A stretch of DNA of 64,000 bases from Zymoseptoria tritici IPO323 (taxonomy: Eukaryota > Ascomycota > Dothideomycetes > Mycosphaerellales > Mycosphaerellaceae). Positions 1 through 64,000 of the stretch are shown here, one piece after another. The translations under genes were made by a program, and so were the position numbers. Below the pieces are notes generated by a model. It searched no databases. It saw nothing but the letters and a program-made list of their open reading frames with translations, and was not told where the DNA came from. The stretch is from contig NC_018211.1 in the NCBI RefSeq assembly GCF_000219625.1, positions 248,001-312,000 of the forward strand. The letters are read 5' to 3'. Within the stretch, counting starts at the first letter, position 1. The number at the start of each line of letters is the position of its first letter.

Positions 1-471
1 TGTGATTCTGATTTATTGTTTCTGTCTGTTGTGTGAAGCAAGCCAACAGCAGTCGAAGGTAAGCGAATCCGCTGTGCGTAAAATTCGCCACGCTGACACC
101 ATTGGTGACCTTGTCTTAATGCTGAAACCAAAGAAGATGAAAGAACTCGCTTTTTGACTGAAAGAACAAAGAAAGAGAGAATCTGCACATACCGTCGCTT
201 GCAATCGCTCCTCGACAAGCTGTCGTGTAAGCGTTCGTTCCTCTCGAGCACGGCATGGCCGCATCGTGACCGCCGGTAGTACACATGGAGGACGAGGCCA
301 TCCATCACTTCCGGCGGGCCAGCCTTGCTACCTTTGACCGTGGAGGACCCATGTAGTTCTTCTCCATGCCTTCAAACAGAAATTCAAGCAAGGACTTTCA
401 ACGCAGCGAATAAAAGCAACATGCACGCTCTCACATCAACGCAATGCTGCATGCAGTCGCTCCTCGACAGA
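1..471. repeat. 3' flank with a decayed copy of the neighbouring gene's tail
   Basis: No gene is visible here. Bases about 190-335 resemble bases about 450-590, which hold the last codons and 3' flank of the minus-strand gene next door. Both share blocks such as TCGCTCCTCGACAA/G and AGCCTTGCTRC in the same order and spacing. The upstream copy has lost the reading frame. It is best read as a degenerate partial duplication of the gene's 3' end, on similarity by eye only. Confidence 0.4.
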
Positions 472-3019
472 CTACCGTTTTGCACCAGTAGGCTTCGCAA
501 ACTTGCGTCCGCCGGTCGGAAGAGGGCCGGTATTCCTGTTGTTGATGATGCCCTCCATCGGCTGCGGCGAGCTAGCCTTGCTGCTGGTGGTCTCCGCGCC
601 GCCCGCCTCGGACATGCCGGTCATGCTCTCATCGACGTCGTTGTCGAAGACGACGCCGTCCATATCGTTTGGGAAGTCGGCGATATCTTCCATCTCATCT
701 GGAGAGAGCTCCATGATGGTGCTCGTAACGCCATTGACATCCGCCTGGGTCAAGATGCCCTGATCGAGCAAAGGGTACAAGTTGCGCCAGACCCATCCCA
801 AAAACTTGTCGTGCAGTCGATCGTGGACTCGCAGAAGCACAGGGTCTTGCACCAGTTCAAAAGCCCTCGCGAAGCCCTGGAAGGTTGGTTGGAATTCGGG
901 ATCGACGTCGCAGGACTCCTCGTGCCAGGCGAACAAGATCTCGACACCTTTGAGGCTGGTCGCCGCAACTCGAGCCTCGAAGGCTTGAAGGCTGTGGGCG
1001 GCATGGTTTTCGATGTACTTCGGGTGGACGATGAAGGGGAAGGGATCGTCGTCAGTGGCGGCGAGAGCATCGCCCTCAGGAGCCGGAGGGTGCACAAGCT
1101 CTTGATCTTGATGGTTCGGGGTGCCTGGACGAATTGCGATGATCCGCGACTCCTGCGCCATGGGAGATCGTGCACGTGGGGGTCCCTGTGGGCTCTCAAG
1201 CGCTTGGTCGACCTCAGTCGCAGCCGTAGCCATGCGATGCTCTTGATGCTTCTGTCCCGCAGCGGCGTGAACCTTGTCCCAATAGATGTCGGCAGGGTGG
1301 CGTCTGACAATCGGTCTGCGCATGGGAACGCGCGGCGTGTCGGGGAGGCGAGGTTTCTTCAGGATACCGCGCCGAAGGGGCTGCGCAGTCGCCAGCATGA
1401 TCTCTTGACCGTTCGCCTGTTGTCCGAGGCCAGTGAGAAATCGAACAAATTGCCGACTACTGGAGAGGGCGATCTCGAACGCCTTCTTCGCCATCTTAGT
1501 TGCGCCTTTCTTGATTGCGTTTGCTTTGACGTGGGACCACTCCTTCAGGCAACGACGCTTCGGTGCGCGCTCTTCTTCTGGCAGAGTCGCTCCATCAACA
1601 CCAGCCTGTTGGTCCGACCTGGTGCGCTTTGGAGGGCGAAGACTGTGTACATTGTCGCTGAACGCGTGTTCAGGCGGAGCCTCATGCACTGCGTCGACGC
1701 GCCCGTTCCTATTCAATTTCAGAGTCTCGTACCTCGCAATTTGCGGCATATCGCCGCGAGGTGTCGGCTTTGACATTTGCTTCGCATGGTTACGTCGGAC
1801 TTGGATATCCATTTTGTGCTGGATGAGCCACTGCTGAGAAGGCTTGACCAGTGCGGCGACCACGACGAAGGCTTCGTCCCTCGTGCGCTTCTGACGGCGA
1901 GGAGGCTGGGACGCATCAATGGACTGGACCACAGCCTGTTGAGCTTCTCCGATTTGTGCAAGCTCGAGTTGCTCTGTAGGGTCGAGTTCGTGCTTCGCAG
2001 CGTTCGCACCGTTGTCATTGTCCACGGCATCTTCCTCGGCGCCAACGATGCCGGCGTGGAGACCAGCATCGTCCACGGCGGCGGCATTCAGGCGAGCATC
2101 GACGTTGTGTTGAGTACGCATCTCTTCCTTCGCCTCCCGAGCTATAATCTTGTCCATTTCATCGAAGTGCTCTTGAGTGTGGTAGTTCATGAGATCAAGT
2201 TGTTCTTGCGTGAGGTTCTTGATCGCATCGAGTACCGACCCAGCAGTGGAGTCATCTGGGACAGCGACTTCATGTTCTTCGTCCTCCTTGTTTCCTTGTG
2301 GATCGAGAGCGTCCTCGGCACCGTGATCATCTGCGAGGCCCACGACTTGCGCATCCACCGACTCTGCAGGTCGTGGAGCAATGAGTGCGCCATCGGATCG
2401 GGGTATCCGCACGGAGTCGGGACTCCGAGAGCCACCGTTGAGGCTTTGGAGCTCAGGAGTGGGAGGGAATGATGTCTGGCCGCAATTAGCATTTGTCACT
2501 TTGCAGAATGATGACGGAGATGCGCACCTCGCGGTCTGAGTTGTAAGTTATTCGATCTGGCGCCTTGAATTCAGAGAGGCCGGGCGGTGGATCGGGGTAG
2601 GGATCGGATGAAGAATACACGGGATGGCTGGCCACTGAGGTGAGATACACCCCGGCGTCCTCCAAAGCAGTGGCTTGCGCGTAGCTCAATCTCTCGCCAG
2701 CATCAAACAGAGCCTTGATTTGCTTGATGCTCAATGGCAGACCAGCTTCGTCTTGGTGCACTTGTGCGGGCGCAGCTGTCGAGGACTGGTCTGGTAGCTG
2801 TGAAGTGGTTTGGCGCGGACTCGAGCACGGATGGCCAGCCTCGGTAGTGTAGTCGTCGTCGTGCTCTCCCGCATCATCCTCTACTTGCGCATCGGCGTCC
2901 GGTTGCGCATCATCGTTGCTAGGCTCGGAAGAGTCGTAGGTGATGTCGCGAACACGACGTTCATTAGCATCGTTTGCTCGTCGGTCTTTCGGCTTCGCGA
3001 TGCCTTTAGTTTTCGCCAT
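472..3019 (-). CDS. Two-exon protein of unknown function
   Basis: I do not recognise this protein. Exon 1 is 3019-2528 and begins MAKTKGIAKPK. A 52-nt intron (2527-2476) has GTGCGC, a TGCTAAT branch site and CCAG, and joins in phase 0 to exon 2 (2475-472), giving about 830 residues. Without splicing, exon 2 has only a GTG start, which supports the intron. The chain is polar and mostly disordered: acidic and Ser/Pro-rich at both ends, with a basic stretch in the middle (KRRCLKEW, then KKGATKMAKK) that could be a nuclear signal. A more folded, Trp-containing part lies near the C terminus around the motif DKFLGWVWRNLYPL. A long plus-strand frame opposite exon 2 is an antisense shadow. Nuclear localisation is inference. 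Confidence 0.6.
2476..2527 (-). other. Predicted intron
   Basis: GTGCGC donor, TGCTAAT branch site and CCAG acceptor, 52 nt, phase 0. It joins two frames that otherwise end or begin at the same place without a proper start codon. Confidence 0.6.
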
Positions 3020-3236
3020 GTTCGATGGTTTCCGAGTTGGTGTTGCGGTATGTTGCGAAGATCACGTAGGAAGACTCGAGCTGGAAACCATAAGCTGGCC
3101 AGTGGGGGCTCTCTGCTAGCGCCATTCTTGGCGTCCAAGCTCAAAGGCTTGTTTGCTCGGTTTCCTCCCGCCCTCTTTTCTCAATTCATGACGCAGCTTT
3201 CTTCTTCTTTCTCTTTCCTCCAACAACATTTCGACA

Positions 3237-3547
3237 ATTGGTCAACATGGACCGGTGAGCGGTCGCTGGCAGAAGTCTCCAGCCCCCACAGCGCAACAAG
3301 GGACGGCGTTAGGGGTTGCTAGGATTGGGCGGTTAGTACGTCCCCTTGGAAAAACGCTTGGAAGACAGCCAGATGGACGATCGGAGTTCGCGGACCATAT
3401 GCGACCGACGGCCGGAAGAGACATTCGTGCAGAATGTTCTCGTGGACTTCACCCAACTCACGAGGCTAACCTTGGCCCCTCGAGAGCCTATGCCAGTGAC
3501 CGAGGAAGGGATATGCGCAGACTGGATGGTCCCAGCTCGCAGGCAGG
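3237..3547. repeat. Direct repeat, copy A
   Basis: Begins ATTGGTCAA and ends CGCAGGCAGG. It is repeated in the same orientation at 3603-3942 with many substitutions. Shared landmarks include GGTGAGCGGTC, GGGATTGGGCGGTTAGTACG-like blocks, TCGGAGTTCGCGGACCATA and AGACTGGATGGTCCCAGCTC. No coding role is evident. Confidence 0.7.
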
Positions 3548-3602
3548 ATACGTATGCTCCAGCACTGACGGCTTTCGCTAACTCTCTAGGATCCGCAAAC
3601 AC

Positions 3603-3942
3603 ATTGGTCAAGCTTGGATCGGTGAGCGGTCACTGGCAGAAGTCACCAGTCACCACAGCGCGAGAGTCGGCGTTAGGACTGTAAGGGATTGGGCGGTTAG
3701 TACGACTCTTCGGAACCTCGTTTGGAAGACAGCCACATGGTCGATCGGAGTTCGCGGACCATACGCGACCGACGACCGGAAGAGATGTCTTTGTTGTTGG
3801 GCCATGGGGATGAGGGCTAGCGCCGGCAGGACATCTCGCGGACTTCACCCAACCCACGAGGCTAACCTTGCTCCTCGGGGGCCGATGTCAGTGACCGAGG
3901 AAGGGATATGCGCAGACTGGATGGTCCCAGCTCGCAGGCAGG
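3603..3942. repeat. Direct repeat, copy B
   Basis: Second copy of the block at 3237-3547. It carries about 30 extra bases near 3790-3840 (around GTTGTTGGGCCATGGGG). Divergence between the copies includes many transitions but also indels, so this is not a recent exact duplication. The function is unknown. Confidence 0.7.
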
Positions 3943-5065
3943 CAAGTAAGCGTGGAAACTGTTGAGATACTGCTGACCTTGAGCCACCACGAGATGGCGC
4001 GCGGCTTGGTGATGGAGCGCAGCGCAAGACCACCCGCCCTTACCAGGCACTTTGGGAGAGACCAAAGGGTGGCAACACTACTATCCGCCCTCATCAGGCA
4101 CTCTGGGAGAGACCAGAGGATAGCCATACTTTTTTTCATCGTTCTTGAGGCATGCCTGCCTTGGTCCGGAGAAGGAGCGCACCAGTCTGCTATCTAATCA
4201 GCGCAGTGGACACAGTATTCGCCATCAGTTTTGAGCTTCCTACCTTATGCCATCATCTGCCCCACCTAGAGCTCAAATTCGTGCGCGCAATTCACGTCAA
4301 ATGCTGCTTCGCCACCTGGTCCTCCACAGCGCAGAATCTTCACCAATGACGGCGGAAAAGTAAGCCATCCTTCAAAATGCGGTGCTTAAAAGCCGTCCAC
4401 ACACGACTCATGTCCGCAGTGCTTGCGCGCAGGTGGCAATGATACGTAATAGCAAGTTCTGACAGGATGGAGGTGAAATGTCCTGTTTGTTTGAGTGTGA
4501 GCGTGAGAGGTGAAGTGCAGACTGAGTTGCGCTAGCGTGGCCAGTCGACTTGATGCGAGTCGTCAACATTCGGCGCGCGGGTTGATTGGAATTTGATGAG
4601 GCTTGTTGAAGACCTCGCATGGGTCCTCAAACAAGGAAGACTTCCTTTGCAGACTGCGACGGTATGTAGCAGATGTTGGAGTAAAGGAGGCATCAACAAG
4701 ACTGTCTCCAAGAAGGGCGCGTTGGCTTTGTTCATGCGTCACCGGATTTGAAGCATGCTCACGGAGAATGATAAAAAACGGCTCATTCAGTATTCCTTGT
4801 TCTTTGCATCGCATCGGCACTGTGAGGCAACCTTCTGTACTCGAAGCACGTCGCGGACACAACCGCGTTACTGGATCCTTGAGATCTCAGTACATTGTAG
4901 AGAAGATGTATATAGGTCTGCGGATCATGTCGATGTCAATGTCAACGCCAAGATCGGCCGAAGTCCCGGAGTCATGACATCGGTCCAAAAGTCTACTCCA
5001 AAGACTCCAGGTCGCGCTTCAAAATTATCAGTCTCTCCATCAACCACCGCGCTGGCCCATTTCCG

Positions 5066-8000
5066 ATGCTGGCAAAGGGCTTCAAACCACCGACATGGAC
5101 CAACCAAGGCTATGTGTGTCTGTCATGTCGCTCACAACGGGCGACGCGCTTCAGTCGTCGCCAGAGCCGACATAGCAGCTCCGAGGTGGCGTCTCGTCGC
5201 GCCGCAGATGAGGACGTCTTTGCTCTGAACGACATCAACCATCGCTTTGGAGACAAGCCTGCAAAGGCCGAAAGTACATGGCGAAGACTGTCACCGCTCG
5301 AGACTCAGTCAAACGCCCCTGCACCAGCTGCGACTTCTAGTGAAGGGCCACCATGGACCAGCGAGAGTTTCAGACCACTCGGTGTTCAGGCTGCTGATGT
5401 GGTGGCAGAGGGCACATCCTCGCGAGAGCCTACAAACAGTAAGGAGCGACGACTCATTCAACGACGTAAGGAGCGACGACTCAGCAGCAATGTCCCGAGG
5501 ACCACACAGAAAGTTATACGAAATCCCAACGTCGATGCCGCCAGGATTACCAAGTCGACTTCCGAACATGTCCCTGCATCCTCAAAAGTCGATGTCAAGT
5601 CGCTTCTTGATCGGCTGGGACCTCAGATGAAAGAGGAGCTCAAGCGGAAAGAAGACGCAATGGATGAAGAGGTTCAACAACGAGAAAGAGAAGCCGCGCA
5701 AGCGAAGGACAATTCTCAGCAGAGGACAGCTGAGCATCCGGACACCTCAGGGAAAGAGCGAGAGCACTTTGCGAAGCCTGCCTCGCAGCCCACAGGTTGG
5801 AGGGCAGGTCTGAAGTACATCAAGGATAAGATGTGGTCTGATTCGAAGGACAACAAGTCCCGCACGTCCAAGCAATCTGTCGCCGCGCAGGACTCTGCAG
5901 AGTCATTAATCTCCTCTGCGGTCGGCATCCAGCCTCTGTCAGTCAAGCCCACCAAGTCGTACACATCATTGATGAAAGACACAAGCGGAGACGAGAATTA
6001 CAAGATCGTGAACCTCGTCGATGCACACGCGAGGCGGCCCAAGTTTGGAGGCAATGCGGCTCCTTCGTCGACCGATGACAATGTCCTCTATTTTGAGTCG
6101 TTTGGCAAGAAGAACAAGACTCTAAAATTCGGACCATCAGCCATCGCCAGTCAACCATACGGTCTACCCGAACCAATCGCACGAACCCGCAGCTACGATA
6201 GCAGCAATGGCACTGCGAATGCACAGCATCCTAGCATACAGTCGCTCGTGGATCAGTTATCTGGGAAAGCGCAGCCTGTCTCTGGCGAATTACCTCCTTC
6301 TGCACCTGAGGAGCCCAAAGTTCCTGATGGCTCCGCATTCAAACGCCTATCTGGCTTGTACGATACTCGTGCGGATGCAGACACCAGCACAAAAGATGCA
6401 GCGAAGGGTCAATCGAACACAAGCGCCGTTTACAAAGACTACCTGGCCTCGCGCTCTGAAAAGCATGGGGTGTCTATCGAGCACGCAATGGAGAACGCGC
6501 TGTCGGTGCCCGGAAAGTCAAAGGTACGGAAACCTGGCCGGGCGAAAAAGTCAGACTCCCTCAAATCGAAGTCTGTTGAATCTACGGCTCCTGCCGGAGT
6601 CGAAGTGGACAAAGACTCTGCACCCAGCGCACCACCACCAGCAGAAGAATCTCCCCCAGCAGACGACCCTCCAGAGTCGACAGAACCAAGCGTGGACATC
6701 AAGACCTCATCACCTGGGTCGCTCGAGATCAAGCCATTGAACTTTCCTCAACCGCCGGTGCCGTTCTTGGAGTACGGATTGGATCGAGTGCTCTTCAACC
6801 CGGGTGTCTACCAACTTCAAGACAGTGTGTCGAGAGTGTACAACTTTGATCCCTACCTACAAAACATCATGCCAGCAGTCGAGTTCGACTTTGATTCGCT
6901 GAAGGAGTACAAGACGTCGTCCGAAGATCAGACCCTTGTGCAGATGGCAAAGAAGACCCAAAGCAAGTACATTGGATCTACGTCGAGCATGACCAGCTCC
7001 CTGGCACACTTCCATCATCTCTTATCCAACTGGCGACCGCTCAACTTGGACATGATGTCAAAGGGATTCGTAGGACCCACCACGAGCAATCAGTTGACCA
7101 ACGTCAACAAGGCGCCCAGTGCGATATTCCTCAGATGGAAGAATGGCACCTACGCTATCGATGCTGATAAGGAGTACGACAATGCGAACGTGCTGATGTT
7201 GCTTGGAAAGTCCATGGAGTTGCTTCTCACCCAGCCCAAATCGGAATTTGAACGATACCGCAAAAGCGATCCTCGCAAGATCCCGGATGCCGAGCGATTG
7301 GCGCCAGAGACCTATCAATACTCCACGATGCGTGACTTCTTGATGCGCTCGCAATTGGATGCCTATGATCCTCGATTGCCAGGTAACGGCACCTTTGATC
7401 TCAAGACTCGCGCAGTGGTCACTGTCCGCATGCAGTCGCACGACCACGAAGAAATGACCGGGTACGAACTTCTCTCCAACCAAGGCAGATGGTTCTCCTA
7501 CGAGAAAGAATGGTTCGACATGATGCGCTCCACCATGGTCAAGTACATGCTCCAAGCACGCATGGGACAGATGAATGGCATCTTCGTCGCATACCACAAT
7601 GTCGAGCGCATCTTTGGATTCCAATATGTGCCAATGGCCGACATGGACAGAGCTTTGCACGGTCAAACGGACCCCACCTTGGGCGATCAGGAATTCCGCG
7701 CCAGTCTGGATCTCATGAATGAAGTGTTGAACAAAGCGACGGCGAAGTACCCGGAGCAGTCACTTCGCATTCATTTCGAGACGGTCGATGCGAAGCAAGA
7801 CATGCCCACCTCGCTGCACATCTTTGCTGAGCCGATGACCGAAGACGAGATTGACACCATTCAGAGCAAGCAGAAGGCGAAGATCGCCGAGTTTGAGCGG
7901 AACGTGATGGGCAAAGAGGAGACTCATCTTGATAAGGTCGTGGATGAGGCTGCCGAGGACGCTCAAACTGCATCGGCAGCACAGCCAGAAGATGACGTCG

Positions 8001-8695
8001 TGGGGGAGGAGGCAAGCGATGGGTTCTCCACAGACGTTGAGCAAAACGACGAGGCGCTCGCAAAGGCCGCAGCAGAGGACGAGGGGTCCAGTGACCAAGA
8101 CACGCCGGTCGATGAAGAGATTCCCGCAACATCATCCGAAGAAGACGCAAACGCCTATGCACGCGAATTGATCAACACCAGCAACGCCTCCGCCGACGCC
8201 AAATTCCTAGACAACGTCGACAAGACCATGACCGCCGAGTCTTCCGAAGAACTGCGACCACTCTTCTACGCCACCGTCATCGTGCAATCGACCGTCAACG
8301 GCCAGACTCCTTCCGACGGACGACCTTCTAGTCTCCGGCCGGACGACAAGTGGGACATTGACTACATCCTCAAGGAATACAACATCACACGACATCAGTG
8401 GGCGCTGTACGAGGATATGAAAGCACGCCGTCGCTTCGCATACAATTCTAGAGAGGATGCAGACGATCCGGACGCGCCTCCGCTATCGCGGGAGGAAGAG
8501 CGGAGGAAGAATAGGGGCGACGGTTTCATGCGGCTGCTGAGGGGCATGTCTGATAAGGGAAGGCAGTTGCGGGAGAAAGTGGATGAGAAGGACGAGGGGA
8601 AGACGGTGGTCCTGGTTGATGAGCCGTTGAACCGGACGAGGGTGGAGATCAACAGTGTAGACGATTACATGGATTGGATGTGTGGGAAGAAGTGA
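5066..8695 (+). CDS. PET127: Pet127-family mitochondrial RNA-processing protein
   Basis: A 1209-residue single-exon protein. Residues 1-40 are Arg/Ser-rich with a CLSCR motif, typical of fungal mitochondrial targeting sequences. Residues 40-550 are low-complexity and charged. A conserved core follows from about residue 555 (LNFPQPPVPFLEYGLDRVLF) to about 960. It includes WRPLNLDMMSKGFVGPTTSN and FDLKTRAVVTV (about residues 777-785), the D-x-K signature of the PD-(D/E)XK-like fold assigned to this family. Yeast Pet127 is a mitochondrial membrane-associated factor for 5' processing and decay of mitochondrial RNAs; that role is taken from the family. The tail (960-1209) is acidic, then helical. 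The start at 5066 keeps the targeting peptide, and no intron is needed. Confidence 0.85.
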   Translation: MLAKGFKPPTWTNQGYVCLSCRSQRATRFSRRQSRHSSSEVASRRAADEDVFALNDINHRFGDKPAKAESTWRRLSPLETQSNAPAPAATSSEGPPWTSESFRPLGVQAADVVAEGTSSREPTNSKERRLIQRRKERRLSSNVPRTTQKVIRNPNVDAARITKSTSEHVPASSKVDVKSLLDRLGPQMKEELKRKEDAMDEEVQQREREAAQAKDNSQQRTAEHPDTSGKEREHFAKPASQPTGWRAGLKYIKDKMWSDSKDNKSRTSKQSVAAQDSAESLISSAVGIQPLSVKPTKSYTSLMKDTSGDENYKIVNLVDAHARRPKFGGNAAPSSTDDNVLYFESFGKKNKTLKFGPSAIASQPYGLPEPIARTRSYDSSNGTANAQHPSIQSLVDQLSGKAQPVSGELPPSAPEEPKVPDGSAFKRLSGLYDTRADADTSTKDAAKGQSNTSAVYKDYLASRSEKHGVSIEHAMENALSVPGKSKVRKPGRAKKSDSLKSKSVESTAPAGVEVDKDSAPSAPPPAEESPPADDPPESTEPSVDIKTSSPGSLEIKPLNFPQPPVPFLEYGLDRVLFNPGVYQLQDSVSRVYNFDPYLQNIMPAVEFDFDSLKEYKTSSEDQTLVQMAKKTQSKYIGSTSSMTSSLAHFHHLLSNWRPLNLDMMSKGFVGPTTSNQLTNVNKAPSAIFLRWKNGTYAIDADKEYDNANVLMLLGKSMELLLTQPKSEFERYRKSDPRKIPDAERLAPETYQYSTMRDFLMRSQLDAYDPRLPGNGTFDLKTRAVVTVRMQSHDHEEMTGYELLSNQGRWFSYEKEWFDMMRSTMVKYMLQARMGQMNGIFVAYHNVERIFGFQYVPMADMDRALHGQTDPTLGDQEFRASLDLMNEVLNKATAKYPEQSLRIHFETVDAKQDMPTSLHIFAEPMTEDEIDTIQSKQKAKIAEFERNVMGKEETHLDKVVDEAAEDAQTASAAQPEDDVVGEEASDGFSTDVEQNDEALAKAAAEDEGSSDQDTPVDEEIPATSSEEDANAYARELINTSNASADAKFLDNVDKTMTAESSEELRPLFYATVIVQSTVNGQTPSDGRPSSLRPDDKWDIDYILKEYNITRHQWALYEDMKARRRFAYNSREDADDPDAPPLSREEERRKNRGDGFMRLLRGMSDKGRQLREKVDEKDEGKTVVLVDEPLNRTRVEINSVDDYMDWMCGKK

Positions 8696-9003
8696 AGTGA
8701 GGAGGTGGTGGAAGAAGTATGAGTGAGAGGGGGGTCATACAGCATTTGCATAGCGTTGAGCGGCGTTTGTGATGGGCGCATGTTATGATCACAGACATAC
8801 CTTGTATAGATACAATAGACTTTGTGCGGTCATGCTGTGTCGACTGTCATCCGGAGTCTCGTATCGCTCGTATCAAAGCCAATTTAGCCTCGACGCGTTG
8901 GCAGCGCGTCTTCTGGTAAAGCTCTCAGCCTCCACCACTATTGACTCTCCAACATCACACATCCGAACTTTTTACTCCCTCAACACCACACATCACCGCC
9001 ATC
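8696..9003 (+). promoter_or_regulatory. PET127-RFC3 intergenic region
   Basis: About 300 bases between two genes on the same strand, holding the PET127 3' UTR and the RFC3 promoter and 5' UTR. The last 60 bases before the RFC3 start are pyrimidine-rich with CCATCATG at the start codon, as in many fungal leaders. No TATA box is obvious. Confidence 0.4.
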
Positions 9004-10200
9004 ATGTCCGACTACGAAGACGACATGGACGTCGACATGGAGTCAACCTCCAAACCCTCCGACGACATCACCTTCTCCTCTTCCACCACCGCCAAAGGCA
9101 AACGCAGCGCCGCGAACCTCCCCATCGAAGCCGAAGACACCCTCCCGTGGGTCGAGAAGTACCGCCCCAGCTCCCTCGACGACGTCCACGGCCACCAAGA
9201 CATCCTCGCCACGATCAACAAATTCGTCGACTCCAACCGCCTACCCCATCTCCTCCTCTACGGCCCACCAGGAACAGGAAAGACCTCAACTGTCCTCGCT
9301 CTCGCACGACGCATCTACGGCAACAAAAACATGCGACAAATGGTGCTAGAATTGAACGCTTCCGACGACAGAGGTATCGACGTGGTCCGGGAACAAATTA
9401 AAACTTTCAGCTCGACGAAACAGATCTTCGCCGGCAGTTTCGACAAGTCAGCCCAGCAAAGCACGATTGCGAATTACAAGCTCATCATCCTCGACGAGGC
9501 GGACGCCATGACCAGCACGGCGCAGATGGCGTTGCGGCGGATCATGGAGAAGTACACGGCCAATACGCGGTTCTGCATCATTGCGAATTACACACATAAG
9601 CTCAGTCCGGCGTTGTTGTCGCGGTGTACGAGATTTCGATTCTCGCCGTTGAAAGAGGTGGATATCAGACAATTGGTGGACAAGGTCGTGCGGGAGGAGG
9701 ATGTGAATATCGCGCCCGATGCGACGGATAGCCTGGTGACGCTGTCGAAGGGAGATATGCGAAGGGCGCTGAATGTGCTGCAAGCATGTCATGCATCCTC
9801 GACACCGCTGAATGTGCCTGGAGAGAAAGTCAAGACGGGCAAGGATATCACACGAGATCTCATCACGAACGAGACGATCTACGACTGCATTGCGGCACCG
9901 CATCCGGGAGACATCGCGACCATTGTGCAGACGCTGTTGACGACGGCGAACGTGGGGTCGTGTCTGAGTACGATCAACACGTTGAAGAAGACGAAGGGAC
10001 TGGCGTTGGCGGATATTCTGACGGCGATGGGGGAGCAGTTGTCGGAGTTGGAGGTTCCGACGCAAACGAGGGTGGCGTGGTTGGAGGGGCTGGCGGATAT
10101 CGAGTATCGGTTGAGTGGAGGTGGGAGTGAGAGTTTGCAGACAGGAGGGTTGGTGGGTGTGGTGAGGAATGGGGTTGGGTTGATGAAGATTCGCGCGTGA
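9004..10200 (+). CDS. RFC3: Replication factor C subunit 3 (clamp loader ATPase)
   Basis: 398 residues and no intron. The open frame extends 5' of 9004, but the first ATG in good context is MSDYEDDMD at 9004. It is an AAA+ ATPase of the pentameric RFC complex that loads PCNA at primer ends in the nucleus. Motifs seen: an RFC box (LPWVEKYRPSSLDDVHGH), Walker A GPPGTGKT at about residues 87-94, Walker B LDEAD at about 162-166, sensor 1 around IANYTHKL and the SRC motif with the arginine finger. The C-terminal third is the helical collar used for complex assembly. Length and motif order match Rfc3 (human RFC5). The acidic N-terminal 35 residues vary between fungi. Confidence 0.93.
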   Translation: MSDYEDDMDVDMESTSKPSDDITFSSSTTAKGKRSAANLPIEAEDTLPWVEKYRPSSLDDVHGHQDILATINKFVDSNRLPHLLLYGPPGTGKTSTVLALARRIYGNKNMRQMVLELNASDDRGIDVVREQIKTFSSTKQIFAGSFDKSAQQSTIANYKLIILDEADAMTSTAQMALRRIMEKYTANTRFCIIANYTHKLSPALLSRCTRFRFSPLKEVDIRQLVDKVVREEDVNIAPDATDSLVTLSKGDMRRALNVLQACHASSTPLNVPGEKVKTGKDITRDLITNETIYDCIAAPHPGDIATIVQTLLTTANVGSCLSTINTLKKTKGLALADILTAMGEQLSELEVPTQTRVAWLEGLADIEYRLSGGGSESLQTGGLVGVVRNGVGLMKIRA

Positions 10201-10589
10201 GGTGTTGTGGGGAGAGGAGTGGGTATAGCTGAACTGCAATGTTCGGCGAGGACGAACCTATGGACGAGAACCGACGAGGAGAACATGAACATGTACCAGC
10301 CAATTCTCAGCCAGCACCTCCCTCCCGACGGCCACCAAAGTGACAATGATCCAGAGTATTCTGGTAGGGTGAGTTGGCCAACTCGGGATGACTGTCAGCA
10401 GCTTAGCAAGGCCGCCATGGCAGCGTACAGGTAAGATAGCAGGACGAGGATCAAAGCGTACCACTAAAATTATCGGCACATCCTATGAAAACGTCGTGCT
10501 AAGCTAGAACTACAGGACCTGTTCCGGCACAAGTACCATCCATCAACTTGCCTTCCCCACTCACAGCCATCATCAACCACCCAACCCCC
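10201..10589. other. Convergent intergenic region RFC3/SDR
   Basis: About 390 bases between converging genes. It should contain the two 3' UTRs. I see no RNA gene, repeat or conserved frame. Confidence 0.4.
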
Positions 10590-11647
10590 TCACTGCGCCG
10601 CAACAACCTCCTCCTTCCCCTTCGCAACCTCCACCTGCCTCTCCTTCGTAGCCTTATCCACCCCGAAATTCGCCGCCAACTTCTTCAACCTCTCGTACGC
10701 CTCTTGCTCCTGGACCTCCACCCCACCCGTCGCCGAGACCGCGGCCGGCAACAACACACTCTGCTCAATCTCATAATTCCTCCCTCCCGCAGAATAAATA
10801 AATTGCCCTTGCCTCTCACCATCCGCCATCAGTACAGCAACCTGTTTCCCCACCACATCCGCGGACTGCGACTCAATCCCCGCCGCTTGACAGAGCTCTT
10901 TGGGTACCAACCCTGTTTCTGTCCAGGAAGGGCCGATGGCGTTCACGCGGATGGGGAGGTTCTGTTCGATGAGGTTAGGGAGGAGGCCGCGTTGGAAGCC
11001 GAGCACGGCGTGTTTGGTTGTTGTGTAGTCTGTGACGCCGAAGGGGAGGAAAGAAGACCCGGAAGCTGTCAAGACGAGAGAGCCGGTGGTGGGCTTGCTG
11101 GATTGGGTGCGGAGGTGGTGGAGGCCGATGTAGGCGGTGTTGAGCATGCCGCGGAGGTTGATGTCGTAGACGAGAGTCGGGGGTTCGAGGAGTTTGCCGG
11201 TCGTTGGGGAGAAGAGGGATTCGAGGTAGTTGGCGCGGCCGGAGATGCCGGCGTTGGCGAAGATGTCTGGGAGAGGGAGGGTTAGGTGGAAAGGGGAGGT
11301 GGAGGAAGGGGAGTGGACGGACGGTGGATGTCCCCGTGTTTGGATCTGGCGAGGTCGAAGAGGGATAGGAGGGAGTCCCAGGATGTGACGTCGGTTGTGA
11401 GGAAGGTGAGATTGGAGTGTTGAAGGGGAGGTTCGTTGATGTCGCCCGAGACGACTTTGGCGCCGACGGAGAGGAGGACTTTGGTTGTTGCGAGGCCGAT
11501 GCCTGATGCTCCTCCTGTTGTATGGGGTTAGTCGGTGGTGGTGGCGTTGAGGATGGTGGCGTGGTGGATTGATGTACCAGTGAGAACGACGACTTGGTCT
11601 TTCAAGGAAGCGTAGTCCTTCTCTTCGATGTAGAATTGAGTGGCCAT
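10590..11647 (-). CDS. Short-chain dehydrogenase/reductase, three exons
   Basis: Predicted exons are 11647-11578, 11514-11323 and 11266-10590, giving 312 residues. The introns are 63 nt (GTACAT...GACTAAC...CAACAG) and 56 nt (GTCCGT, an unusual donor, ...CCTAAC...CCAG). Splicing restores a classical SDR: the cofactor motif TGGASGIG (residues 23-30), the NAG structural motif at 92-94, a catalytic Ser in TASGSS (about 156) and YxxxK as YTTTK (Tyr168, Lys172). It should oxidise or reduce an alcohol/ketone with NAD(P). The layout resembles fungal 15-hydroxyprostaglandin-dehydrogenase-like enzymes, but the substrate is unknown. The Lys/Glu/Val-rich tail (about residues 285-312) is an extension. It is divergent from PDX1, but I see no reason to link the functions. 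Confidence 0.8.
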
Positions 11648-12379
11648 GTTGACGGTCTTCTGCTGTGTGTTGTAAGTTGATATCGAACGAGTCTTTGTTT
11701 CAAGTATATATTCCGGTAGTATACGAATCAAGCAAGTCCTCGCCTTGGTCTCAGGATATGAACATGAACAACCTTATCACAGAAGCAGACATCGCATTCC
11801 TCTTATACCGAAGCTCATGTTCAGCTGCATACCGAGGGATCTGCCTGAGGAGTCGTGACATGTCGGCGTTGGCGAGTCCTACCGGCTCCGAACCACACTT
11901 CTCGAGGTCAATGCAGTCCTTCACTCTCGGAGATTGAGGATGACTCTACTCCGACGAACATCTCAACATGAGCACGGTGGCAGTGCCGGTCTAGGAAGGA
12001 GGTTTTAGCGTCCTTTGAAGTGAAGTCGTTCTGTCCTTTCACACCCTCGCCGTCGTAACATGTGATTGCTCGGCGTTTGTTGCCGCATTGGGAGTGTCTA
12101 TTCAGATTCCGAGATCGCGGGCGTCCGATCTGCAGGGACAATCGATGCCCCGCAGTGTCTCGTGCTTGATCTGGACCCTCGAAATGATGACTGCTACACA
12201 ATTTTCTATCAGACGATTTCGAGCAACCTCTTACGCCCTGTCAAACACATCCTTGACTCACACCTTTCATATACATCTCCCACAGACTCCTCCCTCTTGA
12301 CCACCTCAACAAATACATGCCCAGCAACGACGCACCCTCTTCCACACCACTCGCCTACCGCTCCACACTAACCACCACG
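11648..12379. promoter_or_regulatory. Divergent intergenic region SDR/PDX1
   Basis: About 730 bases holding both promoters. AGTATATATTC at about 11700-11712 is a possible TATA-like element upstream of the SDR start. An in-frame upstream ATG of PDX1 lies at 12317. No RNA gene or repeat is seen. Confidence 0.4.
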
Positions 12380-13300
12380 ATGGGAGACTCCGCCACGACC
12401 AACGGCAACGGCCACGCCGCCGCCGACAACTCCTTCGCCGTCAAAGCCGGCCTCGCCCAAATGCTCAAGGGCGGCGTTATCATGGACGTCGTCAACGCCG
12501 AGCAAGCCCGCATCGCCGAAGAAGCCGGCGCCGTCGCCGTCATGGCCCTCGAGCGCGTGCCCGCCGACATTCGCAAAGACGGCGGCGTCGCTCGCATGTC
12601 CGACCCCTCGATGATCCAAGAGATCATGGCCGCCGTCACCATTCCCGTCATGGCCAAGGCTCGCATCGGCCACTTTGTCGAGTGCCAGATCCTCCAGGCC
12701 ATCGGCGTGGACTACATTGACGAAAGCGAGGTGCTCACACCCGCCGACCCGACCCACCACGTCGACAAGAGCGTCTTCACCGCACCGTTCGTGTGTGGAT
12801 GCAGGAATCTGGGTGAGGCATTGAGGAGAATCGCAGAGGGCGCGGCGATGATCCGGACAAAGGGCGAGGCCGGCACGGGAGATGTCGTCGAGGCGGTGCG
12901 ACACATGCAGACGGTGAACCAGGAGATTGCCAAAGCCAGCACGGCAAGTGATGCGGATCTCAGGATGATGGCGCGAGAGTTGGAGTGTGACTTGGGACTG
13001 CTCAGACAGACGGCACAGCTGAAGAGATTGCCCGTGGTCAACTTCGCAGCGGGAGGTATTGCGACACCGGCGGATGCGGCGTTGATGATGCAGTTGGGTT
13101 GTGACGGTGTGTTTGTCGGCAGTGGGATTTTCAAGTCGGGCGATGCGGCGAAGAGGGCCAAGGCGATTGTGCAGGCGACTACGCACTACAATGACCCGAA
13201 GGTGTTGATGGAGGTCAGCATTGGCCTGGGTGAGGCTATGGTTGGTATCAACTGTGGAGATATGCGCGAGCAGGAGAAGTTGGCGAAGCGTGGATACTAG
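12380..13300 (+). CDS. PDX1: Pyridoxal 5'-phosphate synthase, PdxS/SNZ subunit
   Basis: 306 residues if translation starts at MGDSATTNG (12380). An in-frame ATG at 12317 would add 21 residues that family members lack. The protein is a (beta/alpha)8 barrel that makes PLP from ribose 5-phosphate, glyceraldehyde 3-phosphate and ammonia supplied by the glutaminase partner PDX2. Active-site residues visible: Asp36 in GVIMDVV, Schiff-base Lys93 in VMAKARIGH, the second lysine Lys161 in [11 protein letters not shown], and the phosphate loop [10 protein letters not shown]. In Cercospora the same gene is SOR1, needed for resistance to singlet oxygen; this comes from the family, not from the window. 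PDX2 is not in this window. The ORF is intronless and GC-rich. Confidence 0.95.
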
Positions 13301-13832
13301 AGTGGTGGTGCTTGAGGGTGGAATGGAGTGTGTTATTACAGCGTAGAGCGGCGTACATGGAAAATGAAAAGGCGTTCGTTTGATCGATCGAGACAATCGA
13401 GGACCACGCATTACGCGGCATGCAGACCATGCATCTGGACAGACGCAATCTCTCGCTTGTACATGGCTGTCGTCACACACGAGCACAGATGCTCGGCCTC
13501 TCCAGAGCGACCAAGCTCGTATCTGCTTCGTGACGCCAACCCGACGAATTCACTTACACTTGGGCATTCCAAGCATCAAGAGTGCACTCAACCAACATCA
13601 TCGACTTCATCTGTGTCCATCTCCAACGATACTCCATTCGGGTCGTGTTTCGAAGAAGTTGTGACTGAGGCTCGAGGTCTTCGGCCGACGATCGACTTCT
13701 CGCGTCCGATTGGCTGTACGACTTTCCACTGGCGACCTCTCGCGGCATACCACTTCCTCTACCTTCATGGTAACACGACATCTACAACATCAGCGTCGTC
13801 ATCAACTCGAGATGCATATAAGGGTAGTACGC
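13301..13832. other. Intergenic region upstream of truncated monooxygenase
   Basis: About 530 bases. I searched all plus-strand frames for the missing GxGxxG FAD-binding N terminus of the downstream gene and found none. Short open frames here have no recognisable product. Confidence 0.45.
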
Positions 13833-14738
13833 GGACCAGCAGGACGGTAAGTATCTACATTTCACACTAGTCGTCGGCGCAGACGGCCTCCAATCCAAAA
13901 CCCGCCGACAAGTCTTCGGCCTCTCAGGCGAATCCGATCGAGTTCATCGCCTAGACATCTACGGCGCCTTCTTCTCCATGCCTCGCACGGAAGCGGATGA
14001 TGACTGGCGGCGATGGTTCCACGCACCAGGCCGTCGAGGCGTGATGATTCGACCGAGTGATCGTCCCGATCGGGTGACGGTGTTTATGCACAAGAAAACC
14101 TCCTCCGACGAGGAAGCCGCGCCGTTTCAAGAGGTGGCGAGGAGTGCGTATGGCGAGACGAAAGCGCAGAAGGAATTGATGAAGGAGACGTTTAGGGGGA
14201 TGGTGTGGCAAGAGGAGAGGATTCTTCGGGAATTGGAGGACAGTGAGGATTTTTATTATAGTCCTGTGGCGCAGGTGAAGATGGAGAAGTGGAGTCGTGG
14301 ACGGGTTGTGCTGCTTGGAGACGCGGCGTGAGTTTTCCCTTCCCTCACCCTCCCGCACCGACCCTCAGCTGACTTGAGATGAACAGCCACTCCCCCTCCC
14401 CCCTCTCCGGCATGGGAACAACCCTCGCCCTTTCCGGCGCCTACAATCTCGCCGGCGCGCTGTCCACGCACCCTGACGACATCCCCGCCGCTTTGGCTCT
14501 GTACGAAGAAGCGCAGCGTCCGCTCGTGGAAGCGGGACAGAAATTGTCACCTGCCATCAATCTGCTGTATGATAGCGACTCTCCCTGGAGGGTGTGGGCG
14601 GTGAACTGGTTCGCGGCGGGGGTGTCGTATTTTGCGCCGGTGATGAAGGCTTTCTTCAAGGTGGTGGGTGGGGAGGCGAATCGAAAAGGGGTGTGGTTGA
14701 GCGAGTATGGGTTGAGGAGGGGTGAGGAGGTGATATGA
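13833..14738 (+). pseudogene. FAD-dependent monooxygenase, 5'-truncated
   Basis: The coding frame begins without an ATG at about 13833 and runs LVVGADGLQSKTRR (the middle DG motif of aromatic hydroxylases) to VVLLGDAA. A 59-nt intron follows (14328-14386; GTGAGT...GCTGAC...ACAG) and the frame continues HSPSPLSGMGTTLAL to the stop at 14738. This GD motif and the helix after it are diagnostic of the FAD monooxygenase family. The first 120-150 residues, with the Rossmann GxGxxG and GD segments, are missing: in-frame stops lie just upstream and nothing similar is found in the preceding 0.5 kb. What remains has no internal stops, so the truncation may be recent. Alternatively an unusual upstream exon was missed. 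An ATG at 13978 could give a short, probably inactive product. Confidence 0.65.
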
Positions 14739-14840
14739 GGTTCGGGTTGGAGGGATGATTGAGGAGGAAAGTTCGTCTCCTTCGCAACCCTTTCTGCTCC
14801 GGATCGAATGTTCCATGGTATCGGTTTACGAATAGATATC

Positions 14841-15134
14841 TTACATCACTCGAAACCTCACATCATCCGCAAACACACCAACGGCAGCGCGAGCATTGGC
14901 TCTCGTCGTCACATTTCCAATCCGCTGATTCACTTTTCCGACCACGCTCTTCGGCAACCCGACCATGGTACTCGCACTTTCCTCCGTCAGGACATCCCCG
15001 ATCTCCTGGTTGGTGAGCTTGGCCGCGACCAGAGTATGCAGCACGGCGGACGAGACCATGGAGTCCTCCAGGATCTGAGCTTGCTCGTCACAAAACTTGG
15101 ACCCAGCTTGTGAACAACTGCGATTGATCGTCAT
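14841..15134 (-). CDS. Possible small protein, 97 aa
   Basis: An intronless frame starting MTINRSCSQAG, preceded in frame by a stop. Codons look fungal and coding-like (many GTC, GCC, CTC, AAG, GAG, ATC), and the protein is balanced and helical-looking, for example ILEDSMVSSAVLHTLVAAKL. It has two cysteines and no signal peptide. I do not recognise it. It ends about 100 bases from the convergent truncated monooxygenase. The call rests on codon choice and length only. Confidence 0.4.
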   Translation of the reverse strand: MTINRSCSQAGSKFCDEQAQILEDSMVSSAVLHTLVAAKLTNQEIGDVLTEESASTMVGLPKSVVGKVNQRIGNVTTRANARAAVGVFADDVRFRVM

Positions 15135-15663
15135 CCCTGTCCTCTCGCGACATTCTCAGCAGCTCGACTTGAGCATTCTCTCGATCCCGGTCTCGTCTTC
15201 GACCTGGTCCAGCTCCTGCTAACTGCCTTGCCATTATCGTATGGCACCACGTCGTTGGCACGATGATTGAGTGTAAAGTCATGCGATGATCTCATTATCC
15301 TTGCGATCTCACAATCCTTGCGTCACGCATCAGGGATCTCGTTCAAAGACATTCTCGCGGTCAGATGGGAACACCGGCGCTTGGGACTGCGGCAATTGTC
15401 GGCTTTCCAGCGGCATCGAGGAGCGTGTTGGCCACGGTTGTGTCGCGAGCACTGCCTCGAAGTCCCGCGACTGGGGTTTGTTCAATCGGCTATCTACTAG
15501 CAGAACCCCTGTTGAACAACGCCGGCCTCGAAATACCGCGACGGAGTTTTGGCCAACTGACTATATTAACTCGTCTGCACCCTCTATCGTCTTGCTTTCC
15601 TCAACCGACCCTTCTCTTTAACAAAGAATAACTAAGAACGGTTTCCAAAACTCAGCATCAATT
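15135..15663 (+). promoter_or_regulatory. Upstream region of the small secreted protein gene
   Basis: About 530 bases. TATATTAA at 15562-15569, about 100 bases before the ATG, is followed by a pyrimidine-rich leader (CTTGCTTTCCTCAACC), the usual layout of a strong fungal promoter and 5' UTR. The earlier part holds only weak overlapping frames. Confidence 0.45.
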
Positions 15664-16062
15664 ATGCTCGCTATCAAGACTGCCGTCATCCTCTCCCTTG
15701 TGGCCGCCGCCGCTCATGCTGCGACCATCTATGGTGTATGTATTTACTCTCCACACTCTAATGTCTGGCATCGTACTTACCAAACCTGCAGTCATGCGAC
15801 CCGTACGACGTGACTCGAGGTTCAAATGTGGAGAACTACTGGGGCACTTGCTACGCACCCGACGGCAGCGGTGGCCAGGATTCGAGGAAGTGCAAAAAGG
15901 TATGTGGACATCGACGTGGACGTGTGACATGATGCTGTCAAGGGTCCTCACTAACGTTGGCGTGTGTTGCAGGCCAATGCATGCAGTACGCAGGACCACG
16001 ACTGCTCATTCGACCCGCTGTCCCAGGGCGCCGACCCCAACAATGATGCGGTGTGTAATTAG
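15664..16062 (+). CDS. Small secreted cysteine-rich protein, candidate effector
   Basis: Assembled from three short exons: 15664-15735, 15792-15899 and 15973-16062, in total 89 residues. The introns are 56 nt (GTATGT...CTGCAG) and 73 nt (GTATGT...CACTAAC...TTGCAG), both phase 0. Residues 1-19 are a signal peptide (MLAIKTAVILSLVAAAAHA) with a probable Ala-His-Ala cleavage site. The mature chain of about 70 residues has six cysteines, an even number that could form three disulphides, with spacings C-x17-C-x13-C-x5-C-x6-C-x16-C. It is rich in Asp, Asn and Gly. Size, secretion and cysteine content fit fungal small secreted proteins, including effectors; the function is unknown. Each exon is too short to be found by ORF length. 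Confidence 0.8.
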
Positions 16063-16604
16063 TCGAGGACATGCCACATTTCGAACCAAGAAGGCAATGC
16101 GAGGCGGTTCCGAACTTGGTGGACGAAGACCGCAATCTTGGAGTTCTTTGGAAGGAAGTGATCGAGGGCAGCTCGAAGAGAACGATGGTATTGTCCCAAT
16201 GCTTTGGTGCAGGGTGAAAGCGATGGATGAGTGGTCAATGATGGCTCGATTGCCGTATACAACGTTGTCTTGACGCCATGAGTCTCCGTCCATGTCTCTC
16301 GGTCCAATAATCTCGGTCCATGTCTCCGTCGAGCTGATAGCAAGAGTCTTCCGAGCCTATGGCAAGCGAAGGACAGCCATTGTGTGATCCCATATGTGGG
16401 ACACCTGCATCGAGCATAAATTGTGAGTGGTGAGGTTCATTCATATTCTGCACGACAAGTGTCGATCATTCCTTTCATAACCGGACAACCCGAATTGTTT
16501 CCTCAGGCAAGGGATACATTCGAACAGCCCTTCTGGTGACTCAGTGCTGTGAGACCCTGCGTCTTCTCCTACGCCTCTTCCGCTAGCACTGCTCGGTCTG
16601 ACCA
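16063..16604. other. Intergenic region
   Basis: About 540 bases between the small secreted protein gene and the 3' end of ORC2. Overlapping short frames on both strands show no motif. Near 16280-16330 the phrase CTCGGTCCAATAATCTCGGTCCATGTCTC contains a short direct repeat of TCTCGGTCCA. Confidence 0.4.
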
Positions 16605-18407
16605 TCACACGATTTCCGTCAAAACCCCTTCCAACTCTCCCCTCCCAAACGGCACAATCAACCTCTCCGTCCCGGTACTGTCGGTCCGACTCTCAATCAT
16701 ACGATGATCATGAAACTCCTTCAACAACGTCCTGAACCCAACCTCACTACTGCACACAAACTCCTCCACAGCTTTGTGGTACAACGCGCGGTACTCCACT
16801 CCCTGGCCGCCGGCGGAAGGCTGGACTTTCGTCTTCGACGCTTTGGGTTTGGCTTTGGGCTTCTTCTCCGGTCGACCTTTACCGCGGACTCGTTTAGTGG
16901 GTGTGGGGGCTTCGTTGGCGGCAACATCGTCGTCGGACGCGCCAAGGAGGGAGCCGGCATCGTCGTCTCCGCTGCCTGTAGCTCCTGCGCCGTTGGACAA
17001 AGCGAAGTCGCCTCCGCTCTCGTCCATCAATGCCAATTGCTCCGCTACCAAGATTGCGAATAAACGTCTTGCATTCTCGGGTAAACTCTTCAGCACGTAT
17101 GCCACGCCGTCTTTGCCTCCGAGTCGTCTCGTGCTCCGTCCCAGCAAAGCATTTACATCTTCTACCACATCGCCCAGTTCGAGCGTCAGCGGCGCGAAAG
17201 TCGTTGCATCATGGTAGAGGTATGGCGGACTTTGCGGATGGGAGAGGACCGGATGAAATGGAAAGGAAGGCGTATCGACTGTGCAAAGGAGAGAGATGCA
17301 AGGATGGGAGGACAAACGAGCGAGGAGGAGTGGCAGTACTGGGCTACGGCGAAGAGGAGGCGAGTCGAGGGAGTGGATAAGAAGGTGAATGTCGTGTTTT
17401 GCGGGATTCAGGATCGGGAGGAGGATGTCGAGAATTGCCGCAGGCTGGGCTGGCAAGGAGATGGACTCTGGTAGAACGGCAGATGCCAAAGTTTGGACGA
17501 TGTCTCTCGGAGTAATATTGGGAGTGTAGCCGTTCACTACCACGATTGTCGGCGACGGGCTTGACTGCTGGTAGAGATGCGTGGCGAAGGACGTAGCCAG
17601 ATTTCGCTTGGAGCCGTACCCGTAGAGACAGATGTTGAAGCCTTGGGAGAGTTCAAACGCCCATTGCGAGAATGCACTAGCATGAAGTGACTCTAGTCGA
17701 GAGATGTCATCCTGGTGAGGGTCCGTGTATGTGCTGATCTGAGTGAAGTAGTCGTCGTGGTTGAGAAGCAGACCAGGCGCGAGAGTGTTTGTGGAAGTCT
17801 TGTTGCCGCCTGCACGATTCTGGAAGAAGAACAGTTCGTGAGAAGGGAGATCCGGTGGTGGACTCGGTGTCCGCACTCGTCGTCGTCCCTTGGGTCTACC
17901 GCGTGGTTTGCCAGACTTGGAAGGAGTTGCCGTGAGATCGACCGCAATCTCGTCTTCCTCTTCATCCTCCCCATCTTCATCCTCGTCGTCCTCCTCGCCC
18001 AATATTGCCGCCGCGATCGCCTCATCCCGTGCATCCTCCTCACTATCCTCCACCTCTACCAGCTGCTTCTGCAATGTCTGTCGACTCTTTCTATGCGCCG
18101 ATCGATCATTGCGGACCGCTGTCGGTGTCTCCTCGTCCTCCTTCCCATTGACCTTCTCCTTTGCCTCCGTCGGAGTCGCGAACAAAACTTTTCTCAGCGA
18201 GCTAGGCGTGCCATCCACTGATGTGAACCCATTGACTTTGCTGGGAGTCTCCTTCAATATTGACTTTCTCTTGGAGGGTGTTTCCGCCGGTTGCACTGGA
18301 CTGGGCATGGCATTGCGGTCATCGTCGTCCTTCACACTTTGCCTCGTCTTCCTCGGGGTTGGGTCATCGTCCTCCGTTGCATCATCTGTCTTCCTTCGTT
18401 TCGGCAT
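16605..18407 (-). CDS. ORC2: Origin recognition complex subunit 2
   Basis: 600 residues in one exon. The N-terminal 190 residues are charged and disordered, with an acidic run (about 135-155) and an AT-hook-like GKPRGRPKGRRR at about residues 166-177. The conserved core starts at HELFFFQNRAGGNKTSTNTL and includes QGFNICLYGYGSKRNLATSF, the hallmark of Orc2's AAA+-like fold, whose P-loop equivalent (YGYGSKR) is degenerate. The C-terminal winged-helix region (about residues 505-600) ends EVGFRTLLKEFHDHRMIESR. Orc2 is part of the six-subunit complex that marks replication origins and recruits Cdc6/Cdt1-MCM in the nucleus. The gene is divergent from AP-2 mu with only 163 bases between the start codons. 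Confidence 0.9.
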   Translation of the reverse strand: MPKRRKTDDATEDDDPTPRKTRQSVKDDDDRNAMPSPVQPAETPSKRKSILKETPSKVNGFTSVDGTPSSLRKVLFATPTEAKEKVNGKEDEETPTAVRNDRSAHRKSRQTLQKQLVEVEDSEEDARDEAIAAAILGEEDDEDEDGEDEEEDEIAVDLTATPSKSGKPRGRPKGRRRVRTPSPPPDLPSHELFFFQNRAGGNKTSTNTLAPGLLLNHDDYFTQISTYTDPHQDDISRLESLHASAFSQWAFELSQGFNICLYGYGSKRNLATSFATHLYQQSSPSPTIVVVNGYTPNITPRDIVQTLASAVLPESISLPAQPAAILDILLPILNPAKHDIHLLIHSLDSPPLRRSPVLPLLLARLSSHPCISLLCTVDTPSFPFHPVLSHPQSPPYLYHDATTFAPLTLELGDVVEDVNALLGRSTRRLGGKDGVAYVLKSLPENARRLFAILVAEQLALMDESGGDFALSNGAGATGSGDDDAGSLLGASDDDVAANEAPTPTKRVRGKGRPEKKPKAKPKASKTKVQPSAGGQGVEYRALYHKAVEEFVCSSEVGFRTLLKEFHDHRMIESRTDSTGTERLIVPFGRGELEGVLTEIV

Positions 18408-18570
18408 GTTACCCTTGTCGTGTTCTCAAAAGTGGTGGAGGACGCGTTCTGGGAAGACGTGTAGCTCTCTATCGCTTGGCATCTCCGCCCTCTCCCCGCG
18501 ACTGCATCCCTCCTGAACCGACAATGTTGCCATAGCTTCCTCTCCTCCACCCACAACATCCTCGCCCAAA
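18408..18570. promoter_or_regulatory. Bidirectional promoter ORC2 / AP-2 mu
   Basis: Only 163 bases separate the two start codons, so both promoters and 5' UTRs must lie here or overlap the neighbouring coding region. No clear TATA box. A pyrimidine-rich run (TAGCTTCCTCTCCTCCACCC) precedes the AP-2 start. Confidence 0.55.
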
Positions 18571-19899
18571 ATGTTGTCCGGGATATTGCTCTTCAATCAA
18601 AAGGGCGAATTGCTCATCCTCCGAGCATTTCGCCAGGATATGCGACCACGCCTCGCCGACGTCTTCCGCATTCAAGTCATCAGCAACCCTCAAATCCGAT
18701 CACCAATCCTCACACTCGGCAGCACGACCTTCAGCCATATCAAGAGCGAGAACATATACATCGTAGGAGTAAGCAAGGGTAATGTCAACAGTGCACTGGT
18801 TTTCGAGTTCCTCTACAAGCTGGTCTTATTGGGAAAGAGCTACTTCGGACGATTCGACGATGAGGCCGTCAAGAGCAATTTCGTCATGGTCTATGAGCTC
18901 CTGGATGAGATCCTCGACTTCGGATACCCTCAGAATACCGAGACGGAGACGTTGAAGATGTACATCACAACGGAAGGAGTCAAGTCGGAACGTGCGATGG
19001 AGGACAGCAGCAAGATCACAATGCAAGCTACGGGAGCTCTTTCATGGCGGCGGGATAACATCAAGTACCGCAAGAACGAAGCTTTTGTGGATGTCATTGA
19101 GGATGTCAATCTGCTCGTCTCGGCTTCTGGGACCGTCCTTCGCGCGGATGTCAATGGAGCCATTGAGATGCGAGCCTACCTCTCTGGAACACCGGAATGC
19201 AAGTTCGGGCTCAATGATGCCCTTACTCTTGCGAGTGGTGCTAATGGCACCTCTCTCAACACTCTCGGACCGACTGGAAATCTCAATGGCAACAAAGCTT
19301 CGAAAGCCGCCGCAGGAAGCGTGACCCTCGAAGACGTCTCCCTACACCAATGCGTCAAGCTCAGCTCTTTCACCACCGACCGCACAGTATCCTTCATTCC
19401 GCCCGACGGCTCTTTCCAGCTCATGACATATCGCTGCAGCGAGAACATCAACCTCCCATTCAAAGTCCACGCCATTGTCAACGAGATTGGCAGAGGCAAG
19501 GTGGAGTACAGCATCGCCATCCGCTCCAACTACGGCGCAAAACTGTTCGCCACAAACGTCAGCATCCGCATACCAACACCACTCAACACCGCATCGACCA
19601 CCCACCGCACATCCCAGGGCAAGGCGAAGTACGTTCCTAGTGAGAACGTGATCGAGTGGAAAATTGCACGATTTGCCGGGCAGAGCGAATTTGTGCTGAG
19701 CGCGGAGGCGGAGCTGAGCACCATGACGACATTCAAGGCGTGGAGCCGGCCGCCATTGAGCATGCAATTCAGTTTGTTGATGTTCACGAGTTCGGGACTG
19801 CTGGTTCGGTATCTGAAGGTGTTTGAGAAGAGCAATTACAGCTCGGTCAAGTGGGTTAGGTACATGACCAGAGCTGGGAGCTATGAGATTCGATTTTGA
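18571..19899 (+). CDS. APM4: AP-2 adaptor complex subunit mu
   Basis: 442 residues and intronless. The N-terminal longin-like domain (1-140; MLSGILLFNQKGELLILRAF) is followed by TETLKMYITTEGVKSE, the linker, and the C-terminal mu-homology domain starting GALSWRRDNIKYRKNEAFVDVIE. This wording, with VLRADVNGAIEMRAYLSGTPECKFGLND, is that of AP-2 mu rather than AP-1 mu. AP-2 mu binds Yxx-phi sorting signals and phosphoinositides and links cargo to clathrin at the plasma membrane. A Gly/Asn/Thr-rich insert at about residues 222-246 is a species-variable loop. The ATG in CCAAAATG context gives the conserved N terminus. Confidence 0.93.
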   Translation: MLSGILLFNQKGELLILRAFRQDMRPRLADVFRIQVISNPQIRSPILTLGSTTFSHIKSENIYIVGVSKGNVNSALVFEFLYKLVLLGKSYFGRFDDEAVKSNFVMVYELLDEILDFGYPQNTETETLKMYITTEGVKSERAMEDSSKITMQATGALSWRRDNIKYRKNEAFVDVIEDVNLLVSASGTVLRADVNGAIEMRAYLSGTPECKFGLNDALTLASGANGTSLNTLGPTGNLNGNKASKAAAGSVTLEDVSLHQCVKLSSFTTDRTVSFIPPDGSFQLMTYRCSENINLPFKVHAIVNEIGRGKVEYSIAIRSNYGAKLFATNVSIRIPTPLNTASTTHRTSQGKAKYVPSENVIEWKIARFAGQSEFVLSAEAELSTMTTFKAWSRPPLSMQFSLLMFTSSGLLVRYLKVFEKSNYSSVKWVRYMTRAGSYEIRF

Positions 19900-20319
19900 A
19901 GAGGCGGATGAGATCACGAAGCCCAGATTGACGACTCGCTGGACATGAGAGTCGGCACGATTGCCAACAGCATGGAGCCACATACAGAATCCTCTCCTAC
20001 GCCCCAACGCAGCTCAGTCTGGTCTGGACGGCATCTCTGGACGACCAAGCGACTGTCCTCCCCACGGGTGTTGGACGCTTTGCCATCACTGCGCACCTCA
20101 TTTCGGTTCGCTGCTGTAGGCCATTTGCGGGCGTTGGTATTGATATCCAGATCAAGAAGGACCTTGGCGTCATTCATCTTGTATCGACACCAATCACTAT
20201 TACCAGCCTCCAGGCTTCTATTTGTCCCGGCTCGCCTTGCTCGCTGTTGCCCGCATAGCAGACCTCCTCCGGTTCCCTTCGCCGATTCGCCCACTCTATT
20301 ACGATCCGATCCGCGCGTT
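19900..20319. other. Intergenic region
   Basis: About 420 bases between AP-2 mu and the convergent small secreted protein gene. Overlapping short frames on both strands, none with a recognisable motif. Confidence 0.4.
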
Positions 20320-20584
20320 TCAGTTCTCGAAGGACAAATCGGGCGCGCACATGCAGTTGTTGCAGTAAGCCCCATTGCAACAGCTAGACTTGCCAGTACC
20401 TTTGCAAGCCTCTGCGCATCGGACTGTTAGCGAATCGTCTTGTCCCACCCGTGCTGCGCCGGATATTTTCACGATGAATGCAGTTGGCACCATAATCCTG
20501 TTCACGCAGCTCTGCGCTGAGCCCCTGGTTGGCGAAGAGCGTGGCAGCCATGATGAGATGGACATTACGTGTGAAGAGCTTCAT
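20320..20584 (-). CDS. Small secreted cysteine-rich protein, two exons, candidate effector
   Basis: Exon 1 is 20584-20473. A 61-nt intron (20472-20412; GTGAAA...GCTAAC...GCGCAG) shifts the frame into exon 2 (20411-20320), giving 67 residues. The N terminus MKLFTRNVHLIMAATLFA is a signal peptide with probable cleavage after GLSA (residue 24). The mature 43 residues carry seven cysteines in the pattern C-x3-C-x6-CC-x4-C-x2-C-x-C. The CC pair and crowded C terminus recall toxin-like or hydrophobin-like small proteins, but the spacing is not that of a hydrophobin. The odd cysteine number could mean a dimer or a slightly wrong splice site. Without splicing, the cysteine-rich part and the signal peptide sit in different frames. 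Function unknown; secretion is inferred. Confidence 0.6.
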
Positions 20585-21749
20585 TATTGTGCTGCGTGGT
20601 GTTTCCAGTGCAGTTGTGAGTGGAGCGATGCGAGCTGAGTGGAGCTATGTATTCAGACTGAAGCGTTGTCTTCGGAGTGGAGCGAAAGTTTCCTGGCTGA
20701 GCAGACTATCCTAAGCGGATCTGTCGTGGAGCTGGTGAGATGTTGTTCGTTGTATGAACTCGGCTGAGCGGGGCTCTGGCATTAAAAGTCCCTCGGAGCA
20801 GCATTCGAAAAGGGGAAATGGCCTGATATTCGATTGGGGCCCTGGAAACTTTCTGCAGGCTTGAAGAATGCTATCGAAACCTGCAAGGGCATCGAGTTGT
20901 CGACTGCCGATTTATCGTATCACTCGGGAGTCAGCGCTAGTTGGCCATAGCCGTACCGTATTTCGAGGTCACAGCGGCTCCTTTGCGTGCTGAGACGACG
21001 GGCACGAGTCCATCACTGGCAGAAGAGCGTTCAAGGCAGAGACATATCGCTCGAGCAGAGCGCTGAGCGTCAGTGCATCGATGAGCGATCCAGAGGTGCA
21101 GAGTGATGAAGCTGAATGAACGATGTTGACACCCATCCCTTTTCATATGTCTTTTCCCTTTCTCCGATGTCTGTTTCGTTGTTACTTATCTCATCCTCAA
21201 CTCGCATGCACTTGAACTATGCATGGTGAACATTTCCAAAGGTCGGCGAGCAGATGACAATCATGCCGCTGAATTGCATGTGAGAACGCACTTTTCTCTT
21301 GCCGTCCCTGCTTCATTCACTCGTCTTCAGCTCCAACACTTACGTCAACGCCGCCTTTGACATCAGCATCGTTGCGACGCATTCTCAAGCACACACCACA
21401 ACATTTCTCCCTCAACAACATCCATCAACACCTCGCCACTCGAACGATTCGGTCACCCGTGCACATCGAACGAAAGCGCTGCCAACGCGCGCCATCTCTC
21501 CACACAAGCAGTACTCCGACCGCGCCTGGACTTCACTCGTCTTGAACACTTCACTCTATCTGGACCTTCGACCGAATTACGACAGCATTCCATCACACGT
21601 GGAAGCGGCGGTCGGATCTGGCTTCTTGGACTTGAGCTTCCGCGGTAAAAGGAGCAAGCAAACCTACATTCTGGGCGACGACTTCTTACTCAACTTTGAC
21701 ACAGCAGCACTTCTACCGGCATTTGGAGAACGCAACCGCGGCAGTCAAA
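20585..21749. other. Intergenic region and long 5' leader
   Basis: About 1.2 kb between the secreted protein gene (minus) and the H3-tail-like gene (plus). A plus-strand frame opens at 21299 and overlaps the next gene, but its residues have no family motif and inside the gene it is only a shadow of the heptad repeats. The last 300 bases are C/A-rich with short-leader character (CACACCACAACATTTCTCCC). No RNA gene seen. Confidence 0.4.
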
Positions 21750-24482
21750 ATGGCGAGGACCAAGCAATCACGTCGGAAGAACCTTGCGCGCGATGCAAAA
21801 CCTGCCGGAAAAGAAGCGGGAGCCGCAGGAAAACAGCGCCCGGATATCAAGGAGGACGAAGATGCGGAACCCAGCGAAGCCAGGGCGCCCACATACGCCC
21901 CCACAAGCCCTTCTTACAGTGCCACCAGTCCTTCGTACATTCCGCCCAGTCTCAGAGATGGGGACGGCGGTGCGCAGCCAGGCTTCAGCCTTACATCGCC
22001 GACATACAGTCCCACGAGTCCAGCGTACAGCTCCGCCATCATGCAGCCACCAACATACAGTCCTACCAGTCCAGTCTACAGTCCCACCAGTCCGAAACGA
22101 GACAGCCCTACATCGCCGGGATACAGTCCCGCGAGTCCAAATTACAGTCTCACCAGTCCGCGGCGAGATGGCTATACATCTCCTCAAGACTCCGCCATCA
22201 GCCCGGCATACAGACCCAGTCCTGCTAGCCCGCCGCTGAATCTCAGCTCTTTGTCGCCTCGATACGTTCCCACAGATTCAAACAAGCGAGCACTGGAAGG
22301 TGAAGACGAAGAGCCTGTGCGGAGAAAGCGTCGTACAGTTCACGGCGTGCGGAGTCCCGATGACGATTCCGAATCCGAGGAAACCGCGATCGTGACAGCA
22401 CTGCATTCGATGGACCAATCTTCGTCATCGTCTCGGCTCTCTACAAGTGACACCGCTCTCAATATCGTCAGCCTGGCAAGTCAGATTTCAGTTGGCACCG
22501 CGGCGCCCGTTCCTCCCAAGAAGAAGCACCTTCTGAAGTTGGCAGACAAATCGCAGCAGCAAGATGTAGAGTCGACGACAATGCTGGGAGAATCTGATGC
22601 GAAGCTTTTGAGCATGGCGTCTACAGACTTCATCAAGGCATTGCAGTCTCCAGCGGCCCGACTTGTGACCGTGGACCAAGCAGAACCGATGACAGCCGTG
22701 CATCCAGGAGAATCAATCGAACCGCTGCAGCAATCTACACCCACGGCGATTGACCACGTCCCTAACTCGCAAAGCAATGCTTCCACTGAGCAACAGCAAA
22801 TAGTTTCGGCAGAACCGATGCAGCCTGCGATGCTCGCTGAGGTGTCAAAGGAAGCTCAGTCCGTCGCGGCGGACAGCACTGCAGAAGCGCAAGGAACTCT
22901 CCCTGAGGATCAAGTAAAGCACACGATTTCCGGTCCCGCCGATGCCCTTCTTCAAACTGCCCAAGACTTTCGTGACTGGACAGGGTCCGATGTTTCGGAT
23001 GTAGTTGCACAGAATTACCTCTCTGCATCCAGCGGCAACCTACAGAAAGCTGTCCAAGCATACTTTCGGGCACCCAAACCCTCCGAGCCAGTGCGGGCAG
23101 AGCCTCCAGCTCAGATTGCAGCTGCCAGAGTCCCGACTCTGATCGAAGAGGCGCTGGCAGAGATGGCAAAGTCGAAGAAGGCACGCAAAGATATCGGAGA
23201 TGTATTGGTGATTCTCGACGGAGAAGATCTGAGCCGGAGCTGCCGCCTTTGGAGAGAAGATCTCAGGTCAGCATCTCCGCTATTCAGGCAAGGAATAGAC
23301 CGCATCGAAGCGCAAATGGAGACTGCCTCATCCGCCGCTTCCGAACCTGTCAACGGCGTGAGGTACCTTTGCATTCTCGCTAAGGCCTCTAATGAAGACG
23401 GGATGCCAACACTTGAAGGCAAGTTTCTCGACACAACACGACAGAATTGCAGAGACGAACTCTACACTCCGCCTGCCAAGTCGACCGAGACTCCTGCGAA
23501 CGCGGCACAGGTGGGGACTGAAGGCAACATCAAGAGCGAGACTGCAAAGCAGACGCCTGGCCCTCCTAGTACTTCGCTCGCAAGCACTGACTGGATCGAC
23601 ACTTATCGATCTTTCCTCCGCATCATCGCCCGCCACCCAGCGAATTTCCAGAATCGCTCCATCGAGGTTGCCCTCCCAAACATGGAAGCCATCGCACAGA
23701 TTGCCACGCAGCATTACGCCGTCGGTCCGAGGTCGCCTCTCACTGCTTTCTTCACCAATCTCTTCAATCGATACATCACCGAGGACGTGTTGTGGGCGGC
23801 AATCGCAGAAGCCCCGGCACGATGGCTACTGCTGGGTATCCAACTCGAAAATGAGACAGTGTACAAAGAGGCCTTTGTGCATCTGGTGGGCATCTCCCCT
23901 GCCTGCGAGAGCCTCGTTGACTGGAAGGCGCTCCCGCAGGAGGCCGTGGACAAGATCACTGCCAAGTCGAAGGAGCTCCACTACCATATAACCGACGTCA
24001 ACGCCAAGCTTCTGACATTGAGTCCGAACCCACGGGATGGACGACCGGCGGCCCTCGCGGCGAAGGCCATCTGGCATGAATGGCTGAAGACTAACATCCG
24101 ACTTCTGATATTCGGGCACATGGATGACTTACCGGTCTTGATCTCCTTCCTCACTCTCAGCAAGTTCTACACGGCCCTCCACAAGGGAGGAGATGCGTAC
24201 TTTCCCGCCAAGACCGCGAGGGAGTACAGGCAGAAGTACCATGTGTCTCCTCCCTTGAATGCGCAGGACACCAAGATCTTCAATGAGGTCTTCAGCGAGA
24301 TGAAGGACGAGGCGAAGGGGATTGTGGAGGACTTGGTCGTGTGCAATTTGCGAGGCGGGCGTGCGGGATTGGAGTATCTGACCTGTGTCAAGGTGGAGGA
24401 CGACGATGTGCCGTGGGAGAGGGAGATGAAGAAGGAAGGCGAGGGAGCTGGGTATGATGAGGACGATGATGTGGAGTTTTGA
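21750..24482 (+). CDS. Histone-H3-tail-like and RNAPII-CTD-like fungal BTB-type protein
   Basis: 910 residues. The first in-frame ATG is at 21750 in a strong context (AAAATGGCG); the frame upstream has only a TTG. After Met removal the N terminus reads ARTKQSRRK, identical to histone H3 at positions 1-5, 8 and 9. Residues 47-170 hold about ten heptads like YSPTSPx, as in the RNA polymerase II large-subunit tail. RRKRR at 191-195 is a likely nuclear signal. Residues about 395-440 resemble a UBA or TAP-C domain (DFRDWTG...[10 protein letters not shown]). From about 480, [18 protein letters not shown] begins a module common in fungal BTB-like proteins of unknown function, ending DVPWE. I infer a nuclear protein that could attract H3-tail or CTD enzymes. 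Catalytic motifs are absent. Confidence 0.75.
21888..22260 (+). repeat. CTD-like heptad coding repeats
   Basis: Imperfect 21-bp repeats of the type TACAGTCCCACCAGTCCA, encoding YSPTSPx heptads (residues 47-170 of the protein above). They are grouped in runs broken by spacers (for example SYIPPSLRD and SAIMQPP). Clear units include [21 protein letters not shown] (twice), [14 protein letters not shown] and NYSLTSP. Confidence 0.85.
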
Positions 24483-25697
24483 GATGATGTTGGAGTGGGG
24501 TGTAGTTCCACGGAGAAGCGAACAGGACTGGGCCTGCATTGTGCTTTTGCAGCATCGCTCAGAAACCAAGGGAACGGTCTTCCGAGGCAGCAGAACCACG
24601 GAGTGCTGCAAGTTTGGATCAGCATCATTGACATGAAGAAGCATCGGTCATTTGCGTCATGATGCTCCTGCGAAAGTGAGAGCACATGCATTGTACTTCG
24701 TTCCTCAAGACCATGACAAACCCATATCGACTGTCAATATATGTCGCTCTTGCTCATCGACTTATCTCTTGGCACGAGGTTGTTACATCTCCGACGCTAA
24801 GCCTCTTCGGTTTGAATGCCTTTCATGCTGCTTATCTAGGAGGTACAAAAGATGGAGCTTCTCTTATCTCTCAAGACTATAGATTATCCCAACCTCACGT
24901 CGTTCTTCCATCCGCTTCTCATCTTCTTCATCCACTCTACAACATCGACTTTCACAATATCGCGACAGAAAGTGTGCCATGTGCTGCTGCTGACAGATGG
25001 TGCCTGAACCAAGATCTCGATTCCCCGACCCACCTACAAGGGTAGAACTATTACGTATGAGATTTTCCGTCCGCCTTCCGCTTGGAGCCATCGCTCGACT
25101 TCCGCATGACCGCCGTCATCACCACGATTCACGACTGTCGGTGGAGGATGAGATGGACATCCAGGACGACGTTGATGGCGGAAATGGCAAGACGAGAGTA
25201 CAAGAGGTAGGACAATCGACACTCTCCTCCACCGCAAAAACAACGAGTCCAGCACGATGAGAACCAACCGACATCCATCCCTCCGCAGTTTCGGGGGCCA
25301 AAGGCTCATGGCCGAGGAAATGCTCGATTCTGTCTCAGCACGTCACTTCGACTCGTCGGTCGCGTTGGTGTGGGCGGTGGATGAATGGAAGAGCGGCACC
25401 CGCCAACTGTAATAACAAAACTCTCCTCTTCTACTATTTCCCTCACATCTCAAAAAGAATCCACAATTTCAGATCCATCTCCACCGCTTTCTTTCCGCTG
25501 CACTTCCGCTGGTTTTTTGCATCACCCTTGTCTCAGGATTCAAGAACTGCTCCACATATCGCGCGAAGAAGAGGATTTTTCGGTCTTTCATGACTCCGTA
25601 GAAGACATTCGCATTTTCCTCCTCCGCTGCGACGGACGTTCTGCTCTCTGCGAAACCTCCACTTGACTCCCATTACATACTCATCTCCACCGCGAAA
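24483..25697. other. Intergenic region
   Basis: About 1.2 kb. Several short frames on both strands have no recognisable motif. The last 300 bases before the HPP gene are rich in CT and contain an upstream frame (25385-25666), probably part of the 5' leader. A short palindrome-free, A/T-richer stretch lies near 24720-24900. No RNA gene seen. Confidence 0.4.
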
Positions 25698-26773
25698 ATG
25701 CCCGACCAACCCTCCACCAAAGAACAACTCCTAAACTGGGACATCGACCGCTACCTCAACCCCATAATCCCTCACAACCGCCTCTACATCCTCCCCAAAC
25801 CCATCTCCCGCTGGCTCGGCCACCGCTCCACCCCCCAAAAGGACCCTGCAACAATCCTGCAATGGCCCGTCACCTTCCTCGCCACCATCGCCGGCCTTTG
25901 CCTCGTTGCCGGAATCGGACAATACGCCCCGGGAATCAAACAATGGAATCCCCCCGTCATCATCGCCTCCCTCGGCGCTTCCGCAGTCCTAGACTTCAAC
26001 ACCATCAAGTCTCCGCTCGCACAACCCCGCAACGCCGTGGTGGGCAACACCCTCTCCGCCATCATGGGCGTGTGCGCTGCGAAACTCTTCCAATTAAACT
26101 CCTCCTTCAACGACATCCAATGGGTCTCCGGCGCGGTGGGGTGTGCGATGGCATCGCTGGTCATGTCCGCGACCAACACGATACACCCTCCCGGTGGTGC
26201 GACGGCGGTGTTGGCGTCGACGCAGATGAATGCCATTGCGATGGGGTGGATGTTTGTTCCGATTGTGTTGTTGGATTCCGTGTTGATGCAGATTGTGGCG
26301 TTGATTTTTAATAATTGTTTTCGGCAGTATCCGGTTTATTGGTGGACGGGGAGTAAGGTGGGACGGCAGTTGAGGGAGGAGAGGGATGTTGAGGAGGGGA
26401 AGAAGCAGCAGGAGGAGGAGGAGAAGAAGAAGAAGAAGCAAGAAGAGGAGGAGGAGGAGAAGAAGGCGAGGAGGAATGGATCGCACTCGGATGCGAGCAG
26501 GTATGTTCTGACCACCACGAAATGCGCATGCTTCAAAATGACCTCTCATGCTAACACAACTCTTCACACAGCGACATCACCCTCCGCCGCGAAGCCACCC
26601 ACCATCTCGAATACATCGACCATCTCCGCGAAGTGCAGGTCACGTCGCACACGATTCAACTGCCGAAGCACTTGCAGCTGACGGATCAGGAAACTTTGGT
26701 GTTGGAGAAGATTCAGAAGAAGATTCGGGCGCAAGTAGATCAACAGCAGCAGCAAGAAGGAGGAGGGAATTAG
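25698..26773 (+). CDS. HPP-family integral membrane protein
   Basis: Two exons, 25698-26500 and 26572-26773, with a 71-nt intron (GTATGT...GCTAAC...CACAG), giving 334 residues. Four or five hydrophobic segments span about residues 53-225. The signature HPPGGA is at 163-168, inside the run ATNTIHPPGGATAVL that names the family. HPP proteins are membrane proteins; plant members have been linked to nitrite transport into plastids, but the fungal role is unknown. After the last membrane segment comes a strongly charged Glu/Lys coiled region (about 235-262), then the spliced exon adds LRREATHHLEYIDHLREVQV and a Gln-rich tail. The long poly-Glu/Lys stretch is encoded by GAGGAG/AAGAAG purine repeats. 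Confidence 0.85.
26380..26475 (+). repeat. Purine-rich GAG/AAG microsatellite-like coding run
   Basis: Almost pure purine on the plus strand (GAGGAG and AAGAAG units), encoding the Glu/Lys-rich cytoplasmic segment of the HPP protein. Such tracts change length easily. Confidence 0.7.
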
Positions 26774-27019
26774 ATGGATGTATAGGAGATAATGAAGATA
26801 TGATATGATTTATGAGAAGATGATTGTGTGCTCTTTCGTGCATTGTAGTCGTTGCTGTCACACCTCATCTTGATCGTATCACCCTACGCACGCTCTGTGG
26901 CACTGTACACCCCTCTCTCGCCCTCGTCCCGCACGCTCTGCATTGTAGTCGTCCCCCGCGTCGAAGCCTCTACCTGTCCATTTCCATGCACCGGCTGTCC
27001 ATATGCTCCTCAGTCGTCC

Positions 27020-27626
27020 TCACGCAGCCACCGTCTGCAAATACTCCTTCCTGAACGCATTCTTATCCGTCTCCTCCCCCCTCTGCAACGGCGTCCACTT
27101 CGGATCCTCCTTGAACAGCCTCATCGCCTTCGTATACTGCATTTCACACATTGTCAGCCTCCCGTACCCACACCTACCCACACCCATCTCGTCCACCATC
27201 CCGTAAGACCTCTGTACTACTCACATTATTCTCATCCGTCGTAAACCGATGATAAATCCCCGCCGGCATAATCATCAAATCCCCCTCCTCCAACCTCAAT
27301 CGAATCCACTCATCCCCCTCACTCCTCACATCAAAATACCCTCCTCCCTTCAGAATATATCGAATCTCCTCATCTTCATGGAGATGTTCGTGGAAAAAGG
27401 ACTTCACCTTCTCTTCGTAGTTGGGTAACAAGGAGGGGGAGATTTCGATGACGTCCCGGTTTTTGTAGGACCTGTGCGTGGCGATGGCGTCGACGGCGGC
27501 GAGGTCGTTGGGGAGGTGGTGGTGGATTATTCCGAGGGTGGAGAGTTTGGTGGGGGAGACGGGACGGAGGGAGTCGTGGGGGAGGCGTTGGTCGCCCGGG
27601 AGGTTGTCGTAGTAGTAGGCGCGCAT
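27020..27626 (-). CDS. ADI1: Acireductone dioxygenase
   Basis: Exons 27626-27225 and 27136-27020, with an 88-nt intron (GTGAGT...TGCAG), 172 residues starting MRAYYYDN as in family members. An in-frame alternative start 87 bases upstream would add residues the family lacks. The cupin metal ligands are all visible: His81, His83 and Glu87 in [11 protein letters not shown], and His126 in GIYHRF. The enzyme oxidises acireductone in the methionine salvage pathway; the Fe form returns to methionine, while the Ni form makes an off-pathway product (family knowledge). The protein is cytosolic or nuclear. Exon 2 supplies only the C-terminal 39 residues ([17 protein letters not shown]). The 11.6-kb transposon begins about 150 bases upstream of the start, so the promoter may be shortened. 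Confidence 0.92.
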
Positions 27627-27763
27627 TTTGTGGTGGTGTTCTCTCAGAGGGTTGTGGTGGTGGGTTGTTGTGGGAAGGAGGGAGAGAGTGTAAAGTGGTC
27701 GCAAAGGGTCCACGTTTTGGCGGGATGATCTTTTTGGAGGGAGATCACGTCATCCGGAGAGCT

Positions 27764-27772
27764 GGAGGGGGT
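27764..27772. repeat. Target-site duplication, left copy (9 bp)
   Basis: GGAGGGGGT directly before the left terminal inverted repeat. The same 9 bases follow the right terminal repeat at 39374-39382. Confidence 0.85.
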
Positions 27773-27791
27773 TAGTCTCAGACGCTCAGAC
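27773..27791. repeat. Left terminal inverted repeat
   Basis: TAGTCTCAGACGCTCAGAC. It matches the reverse complement of 39355-39373 at 18 of 19 positions. It contains CTCAGAC twice, separated by G. Confidence 0.9.
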
Positions 27792-27805
27792 CACCTCGCG
27801 TATCA

Positions 27806-27831
27806 GGCCAATTAGGTGCAAGCACCTGGCC
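27806..27831. repeat. Left subterminal hairpin
   Basis: GGCC, a 4-base bulge AATT, AGGTGC, loop AA, GCACCT, GGCC. The stem is perfect apart from the bulge on the outer arm. A matching design lies at the right end. Confidence 0.75.
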
Positions 27832-28219
27832 CTACTGTAGGTAGTCTAAGGGCCTAACTAGTGTTTTTTGGTAATAGAGTGTTAGCTTTATATGTAAATT
27901 ACACTAACATAGAGTGTTAGCACCTAAACGCGTCTGTACGACTAACGGCGACGACAGCATTACTAGGTATTAAATCTGAAAATCCGGCTTAGTTATCTAA
28001 TGCAGATTAACGTGCTCTACAACCTCCTGCTATTTGTTTTAACCTAACGCGTTAGACGAACGAAGAGTAGGCTTTCGCGTATCTTTAGTCTAACCGACGC
28101 GTTTGTATAGCGAGACGGTAATGCCTACTCCTCCTTTAGTTTTTATCTAATACTAACTAAAATTTGTCTATTAGATAGCTAGCCGTCCGCTCCCTAACTT
28201 AACTAAAGCCGATTTTAGG

Positions 28220-31200
28220 ATGCCGCGCTATAAATCTCGTCTTTCTAGGTTTAATTCTAACCTAACCCGATCTTTCGCGACGAGTACCTCGAGTAGCTTT
28301 GGCGCTAGCGAGTCCGGACAAGTTAGCAATGCGTTAGATAAGGCGACTAATAAGGAGGATCGATCGGACGAGTCGTTTTCGCGCATAGAAATTACTACTT
28401 TTGCTAGCGTACCTAAGCGCATTCGGGTAGTCGACGACGACGACGACGACGATAGTAATAGTCTATCTAACGTCCTAAGTAACTTCGATAATAGCGAGGA
28501 CCTCTAGGGTAGTCTGCAAAACCCTATAGAACCGTTAGTATTAGACATCGCCCTTTAGACGATTTTGTATAGGGGTAGTATAAAAGTATATTTTATTCGG
28601 CGGGAAGGATAGCTAGAGAAGATAGTATTAGCACTAACCGAAGAGATTCCGGTCGAAGAAGACGACGTATTAGTTAGGCGGCTACTAGAGCGGGTATTCT
28701 AGTCGGCGTAGAGGAATGCCTATAATATAGACGTAGTCGAAGCCGCTTAGGTCGGGGCCCCTAACGAATACTATATACCTTCTATTTCTCTACCTGCTAA
28801 TATGCTAGACTAGCTAGTTGCAATAGCGCGCCGCCGCGCGTTCGATAAGGTATACTACTAGATTAACTATACTATCGAAACGCCCGTACTTCTAGACGGA
28901 TAACAAGCTACAAGTATAGCAAAGTAGGTAAACATAACTAAGCGCGCGGTCCGTCTAATATATCCGTATTATACCCGAAAGCTACAAGTCCGTATGCTAC
29001 GGCACCTACTCTTCGAGAAGAAAGACCTAGTCTAGATTGCGGCTACCTCGGCGGGCAAGAGTCTAGTATATTAGTTATAGGCGCTAATACGGAAGAAGAT
29101 ATCGATCTTAGTACTTCTACTTAATTAGATTAGTAAGGAACAGCTCGAGAAGATCGAGTGTCTAAAGGGAAAACTGTTAGTATTAAACTCGAACACTAAG
29201 GCGGAGCTTACTAACTAGTAGTAGAAGCTACTATATTCCGGGAAGTATACCTACCTAATGTTATTTCCTAAGATAGCGATGCAGTTGTAGTTTATAAAAC
29301 TAATAGTTAAACCGGCGGTAAGGCAAAGGCTCGGCCTCTTTATATTAGACGAGTTCTACCTAGTTTACTAGTAGGGGATAGAGGGTAGAGGATTTTAGAA
29401 AGAATATACCTATCTAAAGAATCTTCGGTCTACCCTAACTAATCGTATTCGCTTCTTTAGTTGTTTAGCGACTCTCGAGCTAGATACCCTTGTTAAGTAT
29501 CGGACGGCCTCCGGCTTTTACGACGATATAGTTGTCGTACGGGATTCGATTAACTAATCTAAGATATCTATACGATATTGCGCTATTCTAGATAGTATAC
29601 TCGGGAACTATAAGATGCTTCGATATCTAACCGATCGCCTTACCGGAGCTAATAGCGTACCGAATCCCTAGTCGATTAAGAAAATAGTAGTATTTATCGA
29701 TAGTCGCTTAGGTATCTATACCGCGGCGTCTAGCCTCCGGTCCTACCTATATGCCTAATTCTCTAGAAGCCTAACGATTAACTAGATCTATACTATAGTA
29801 AGAACCTACTACGGTAGGACGGCTAGGCGAACGTAGGCGAATGTAATTAAGGAGTTCTAGAAACTAGACTCGAAGATCCGGATCCTGTTCGCGACTAAGG
29901 CTCTTAGTCTAGGCGTCGACCTACCTAACATTAAACGGGTCGTTTAATACCGCCTTCCGTAGAACGCTAGCATACGGACTATTATGTAGCGAGCCGGGCG
30001 CGCTATACGTAATAGTAAGCGGTAGGGCACCGGAACTTTTACCTTCCTTTACGACTAATAGATCGTAGGCCCCTAGTCGCCGGCCCGACTAAACTAGACT
30101 CGTATAGTCCCGGATAGATTCTTAAACTCGGAGTAGGAGAAAGAGGCTAGTAATCTCGCCGATGCGCTATCTAACGCTAGATTAGATACTAACGAGCCGG
30201 CGCCTATCGGACTACCGTCGGCGGTACGTAAGAAGCCGAGGGCGAAACTAGGTCCTTAGTAGAAGCGCGACAACATAAACTATTCCGTATAGGAGTTTAT
30301 AAACGCTAGACGTAATATAGATAGTCCAGTCGACTATCGTCGCGTCGCTACTTTAAAGCCCTTCGTAGAGCTACTGCCTAAAGGGCGTATCCGTAAGAAC
30401 TATTACGATATCTACGACTAGGATATAATATTACCTACCGACCGCTTTTCCGAATAGATTCCGTCTTCGGCGGACCTAGATGCCGCCTATACTAGACGCC
30501 CGTACGAGAAGACGATCCGCGAGGGTCTAAACAAATAGGAGCCTAGCGTAGCCAAATTGTATTATAAAAAGGTACTATTCCCTAGTATGCCCGGTTCTCT
30601 TCTACCTTAGACGGTAATTGCGCATCTTGCTTCTATATTCGGCTTGCCTAGTACGAAGGGAGACGTAATAGCTCGCTAGGTCGAGCTAGCCTATTCTGCC
30701 GTAGACTTCCGACCGTCTCCTAAGCTTATAATTATACTAGTTTCGAAGCTATTAGTATTACTTAAGCTAGCGCAATCGGTCGAGGCCTAGGAATTGTAGG
30801 AGAGTTAGGAACGCGTCGGGGCGTATTATATTTGTACGTAGAAGCGCTATCTAAGTCTCGAACTCTCTATAAGTCCTAAGCGATCTCCTAGGTCCGCTTC
30901 GGACGATATAAGGGCTGCTAGTAAGCTAGACTATAAGCTTGCCGCTTAGTCCGTCTATAGTCCTTACGCTAGTCTAGTACGAGAGCCTAGCCCTCTAGTC
31001 GGTAAGCCGCCTACGCCTATCCCTAAAAGGCTAAAGGTTATATAGGCGCAATCTAGTAGAGCCGTCCTCCCTCCTAATCGCGCGCCTAGCTCTTCCGTCC
31101 GCCGTCCTACCCTGCCGCCTAGAGCGCATTCCGGAGTTTCTACCAGCTATCGAAAGGCTACGCCTAAAGCATCCGATAATAGAGTTCGTTCGGACGGCCG

Positions 31201-31460
31201 TCGTTTCGGCACTATATTAAATCCGAACTAGATTCGGCTAGCTAGACGTCGGTTAGCTTCTCCGGTGCCGGCTACGGTATCGCCCGAACCGATAATCGTA
31301 ATAACGTCGCGCAGTCGGACGCGGGTAGCGAACGTAGTGCCCTAGAAGCATCGGTTTAGTTAGTAGGGTTTAGGTATCGATAGTGTCTATAAAGAGGTCG
31401 ACTAGTTAAAGATGTAGACTGTTTTACTAAGGATTTTAGATTTTAGCGTATTATAATAAT
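28220..31460 (+). pseudogene. RecQ-like helicase, RIP-inactivated
   Basis: The first 95 codons (28220-28507, MPRYKSRLSRFNS...) are still open. After that, TAG/TAA appear about every 15-30 codons, all explained as RIP products of Gln or Trp codons. Helicase motifs remain readable: motif I ATSAGKSLVY (29042-29071), motif II as DEF(H/Y)LVY followed by (QW)GIEGRGF (29348-29390), FIDSRLGI in the second RecA domain, motif V FATKALSLGVDLPNI, and motif VI (Q)RAGRAIRN near 29987-30010. This order and the QW after motif II are those of RecQ helicases. Telomere-linked RecQ genes are common in fungi, but here the gene sits inside a TIR element. The C-terminal third is basic and Pro/Ser/Arg-rich. The end is approximate. 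Confidence 0.7.
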
Positions 31461-31499
31461 AGCCCCGCTCGAGCCCTTAATATCGCCTCGTTATCTCTC

Positions 31500-34400
31500 T
31501 CTACTAGTATATTATCCTTATATATATGTCTATAGTTATAGAAGCCTCGACTCTAGCCGCCCAAAGGGAGCGTCCGTAGTGTAAACGCAAATTACCTAAG
31601 CCGGCGCCTCTAGTCCGAACGCCCTCCTAGTCGACGTCGAATACTAGCGGGTCTAGATCGAGTAAAAGTCGGGATGCTAGTGTCCGGAGACTAAGAAATT
31701 ATTACAGCGAAGGTAAGACGAAAAGAGAGAAGGTAGACCTCCTACTAGCCTAAATAAAGGAGTTAGGGATAACATTTAGGACCTTTGTAGAGCTGTATAT
31801 CTTATATAAGAAGGGCGCCTCGTCGTCTAATTAGGCAGAGACGGCAGCTACTAGGACTAAGAGGTTAGCTAGTCTGTTATAGAAAGATTAGATATATATA
31901 AGAGTATCTAAGTATATACCTCCCGGTAAGTAGATAAACATAGAAGTAGTGTGCAACGAACTAGAGATGTTACGGGGGCGCTAGGTAAGGAGGTCCGGTG
32001 TATATACGAACATATACTTACGTTTTTAGGAGTTCGGGCAGTAGGACTAAAAGATGCCCGCAGAAGATCTAGATTATAAGGGTGCGGTTTAGTCGATAGG
32101 AGAGTACATACCGTTAATACAGGCACTCTTTAAGGGGATATTAGGTCTGCTACGGAAGGCTGTCCTAGCTAATTACATAATTAGGCGCGTAGGTCTAGTT
32201 GCTAGCTTACTCGGACGGACATAGTATCCGCGATACTATAGTTAGTTCCTAAACTAGCTAGGATTATATCTCCAGAGCTAGGGCGTAAAGCGGCGGGTAA
32301 TCGCAGTGCTGTCCGGAATAGGTGTCTGCGCGTTACCGAAAAGCATATACCGCTACAATCGATAACTGCACTCCCTAGCGAAGGACCGTATTACCGGCTT
32401 TAGACGAGATTGCTATATACATAGTATCTACGATAACCTAGACATCTACTACAAAACCGGGGAGCATAGGCATAACCGTAAGGATAAACTAAAGCATGTT
32501 ACGACTAGCATAGTACTTAAAAGTATCGAGGTGCCGCAGACTAGTCTAAAGTGGGAGTATTTTCGTAAGGATAAGCCTCTTTAGCTCGTAGACGTACTCG
32601 AAGGAGACGGCAATCGATACGACGCTATCTAGAAACAAATCTTACGTAGCCTTATTACCTCGGCTATCGTTAGATTATATCCTAACGTAGTCGCGTATTA
32701 TTTAGGTGTCGATACTACTACCGATAACGATCCTCCGCGTCGCGGTAATCGAACAGGAGTGTCTAGCACTAACCCGGGCACTAGTAGGGAGACCGCTACA
32801 TATAATAAGCATAGAAAGAGCAAGATCGACTAGGATAATGTCGCTAGCTTCCCTACATTTCCTATAATCGACTAGCTAGAGAAGTAGAAAAGCATAACGT
32901 ACATATTAAATCTTATATTCGAACACGAGGGTACGACTAAAGGCATATATGCCGTAATCGAGAACATTCTCGAGCGCTAACTCGGATATAGAGACATATA
33001 TAACGAGTTCTTATAGCACTAAGACGCACAATCCTCGAAGGCTAGAGGGGATACTATTTATAACTACTAAGGCGCTACTAGTAGCTAGCAAATCTACTAC
33101 CGGAATCCTTATCCTGCCGCTAATAGCGACGCTACCTAAGACACAGAAGGTTATCCTATTAAACACTCCTAGCAACCCTATTAGTTATACCTAGCGACCT
33201 AGTCTACTATTTAACTATCCTAATAGTAGTATCCGGCAACCTAGTCTACTTTCTAGCTATCCTAATAGTAGTATCCGGCAACCTAGTCTACTTTCTAGCT
33301 ATCCTAATAGCAGTATCCGGCAACCTAGTCTACTTTTTAGCTATTTTAACAGTAGTATCCGGCGACCTAGTCGACTTTCTAGCTATCCTAGCAGCAATAT
33401 CCGGCAACCTAGTCTACTTTTTAGCTGTCTTAGAGTACGCCTATAACCTCCTAACTACTATATCCGGCGATATAGTCGACTTCTACGTCCGCCTAGAGCA
33501 CCCCTACGACTTCCTAATAGCTATCCGCGGCAACGAGTAGTAGTTTTCTATACGGCAGACGCAATTCGTCGGCCCTACGTAGTTATAGTATACCTAGCGG
33601 ACCCCTAAGGGCGCTTAGATAGTCGCCGGGTACAGTACTACACATTCTACGAACGCGGTTGCTAAGAGAGAAGCTAGAACACTATATATACAATCGGACG
33701 AATGTTATCTTCCTAATGTATAGCGACTAGTTATCGGTAAAGAACATCCGGATATACCTTAAGGAGGCTCGAGAGAACGACGACGTATTCGACAAGATAT
33801 AATAGATACTACCGTTACTAGGTTTGTTCTACCTAAAGATATACCTTATCTAGGCAATTAAGAATAACTTTAATAGGCAGGAAGGCTATACTACTAAATC
33901 TTTATTAATAGTCTATCGAGGACTAATAGAAAGGAAGATATGCCCCTTATTCTATATACCCTATAGCTACCTAGAGCGTCTAACCTTAGACAGTTTTAAT
34001 GCTAGAATACTCGCATTTATATACGAAGAGCTTAAGCTAGTCGTATATAGTCGGACAGCGATATCGACCTACATTCGCGCACTTACTCGCTAAGGGTTTA
34101 CTAGTCTAATAGACAAGGTCTACGAGAAGGCCTTCTCGTATAAGGCCTACTTATTAGATGCGGACTACCTAGAGGGAGACACTATTAAGGCAAAGAACTC
34201 GTATTTATTAAAGAGGCATTAGTCGAAGAAGGCTAGTACGACTAATAAGGCTACCGCTATAGCCGACGGTAACGAAGAGCGCAGGAATTACATCCGATTC
34301 CTTTATGTCGTCGAGACGTATTAGATACTATCGCGAGCCGTAAAGTATGCGGATATCGGACTACTCCGCCGGGTAATTAACTAATGTATCTTAATCTTCT

Positions 34401-35115
34401 ACGCTAGATTACACAAGAATTACGCATTTATTATGCTATAGATAAAGTAGTTAACGGACACTAAGACGTCTTATCCGATACTATAGCGGGCTATACTAGC
34501 TAACGGACTAGTAAACATAGCCGGTGCGGACGATAGTTAGTTCGAGATCGACAGGGCGAATAAGTTTCTTAACCGGTATCTAAAGACATTAATAGCTAGC
34601 TAGCGTAACAGCACGTTCGACGTCGAGAACTAACTAGAAGAAGCCGCGCTTTTAGCGACCTATACCGGCTACCTGCGAGAGGTTATCGAGGCTAGGTTCG
34701 GGGAGGTAACGAATACTAAGCATACCTTACTAAAGTTAGTCGAGGAGATATATATAGTTATAACGATTTGTTACTAGGAAACACTACTAACAAAGGCAGT
34801 CGATCTAGATGCGAATATAGTCCTCCCTTTTTACGCTATAGACTTGTATACTATAGGTGTTAAGAACCTAGTAACTAACGTAAAGGGTAGTAGTCGACTA
34901 GAGAGGTTTAATAAGAATGTAGTTATAAAGGACTCTTAGATTGTATAGGTAGACTAAGATCTAATCCTAGTAAATATAGAACTACCGGACCTAATAACGG
35001 ATCCTTACCTCCGCTGCATAGTAGCGACAGATATTACTCCTAGACTAATAAGGACGCCTTAGGATCCTAACAGCGAAGACGAGGCAGGTAATGTTTACTT
35101 CGATAGCGACTAACC
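31500..35115 (+). pseudogene. DUF6589-like protein, RIP-inactivated, possible transposase
   Basis: Read with TAG/TAA as Gln/Trp. An N-terminal part KVDLLLAQIKELGITFRTF (about 31735) is followed by IYDNLDIYYKTGEHRHNRKD...TTSIV (32420-32520), which matches the DNxxF...R...MTT region that I recognise in DUF6589 proteins of fungi. Further on, ILANGLVNIAGADDSWFEID and NKFLNRYLKTLIAS (about 34495-34600) match the family's C-terminal region, then KHTLLKLVEEIY. The frame ends EDEAGNVYFDSD near 35113. The 42-bp repeat array lies in the middle. DUF6589 has no proven activity; its regular occurrence in repeats suggests a transposase-type role, which is my inference. The family call is from memory of its motifs. 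Confidence 0.5.
33187..33438 (+). repeat. 42-bp tandem repeat, six copies
   Basis: Units start TATCCGGCAACCTAGTCTAC and recur at 33187, 33229, 33271, 33313, 33355 and 33397. In the frame with RIP-type stops each unit reads YPAT(Q)STF(Q)LS(QQQ), so the ancestral protein probably had a Gln/Ser/Thr/Pro-rich 14-residue repeat. Confidence 0.85.
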
Positions 35116-35589
35116 TTACTTGCTAACAGCTATGCTATTACCTGCCTCGCATATATATACGTTAGACGCCCTTAACATTATATTTAGGCACTTACTAACC
35201 GCCCTTTTAGGCATTAGCACGACTAATTTACGTGCAGACGCCCTTTACGAGACGTAGATTAGTTATGCACCTGTGTACGTACTACGTCGACGACGTTAAT
35301 TATACAGCTCGCAGAGGTAGCAAGACGCCTACTTCTACCCGACTTTAGTTACTAAACTTCCTTCCTTCTTTATTAACCTTCTTATACTATCTAATTGCCC
35401 TTCTGTCCCTTTATTAACTATTACTTTATCTATCCTTTACTACACTACTCGTTATACTACTTATCTATCTTCGCTAACTACCTTGCGCTTTCGACAGACG
35501 GAGAATCTCGTCGGCAGACTATATTTAAGCGTAAGTTTCGCTACGCCTACAAAGATAGAGATTTACTAATACGTAAATAGTTTTACTAT

Positions 35590-37160
35590 AGCACCTAGCG
35601 TACAGAAGAAGCTAGCCGACTAGGGTATCTCGGCGAAGGGTTAAGATATGCACGATATGTACGCCGAGTAGTTTTAGACGGAATAGTATAGCTAGGCAAA
35701 AGTTACGCTCTATAAGGGCAACATCGTTAAGTTCGTTTAAGGGCTTTACCGCGTAGTATATTAGAAATCCGGCTCGGTAATTAGGGACGTAAACAAGCGC
35801 GTAGGGCGCTAAGGGCGCATACATTCTAGTATTATAGAACTAGCAGACGATTCCCGAACTAGTCTATACGCGCTCGTATCTAGCAAGGAGATTCTAAGGC
35901 GCTTCGGCAATTAGATACGCACCTTCGTGCCTAGCACCTCCGCTACGAAGCTAGTAGCTATTCTAGCTACTTTCTAGATAGGCGGTGCTATTATGTCGGC
36001 TACTAAGACTTGTACGAAGTGCGGCCTAGCTAACGATCCGAATAGATTCGTAAACGACTATATCGTCTAGCTATACCCTATGTAGGAGAGGGCTAGGGAT
36101 AGAGAGTTCCTCTTCTTAGGTGCCTATACTAACTGCCTGCTTTATAGCAATTATAACAAGTGTAGTCTAGCTACGAAGTATACGAAGGAAGCGACGCCGG
36201 ACTATAAGGAGAGTAAGGAGGACGAAGAGACGGAGCGTCTTCCTAGCTTAGGAGACGCTTAAATAAAGATCTCCGACATGTTACTCTTTATAAGTATAGA
36301 GAATATCCCCGAGGTTGTAACGCACTATAGTAGCGGACGCGTCTTAGGCAAACATAAGAAGTATAGGTGCATTATAGTCCCGTTTAGATACGACGCTCGA
36401 TTCGACGCGGAAGAGTATACCGACTACCTAAAACCCGCTCTAAAGGAAGCGTAGGGAGAGGTTAACAAAGTAATTAACTAAGACTACTCCCGTCGCGACC
36501 TTCTAGATCTAGATAGTCCTCCGGTAACGATAGCGCCGCCTTCTATCTAGCTAAAGACGCCTATATATAATAGGCGTATAAGTACTCGTTTAATAGGCGC
36601 TCTATAATCGGACGTAGAGATAGCAGACGCGCCTAAGGTTATAGGTCGTAGGACAACTCGCCGTACGAGTAATAAAGTGCGCAAGGACAAGGCGTAGTTA
36701 GCGGACGAGATTAGGGAGGAGCGGGAGGAGGCTGCCCGCGAAGAGGCTAGAATAAGGTCCTCTCGGAAGGAGAGGCCGGCGAAGAAGTAGACGCCTAAGG
36801 ACACGCCTACGAAGTCCCGGCATAACGATCCGCATACTCTAATAGCTAACTCTACTAAGCGAAGTAGGAAGAAGTTATTTACCCTATTCGGATTCGACGT
36901 CTAGTAGGACAGCCCTTCTAGCGGAAGATACGTCTTAGAGGGCGGCGAACTAACCGGCATGTTCTTCTCGCCTAGATAGGTTAACCTAAGCCCGGGACGT
37001 AAGCGAAACGAAGGTTCGATTAACTTAGATAGACACGTCGTCCGAAGCATCTTTTCGTACTAGGACTAGAGTTACAGTAGCCGGATTCCTCCTAGCAGTA
37101 GGCTAAAGAAGTTAGACAGGCGTAGAGGCAAATAATTTAGAGGTAGCGAGCGCGAGCGTT
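35590..37160 (+). pseudogene. Zinc-cluster protein resembling DUF3716, RIP-inactivated
   Basis: A plus-strand frame interrupted only by RIP-type stops. At about 36003-36185 it reads CTKCGLANDPNRF...VNDYIV, then GA(C/Y)TNCLL and NKCSLATK, that is two CxxC-type pairs and a further Cys followed by SL. This resembles the Cys-rich domain DUF3716 seen in many fungal proteins of repeat-rich regions. The rest is charged: RREEREEA- and RSSRKERPAKK-like stretches near 36715-36790 and a basic C terminus. A DNA-binding or accessory role within the element is inference. Both ends are approximate because start codons are mutated. Confidence 0.45.
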
Positions 37161-37199
37161 AACTACATTTAACTAATTTTATAAGCATATTTGCAGCAC

Positions 37200-38260
37200 T
37201 TAGGTAAGATACGATACGAGCATTCTTTATAGCTTACCTGTCTCTAGGATAGCCCTATAGGTGTTAGCTTTAGTGTTTATTTCGCGAGTCCCTTTTAATA
37301 GTAAAGTGTATAGAACCTTTAGTACTGCTATTAGTTACTTACCTGTCGTTAGGATAGCCCTATAGGCGATAGCTCGAGCGTTTAGTTAAGTAGATTTTAA
37401 TTAAACCCTAAAAGCCTACTTATGTCTACTAGTTTCTTATTAAAAGTATTATATACCGTAACATAACCTAAGCTAGGCTACGACGACAACTTAGACATAT
37501 TAACCTTCGCCTAACAGCCGATAGTAAGGGGGACGGGCCTAATATAAAGAACCGGACTAAGGAGTCTAACATAGCCTTTAGCCTCGGCGTAGTAGAGCGC
37601 CCGGCTACCTATGTAGCCCGCATAGTAATATAGTAATAGCAGAACCGACATAATACTAGCTAAATAGTCCTCGGCTAGCAAAACTTATTAATAACCTCGC
37701 TAGGTTACTTAAGAAATAGAGCATCTAGATAGGCGCACGTTATCCGACGTAAGACTATTACCTAGAGCCTCTAACAACGCAGACTTAGTAGTAGAACGAC
37801 AAGTAGCAGAACGACAAGCAGCTAAACGGCAAGCAGCTAAACGGTAAGTAGCTAAACGGCAAGTAGCTAAAGTAGCATCGCCTAGAGCCCTAGGCTACAA
37901 TTAATAGGCGGAGCGGCACGTAGTACATAGGTAGTTAGGTAGAGCATTAGCTACGATATTTGCGACCGGCGGACTAATAGCCAAACTACATATTAGTCGG
38001 ATCGTCTGGCGAGATTATACAATAGCTAACATAGATTAAGGAAACAATCCGACATTACGTACGCGTAACACCCGCGCAGACCTATATATTTACTAGGTAA
38101 ACAAGACGACGACGCGAAGACAAAACAGACGCGACAGGGCGAAGCATTCATCTCTCGGACATTAATAACGTTTAAATATATCGCATTAACATTAATAACG
38201 ATCGCCTTCTACCGGTCTAGCCTAATTATCCTCTTCCGCATCTACTTATTAATTACTACC
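37200..38260. other. Non-coding interior of the element
   Basis: No long frame survives even when TAG/TAA are read through. It holds two copies of a block ending TAGGATAGCCCTATAGG (about 37226-37273 and 37333-37380), a 15-bp tandem array at 37795-37870, and two copies of CATTAATAACG near 38160-38205. These could be control or recombination sites of the element. Confidence 0.45.
37795..37870. repeat. 15-bp tandem repeat, five copies
   Basis: Units like AAACGGCAAGCAGCT, with RIP-type C/T and G/A variation among copies. Confidence 0.75.
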
Positions 38261-38269
38261 TATTTAGGT

Positions 38270-39010
38270 GCGTATCGAGCCTAACTAGTTGCTCGCAGCT
38301 ATTAATATCTAAAGATTAGTATGTGCTAGCAATACGAAGAGACTATCGAGCGCAATCCTCGCAAAGGAACTCTCTAGAGAGTGCGCTAGCGCGTCCGACG
38401 CTAGATAGAGGTACTACTATCGAGTACCTTCCTAGACTACGAGTACGATAACGCATACGAGATAGTAGCTCCTCGCCCTAGGGGAACATACGGCAGCCGC
38501 GCAGGCGTCGGCGACAGGCGCAGCGCCGTACTAGAAGACATCCGCAACCGAAACCCGCTATCCTACTACGCTACTATAGCGTAGCTAGTACGCGAGACTA
38601 CGAGCAGATACCTCGCGCCTAGGATTCCGTATTACGAACCGAAGCCTACGCATACTAGGAACATTTAGAAGAAGGCAGATACTATTTAGCTAGGCAGCTT
38701 AGTGTCGCAGAGGCCGGAGTATAGCGGAAATGCGCTAGACGGTAGTAGAGTTAGGTATAGAGAGAGACGAGAGCTAAGCGTTAGACGTTAGTTAGTTGCT
38801 GTACTACCGGCGGCTACTAGGCGTCGAGACCTAACCCCGAGTGCTAATATAAACGTCGCTTTAACCTCTTTAGGTCGCAGGTCTAGTATAGCTACCCGCG
38901 CTTAGTAGGAGGTAGAGGATAGAGCGGTTAGATAGTAGAAGAGGGAAGCCCTAATAGCACGCATAAACGCATAGGCTTAGTCGAGTACCCTACAGTATAA
39001 CTAAGTATAA
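38270..39010 (+). pseudogene. Unrecognised reading frame of the element, RIP-inactivated
   Basis: Between about 38270 and 39010 a plus-strand frame has only TAG-type stops. It reads TFLDYEYDNAYEIVAPRPRG, then SAVLEDIRNRNPLSYYATIA, APRIPYYEPKPTHTRNI and a basic region with RYRERRELSVRR. I do not recognise the family. It is close to the right terminal repeat. Confidence 0.35.
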
Positions 39011-39319
39011 GTTATATAATAGCTACCTTCGCCGGATAGGTACAGACGACTAGTAGCGCAAAGGCGGGTAGAGGTAGTATTACATAAAGGGAGGATATAA
39101 TACGTCTAGAGGTCTAGGAGCGGCTAGAGATTCCCTTTTAGGCGACTAAGGTGCGGCTATTACGATTAGGCGTAAACAAATTACATTAGATTAATTCTAC
39201 AAGTTATACGAATCGTTTGCGGGTATTAGACAGGCGTTTAGACTAATATACAAGTTTTCAGATTTTAGCTAACTCTCTATTACCTAGTTCGGCTGTTGCG
39301 CTCTTAGACTATACAGGAA

Positions 39320-39344
39320 GGCGCCCCCGAAGGGGATTAGCGCC
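39320..39344. repeat. Right subterminal hairpin
   Basis: GGCGC, CCCC, loop GAA, GGGG, a 4-base bulge ATTA, GCGCC. Read from the element's right end inward, the bulge is TAAT on the outer arm, the mirror of the left hairpin. Confidence 0.75.
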
Positions 39345-39354
39345 GCCAAGTATA

Positions 39355-39373
39355 GTCTGTGCGTCTGAGACTA
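39355..39373. repeat. Right terminal inverted repeat
   Basis: GTCTGTGCGTCTGAGACTA, the reverse complement of the left terminal repeat with one mismatch. Confidence 0.9.
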
Positions 39374-39382
39374 GGAGGGGGT
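39374..39382. repeat. Target-site duplication, right copy (9 bp)
   Basis: GGAGGGGGT, identical to 27764-27772. Confidence 0.85.
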
Positions 39383-39653
39383 CAAATGAGATCGCGGTCA
39401 CGGCTGCACGTGGACAACAATGAGTTGGCATGGCATTGGAAAAGCTTTTCGACCAGATTCACTTCACTTCAATTGCTGCTATTGTCCCTAAAAGGCAATA
39501 CGGTTCTCAAAGGCACACGATACACGCCATGCACTCATATGTCCGTGCTCAACCTAGCGTCAGTGAGGTCACCTCCTTCTCCAGGTATACACCCTCCTCG
39601 CGTCATCATCTTCCACCCTCCAGCTCCACCGCGGGAACAGCAGGCCCTCCAAA

Positions 39654-40679
39654 ATGACCACCCTCACACCCCTCCAATCCCGCTGGAAACATCTCTACCA
39701 CACCCACCTCCCCGCTCTAGCCAAAACCCGCGCCCCAGCCCAACCCACCTGGCCCGTCTATCTTGACCATTGTTTCGCTCGCATCGTTCTCGACAATGCT
39801 GTCGGAAAGGACAAACCTTGGACGGAAGTTGTCAAGGCGCCGGCGATTAAGAACATGACTGAGGCGCAGCTGGGGGATGCGATTCGGTTGGCGGAGGAGG
39901 TTGTTAGTGGTGAGGCGGATTTGGTGGAGTTGGATGAGAGGAGTTTGCGATTGAGGGGGAAGAAGGGGAAGAAGAGGAAGGGGAGTGTTGGGGAGGAGGG
40001 GGAGGGGAGGGGGAAGAAGGGGAAAGTGGAGGATGGCGAAACGGCTTCGGCGAGTCAGAAGGCAGCGATCAAGAAGGAAAGCAAAGTCGAAGACGAGGAA
40101 AAGCCTCCATCGAGTCTGAAGGAAAGCAAAGTAGAGGATGAGGAGAAACCACCAGCAACCAAGAAACCACGCCCATCGAAGAAGAATGAGACCATTTCCT
40201 CCTACTTCCTCCCCTCACCAACCTCGCCCTCCAAAAAAGACCCATCAAAACCCTCTCCCAAAACCTCAATCCCTCCCGCCGTATCGCGCCCGGAAACACA
40301 ATCCGACCTCGCCCACCACCTCCACCGCATCCAGTCCTCCTCCACCCTAACCCCCTTCCGCAAACAAACCCTCTCTCTCCTCCTCCAAATCCCGCCCGGC
40401 CAATACAGCACTTACGGCGCCCTCGCCGCCCACATCTCCGCCACCTCGCACAAGACCTGCGCGCGAGCGGTGGGTTCGAGTATGCGCAACAACCCTTTCG
40501 CGCCGGAGGTTCCGTGCCATCGCATCCTGGCGGGAGACGGGAGTTTGGGTGGTTTTGGAGGCGATTGGGGCGAGGAAGGGAGACATGCGGGGGAGAAGAG
40601 GAGGCTGTTGAGGGAGGAGGGGGTGAGGTTTGATGAGAAGGGAAAGGTGAAGGGGCCGGTTTTTCGGGATTTCAAATGA
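39654..40679 (+). CDS. MGMT-type DNA alkyltransferase with fungal N-terminal extension
   Basis: 341 residues in one exon. Residues about 238-341 are the DNA-binding/catalytic domain of O6-alkylguanine-DNA alkyltransferase: TPFRKQTLSLLLQIPPGQYSTYGALA, the helix with the arginine finger region ARAVGSSMRNNPF, then PCHR with acceptor Cys288. The enzyme repairs O6-alkylguanine by irreversible transfer to the cysteine. The usual N-terminal RNase-H-like half is missing. In its place are a conserved-looking fungal segment (about 8-105, WPVYLDHCFARIVLDNAVG) and a Lys/Glu/Pro-rich linker with a repeated KESKVEDEEKPP. Since PCHR is intact it should be active. The gene lies in a 1.5-kb island between two RIP-mutated transposons, 281 bases after one and 182 before the other, without premature stops. 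Confidence 0.85.
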   Translation: MTTLTPLQSRWKHLYHTHLPALAKTRAPAQPTWPVYLDHCFARIVLDNAVGKDKPWTEVVKAPAIKNMTEAQLGDAIRLAEEVVSGEADLVELDERSLRLRGKKGKKRKGSVGEEGEGRGKKGKVEDGETASASQKAAIKKESKVEDEEKPPSSLKESKVEDEEKPPATKKPRPSKKNETISSYFLPSPTSPSKKDPSKPSPKTSIPPAVSRPETQSDLAHHLHRIQSSSTLTPFRKQTLSLLLQIPPGQYSTYGALAAHISATSHKTCARAVGSSMRNNPFAPEVPCHRILAGDGSLGGFGGDWGEEGRHAGEKRRLLREEGVRFDEKGKVKGPVFRDFK

Positions 40680-40855
40680 ACAAAGTCCGATGACCTTGAT
40701 TCTGGATTCGAGAATCGCTACCTACTGTTGCTATGCTGACGCTCACCGGCACAAATGACATGGCGCCTCAACTTCAGTATGAGCAGAGCCGCATCTCGCC
40801 TGATCTCGCTCCGCTGCACTCCACGACTCGCTTTCTCGCGTATGCACTGCACGTT

Positions 40856-40860
40856 CATGC
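40856..40860. repeat. Copia target-site duplication, left copy (5 bp)
   Basis: CATGC immediately before the LTR. The second copy is at 47225-47229. Confidence 0.85.
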
Positions 40861-41031
40861 TGTTGTGATTGGACTTAAGCTGAGTGGAAGAAGACCTCTA
40901 ATTGGCAGGTATATATTGTTATGTAGAGAGAATCTTAAGTATGAGATTCTTACTTTAGCTATCTGTGTGTAGGAATGCCTTAGCACTAGTTACGTGCACT
41001 TTACTAATAGTTAGTCTAATAATCTACAACA
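40861..41031 (-). repeat. Copia LTR, left copy (3' LTR of the element)
   Basis: 171 bp. It differs from the right LTR at 13 positions, all transitions. On the minus strand a purine tract AATAGGGGAG (41041-41032) abuts it, as expected for the plus-strand primer. Confidence 0.93.
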
Positions 41032-42290
41032 CTCCCCTATTAGCAGCTGCATTATTACGAGCTGTCTGTTACCTAAATATAGCAGGTATTTACCTACTAC
41101 GTAGCTAATGCTCGGCTTTAGCTTGTTAAAAAGCATCTTCTTCTAGCTTTTTTATTCCTCTACTTTATAATCTACACCTCTTATCTATTTAGCTAATTTA
41201 TCCGCTAATCTATTATCTATCCCTTATAGCTATTAATAATATAATCTATATTACTAGCTATAGCTTCTAGAAGAAGAGTAGCTTTCTCTATCCCTAGGAA
41301 AACCTTCTAGCAAGTTATTAATAAAGTAAGAGCTATTAGTAGTAGAGATCTCCTATAGATCTACAAAGATAGTTCTATAGTATATTAGACTATGCATTAA
41401 CTTATTAAAGGAAAGATAAATAGATACTATAATAGAGTAAATGTTAGGGCTTAGGGTCCCTTCTTTTTTATAGCTTACTTTAATAGGTTTATAGCTAAGC
41501 TTAATAAGGATCTCCTTACTATAGACCTTATTAATATAGTAATAGAGGAGCTGTATAACTTAAGGGAGTAGGCCTTCCTAGTAGAAAACTACCCTAGTCT
41601 AATAACTCCTAATCCTTAGGGATTTGTATTATACTATAACTAGACTCCTCTTAACTAAATGTTAAGCTCTAATAAGGCAGAGATAAAGTAGTAGTTAGTA
41701 GCATAGTATCCTATATATGTTCTCCTTAAAATCCCTTCTTCCTTAATAGAAACTAATATTCTCCTAGGCTTTAAGTTAAGATTCTAGGGGAATTAGCTTA
41801 GTCTTTTAGTAGTAGTTTTAGGGGGGGTAGGCTATAAGTTCTAGGACATACTCTAATACTTTTAGGTTTTTATAGAAAAGTTTTCCTTTAGCTAGGTGTT
41901 TTTCTTATAGTTTCTTAGATGCTTTTGTAGAGGTGTGTAGTTGCCTCCTTTCCTTTATATAGATAAGAATAAAATAAGTATTCTAAGTATTATACTTCTT
42001 AGTTTTGTAATAAATAAAATAGTATAATTCTAGGGAGGGAATCCTTCTTAGGTAGGAATGCAGGTATTAAGGCATAAATTTAAGAGCAATTTCCCTCTTC
42101 TTATTAAGGGCTAGTTGGTCTAGTAGTATAATTTCTAATTTCTAACTATAAATTAGAAGGTTACAGGTTCAATTCCTGTATTAGCCTCTCTTATGTGTCT
42201 ATATTAGCTGCCTAACATAGACATATAAGTATCTTTTTGCTAGATTTATAGATCTATATATTAGAGGATAGTATTTAGGGATTTTAGTTT
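41032..42290 (-). other. Copia 3' region with a second RNase-H-like motif
   Basis: An unusually long stretch (about 1.26 kb) between the copia RNase H and the 3' LTR. On the minus strand near 41225-41180 a frame reads GIDNRLADKLAK, matching the GNExADxLAK motif of LINE-type or additional RNase H domains, then continues to the LTR. It may be an acquired second RNase H or a nested LINE scrap. RIP prevents a firm reading. Confidence 0.35.
42109..42187 (+). tRNA. tRNA-like sequence, degraded
   Basis: The sequence can fold with acceptor arms GGCTAGT and ATTAGCC, a D-arm TGGTCTAGTAGTATAAT that fits the A box, and a T-arm with a perfect B box GGTTCAATTCC between ACAG and CTGT. The anticodon arm has stem TTCTAA/TTAGAA but a 14-base loop, about seven too many, so either a tiny intron or a changed loop is present. 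The body most resembles tRNA-Pro. If the extra bases are an intron the anticodon might read TCT. It lies inside the copia element, antisense to its genes, and carries RIP-type changes. Function is doubtful. Confidence 0.45.
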
Positions 42291-45200
42291 TGTTAGACAG
42301 TCTGCAAGCTGCATATCTGTCCTTATAAACTCTACCTTAATACTCCCCTTGTTATATTGTTCTCTGTAGTAATAGTTCCTAAGAGAGATATGTCTTAATC
42401 TTTTAGAGTTAGCATAGTTTTCTATAAGGCTAATAGCTAATTAATTGTCTACTTTAATAAGGATAGTAGAAATGCTTTTAGCCTAGGTAAAGGGCTAGAG
42501 CTTATTAATAAGATTCCTTACCTAATTTACTTCTCTTATTGCCTTAGTAAGAGAGAGGTACTCTGCCTTAGTGCTAGATAGTACTACTTCTTTCTATAGT
42601 TAAGATCTCTAGATAACTAGGCCTCCTACAATTTTAAAGAGCATTCCTAAGGTAGACCTAGATATGCTAGGATTACTAGCAAAGTTAGAGTCTAAGAATG
42701 CTTTAATCTAAATTTGCTCCTTAGTTTTCCTGTATATAAGGCACTTGTTAATTATGCCTGCAACATATCTCTAGATATGTTTAGCTGCCTAAATATGCAA
42801 AGGTCCTAGGTTCTAAAGGAACCTTATATAGTAGTTAATAGCAAAACTAATATCTAGTCTAGTATAGTTTAACAGATGTTGTAGTTCCCTAATAATCTTA
42901 TTAAAGAGATTATAGTCCTTCTTTGTTCCCTTATCCTAGAGGGGTTTAAGGAGGGTATTAAGGGGGTACTTAACACTCTTTGTATTGCTAAGACTATGTT
43001 CTTAAAGTTTGTCTCTAAAATAGTATTCCTAAGAGACAGACATAGAGCTATCTTTCCCTTCCTTTAGGTAAAGTCTAAGAAAGATATTAGTATTAATAAC
43101 CTTAATTATATACTTCTGCTCTAATCCCTTAATTAGCTTGTTAATCTTATAGTCTAACTATCTAAAGATCTAGAAGTTATCTATATAAAGGAGAATAAGG
43201 ATGCCTTTCCCTTAAAAGAGGCAAGTATCGCTAATAGTTCTTATTAGACTAAGCTTTTAAAGAGTGTCTATAGCATTATAGTGCTAGAGAGCAGCTACCT
43301 GCTTAAGCCTATATAGTCCTTTCTTAATATATATAATATACTTGTAGGCATCTTTCTTAAAGAGATAAGCTCCCTCTAGTAGCTTAATAAAGATCTGCTT
43401 ATCTAGGTTTAGATTTAGGAATGTAGTCTTAATATTAACTTGTCTCCTCTTCTAGCTAAAGTTAACTAAGAGGGACAGAAGTATTCTCCCTATTATAGCT
43501 CTTAGGGTAGGAGCAAAGGTATTAATATAGTTAAGTCCCTTCCTTTATGTAAATCCCCTAGCTATCTATCTAGCCTTGTACTTCTCTACAGTTCTATCTA
43601 GGAGCACCTTAATCTTAAAGACTTATTTCCCTATAAGAGGGACTCTCCCCTTAGGGAGAGTGCTAATAAGTTTCTATTTAAGGCATCCTATAGACTTAAG
43701 TAACTTAGCTTCCTTAATAATAGCTTTCTCCTATTCCTTATAGTTAGATCTAGAGAGAGCTTCCTTAACTATTTTAGGATTAGACAGATTAAGATTTGTT
43801 ACTTTAAGTCCTATCTTCTAAATCTTACTATAGTCTTTTCTTATAACTAATCTTCTACTTCTTAAGAGTCTAAATGTGCCTAAGCTTTTAGGACTTACTT
43901 TATTACCTAATTTCTTAAGTCTTTTAGGGCTTCTCCTTACTTTCCTCTTTCTTGTAATATAAATGTCTAGGAAGGGAGTTATAGTATAATCTTAAAGGTC
44001 TTCCCTTTTAGGGTAATTCTCTACTAATGCTTAATATTATAGCTATGTTAATAAGGCATTAGCCTACTCCTAGAATCCTTTAGGACTTCCTTAGAATCCC
44101 TTAGGACTTCCTGTTTCCTTAGAAATATGCTCCCCTTAAGCTAGCTAGGAGGCTTCTTTATACTTAGTAGCCTCTAGCTAATTAGGCTTAAACTACTTAT
44201 GTTAGTTATCCTAGGACTATATATCCTAACCTAATGTTTGCTCCTCCTAAGATGTTAAAAGGGAGGCTTAGTTTCTCTTTCTTTATATAGTATTAAATAT
44301 GTTCTCTACTTCTTAAAGATAAGAAGTAGTAAGAGGTTAGGCATCTTGCCCTTAGGCATCCTAGCCCTAATCTTAATCCTTAGTGTAGATAGTATAGACT
44401 TCCTGTTCTATAGTAATAGATTGTATTAGTTATAGGAAACTCTCCCCCTAGAAGTCTAGGGTAGTAGGTATTACGCTATATACCTCGTCCTTATTATATG
44501 TTATATAAGGAGAGGTTACAATCTTGTGCTAAAACCTAGTAAGGGCAGATAGTTTAAACTTCTAAACTATATAGTTAGTTAAAGTGTTCTCCTAGAATCC
44601 TAGATTCTAGTATTTCTCTGCTCTAGGATAGAACTTCTATAAATTAGGTCTCCCCTAATTATACAGATATGCTCTATATCTAAATCTCCTAACCTTTGTT
44701 AGATTAATATATAGAGTTCTAGTATTAAGATCTTAATTAAATTCCTAAAGAGGAATCTTATTAGTTAATAAGCATACTAGCCTGTTAGTAAGGAAGATTG
44801 CATATATAACTGCAAAACTCTAGAGAGGGAGAGGTAGGCTAGAGTTAATTATTATTGCTCTTGCCTTGTTAAGGATAACCTTATTAGATAATTCTGTAAT
44901 TCTATTCTACTTAGGAGTATAAGGAGCTAAGAAATCCTATCTTAGTCCCTTATTCTCTATAAATGTAATTAGATTATTATTATTAAACTCTCCTCCTCTA
45001 TCTAAGAACTAGATCTTAACTATCTTTTTGTACTAGTTAAATATCTTAGTAGTCTATTTCTTAATAATTTGTGCAGCTTGTAATTTAAACTTGCAGAAGA
45101 TAGCTTATCTCCTTTTTAACTTTGTATTAGTAATTATAAGGATGTACTTGCATCTAAAGATATCTAGTAGAAAGATTAGTCCTATAATATTAATATAGAC

Positions 45201-47039
45201 CTTATCTAATAAGAATTAAGGTATTAGTCTTAGAGTTTTTAATACTACTCTCTATAACCTTACAAGCTTGCATAGCTTATAGTGCTTAAGTATAGATATA
45301 TTAATCTGCTTAAGTCCTTAGACTTAAGCCTTTATTATACTAAGAATCTTATTCCCTACATAGCCTAGTCTCTAGTACTATCTTGTTATATTAGCCTTAG
45401 GTATAGTAAAGGCTAGATAGGATATATTCCTATTAGTTATAGAAGCAACTTTAGTACTCCCCTTAGGGAGAGAGATAGTTGCATTCTAAAGGATTAGAAC
45501 ATTATAAGTAGACTAAACCTTGCCTATCTTCTTATTATTCCTTAGAATATATAAAGATAGCCTATCTAGGTAGACCTTGCACTTTAGCTAAAGAGTCTCT
45601 ACTAAGATAAGGTTGTAATTAGAGTTAGGAGAGTATAATACATCTTATAAGGTAATGTTTAACTTATTCCCCTTATACTTTATTATAATCCTTATACTTT
45701 CTAAGTATGTAACTATGCTTTATCTAATAGCTTAAGAGAACCTAATTAGGGTTTCTAGGGGTTTAAGGTCTAAGAACTAGGACTTGTTATTAAAGAAGTA
45801 GTATAATATACTAGAATCCTAGATAATAGTATTACTCCTTTATATTCTAGCGGCAGTAATTGCTACTCCTATAAATAAGCTGTCTAAATTAGAGCCTAAG
45901 CCTATATTAGAAGAGGAGATAGGCTTAATTGCTATCGCACCCTTTCCTTCCTTCTTATTATATCTCTTATTCTTATCTTAGGACTTCTTCTTATCCTTAT
46001 TAGATCCTTCTTTTCCTCTATATACCTAGGACTTTAGGGCCTTGTTAGGGTGCTTCTTAAAGTAATCTGCATTTATATAGATATAATAGGTACACTTAGT
46101 ATACTAATTATTATCTACTGCAGCACCCCTAAATCCTCCTACTATCCTCTATATCTATAGAGGAGGTTCCTTAATTAATAAGGTAATTAGCTCTTTAAGA
46201 GTTATGTTCTTAATATAATAGGATTGTCTCTAGCTTTTTAGGTATTCTAGATAGTAAAGGCCCTAAATAAAGAATAGCCTAATCTGCTTATTACTAAAGG
46301 TAAGCTTTAAGACTAGAATGTTCTTAGACCTAGAGTATTATTCTATTATAGAGATGTACTTGTAATACTACTTTTAGAAGTCCTTATAGTACTTCTAAGT
46401 GTTTGTTCCTTAGATCTTAATATTGTTAATTCTAAGAATCCTTAGGCTGTTATAAATGTTTATAGTTATAATAGGCCTATAGGTAGCTATAATAGTATTA
46501 TATAGTTCCTTAGCTATCTTCTCTATATCCTTAAAGTTAGGCCTTAGAGATTAGTTAATCCTTTTGCTAATAATCCCGTATGCAATTAAGTTATGCTTAT
46601 ACTAGACTTAGAGAGGAGTTAGTCTTAGTCTACTAGTTAGAATAGGTTCTGTTACTAAAGTATCCCCTCCTTCTTTTTAGGAAGGAGTTAGAGCCTAGGA
46701 GGATAAAGTAGTACTCTCCTTAGTTAGTAGAGAGGGATATTTAACTTTAATTCCTAGCTTTAGTTAGGCAGGGTACTAGGGAATGTTATAAAAGATATAG
46801 CCTAATACCTCCTTATCTATAAGGGCTGCTTTAAGCATCCTTAACTAGTCTAAGAAGTTACTTCCCTTTCTTAGGACTTTATTCTCCTTCGTAGTCTTAA
46901 ACTTATTAGCCTGCATTGCGGCTGTTATTATAACTAGCTCTTTCTCGGCTCGCTAGTTAACTGTCTAAATAGTATATAGTAAGGTTCTAGTAGCTGCGCT
47001 TAGAACAGATAATTCTTCCTTAAGTATGTAGTAGTTATA

Positions 47040-47053
47040 CCGGGCTTATAACC
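47040..47053 (-). other. Copia primer-binding site (half tRNA-iMet type)
   Basis: Directly after the 5' LTR the minus strand reads GGTTATAAGCCCGG. Allowing one RIP change (G to A) this is the complement of CCGGGCTCATAACC, the anticodon arm of initiator tRNA-Met, as in copia elements primed by a cleaved half tRNA. Confidence 0.6.
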
Positions 47054-47224
47054 TGTTATAATTAGACTTAAGCTAAGTAGAAGAAGACCTTTAATTAGCA
47101 GGTATATATTATTATGTAGAGAGAATCTTAAGTGTAAGATTCTTACTTTAGCTATCTGTGTGTAGGAATGCCTTAGCACTAGTTACGTGCACTTTACTAA
47201 TAGTCAGTCTAATGATCCACAACA
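47054..47224 (-). repeat. Copia LTR, right copy (5' LTR of the element)
   Basis: 171 bp, TGTTATAATT...GATCCACAACA on the plus strand. It is followed by the CATGC duplication (47225-47229). Confidence 0.93.
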
Positions 47225-47229
47225 CATGC

Positions 47230-47557
47230 AGCACCCTGGTCCGATTAGGCTGACATGCATCTGATGGGTTTCGACTTATGCCACCCCACGCTTCCACAGT
47301 CTGCCTTTTGGCGATCTTGCTGCTGCGAGTCGCTGCGTCGCTGATTGGCCAATTTGTCGCAAGACGTGGTGGGAAAGCTTGCCGGAGCTTGGTGTCATGT
47401 GCTCTCCTCGCTTGGGTCTTCCACACGCTGGCCAATGTACCGCTGTACATGAATTGTACCAGCAGGTTCCGACTGGCGTCGTCCACGTCGGAAATCGAAG
47501 AGATTCTCAGAGTTGGATTTCACATCATCGCCTCGATTCAGTCATCCGCATTTGCTC
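47230..47557. other. Flank between copia and the monooxygenase
   Basis: About 330 bases with normal composition, the 3' flank of the minus-strand monooxygenase. No feature seen; RIP does not extend into it visibly. Confidence 0.4.
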
Positions 47558-49033
47558 TCACTGCATTGAGTTCTCCGACTGGCTGGACCTTCGCCAGACA
47601 CGGTCGGAAGGATCTGGAAAGCGCAGAGGCTTCTTCATGTCATGTGGGTGAACTTCGCCACTCTGTATGTATCTGCAGCCGATCGGAACGCTCCGAAGAC
47701 GCAAGTGGCGGATCGCGTGGGCCGGGAGCCTCATAAACACTTCGTGCAGAGAGGCAAAAACATCCTCGCATTTATACCGCAATGACAGCGCTTTGCCCAT
47801 CCCCAACAGCAGGCATTCCCAAACGGCCCATTCAAGTCCACTTGAATGTGTGATCTTGATGGACGTATGTGACTTTCTCAGCGAGACCGAGGCGCGAGGC
47901 ATGCTTCTTGCATCGTAAGCTGCAACTGCCTTCTCCAACATGGCGTACGTGCAGAGACATTCAGCGAGGTCCCACCCATCTTGAAGTGCGAGATTCGCGC
48001 CACTCCCAGCGAAAGGACTTACTGCGTGGTTGCTGTCACCAATAAAAATGATTCCCGTGGGCACGCCGTTCGCGATGCCATGTGCAAATGGCTGCTTGTC
48101 CATGGCGTTGAAGACCATTACTGTGTCCTTATCGCTGTTTTTCAGAAGCGTTTGGAAGGGCTCTTGGAAAGGTTTGCCTCTTTCTGCAGCTTCTTGGAGA
48201 AGCTTCGCGGACGCCTCAGGCGTGAGAGGCTGTCGACATTCTTCACGCGGAGCCTCCGACAGGTAACTCAAGCTCCAGTTTGCGGTGCCTTCACCCATCG
48301 AAGATGCGAACAACGCCACGCCGGACCCGCTCGGAACGATACCCCAATCACGACTGACGGGTTTCGGTAGAGGTCCAGGAAAGTTGGAGACCGCAGCTAT
48401 CGACACCGGTCCTGCGAAGTTCAGGCAATCATCCGGCCTAATACAAGCACGTATCCTGCTGTTGGCTCCATCTGCAACCACAAGTACATCGCACTCCTCC
48501 TCCGAACCATCGCTCAGCACCACTCGCGTGCGACCCTCGGATGTCGGCACAGCGGATATGCACGAGACCTCCCACACGACTTCTGCACCCTGCTGAGCTG
48601 CGTTTAAGAGTTGTTCTCTTAGCTTCACTCTAGCGATTCGCAAAGATACTTGTGGTCCATTCTTGCAAGACGCTCTTCGAAGTTTCGCGAATCGGCGCCA
48701 GTCCAGAGACCAAAGTCCAGAGTAACCGTGTTCGTCGCTATCCCGGGTGATGCTATCATCGAGGATTTGTGACCACAGTCCCATGTGCTGCAATGCCTGT
48801 TTGCCGCCGATCAACTTGCCGCTTCGGATGCCGATCGAATAGCCATCACTTCTTGCGTTTGACGCCTCGCTTCCTCTCTCGTAAATCACCACTTGTGGAG
48901 GCTTGCCCATGTCGACGGTCCATAGGGACTTTAGCGATACAGCGAACGCAAGTCCGGCAATTCCTGCTCCTGCAATGATCACTTTCCTGCCAGCGAGGCA
49001 TGATGCGTTCGATGGTTGTGCTCTGGCTGTCAT
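47558..49033 (-). CDS. FAD-dependent monooxygenase
   Basis: 491 residues starting at the first ATG, MTARAQPSN (49033); the frame extends 63 bases further upstream only to a GTG. Rossmann motif VIIAGAGIAGLAFA with the GxGxxG nucleotide site (about residues 19-32), middle motif VLVVADGANSRIR (the DG motif) and late motif IIFIGDSNHAVSPFAGSGANLAL (the GD motif) are all present and in order. It should hydroxylate or oxidise a small organic substrate with NAD(P)H and O2. The substrate is unknown and no biosynthetic cluster partners are adjacent. It lies between the copia element and the divergent HET-NACHT-WD40 gene. It is a full-length member, unlike the truncated relative at 13833-14738. Confidence 0.85.
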   Translation of the reverse strand: MTARAQPSNASCLAGRKVIIAGAGIAGLAFAVSLKSLWTVDMGKPPQVVIYERGSEASNARSDGYSIGIRSGKLIGGKQALQHMGLWSQILDDSITRDSDEHGYSGLWSLDWRRFAKLRRASCKNGPQVSLRIARVKLREQLLNAAQQGAEVVWEVSCISAVPTSEGRTRVVLSDGSEEECDVLVVADGANSRIRACIRPDDCLNFAGPVSIAAVSNFPGPLPKPVSRDWGIVPSGSGVALFASSMGEGTANWSLSYLSEAPREECRQPLTPEASAKLLQEAAERGKPFQEPFQTLLKNSDKDTVMVFNAMDKQPFAHGIANGVPTGIIFIGDSNHAVSPFAGSGANLALQDGWDLAECLCTYAMLEKAVAAYDARSMPRASVSLRKSHTSIKITHSSGLEWAVWECLLLGMGKALSLRYKCEDVFASLHEVFMRLPAHAIRHLRLRSVPIGCRYIQSGEVHPHDMKKPLRFPDPSDRVWRRSSQSENSMQ

Positions 49034-49902
49034 GCTGGCGGACAATGATCCTCGCCAGACTCCCTTCTCGGCGCCGTGAACGGACGGAGACTCCACACAG
49101 TGCTATATGACCAGGAGGAGCTCGATCCTGCAGCAGCGACCTGGACACCACTTTTTCGGAGTTCTGAGCACTGTGTGAGGTTTGAGCCAGTCACGATTGG
49201 CGTCCGGCGGTAGAGGTGTGAGATCCGCGACATGGGCACTTGGCGGCTCTTGCACGCCCGTCGATCCCGCCTGCACCCTGCTCAATCGAGGTAAGACTTC
49301 CTTCTTCCGAACAACAACACCCCAAAACATCAAACATCTTATCAGAAGTTCAATGCTAAATGCTGAAGAACATCGAGGCAAGTCTTAGTGAGATACTAGC
49401 TCACTAATGCTCTCCGCCTATCAAACCTTAAAAGCATGTCGCAGATTGATGAGGTGCATACCTATGCGTCTACCGATGACCTGGGTATCGGTACTTCTCG
49501 ACTTTTGCAAGAAATCCTACTGCATCCATTACTACCGCCTCGGTATCTCCGTACTCCCCCAGGAATCAAGACTTGGCTGAACCGAGCTGACAGCAGCTCG
49601 GTCACATGAAGGTAGTTTGGCGAGAAAAGGCAGCATGTCTGTCCTTCTGCATGGGTACTGGCCTATCATCTCAAAAATACATCTGAATACACCGCACACT
49701 CGAGTGTCAATTGCCTGGGAACACGCCGCTGATGGAGCAGAGCATCATTTGACACGTCTTGCTGCGAGGCGATACAAGTCGTCACAGCCTTACCACTACA
49801 TATACTAAAGGTGCGACCATGTCAGGTTCAGACTAATTTCTGGTCACTCGGCACCTGAGATGTGCGGTCCGGCCATGTTCTCCGTCGCACATATACGCCA
49901 AG
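49034..49902. promoter_or_regulatory. Divergent intergenic region, monooxygenase / NLR
   Basis: About 870 bases with both promoters. Short frames only. TACATATACTAAAGG near 49796-49810 could be a TATA-like element for the receptor gene, about 100 bases before its start. Confidence 0.4.
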
Positions 49903-52900
49903 ATGCGGCTTCTCGAACAGAGTCCAAGCCTCGGCGACTTCACGCTTCGCACGTTCGAGGACAAGGTGCCCGAATACGCCATTCTATCACATACATGGCT
50001 CGACGACTCGGAAGAAGTCAAGTTCCTGGACATCTCGGAGAATACTGGCCAGACGAAGAAGGGCTACCAGAAGATTCAGCTGTGCGCTGATTTCGCTTCC
50101 AAGCGAGGGCTGCGCTATATCTGGGTGGACACTTGTTGCATCGATAAACGCGATGGCACTGAGCTTGCTGAAGCGCTGGCTTCGATGTATCGGTGGTACC
50201 AGAACTCATCCGTATGCTACGTTTATCTGTCCGACGTTTCGTACGACGAAGATCAAGCTCATGCTGTGTCTTCGACGCCAGTGTGGGAAGCTGCCTTTCG
50301 ACAGAGCAAGTGGTTCACCCGAGGCTGGACTCTACAGGAGCTACTTGCGCCAAAAGTAGTTCGGTTCTACTCCGCAGAAGGTATCTACCTTGGCAGCAAA
50401 GCATCGCTTCTCAGATGTATCCACGAAATCACCGGTATACCCCAAGTGGCACTTCAAGGCGAACCACTGGCCACGTTCAGAGTTTCCGACCGTTTGTCGT
50501 GGGCCCGAGACCGACGAACCAAACGTCGTGAAGATCGGGCTTACTGCTTGCTGGGTATTTTTGATATATTCATGCCGATCATTTATGGCGAAGGCGATCA
50601 TGCTTTCGTTCGTTTGCGGGAGGAGACAGCAAAGCAGATTGCCGAGTGCGAGAGGCATCACGAGAGAAGGACAAAATTGACGTATGCGCTTCACAGTCTG
50701 CCCATAAGCCCTTCAGCGGCCTTCGACTCCCGGCAACAGCGAGGCCGAGATACGTGTCTCGAGGGCACCAGGTCCGTGCTTCTCCAGGACATCGTCGCAT
50801 GGGCTGACGGTCCAAGAGGATCTATTTACTGGCTCAATGGAGCCGCAGGCGGGGGCAAGTCTACGATCGCTCGCACGGTGGCTAAGATGTTTCACGACCG
50901 AGGTAGCTTGGGAGGCAGTTTTTTCTTCAACAAAGGTGGCGGCGATGCTAGCAAAGCTAGCCGACTTTTCACAACTCTTGCTTCGCACCTGGCGAGTAGA
51001 GTACATCCACTACGAAGCCACATCTGCAATGCTATCGAAGAATTCCAGACCCGGACACAGCAGACCATTCACGACCAATGTGAGCATTTGATCATTCGTC
51101 CATTATCGCAGCTGGATCGCGACATCTCACCCTTCACTGTGGTGCTGGTCATCGATGCGCTAGATGAATGCGAAAGCGACCAAGACATCGGGATCATCGT
51201 CAGGCTCCTGCCCAGGGTCGCAGAGTTGAGCAATATACGCTTGCGAATCTTCATCACCAGCCGGCCCGAAGTGTTTGCACGATTCGCTCCACAGCGCACG
51301 AGTCTGGCGGGTTGCGACGATCAAGTCTTCTCCAACGTTGCACCTACACTGGTGGACAAAGACCTGTCACTCTACTTCGAAGCAAGTTTCAGCACTGTGA
51401 GAGAAGAATTCGGGCTAGTTCCGAGCTGGCCAGGTGGTAGGACAATGGCTAAGCTGGTCGAGCTGTCCAACGGCTCCTTCATCTCGGCTTCGACTGCGTG
51501 CCTGGCCATCAGGGACGGCGGCTGCGAGGCCCTTGACCGCATCACAAGGCTCACTGATGACCAGCGCTCTGAAGAAGGCCCTCGGACGCATTTGGATCGG
51601 ATCTACGAAGCCATGCTAAGGGACGCAGTGCCATCCGAGTCCGATCATCATGCGCGGGTTGATTTCTGCCAGCAATTGCGACGACTTCTGGGCACCATCG
51701 CCATAGCATACTCTCCGATGACTGCACGATCGCTGGCCACCCTTTTGGACGTTGATTATCAGACGGTGACAACTTCCCTTGCGCAGCTCCGAACCATTCT
51801 TGAATTACCACAAGATGACAAGGGACCAATCTGCCTTCGTCATCCGACATTTCGGGAATTCCTTCTCGACGAAACCAGGTGCACCGACATGGACTTCTGG
51901 GTGGATGAAACTGGAGCTCATTATGAACTCACCCGACACTGCATCAGAGTTATGTCTGGCCTTCTAAGACGAGACATCTGCCATCTCAATCTTCCGGGCA
52001 GTCCTGCTGTGGAGATTGATCATTCACGACTCGACAGGCTTTTGCCTCCTCATCTTCGGTACGCATGTTTACACTGGGTCAGGCATTGCCGAGACAGTAA
52101 AGGGCATCCACGCGACGGCGGCATTATACACCGCTTCATGCAGACTCACTTTCTCCATTGGCTCGAAGCATTTTCCTTGATGGGCCGGAGTGCGGAGATG
52201 GACATAATCTTGAGGATGTACCAGGCTCTTCTGATCGTGAGTACGCCATACCCGGGGGCGAACGTCACGTCGTTAATTCTATGTCAAAATAGCCTGCAGA
52301 AAATCCTTTACAAGTACTGTTCATCAAAGATGCCAGACGCTTCGAATATGCATTCCAGTCAATGATGACCGAGGCACCCCTTCAGCTGTACTGTGCTGCC
52401 CTGATGTTCGTCCCACCATCCAACAGCCTGCGGCAACGCTTCTTTGACCAACTACATCTTTCTCTGGATCAGGCTCGAGTGGTACACGCTGATGCGCCCG
52501 AGATGAAAGACGAGTATAACTTTGTCAACGACGTGGCATTCACGCCTGATGGACAGCATCTGGTATCAGGATCTTTATCTGACTGGGTGAGAGTGTGGAA
52601 TGTCGACACGAGAGCACCCTTTACGAAGTTTGACGGCCAGAGAGACAAAATTAGCTCCGTTGCCGTATCTCCAGATGGTTCCAGTATTGCCTCGGGCTCG
52701 GACGACACTACCGTCCTGGTATGGGATTTCAAGTCAGGAGCCACTCGCTTCGTCCTCTCAGGCCACACGCGCTGGGTCAATAAAGTGACCTTCTCGCCCA
52801 ACAACCAGCAACTAGCATCGGCTTCTATGGATGAGACCGTCCGACTGTGGAACCTCACGGATGGACGCCTGATGTTTATCTTGAAGCCGAATTCTGGCTG

Positions 52901-54479
52901 TGTCAACTCGGCCGCATTCTCTGCGGACGGCTGTTATATTGCGCTAGGGACGGCTGAGTCGTCTGTCCAGATATGGAATCTGAGCAGGAAAGACCTTCAC
53001 ATGAAGTTTGTGGGCCACACAGAACACATTAATTCTGTTCAGTTCTCGCCGGACGGCAAGTATCTTGCCTCTGGCTCCAGTGACAGGACGGTCCGCACAT
53101 GGGACACTGCGACTGGAGTACAACACTTGATCTTGAGCGGCCACGAGAAGACAGTCTGGGCCGTAGCTTATTCTCCAAATGGCTTCTACATGGCCTCCGG
53201 CTCCGGCGATGCGACTATCAAAGTATGGGATAGCACCACTGGCAGTATTCTCAAGACCCTGACTGGCCACACCAGTGGTATCAGCGCCCTTGCATTCTCG
53301 CCCGATGACCGACTTTTGGCCGCCGGACTATTCAATGACGAGGTCTGGCTTTGGAATACCGACGCTTGGAGATCGCGCGGCCAGCTCGCTGACTTTGACT
53401 ACGACGGCGAGCTCGACCGTCTGTCAACCGCTGAGGTAGCGCACAAGGACGGCGTGACTATGCTTGCGTATTCGCCAGAAGCCGCCTTGCTGATCTCGGC
53501 ATCAAAGGACACCACCCTCAAGGTTTGGTCGGCCACTGGCAGACAGCAGTGTCATTTATTGGGTCACACCGATAGCATCACTCATGTCACCTTTTCTCCA
53601 GAAGGCGACGTCGTCGCTTCGTCATCATTGGATGCCACCGCAAAGATCTGGAGCCCGGCTACAGGTTTAGTCCTGCACACTCTACAAGGTCATGCGGATA
53701 CTGTTCGTGTGGTGCGCTTCTCTCGGGACGGCCGCATGCTTGCTTCGTGCTCGGCTGATGGGAGCATCATCCTTTGGGACGTTGCGAGCGGAGCTGCGAT
53801 ACGCACGCTTACCGGCCATACTGATGCTGTGAACGACATTGTCTTCTCACCCGATGATCGTCCGGTTATTGCATCATGTTCGTCCGACATGACTATATGC
53901 CTCTGGGACTATCAAACAGGCGCAAAACTCTTCGGAGGACAAACCATCCGAGCTCACCACGAATCGGTGGACTGCATTTCGTTTTCACCAGATGGCAAGC
54001 TGCTGGTATCTGGTTCCATGGACAAAGAAATACGAATGTGGAACACTGTCGGAACATCGCTCAGTCTTCTCAAAGGCCACGAGTCCCGCGTCACTGCCGT
54101 TGCATTTTCCACGGACACCAAGAAAATTGTCTCCAGTGCCGAAGACGGCAACATCATCATCTGGGACGCCCAAGCAGCCACACAATTGGCGGTGGTCTCC
54201 GTCGGCGTTGCACTCTACCATGTTGCCTTCTCTGCTTGCAACCGCTACATCGAAACAGATCGAGGCTCGTTGGAGATAGGCTCGGAATCGTCGCGGATAC
54301 AGACTCCAGCTTCAGCGAATGCACAGACGTCATTCGTTGGCAAAGATTGGGTGAGACGTGGTCGCGAAGACTCTCTGTTACTCCCGGCGGATGGCTACGC
54401 TGCAACGAGCGCCGTCACGTTCGGAGACACTGTCGTGCTTGGTCACGCGAACGGCGCAGTCTCCTTCATCGACTTCTGA
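49903..54479 (+). CDS. HET-NACHT-WD40 NLR-type receptor
   Basis: Exons 49903-52236 and 52293-54479. The 56-nt intron (GTGAGT...CAAAATAG) joins two long frames in phase 0 into 1506 residues. The HET domain is at about 1-230: YAILSHTW, RYIWVDTCCIDK, WFTRGWTLQELLAP and EDRAYCLLGIFDIFMPIIYGEG. The NACHT NTPase is at about 300-470, with Walker A NGAAGGGKST and Walker B VLVIDALDEC. The segment spanning the splice (VLFIKDARRFEYAFQ, then APLQLYCAALMF) is conserved in such proteins. About 13 WD40 repeats follow from about residue 820 to 1450. Podospora het-e and het-d, which control vegetative incompatibility, have this architecture; effector HET domains trigger cell death. Here the repeats are diverged from one another. 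The gene is intact and ends 41 bases from the convergent amine oxidase. Confidence 0.9.
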
Positions 54480-54520
54480 ACGCTAGGACTTTCCTCTCCA
54501 TCGTTACTCGAACCTCCACA

Positions 54521-56939
54521 TCACTTGCAGCAAGCGTCATTGCTTCCACCTCTTTCCTGCGCTCCGCCAAACGCCAATCGACTAAAGTTATCCACCACTC
54601 CACGAATACCGCTCTTGCCAGCCGCCATCTGACTGGGAGTGCTGGAATATGAAGGCGGCACGTCCATGCACGGGTTCTGCGTGAAGAAGTTGCGTGGTCG
54701 CAGAAGTACGGAGCAAGGCTCGGCGGGCCTGAATGCAAAAACTCAAAAGTCAGCGAGGTTTCAACCGTGGGAGGGAGACACTTACATCAACGGATAGTCC
54801 TCGGGCGACGGAAAGTGGGTCAAGCCAAATGTATGCCACAAAACGACGTCCGTGTTGTCAAGGCTGGCGGTCGGCTCTGCTTCGATCCAAGCGGGAATAC
54901 CCTGCGACGGCTCGCCTGATGTCTGCGGGACATGTTTGCCGGCGGGATGAACTTGGTCGTCCGAGTAGCGAGTCTGCATGGTGGTGTTAGTACGGCACGG
55001 CATCGAGGATGGTGGCAGACTTACGACATGAACAGCATGCCTAGCAAAACCGGCCCGCTTCCACACCAAGCTGCCCTCCTTCGGCAACAAAGGCGGCACT
55101 TCTCTGCTAACAAGTTTGTACGCAACCGGCTTCTTGCTATACGGATTCAACTTGTTCGTATTAGCCAAATCCCAAGTCCGGCTGGTAGCGCCATTGTAAT
55201 CGCACGCCGCCTCGCCCATGGTCTCGATCTTCGTCTTCTTGGCGTAGAAAGCATTTCCGTAAGGGTTCTCAGCGCTTCCCACTGCGGCATCGGCAGCCAC
55301 GGCGTCGACTTGGAAGATGGTGTTGTCGTGGCCGTCGATGCTCGGGTCGATACGTAGACAGAAGAGATGCTGGTGATTGTGGGCGTTGACGCCGGGGTAG
55401 ACTTCTGTTCCATACGGAGCGGCGGACTCGCCGGGTGCGAGGGCGTAGGTGTTGAGGATTCCGGTTAATTTGACTTCCAGTTGGATTGTGCCGTCTTGGT
55501 GGAAGATCTGGACGGAGAAGAGTTAGCCGTGGATGTAAGTTGCAGCTGCATAAGGCCACATACCCAGTAAATGCAATACTCGTAGTTGGCCGCAGTGAAG
55601 ATCTGGCTGATGATGAACTTCCTCGCCCGTGTGACGGTACATGACTCGTCTCGGAAATCTGTGTGCTTGAACAGAATGCCGGCGTCCTCTTCGTGGATGC
55701 AGACGGCGTTCTTGATGACCTGAGGCTCGCCCGACTTGGTGACGAATGCTGCGTCCATGTACATGATGGAGCCCTTGCAGTCGCAGCCCAGAGAAAGTGA
55801 ATTGGACATGAGACCGCATCCCTGATTTCGGTCAGTACAGCCTCGTGGATTTCGGCATGATTTTGCTCACATATTCGCCGATGTCCAAGGCGTGCTTCCT
55901 CTGGTGAGGGTGATCCGGGTTACCATACGGCACGACCATCTCCGCGAGCGACAAGCGCCAGAACACAGGTCTGACATTACCCTTGTCGTTGAAGGTGATG
56001 TTTGACAGCACCAGACCCTCCCTTGCGTTGAAGCCCACATGCACGCTCCAATTCTGCCATTTGAGCGTCCGTCCCTCCGCCTTGAACGAGACACCTTCGG
56101 GTTGGGTGATGTTGATTGGTTTGAGATCGGTTCGGAATTCTTTCTTCAGAGCTTCGGCGTGGTAGTTGGTGGGCGCCGCAATGTTCAATGGTCTTCGGAC
56201 TTCTGGCACATCGATGTGAATGATCTCCTGCGTGTCGGCGTTGTAGATGCTATGGGAATGTCAGTCTCGCTATCGAAGAGTAGTATTCTTCGATCAGAAG
56301 GCGGTTCCAGTACTTACGGGCAGAAGTCGAGTGGGTAGGTGTACTGAGAATCGTCGACGTGCGGTCGGTAGTACATCAGAGCCTGCTGTAACCGCACGGT
56401 CGAACCCCAGCGATGATCGTAGCCGATTGTCCAAGGATCGCAGTAGACTAAATGTAGATCAGAGACTGGTGTCCGACCCATTCAGACGATGCGACCATAC
56501 CTTTGTGCATATCCGTTGCTGGTATACCCAAAATACCGCACTGCTCAATGACCTTGGGATCCTTCCTCACCACACTCTCAACAATCTGGAGGTCCTCCAT
56601 GGTGATCATTGGCTGAACACCCTCCGTGAGCTCCCATTTGACAATCCTACTCTCCTTCAAGTCGACCAGTCCATCAAATACCTTACTCCCTCTCCCAATA
56701 GCAACAACATCCGCCACCCGATGAGGTCTAGGGTTAGTCTCAGGATTCGATAGCCATTTCTGCAAGTCTGCTTTTCGTGGTTCCTGCAACGTAACGGCAT
56801 TGAAGTGCACGTCCGGCCATTCTTTCTTGACAATGGCGACTGCGGCGGCGATTTCTTCTGTCGATAGAGGGTCCAGAGGATGGGCAGTTGTTGCGTGGCC
56901 GAGATGGGAGGCCATCTGTGCGAGGCGTTCGAGGACCAT
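54521..56939 (-). CDS. Copper amine oxidase, seven exons
   Basis: Exons 56939-56501, 56447-56318, 56249-55871, 55821-55564, 55507-55025, 54973-54786 and 54728-54521; all junctions are GT-AG and keep frame, giving 694 residues. The N terminus (HPLDPLSTEEI) and the N2/N3 domains are typical. The topaquinone precursor is Tyr396 in NYEYCIYW at the end of exon 4. Copper ligands are in NAHNHQHLFCLRID (about 445-449) and in WHTFGLTHFPSPEDYP in exon 6. The enzyme oxidatively deaminates primary amines to aldehydes with release of ammonia and hydrogen peroxide, allowing growth on amines as nitrogen source. There is no signal peptide and no clear peroxisomal tail. It converges with the NLR gene with 41 bases between stops, so the 3' UTRs must overlap. 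Confidence 0.9.
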
Positions 56940-57515
56940 TGTGTGTTACGTTTTGCTTCAAACGGGGAATGGTTCGAGAATGGTTCGAACTTTGGAAGAA
57001 TGGACCTCAAGGTTAAATGTCAAGTGAACCAATCGCTCACTCGTGTTCATACGGCTGTGGATGCCATATCCAGCAAGTGGGCACACGTTCCAGAGCTCTT
57101 ATCGCGGACGAGGTACCACGATAAGCTGGCCGCATCGGGCAAAAATAGCCTGAGGCGACGTGAACGGAATTTGGCCGCTGTCGAGTGCCGACCACGTACA
57201 GACAAATGTCAGAGAGGGGTCTCTGAATCATTATCAGCGGGATGGAGCACCGTCGGATGTCCTCGACCAGACATGCAGTGAGATGGGCGTTGTGCAAAGA
57301 AGGTTGATGCAGGCGATTGTACGGTGGAAATCGATTGACTGAGGGAATGCGAAATTCAAACTAGGTCACGTGCCAGTATCAACAAAAGCCTCCCGTCTGC
57401 CATATTCCTTTGGAGGTCCTCCTCTTGCTTCTTCTTGGATATCTTCTTCATCTCGATCATTCATCCTAGAAGCCACAGTGCCGTTGAGATCTCGCGCCGT
57501 GGCCACTTCATCCAT
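56940..57515. other. Intergenic region
   Basis: About 580 bases upstream of the amine oxidase and downstream of the next minus-strand gene. A perfect repeat GGAATGGTTCGAGAATGGTTCGAAC-like (AATGGTTCGA twice) lies at about 56968-56990, just upstream of the amine oxidase start. No gene seen. Confidence 0.4.
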
Positions 57516-59767
57516 CTACCAAGTCAAATCGGGCAGATTCAACGACCTCTCCTGTGCTCTCTTTGCCGCACTCACAAACCTCGTCCTCTCCTCTTCATTC
57601 TTGAATTCAATCCTGACTCCTGACACCGAGCTCGCCGGCGAAGCCAATTCGAGAAAAGACTGGCCATCCGGCAAAGTCCTCATCCTCCTGGGCGCACTGC
57701 CGGTCTTCGGGACTGACACATTGATTTCTTTGACCTTGGCATGTCTCGCTCCGTCGTCCTTGACCTTGATCGGCTCCCTGCTACTGTTGATCCACCATTT
57801 CGCCCAATTGCCGTCGCCAAAGTTCGTACGCGTGTGCATCAATGCAAAGATGCCGCCCGAGGCACCAGGGGTCGACACGCCGTCGTCCTCCCAAAGCCGG
57901 AGCACTTCCATTGCAGAGAATTGCTCTTCGAATGAAAACGCACCTTTGAAACCTGCGTGAGCGACGGTCGTCTTGGTGGTTCGATAGCTGCCGATAAGTG
58001 TCCGACCAAAGACGGCGGATTGAAAAGCCATGGCATCGCTTTCGCTGTGGAAGTAGTAATTGACCCACTTCGTATTCTTCACTGAGGTCAAGGGAGCGCC
58101 CCACGTCTCGTCGTGGTATCTCAGATGGACTCGAGAGCTTGCGGGTCGAATCGAGACTTTCTCCGGCTCGGAGTACGAGCAGTAAGGAACGGTGTCTTCG
58201 GACTCAGAAAGCTCCTGCTGAAGTCGAGTCTGTTCGTCCTCCGAGATGCACCAGATAGATGTGATCATTCTCGCGGGCCCAGGCTCGCGATTCTCTCGCT
58301 TGCGGATAACGCATAGTCGGCTTTGCTGACATGCTGCGAGCCGATCGAGATTGTGACGTGGGTCAGCGGTGTCATTATCTCGGGCTACCTCGACCAGTCT
58401 GCACCCTACATCGCAGAGGATCATCGCGTTCCGGCATAGCTGTCTCAGAAAGTTCTGTTTCTCCGTCGCCCTGGGTGGAGAGACTGCAGGAATCAAAGCC
58501 ACACTTCGATTGCAATGAGACTGATCAGAGCACGTCGGCTTGCGCGCTTTAGGTGCCAAACGCTCACTCCGAATAGGCAAGAGCTGTCCATCTGGCTGTA
58601 GAGCTAGCGTGGGAGACCTCGGAGTCGGCTGCGATACAACGATCTGCCCGTAATCGCTGTTGCAAGGACTTGGAAGTGTTTCGGACTCGGGTCTAGCGAG
58701 GACTGTACGCCGAGAGCGATGATGTGTGGGAGCAACCACACTTTCGTTCCGCGATGCCTTTGGCGAGGGTTGACATAGTCCTGAGTCGGGGCGATTATCC
58801 GCTGACGTCTTCTCATTGCGTTGGTGGCCCAAGTTCTCATCATCGACAGGGTTCTTTGAGGACTGCTCCCAAATGTTTGCACTCCGCTTTGCCTTGTGAC
58901 CTTGGCTTGGAGACTTATTGGATACGAAGGTGGTTGCTGGGAGCTTGATATCGGCTTCAGCCGGTGGCGACAGCTTAGGGAAAAGGCGAAGTGGTGACTT
59001 GGGAGGCGACTGTGGTGATTGAGGAAGCGTGAATGGAGTAACATCAATCTTCTTCGGGCTGGTAGCAAAATCCTTTGGTGCCGGAATCGGAGGTTTGATC
59101 GCAAGTGACACCTTTGTATCTTTACTGGGCTGCGACTTTCGGCTCTGCCTCCCTGTGGGCGTTTTGTGCATTCTGCGAACGTTCTCGACCATGGGTAGTA
59201 CGACATTGTCCAGTCTGATGGGAGATCGCGACTGCACAGCATGCGTCATTCTTCGAATTGCATCGGTGTGCATCTGCATCACATCCAGAAGATCGCTGTG
59301 CAAGTCAGCCTCACGACGATATGGCGCATGCTTCTACGGACAATTGGGATGACATACTCGATATTGCCTCCGTCGGCTGTCCACACCATATCGTCGAAGT
59401 GCGAAGTAACGACTGCTCGCCACTTTCTCTCAACAGTGAACCCACCAGCACTAGTTGCGGTCTTTGTGACGACCTGGTAGGTGTCCACAACGACCATCAA
59501 ATGGGCCAGCGTGTCTCGAGCATAGTCGAGTATCTCATCGATGGCAGACTTTGTCTCATCACCTGCAAGTGCGAGCACATTGCCTTGATCGTCATGCAGC
59601 GTTCTCGCGATGAGGTTCAAAACATCGCTCAGGGCGTTCGCTTCTCGTTCGACCTCTGTGAATATCGCTGGAGCGTTCTTGTTGCCACATCTGAAGGCTT
59701 GTCCAATCTTCCATGCCGACTGAGACAGCATCAGCATGTCGCCGACTGACAGGTGTCGCGACCCCAT
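57516..59767 (-). CDS. Protein with STAND-type fungal N-terminal domain, no NTPase
   Basis: Exon 1 is 59767-59358. A 62-nt intron (GTATGT...GCTGAC...CACAG) leads to exon 2 (59295-57516), 729 residues in total. Residues 1-150 (LSVGDMLMLSQSAWKIGQAF, then EVEREANALSDVLNLI) resemble the fungal N-terminal domain found before NACHT or other STAND modules. Residues 160-400 are disordered and Pro/Ser/Arg-rich (SPPKSPLRLFPKLSPP). The C-terminal 330 residues look folded, with many aromatic residues (WVNYYFHSESDAMAFQSAVF), perhaps a PH-like or beta-rich domain; I do not recognise it. No P-loop is present. This layout is common among fungal hypothetical proteins that may act as adaptors. It lies 3.5 kb from the NLR gene's end, with the amine oxidase between. 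Confidence 0.7.
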
Positions 59768-60849
59768 TGCTGATCCTGGTTTGTTAGAGGTGAACTGTGC
59801 TGTCCCACACCGCTCTTGCGCCGAAAGTTCGGCAGTCGTTGAGCTTGACTTGGCTAAAGGTAGGTAGACGAAATGAGAAAGGAAAGGTCAGCAGCATGCG
59901 GACGTCTCGCCATATACACGCGATCGCTGGAACTTGTGCCTTCGAAGAGCTCCATTGCACATGGGTGCTCGTTTATCGGCAATTGTCCAATGGAGAGCTA
60001 CATGTCAAAGAACCTCACGGTGCATCCCCGGAATGTGGTATTCAGTGCGGGCATGCTTCATCCAGGTTTGGTGTTCAGCCGGCAGCCGGTGGCCACCCTC
60101 GAGCCTCGATTGGTGCTCTTCCTTGCGAACGTGTGGTCAAGCACTGACCGGGTCCCGGGGATCGAGACAAGGCGAGCTGTGATGACCGTGCGACATGCTT
60201 GGGTTGCTTAAATGCCGCCTTACCTTGCTCGAAGCCAGGCTGACGACATGGATTTCACATGGCCTGATCGGTGGCATCGCATGAGTTTGGTTGCGCGAAG
60301 GCCGTGTGCACCTCCTTCATGGATCTCATCGATTCAGGTGGGATAAATTCGCGGTCAGCGAACGAGAGAGAAGGAATGGAGATGGCGATATTGATGTTGC
60401 GATGGCAGAGAAGAGATGTCGGCGAAGATACGAGTCACCCAAAATGACGGCCAAATTTGGCGCGTCCACGGCAGAAGCTCGGTCATCTCTTCACCGCAAT
60501 AAGTACCTTGATGGCAAGTTGCAACGGAGCGAGACGTCTCTGACATTGAGAAATGAGAATGAAGAGACGTCCTTCTCACACGGACCGTCTTGCACGCACC
60601 TTGCCTCGCATCATTTCGTCATATCACATCACCCACAGGGTTCCTCTGCAACGTTCCTCTCGTGATCATTCACATGGTGTCATTTCTGTTCGCTATGCAC
60701 ATGCTCTCCATAAATCTTGTTCCGGGGAATCCTTGTTCTGCGCCATCGCTGAATGAAAGCTCTCGCGTCACGCGTAAGAAATGGCGCAAGGGAGCGCCAT
60801 CCTCCGTCCATGAACGCCTGCCGTAAGTCTAATCCTATTCGAGATCTGC
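59768..60849. other. Intergenic region
   Basis: About 1.1 kb with only short overlapping frames and no motif. It should include the promoter of the STAND-domain gene and the 3' UTR of UBC1. No RNA gene seen. Confidence 0.4.
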
Positions 60850-61617
60850 TCACATCTCTCCGAACAGCCTCGCAACGATGTCTCCGTGGTACTCCTCCTC
60901 CAGCTCGTACTCCTCTCCATCGGCGTTGTCAATGCCGACGTACTCAAAGGCCTGAACGACCTGCTCGACCTGAAAACCCATGGCCGTGAACTTGTCGATC
61001 ATGGATCTATTGTAGCCTTTGTACGCCGCTCTCCGCTTGGCTTCCTCACGCCGCTTCTCCTCTTTCGGGTCGTCTTTCTTGTTCACTGCACCTCCGCCCA
61101 TGGAGCTACTCGCACCCGTCTTGGCACTACCTGGCGGTGGCTTCGGTGCATGGGCATACCGCTGAGCCCATTCGCGAGCCACGTGCTTGAACTCCTCCGG
61201 TCTCGTGATCATCATGCTAGCCACCTCGGCGTCTTGCGGGTCTTTAGGCTCGGGCGATTGCAGCAAACTCTGCAAGCTGATCAACGCAGACTTGAGCGTG
61301 AGCACAGGACTCCAGGCTGTGCCCAAGGTATCGAGGCAGATAGCTCCGGTCTGTGAAGAGACATTCGGATGCCAGATCTTGGTGAGAAACCGCATCTCCG
61401 GCGGCTTGAACGGGTACTCGCCAGTTATCCGAATGTCAATCTCATAAGCGCCACCTTCATACGGAGTGTCTGGAGGGCCTCGAAAGTGTCCTTTGAAGCG
61501 TGTGAAATCGGTGATGTCGGTAGAGTCAGTAGGTGAGGTGATTGTGATGCCGGAGTGTGTGTCCTTGAGAATGTCTTGCACCTCTTTCTGCAGGCGTCGA
61601 TTACGGTTCGTCGCCAT
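60850..61617 (-). CDS. UBC1: Ubiquitin-conjugating enzyme E2 of the Ubc1/E2-25K class
   Basis: 255 residues, intronless. The UBC fold occupies 1-150: N-terminal helix NRRLQKEVQDIL, HPN at 83-85, catalytic Cys94 in GAICLDTL and WSPVLTLKSALISLQSLL. A charged Lys/Glu linker follows (about 160-205) and a C-terminal UBA domain (about 206-255; MIDKFTAMGFQVEQVVQAF). The UBA on an E2 marks the Ubc1 (yeast) and UBE2K (human) class, which extends Lys48-linked ubiquitin chains and with APC/C drives protein turnover. There is an insertion in the UBA between helices (NADGEEYELEEEYHGD), normal in filamentous fungi as far as I recall. It is divergent from RPT2. Confidence 0.92.
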   Translation of the reverse strand: MATNRNRRLQKEVQDILKDTHSGITITSPTDSTDITDFTRFKGHFRGPPDTPYEGGAYEIDIRITGEYPFKPPEMRFLTKIWHPNVSSQTGAICLDTLGTAWSPVLTLKSALISLQSLLQSPEPKDPQDAEVASMMITRPEEFKHVAREWAQRYAHAPKPPPGSAKTGASSSMGGGAVNKKDDPKEEKRREEAKRRAAYKGYNRSMIDKFTAMGFQVEQVVQAFEYVGIDNADGEEYELEEEYHGDIVARLFGEM

Positions 61618-62190
61618 GATTGCGGTATCGGCGGAGGTAGTCGAGGTAGAGGCTTCTCGAACGTTGGAACGTGAGAATTGCAGCTTCGCCTCAGGTGAGG
61701 CTCAAAACCGGCGAGGTGCTCGTGATGAGCCTTTCAGATGTTCGTGAGGAGTTTTGCTGGCTCAAGTGGTCCGCTTGTACTCTCAACCGTGATGGCTGAG
61801 CAGGCTTCGAGGCTGAAGGTGGAGGGGTCGATGTTCGTGGAGGATCTGGCTGTAAGGCGAGAGGCTGTGATTGTATTAGTAGCCAGAAGTGACAAGAGCA
61901 TCCAGCGGTGCAGCTTACCTGAGTGCGTCACTGTCCGTCGTGTATTGTGTCGGTGCAGGAGGTGTGAAATGTGGTCGAGATAGTCTCCAGGTCGAAGCGT
62001 GATGATGTAGCTCGGAGCTCAGTCACGGGAAGTCGCAAGCCGCGTTACTCTCCGAAGAGCCTCCATCGCCGACGCATCATCACCAACAACACTTCTCAAT
62101 ACCTACTCTCCACGGCCACATCTCATCAACCATCACATCTCGCTTGCGTACATCTCATCTGACTCAATCGATCATACTGCTGAAGCAAAC
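61618..62190. promoter_or_regulatory. Divergent promoter region UBC1 / RPT2
   Basis: 573 bases between two ubiquitin-proteasome genes. Proteasome genes of ascomycetes are often controlled by a PACE-type element (GGTGGCAAA); I do not find an exact match here. No TATA box. Low-complexity CACA/TCTC leader before RPT2. Confidence 0.45.
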
Positions 62191-63657
62191 ATGGTATGTC
62201 ACACGCCGGTCCATCTGTTCAGATCACCAAATGCATCACAGACAAGATAGCTAACAGCTTCAATCTAGGGGCAACAACAATCCGGCATGGGAGGCCCTGG
62301 CGGGCCACCAGGAGATGGAGATAAGAAGAAGGGTGACAAGAAGGACAAGCCAAAGTACGAGCCACCGCAACTTGCGCGCATCGGCCGCAAGAAGAAGAAG
62401 CAAGCTGGGCCAAACGCCGCCGCCAAACTGCCCACCATCTACCCGACCGCGCGATGCAAGCTCCGATACCTACGCATGCAGCGAGTGCACGATCATCTAC
62501 TGCTGGAGGAAGAGTTTGTGGAGAACCAGGAGCGGATACGAAAGGCGAAGGCTGTAAACTCGCAGGCGCCACAGACTGCTGGCGGCGACGGCGACGCGAT
62601 GGATCGCAACGCCGATGAGAGGAGTCGTGTCGATGACATGCGTGGCTCACCTATGGGTGTCGGCAACCTCGAGGAGCTCATCGATGATGACCACGCCATC
62701 GTTTCATCCGCGACCGGGCCCGAATACTACGTCTCCATCATGTCTTTCGTCGACAAGGACCTCCTCGAACCGGGCGCCTCGATCCTTCTCCATCACAAGA
62801 GCGTGTCGGTGGTGGGTGTATTGACAGATGATGCCGATCCGCTGGTGAATGTGATGAAATTGGACAAGGCCCCGACGGAGAGTTATGCGGATATCGGTGG
62901 TCTCGAACAACAAATCCAGGAGGTGCGCGAGGCTGTCGAGCTGCCACTTCTCCATCCTGAGCTTTACGAAGAGATGGGAATCAAGCCACCAAAGGGTGTC
63001 ATCCTCTATGGTGCACCAGGTACCGGCAAGACCCTCCTCGCCAAAGCCGTCGCAAACCAGACCTCCGCCACCTTCCTCCGCATCGTCGGCTCCGAGCTGA
63101 TCCAGAAATACCTCGGAGACGGCCCACGCTTAGTCCGACAGCTCTTCCAGGTCGCCGCTGAGCACGCTCCTTCCATTGTATTCATTGACGAAATCGACGC
63201 CATCGGCACGAAGCGATACGAGTCCACTTCCGGCGGTGAGCGCGAGATCCAACGTACTATGCTCGAACTCCTCAACCAGCTCGATGGTTTCGACGACCGC
63301 GGAGATGTCAAAGTCATCATGGCCACCAACAAGATCGAGACACTCGACCCAGCTCTCATCCGACCCGGACGTATCGACCGAAAGATCCTCTTCGAGAACC
63401 CCGATCAGAACACCAAGCGCAAGATCTTCACACTACACACCAGCAAGATGAACCTCGCAGAAGGCGTGGACTTGGAGGAGTTCATCGGACAAAAGGACGA
63501 CTTGTCCGGTGCGGACATCCGTGCGATCTGCTCCGAGGCGGGCTTGATGGCGCTGAGAGAGCGGAGAATGAGAGTGAACATGGCGGACTTCAGGACGGCG
63601 AGGGAGAGCGTGCTGAAGACGAAGAGCGAGGGAGAGCCGGAGGGACTGTACTTGTAG
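62191..63657 (+). CDS. RPT2: 26S proteasome regulatory ATPase subunit 4
   Basis: Exon 1 is only the ATG (62191-62193). A 75-nt intron (GTATGT...GCTAAC...TCTAG) leads to exon 2 (62269-63657), 463 residues beginning [10 protein letters not shown]. Gly2 with Gln3 and Ser7 matches the N-myristoylation signal of Rpt2 in other species. Visible parts: Lys-rich N terminus, coiled coil (about 75-105), OB fold, then the AAA+ domain with Walker A GAPGTGKT, Walker [12 protein letters not shown], sensor MATNK and arginine fingers in RPGRIDRK. The C-terminal GLYL corresponds to the HbYX motif that opens the 20S gate. It unfolds ubiquitinated substrates in the 26S proteasome. A start at the internal ATG 62287 would lose the first exon. 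Confidence 0.93.
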
Positions 63658-64000
63658 GGAGTTTGAGAGGTTGTCGTCGGAGAGAGGTGTTGTTTCCTCA
63701 CCGTGGCGCGGAGAGCATGTACTATCTACACACGTAGCCTGAGAGCCGACCGGAGTATGGCCTGTCTCGTCGGGCAAATAGACTTCATCCGCACGACTGC
63801 CTTGCGTTGCTGCTCGACTTGTGCTCTCTTCCAAGTCATCCAGTCTTCGTCGACCATCCGAATATTCTCGCTATTGGCAGCTTTCAGACGAACCCGAGCG
63901 GCACGTTGCCTCCAAAATGGCGGCAAGCCGATGTGACGGAATTTGTTCACGATCGCTGATGTTCGACTAGGGTTAGGGTTGAAGCTGTGAATCGGTAGGC
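63658..64000. other. 3' flank of RPT2, window end
   Basis: A minus-strand frame (63950-63726, HIGLPPFWRQRAARVRLKAA...) lacks an ATG and could be the last exon of a gene lying beyond the window; I cannot confirm it. TAGGGTTAGGGTT at 63968-63980 is two telomere-type units in unique sequence. Nothing else is seen. Confidence 0.35.

Follow-up and report, generated by a model that had tools for sequence, protein, structure and literature searches.

The RPB1 CTD (Pfam PF05001) carries consensus YSPTSP heptads, including contiguous pairs, and RPB1-type heptads serve both as substrates of CTD kinases and as ligands of CTD-binding domains. According to the accessible part of PMC7195483, COMPASS associates with the Ser5-phosphorylated (Ser5P) CTD, with the Set1 N-terminus and Swd2 being of importance; the recruitment that the initial annotation of the locus described below had taken as known is in print as such an association. 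A structure of COMPASS on a nucleosome shows the H3 tail inside the active site of Set1 as far as R8, as given in the accessible text of PMC7039682.

H3-tail-like N-terminal peptides also occur on non-histone proteins, a described example being the SNAG factors. These proteins carry zinc fingers, and the SNAG sequence is not ARTKQ. Within what is accessible of PMC12612597, SNAG factors such as Snail1 and GFI1 have a short H3-like N-terminal peptide that recruits LSD1. Here, we describe a predicted protein of the wheat-pathogenic fungus Zymoseptoria tritici IPO323 that can be compared with each of these systems, and discuss how its parts might work together.

The locus and its start codon

The window, i.e. 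the whole stretch of 64,000 nt that was analysed (G000:C8:248001-312000), contains an intronless open reading frame (ORF) of 910 amino acids at the locus of interest. Upstream of this gene lie ORC2 and an adaptor-complex medium subunit, and downstream an HPP membrane protein, followed further on by an E2 enzyme and a proteasomal ATPase. The features of the gene, in window positions, are as follows:

21281..21749, plus strand: stretch without ATG in any frame, by composition C-rich in its upstream part; probable 5′ UTR
21750..24482, plus strand: intronless ORF of the protein described here
21753..21779, plus strand: H3-like N-terminal tip ARTKQSRRK (H3: ARTKQTARK)
21894..22163, plus strand: CTD-type heptad block, residues 49-138
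22215-22232, plus strand: weak further heptad unit, residues 156-161
22320..22334, plus strand: basic cluster RRKRR, residues 191-195, read from the sequence as a candidate nuclear localisation signal
22962..23069, plus strand: UBA-like domain, residues 405-440 (PF14555 UBA_4, E=1.1e-6, over cut-off)
23196..23294, plus strand: residues 483-515, where a degenerate BTB-like fold might begin (below threshold only)
23340..24026, plus strand: residues 531-759, a region in common with a distant paralogue encoded on contig C1 (25% identity)

Two further observations concern the surroundings. A low-GC island extends from about 28001 to 48000 (0.315-0.492 per 2 kb vs 0.527-0.570 around it) and probably consists of repeats. 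On the plus strand, the ORFs 49903-52365 (HET-NACHT) and 52362-54479 (WD40-repeat) lie in different frames, with the TGA of the first overlapping the ATG of the second; together, they look like one split NLR-like HET-NACHT-WD40 gene.

The frame of the ORF is closed upstream by an in-frame stop at 21633-21635, after which 38 codons, none of them ATG, lead up to 21750. The last ATG in any frame before this position is at 21278, leaving approximately 470 nt without one. In a first-order Markov model of these 469 nt, a mean of 2.8 ATGs is obtained, with zero in 5.8% of the runs, and seven ATG-free runs in the window, all of them within the low-GC island, exceed the one preceding the gene. The ATG-free stretch thus gives weak support for a start at 21750. 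The sequence also has an A at -3 relative to this ATG.

If the gene model were wrong, translation would begin elsewhere or a coding exon would lie further upstream, so that MARTKQ would be internal or would fall outside the reading frame. The initial annotation had named such an exon as a finding that would refute its reading. Single-intron joins were enumerated with ATGs from position 21120 onwards, introns of 40-400 nt and HAG acceptors. Four joins keep the ORF frame open upstream, which speaks for a longer protein; however, the three that pass the donor filter all end in an AAG acceptor, and none has a CTNAY branch site at a distance of 8-60 nt from it. Within these limits, no convincing model for a coding exon upstream of 21750 was found. 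The codon usage gives some further encouragement to a wrong gene model: a small codon score, trained on five stretches of which one is the 3′ part of the ORF itself, favours the ORF frame only from about 21700 on, and further upstream scores another frame as coding-like. This open frame (21284-22228, plus strand, 314 codons) is shifted by +2 relative to the gene and overlaps its 5′ end. From 21284 to 21750, it is free of ATG. Pfam gives no match over cut-off (the best being DPC2, with 17 bits against 70), the PDB gives none, and the genome contains no second copy; the upstream region is therefore taken as a C-rich 5′ UTR. Altogether, the ATG at 21750, which the initial annotation had proposed as the first in-frame ATG, is likely, although not proven, to be the true start.

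Heptads of the RNA polymerase tail type

The initial annotation counted about ten YSPTSP-type heptads behind the tip, and this number is borne out: against YSPTSP, three units are exact, eight have at least 5/6 matches and ten at least 4/6. In 5000 shuffles of residues 46-165, the maxima are one, three and five, respectively, showing that the heptad repeat is certainly real and clearly above chance. Most units retain Y1, S2, T4, S5 and P6, and contiguous pairs are present. The Pfam RPB1 repeat PF05001 is matched in three stretches with 21.4 bits against a cut-off of 20.3, and a PDB search with the protein returns RPB1 chains at E values down to 7.5e-25.

Despite this likeness, the protein differs from RPB1 in several respects. 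Polymerase domains are absent among its Pfam matches at E<=1, its roughly ten heptads are diverged and located in the N-terminal part, and its serine codon use is different. The codon AGT encodes 14 of the 27 serines in the heptad block. Outside the block, the gene uses it for 5 of 67 serines (Fisher p 6e-6), and the RPB1 CTD for 4 of 57 (Fisher p 9e-6). Between the heptad block and the RPB1 CTD, the best local DNA match extends over about 30 nt. The serine codon use points to local growth of the heptads by amplification from one founder unit, and together with the lack of long DNA similarity it argues against a recent capture from RPB1. The array does not appear to be fresh either, as Tandem Repeats Finder (minimum score 30) detects no DNA array at the heptads.

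A protein search of the genome at E<=0.001 recovers, apart from the gene itself, the C1 paralogue and the RPB1 CTD on contig C4, the latter by two matches that overlap, and nothing else. With the repeat model run over the genome, 25 matches are obtained at E<=10, of which only those in RPB1 and the window ORF exceed the cut-off singly; three weaker matches, of which C7 has two and C3 one, reach it only together with their neighbours.

A tip resembling histone H3

Like H3 and CenH3, the protein would have ARTKQ at its expected mature N-terminus. Once Met is removed, residues 1-5, 8 and 9, i.e. seven of the first ten, are identical to the spliced H3 of the same genome, confirming what the initial annotation had stated, and R8-K9 stand as in H3. 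At positions 6 and 7, S-R takes the place of the T-A of H3, the change of T6 to S being conservative. The extended H3 tail ARTKQTARKSTGGKAPRK is not reproduced, position 15 being the only match among residues 10-21. In a PDB search with the first 20 residues, no sequence, and hence no histone, is found at E<=10, and no histone family that would indicate an H3 histone fold behind the tip is among the Pfam matches of the protein at E<=1. The tip covers most of the H3 stretch seen in the Set1 active site, with the exception of residues 6 and 7, when compared with the tail resolved to R8 in the accessible text of PMC7039682.

The frequency of the motif was determined in the genome (39,686,251 bases in 21 contigs), counting sites where it is uninterrupted. 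MARTKQ occurs at four sites and the reversed pattern at none, against an expectation of about 0.6 per genome by plain arithmetic with equal base frequencies. The four sites belong to histone H3, CenH3, an AAA+ ATPase and the window gene, and all are plausible gene starts; H3 and CenH3 were recognised by reading the histone-fold sequence in the following exon, not by profile search. Leaving the second residue free gives nine sites vs seven for the reversed control, and the five additional ones (one with Ser for Arg) are not gene-start-like and look like chance occurrences. The scrambled controls MATRKQ, MAKTRQ and MARKTQ give 0, 1 and 0 sites, the single one lying in a frame of 31 codons.

How often a protein might start in this manner by chance can be estimated from a shorter motif. 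A pattern covering MARTK or MASTK has 32 sites vs 11 for its reversed control; 30 of the 32 were inspected, 23 of these with Arg. Among them, a long ORF without an upstream Met (L031) starts with MARTKK and has no H3 character, and a shorter ORF with an upstream Met (L037) may start with MARTKN. The resulting count of MARTK gene starts is a lower bound, as short frames may be first exons, which is the case in H3. ARTK starts without H3 character therefore number about one to two per genome, perhaps more. Gln generally accounts for 4-5% of residues, and we infer 0.05-0.1 chance ARTKQ gene starts per genome, perhaps 0.2, before R8-K9 are counted. The R8-K9 match lowers this figure, but was spotted after the fact. 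Given this estimate, the tip is suggestive rather than proven: it probably, though not certainly, goes beyond chance, which leaves room for coincidence.

An AAA+ ATPase with a longer H3 tail

The clearest H3-tail graft that we recognise in this genome, more convincing in this respect than the window gene, is an AAA+ ATPase on contig C12 (G000:C12:1258393; L022:1494-3624). This predicted protein of 690 amino acids, a length that assumes the removal of a single short predicted intron, opens with a histone H3 tail of 20 residues, MARTKQTARKATGGRAPRRGL. Both it and the window protein are non-histones beginning with MARTKQ. They differ in that 16 of 21 residues of the ATPase tail equal H3 and in that the ATPase matches the Pfam families DUF7025, AAA and the fungal AAA lid AAA_lid_13, without the RPB1 repeat. 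Relative to H3, the tail has K14R, K18R and S10A. Of its 16 shared residues, 11 use a different codon, so that the similarity is one at the protein level, either old or convergent. The 30 residues after Met match 136 PDB sequences at E<=10, with an H3 peptide as the best hit (E 7.2e-6); the best 60 of the 136 are H3s, H3 variants, H3 peptides or an H3 fusion by name, including two peptides named by H3-like sequence alone. Related ATPases are encoded on C10, C1, C2 and C7, and an uninterrupted MARTKQ is found only in the C12 copy. It is chiefly this ATPase that makes the H3 tip of the window gene worth taking seriously.

The CenH3 gene (G000:C8:835954-835971, minus strand, L003) keeps ARTKQ and diverges from residue 6 on, MARTKQISRGGRQSTGGK. 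In the accessible part of PMC4589918, IPO323 has 21 chromosomes, with Zt09_chr8_00234, by its name located on chromosome 8, as the putative CenH3 gene. Among the titles and abstract beginnings listed from open-access literature, we find neither an H3-tailed AAA+ ATPase nor a protein with both tails described, which is weak evidence of absence.

The remainder of the protein

The UBA_4 family (PF14555), found in other fungal proteins, is matched over its cut-off by the window protein as well (28.7 bits against 21.8). The UBA-like module of the initial annotation thereby stands, whereas its BTB-like module finds no match above threshold. PF00651 (BTB) gives no match at E<=1 in the window protein (P0001) or in P0004. 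The distant paralogue on C1 (P0002) reaches 12.8 bits against 20.5 (E=0.14), below cut-off, and a PDB match to 6guv obtained with a two-sequence profile has E=1.6, again below threshold. As all profile and PDB searches stay under threshold, a BTB fold is not assigned. NCBIfam yields nothing in the window protein or this paralogue, and a single-sequence AlphaFold2 prediction of residues 381-910 (mean pLDDT 37) is too poor for use.

The C1 paralogue has its C-terminal region in common with the window protein, while heptads, the RPB1 repeat and the UBA match are absent from the C1 ORF, and no MARTKQ site is present there. With neither tail in its ORF, the paralogue was dismissed as their source. 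The C1 ORF in turn matches an ORF on C3 (G000:C3:3306545-3307006, L058), and a reverse match leads back to the window protein. In viral and prokaryotic contigs, 3 and 46 pattern matches were obtained, none of which was confirmed, and no relatives of the window protein were found there, as expected for a fungal gene.

How the protein might act

The reading that we favour, tentatively and at somewhat less than even probability, is that of a nuclear scaffold or competitor, in which a CTD-like docking array is combined with a UBA-like domain and the H3 tip is a minor second ligand. The N-terminal part is likely disordered, judging by its composition. Here, the heptad array would stand exposed before the UBA-like domain, followed by the C-terminal region common to the distant paralogue. 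CTD kinases may phosphorylate the heptads, which could then dock CTD-binding factors such as CID, WW or Set1/Swd2-type modules. The UBA-like domain may bind ubiquitin or a ubiquitinated partner; the protein, as a scaffold or competitor, would thereby link partners carrying ubiquitin with the transcription machinery. A nuclear location is probable, and RRKRR would be the corresponding nuclear localisation signal. The H3-like tip could serve modules that read A1-R2-T3-K4, for which Met removal would have to expose it, as in H3. The CTD-like array appears to be the best-supported part of this mechanism. What counts against it is that a Ser/Pro/Tyr-rich stretch can gain function-free repeats by slippage.

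This leads to an alternative that we consider somewhat unlikely, namely that the two resemblances combine coincidence and low complexity, with ARTKQ being one of many basic N-termini and the heptads being slippage products without a CTD-like role. The heptads mainly use one serine codon, as expected from slippage; starts of the MARTK type that lack H3 character are present elsewhere in the genome (L031, perhaps L037); and the initial annotation picked the motif after sight of it. However, a fresh slippage array would be at odds with the Tandem Repeats Finder result, most units still hold the five conserved heptad positions, and each of the four MARTKQ sites is plausible as a gene start, the three besides the window gene belonging to H3-tail proteins.

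The dual mimicry suggested by the initial annotation goes further than the scaffold or competitor that we favour, and we consider it unlikely. The free N-terminal ARTKQ would be read or methylated like H3K4 and the heptads would dock the same machinery, so that, towards COMPASS and H3K4 readers, the protein would serve as a decoy, scaffold or self-modified regulator. The identity of ARTKQ, the conservative change at residue 6 and the retained R8-K9 fit this proposal. Likewise, all four MARTKQ sites look like gene starts while the five with another second residue do not, the three scrambled orders are nearly absent from the genome, and the much longer graft on the ATPase demonstrates that H3-tail sequence on a non-histone occurs in this genome. 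The association of COMPASS with the Ser5P CTD, as far as the accessible part of PMC7195483 describes it, would bring both tails to one machinery. On the other hand, only five residues are contiguous, identity almost ceases past K9, the 20-residue query finds no histone, and an ARTKQ gene start may arise by chance at the rate estimated above. Of this interpretation, the two resemblances stand, the start is likely and the CTD half is well grounded; its BTB part does not stand, and its H3 half comes down to five plus two residues. Action of COMPASS or an H3K4 reader on the protein would be possible by analogy. The protein and the SNAG factors (accessible part of PMC12612597) share an H3-tail-like N-terminal peptide on a non-histone, which in the present case is a likeness of sequence.

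A broader speculation, improbable in each of its parts, is that detached H3 tails are recurrently used in this fungus as a docking device on non-histones, in a long form on the AAA+ ATPase and in a short form on the window protein. On this reading, the replacement of K14 and K18 by Arg would remove two acetylatable sites from the ATPase tail and leave the methylatable K4 and K9 in place. The window protein, as a soluble double mimic of the nucleosome tail and the polymerase tail, might then titrate COMPASS-type machinery or bridge it, which we hold to be just as unlikely. Finally, a wrong gene model is very improbable in view of the ATG-free stretch and the failed upstream extensions.

Implications

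Judged by its sequence, the joining of polymerase-tail repeats to an H3-like tip on one uncharacterised protein is an unusual combination. How transcription factors distinguish a substrate from its copy is directly at stake where CTD heptads occur apart from RPB1, or H3 tails apart from histones. A single protein bearing the two tails would offer a natural way to ask if an untethered substrate is able to divert COMPASS and CTD readers. Through its 20-residue H3 tail, the AAA+ ATPase makes fungal H3-tail grafting testable with existing H3K4me and H3K9me antibodies; by the same token, such antibodies may detect non-histone bands.
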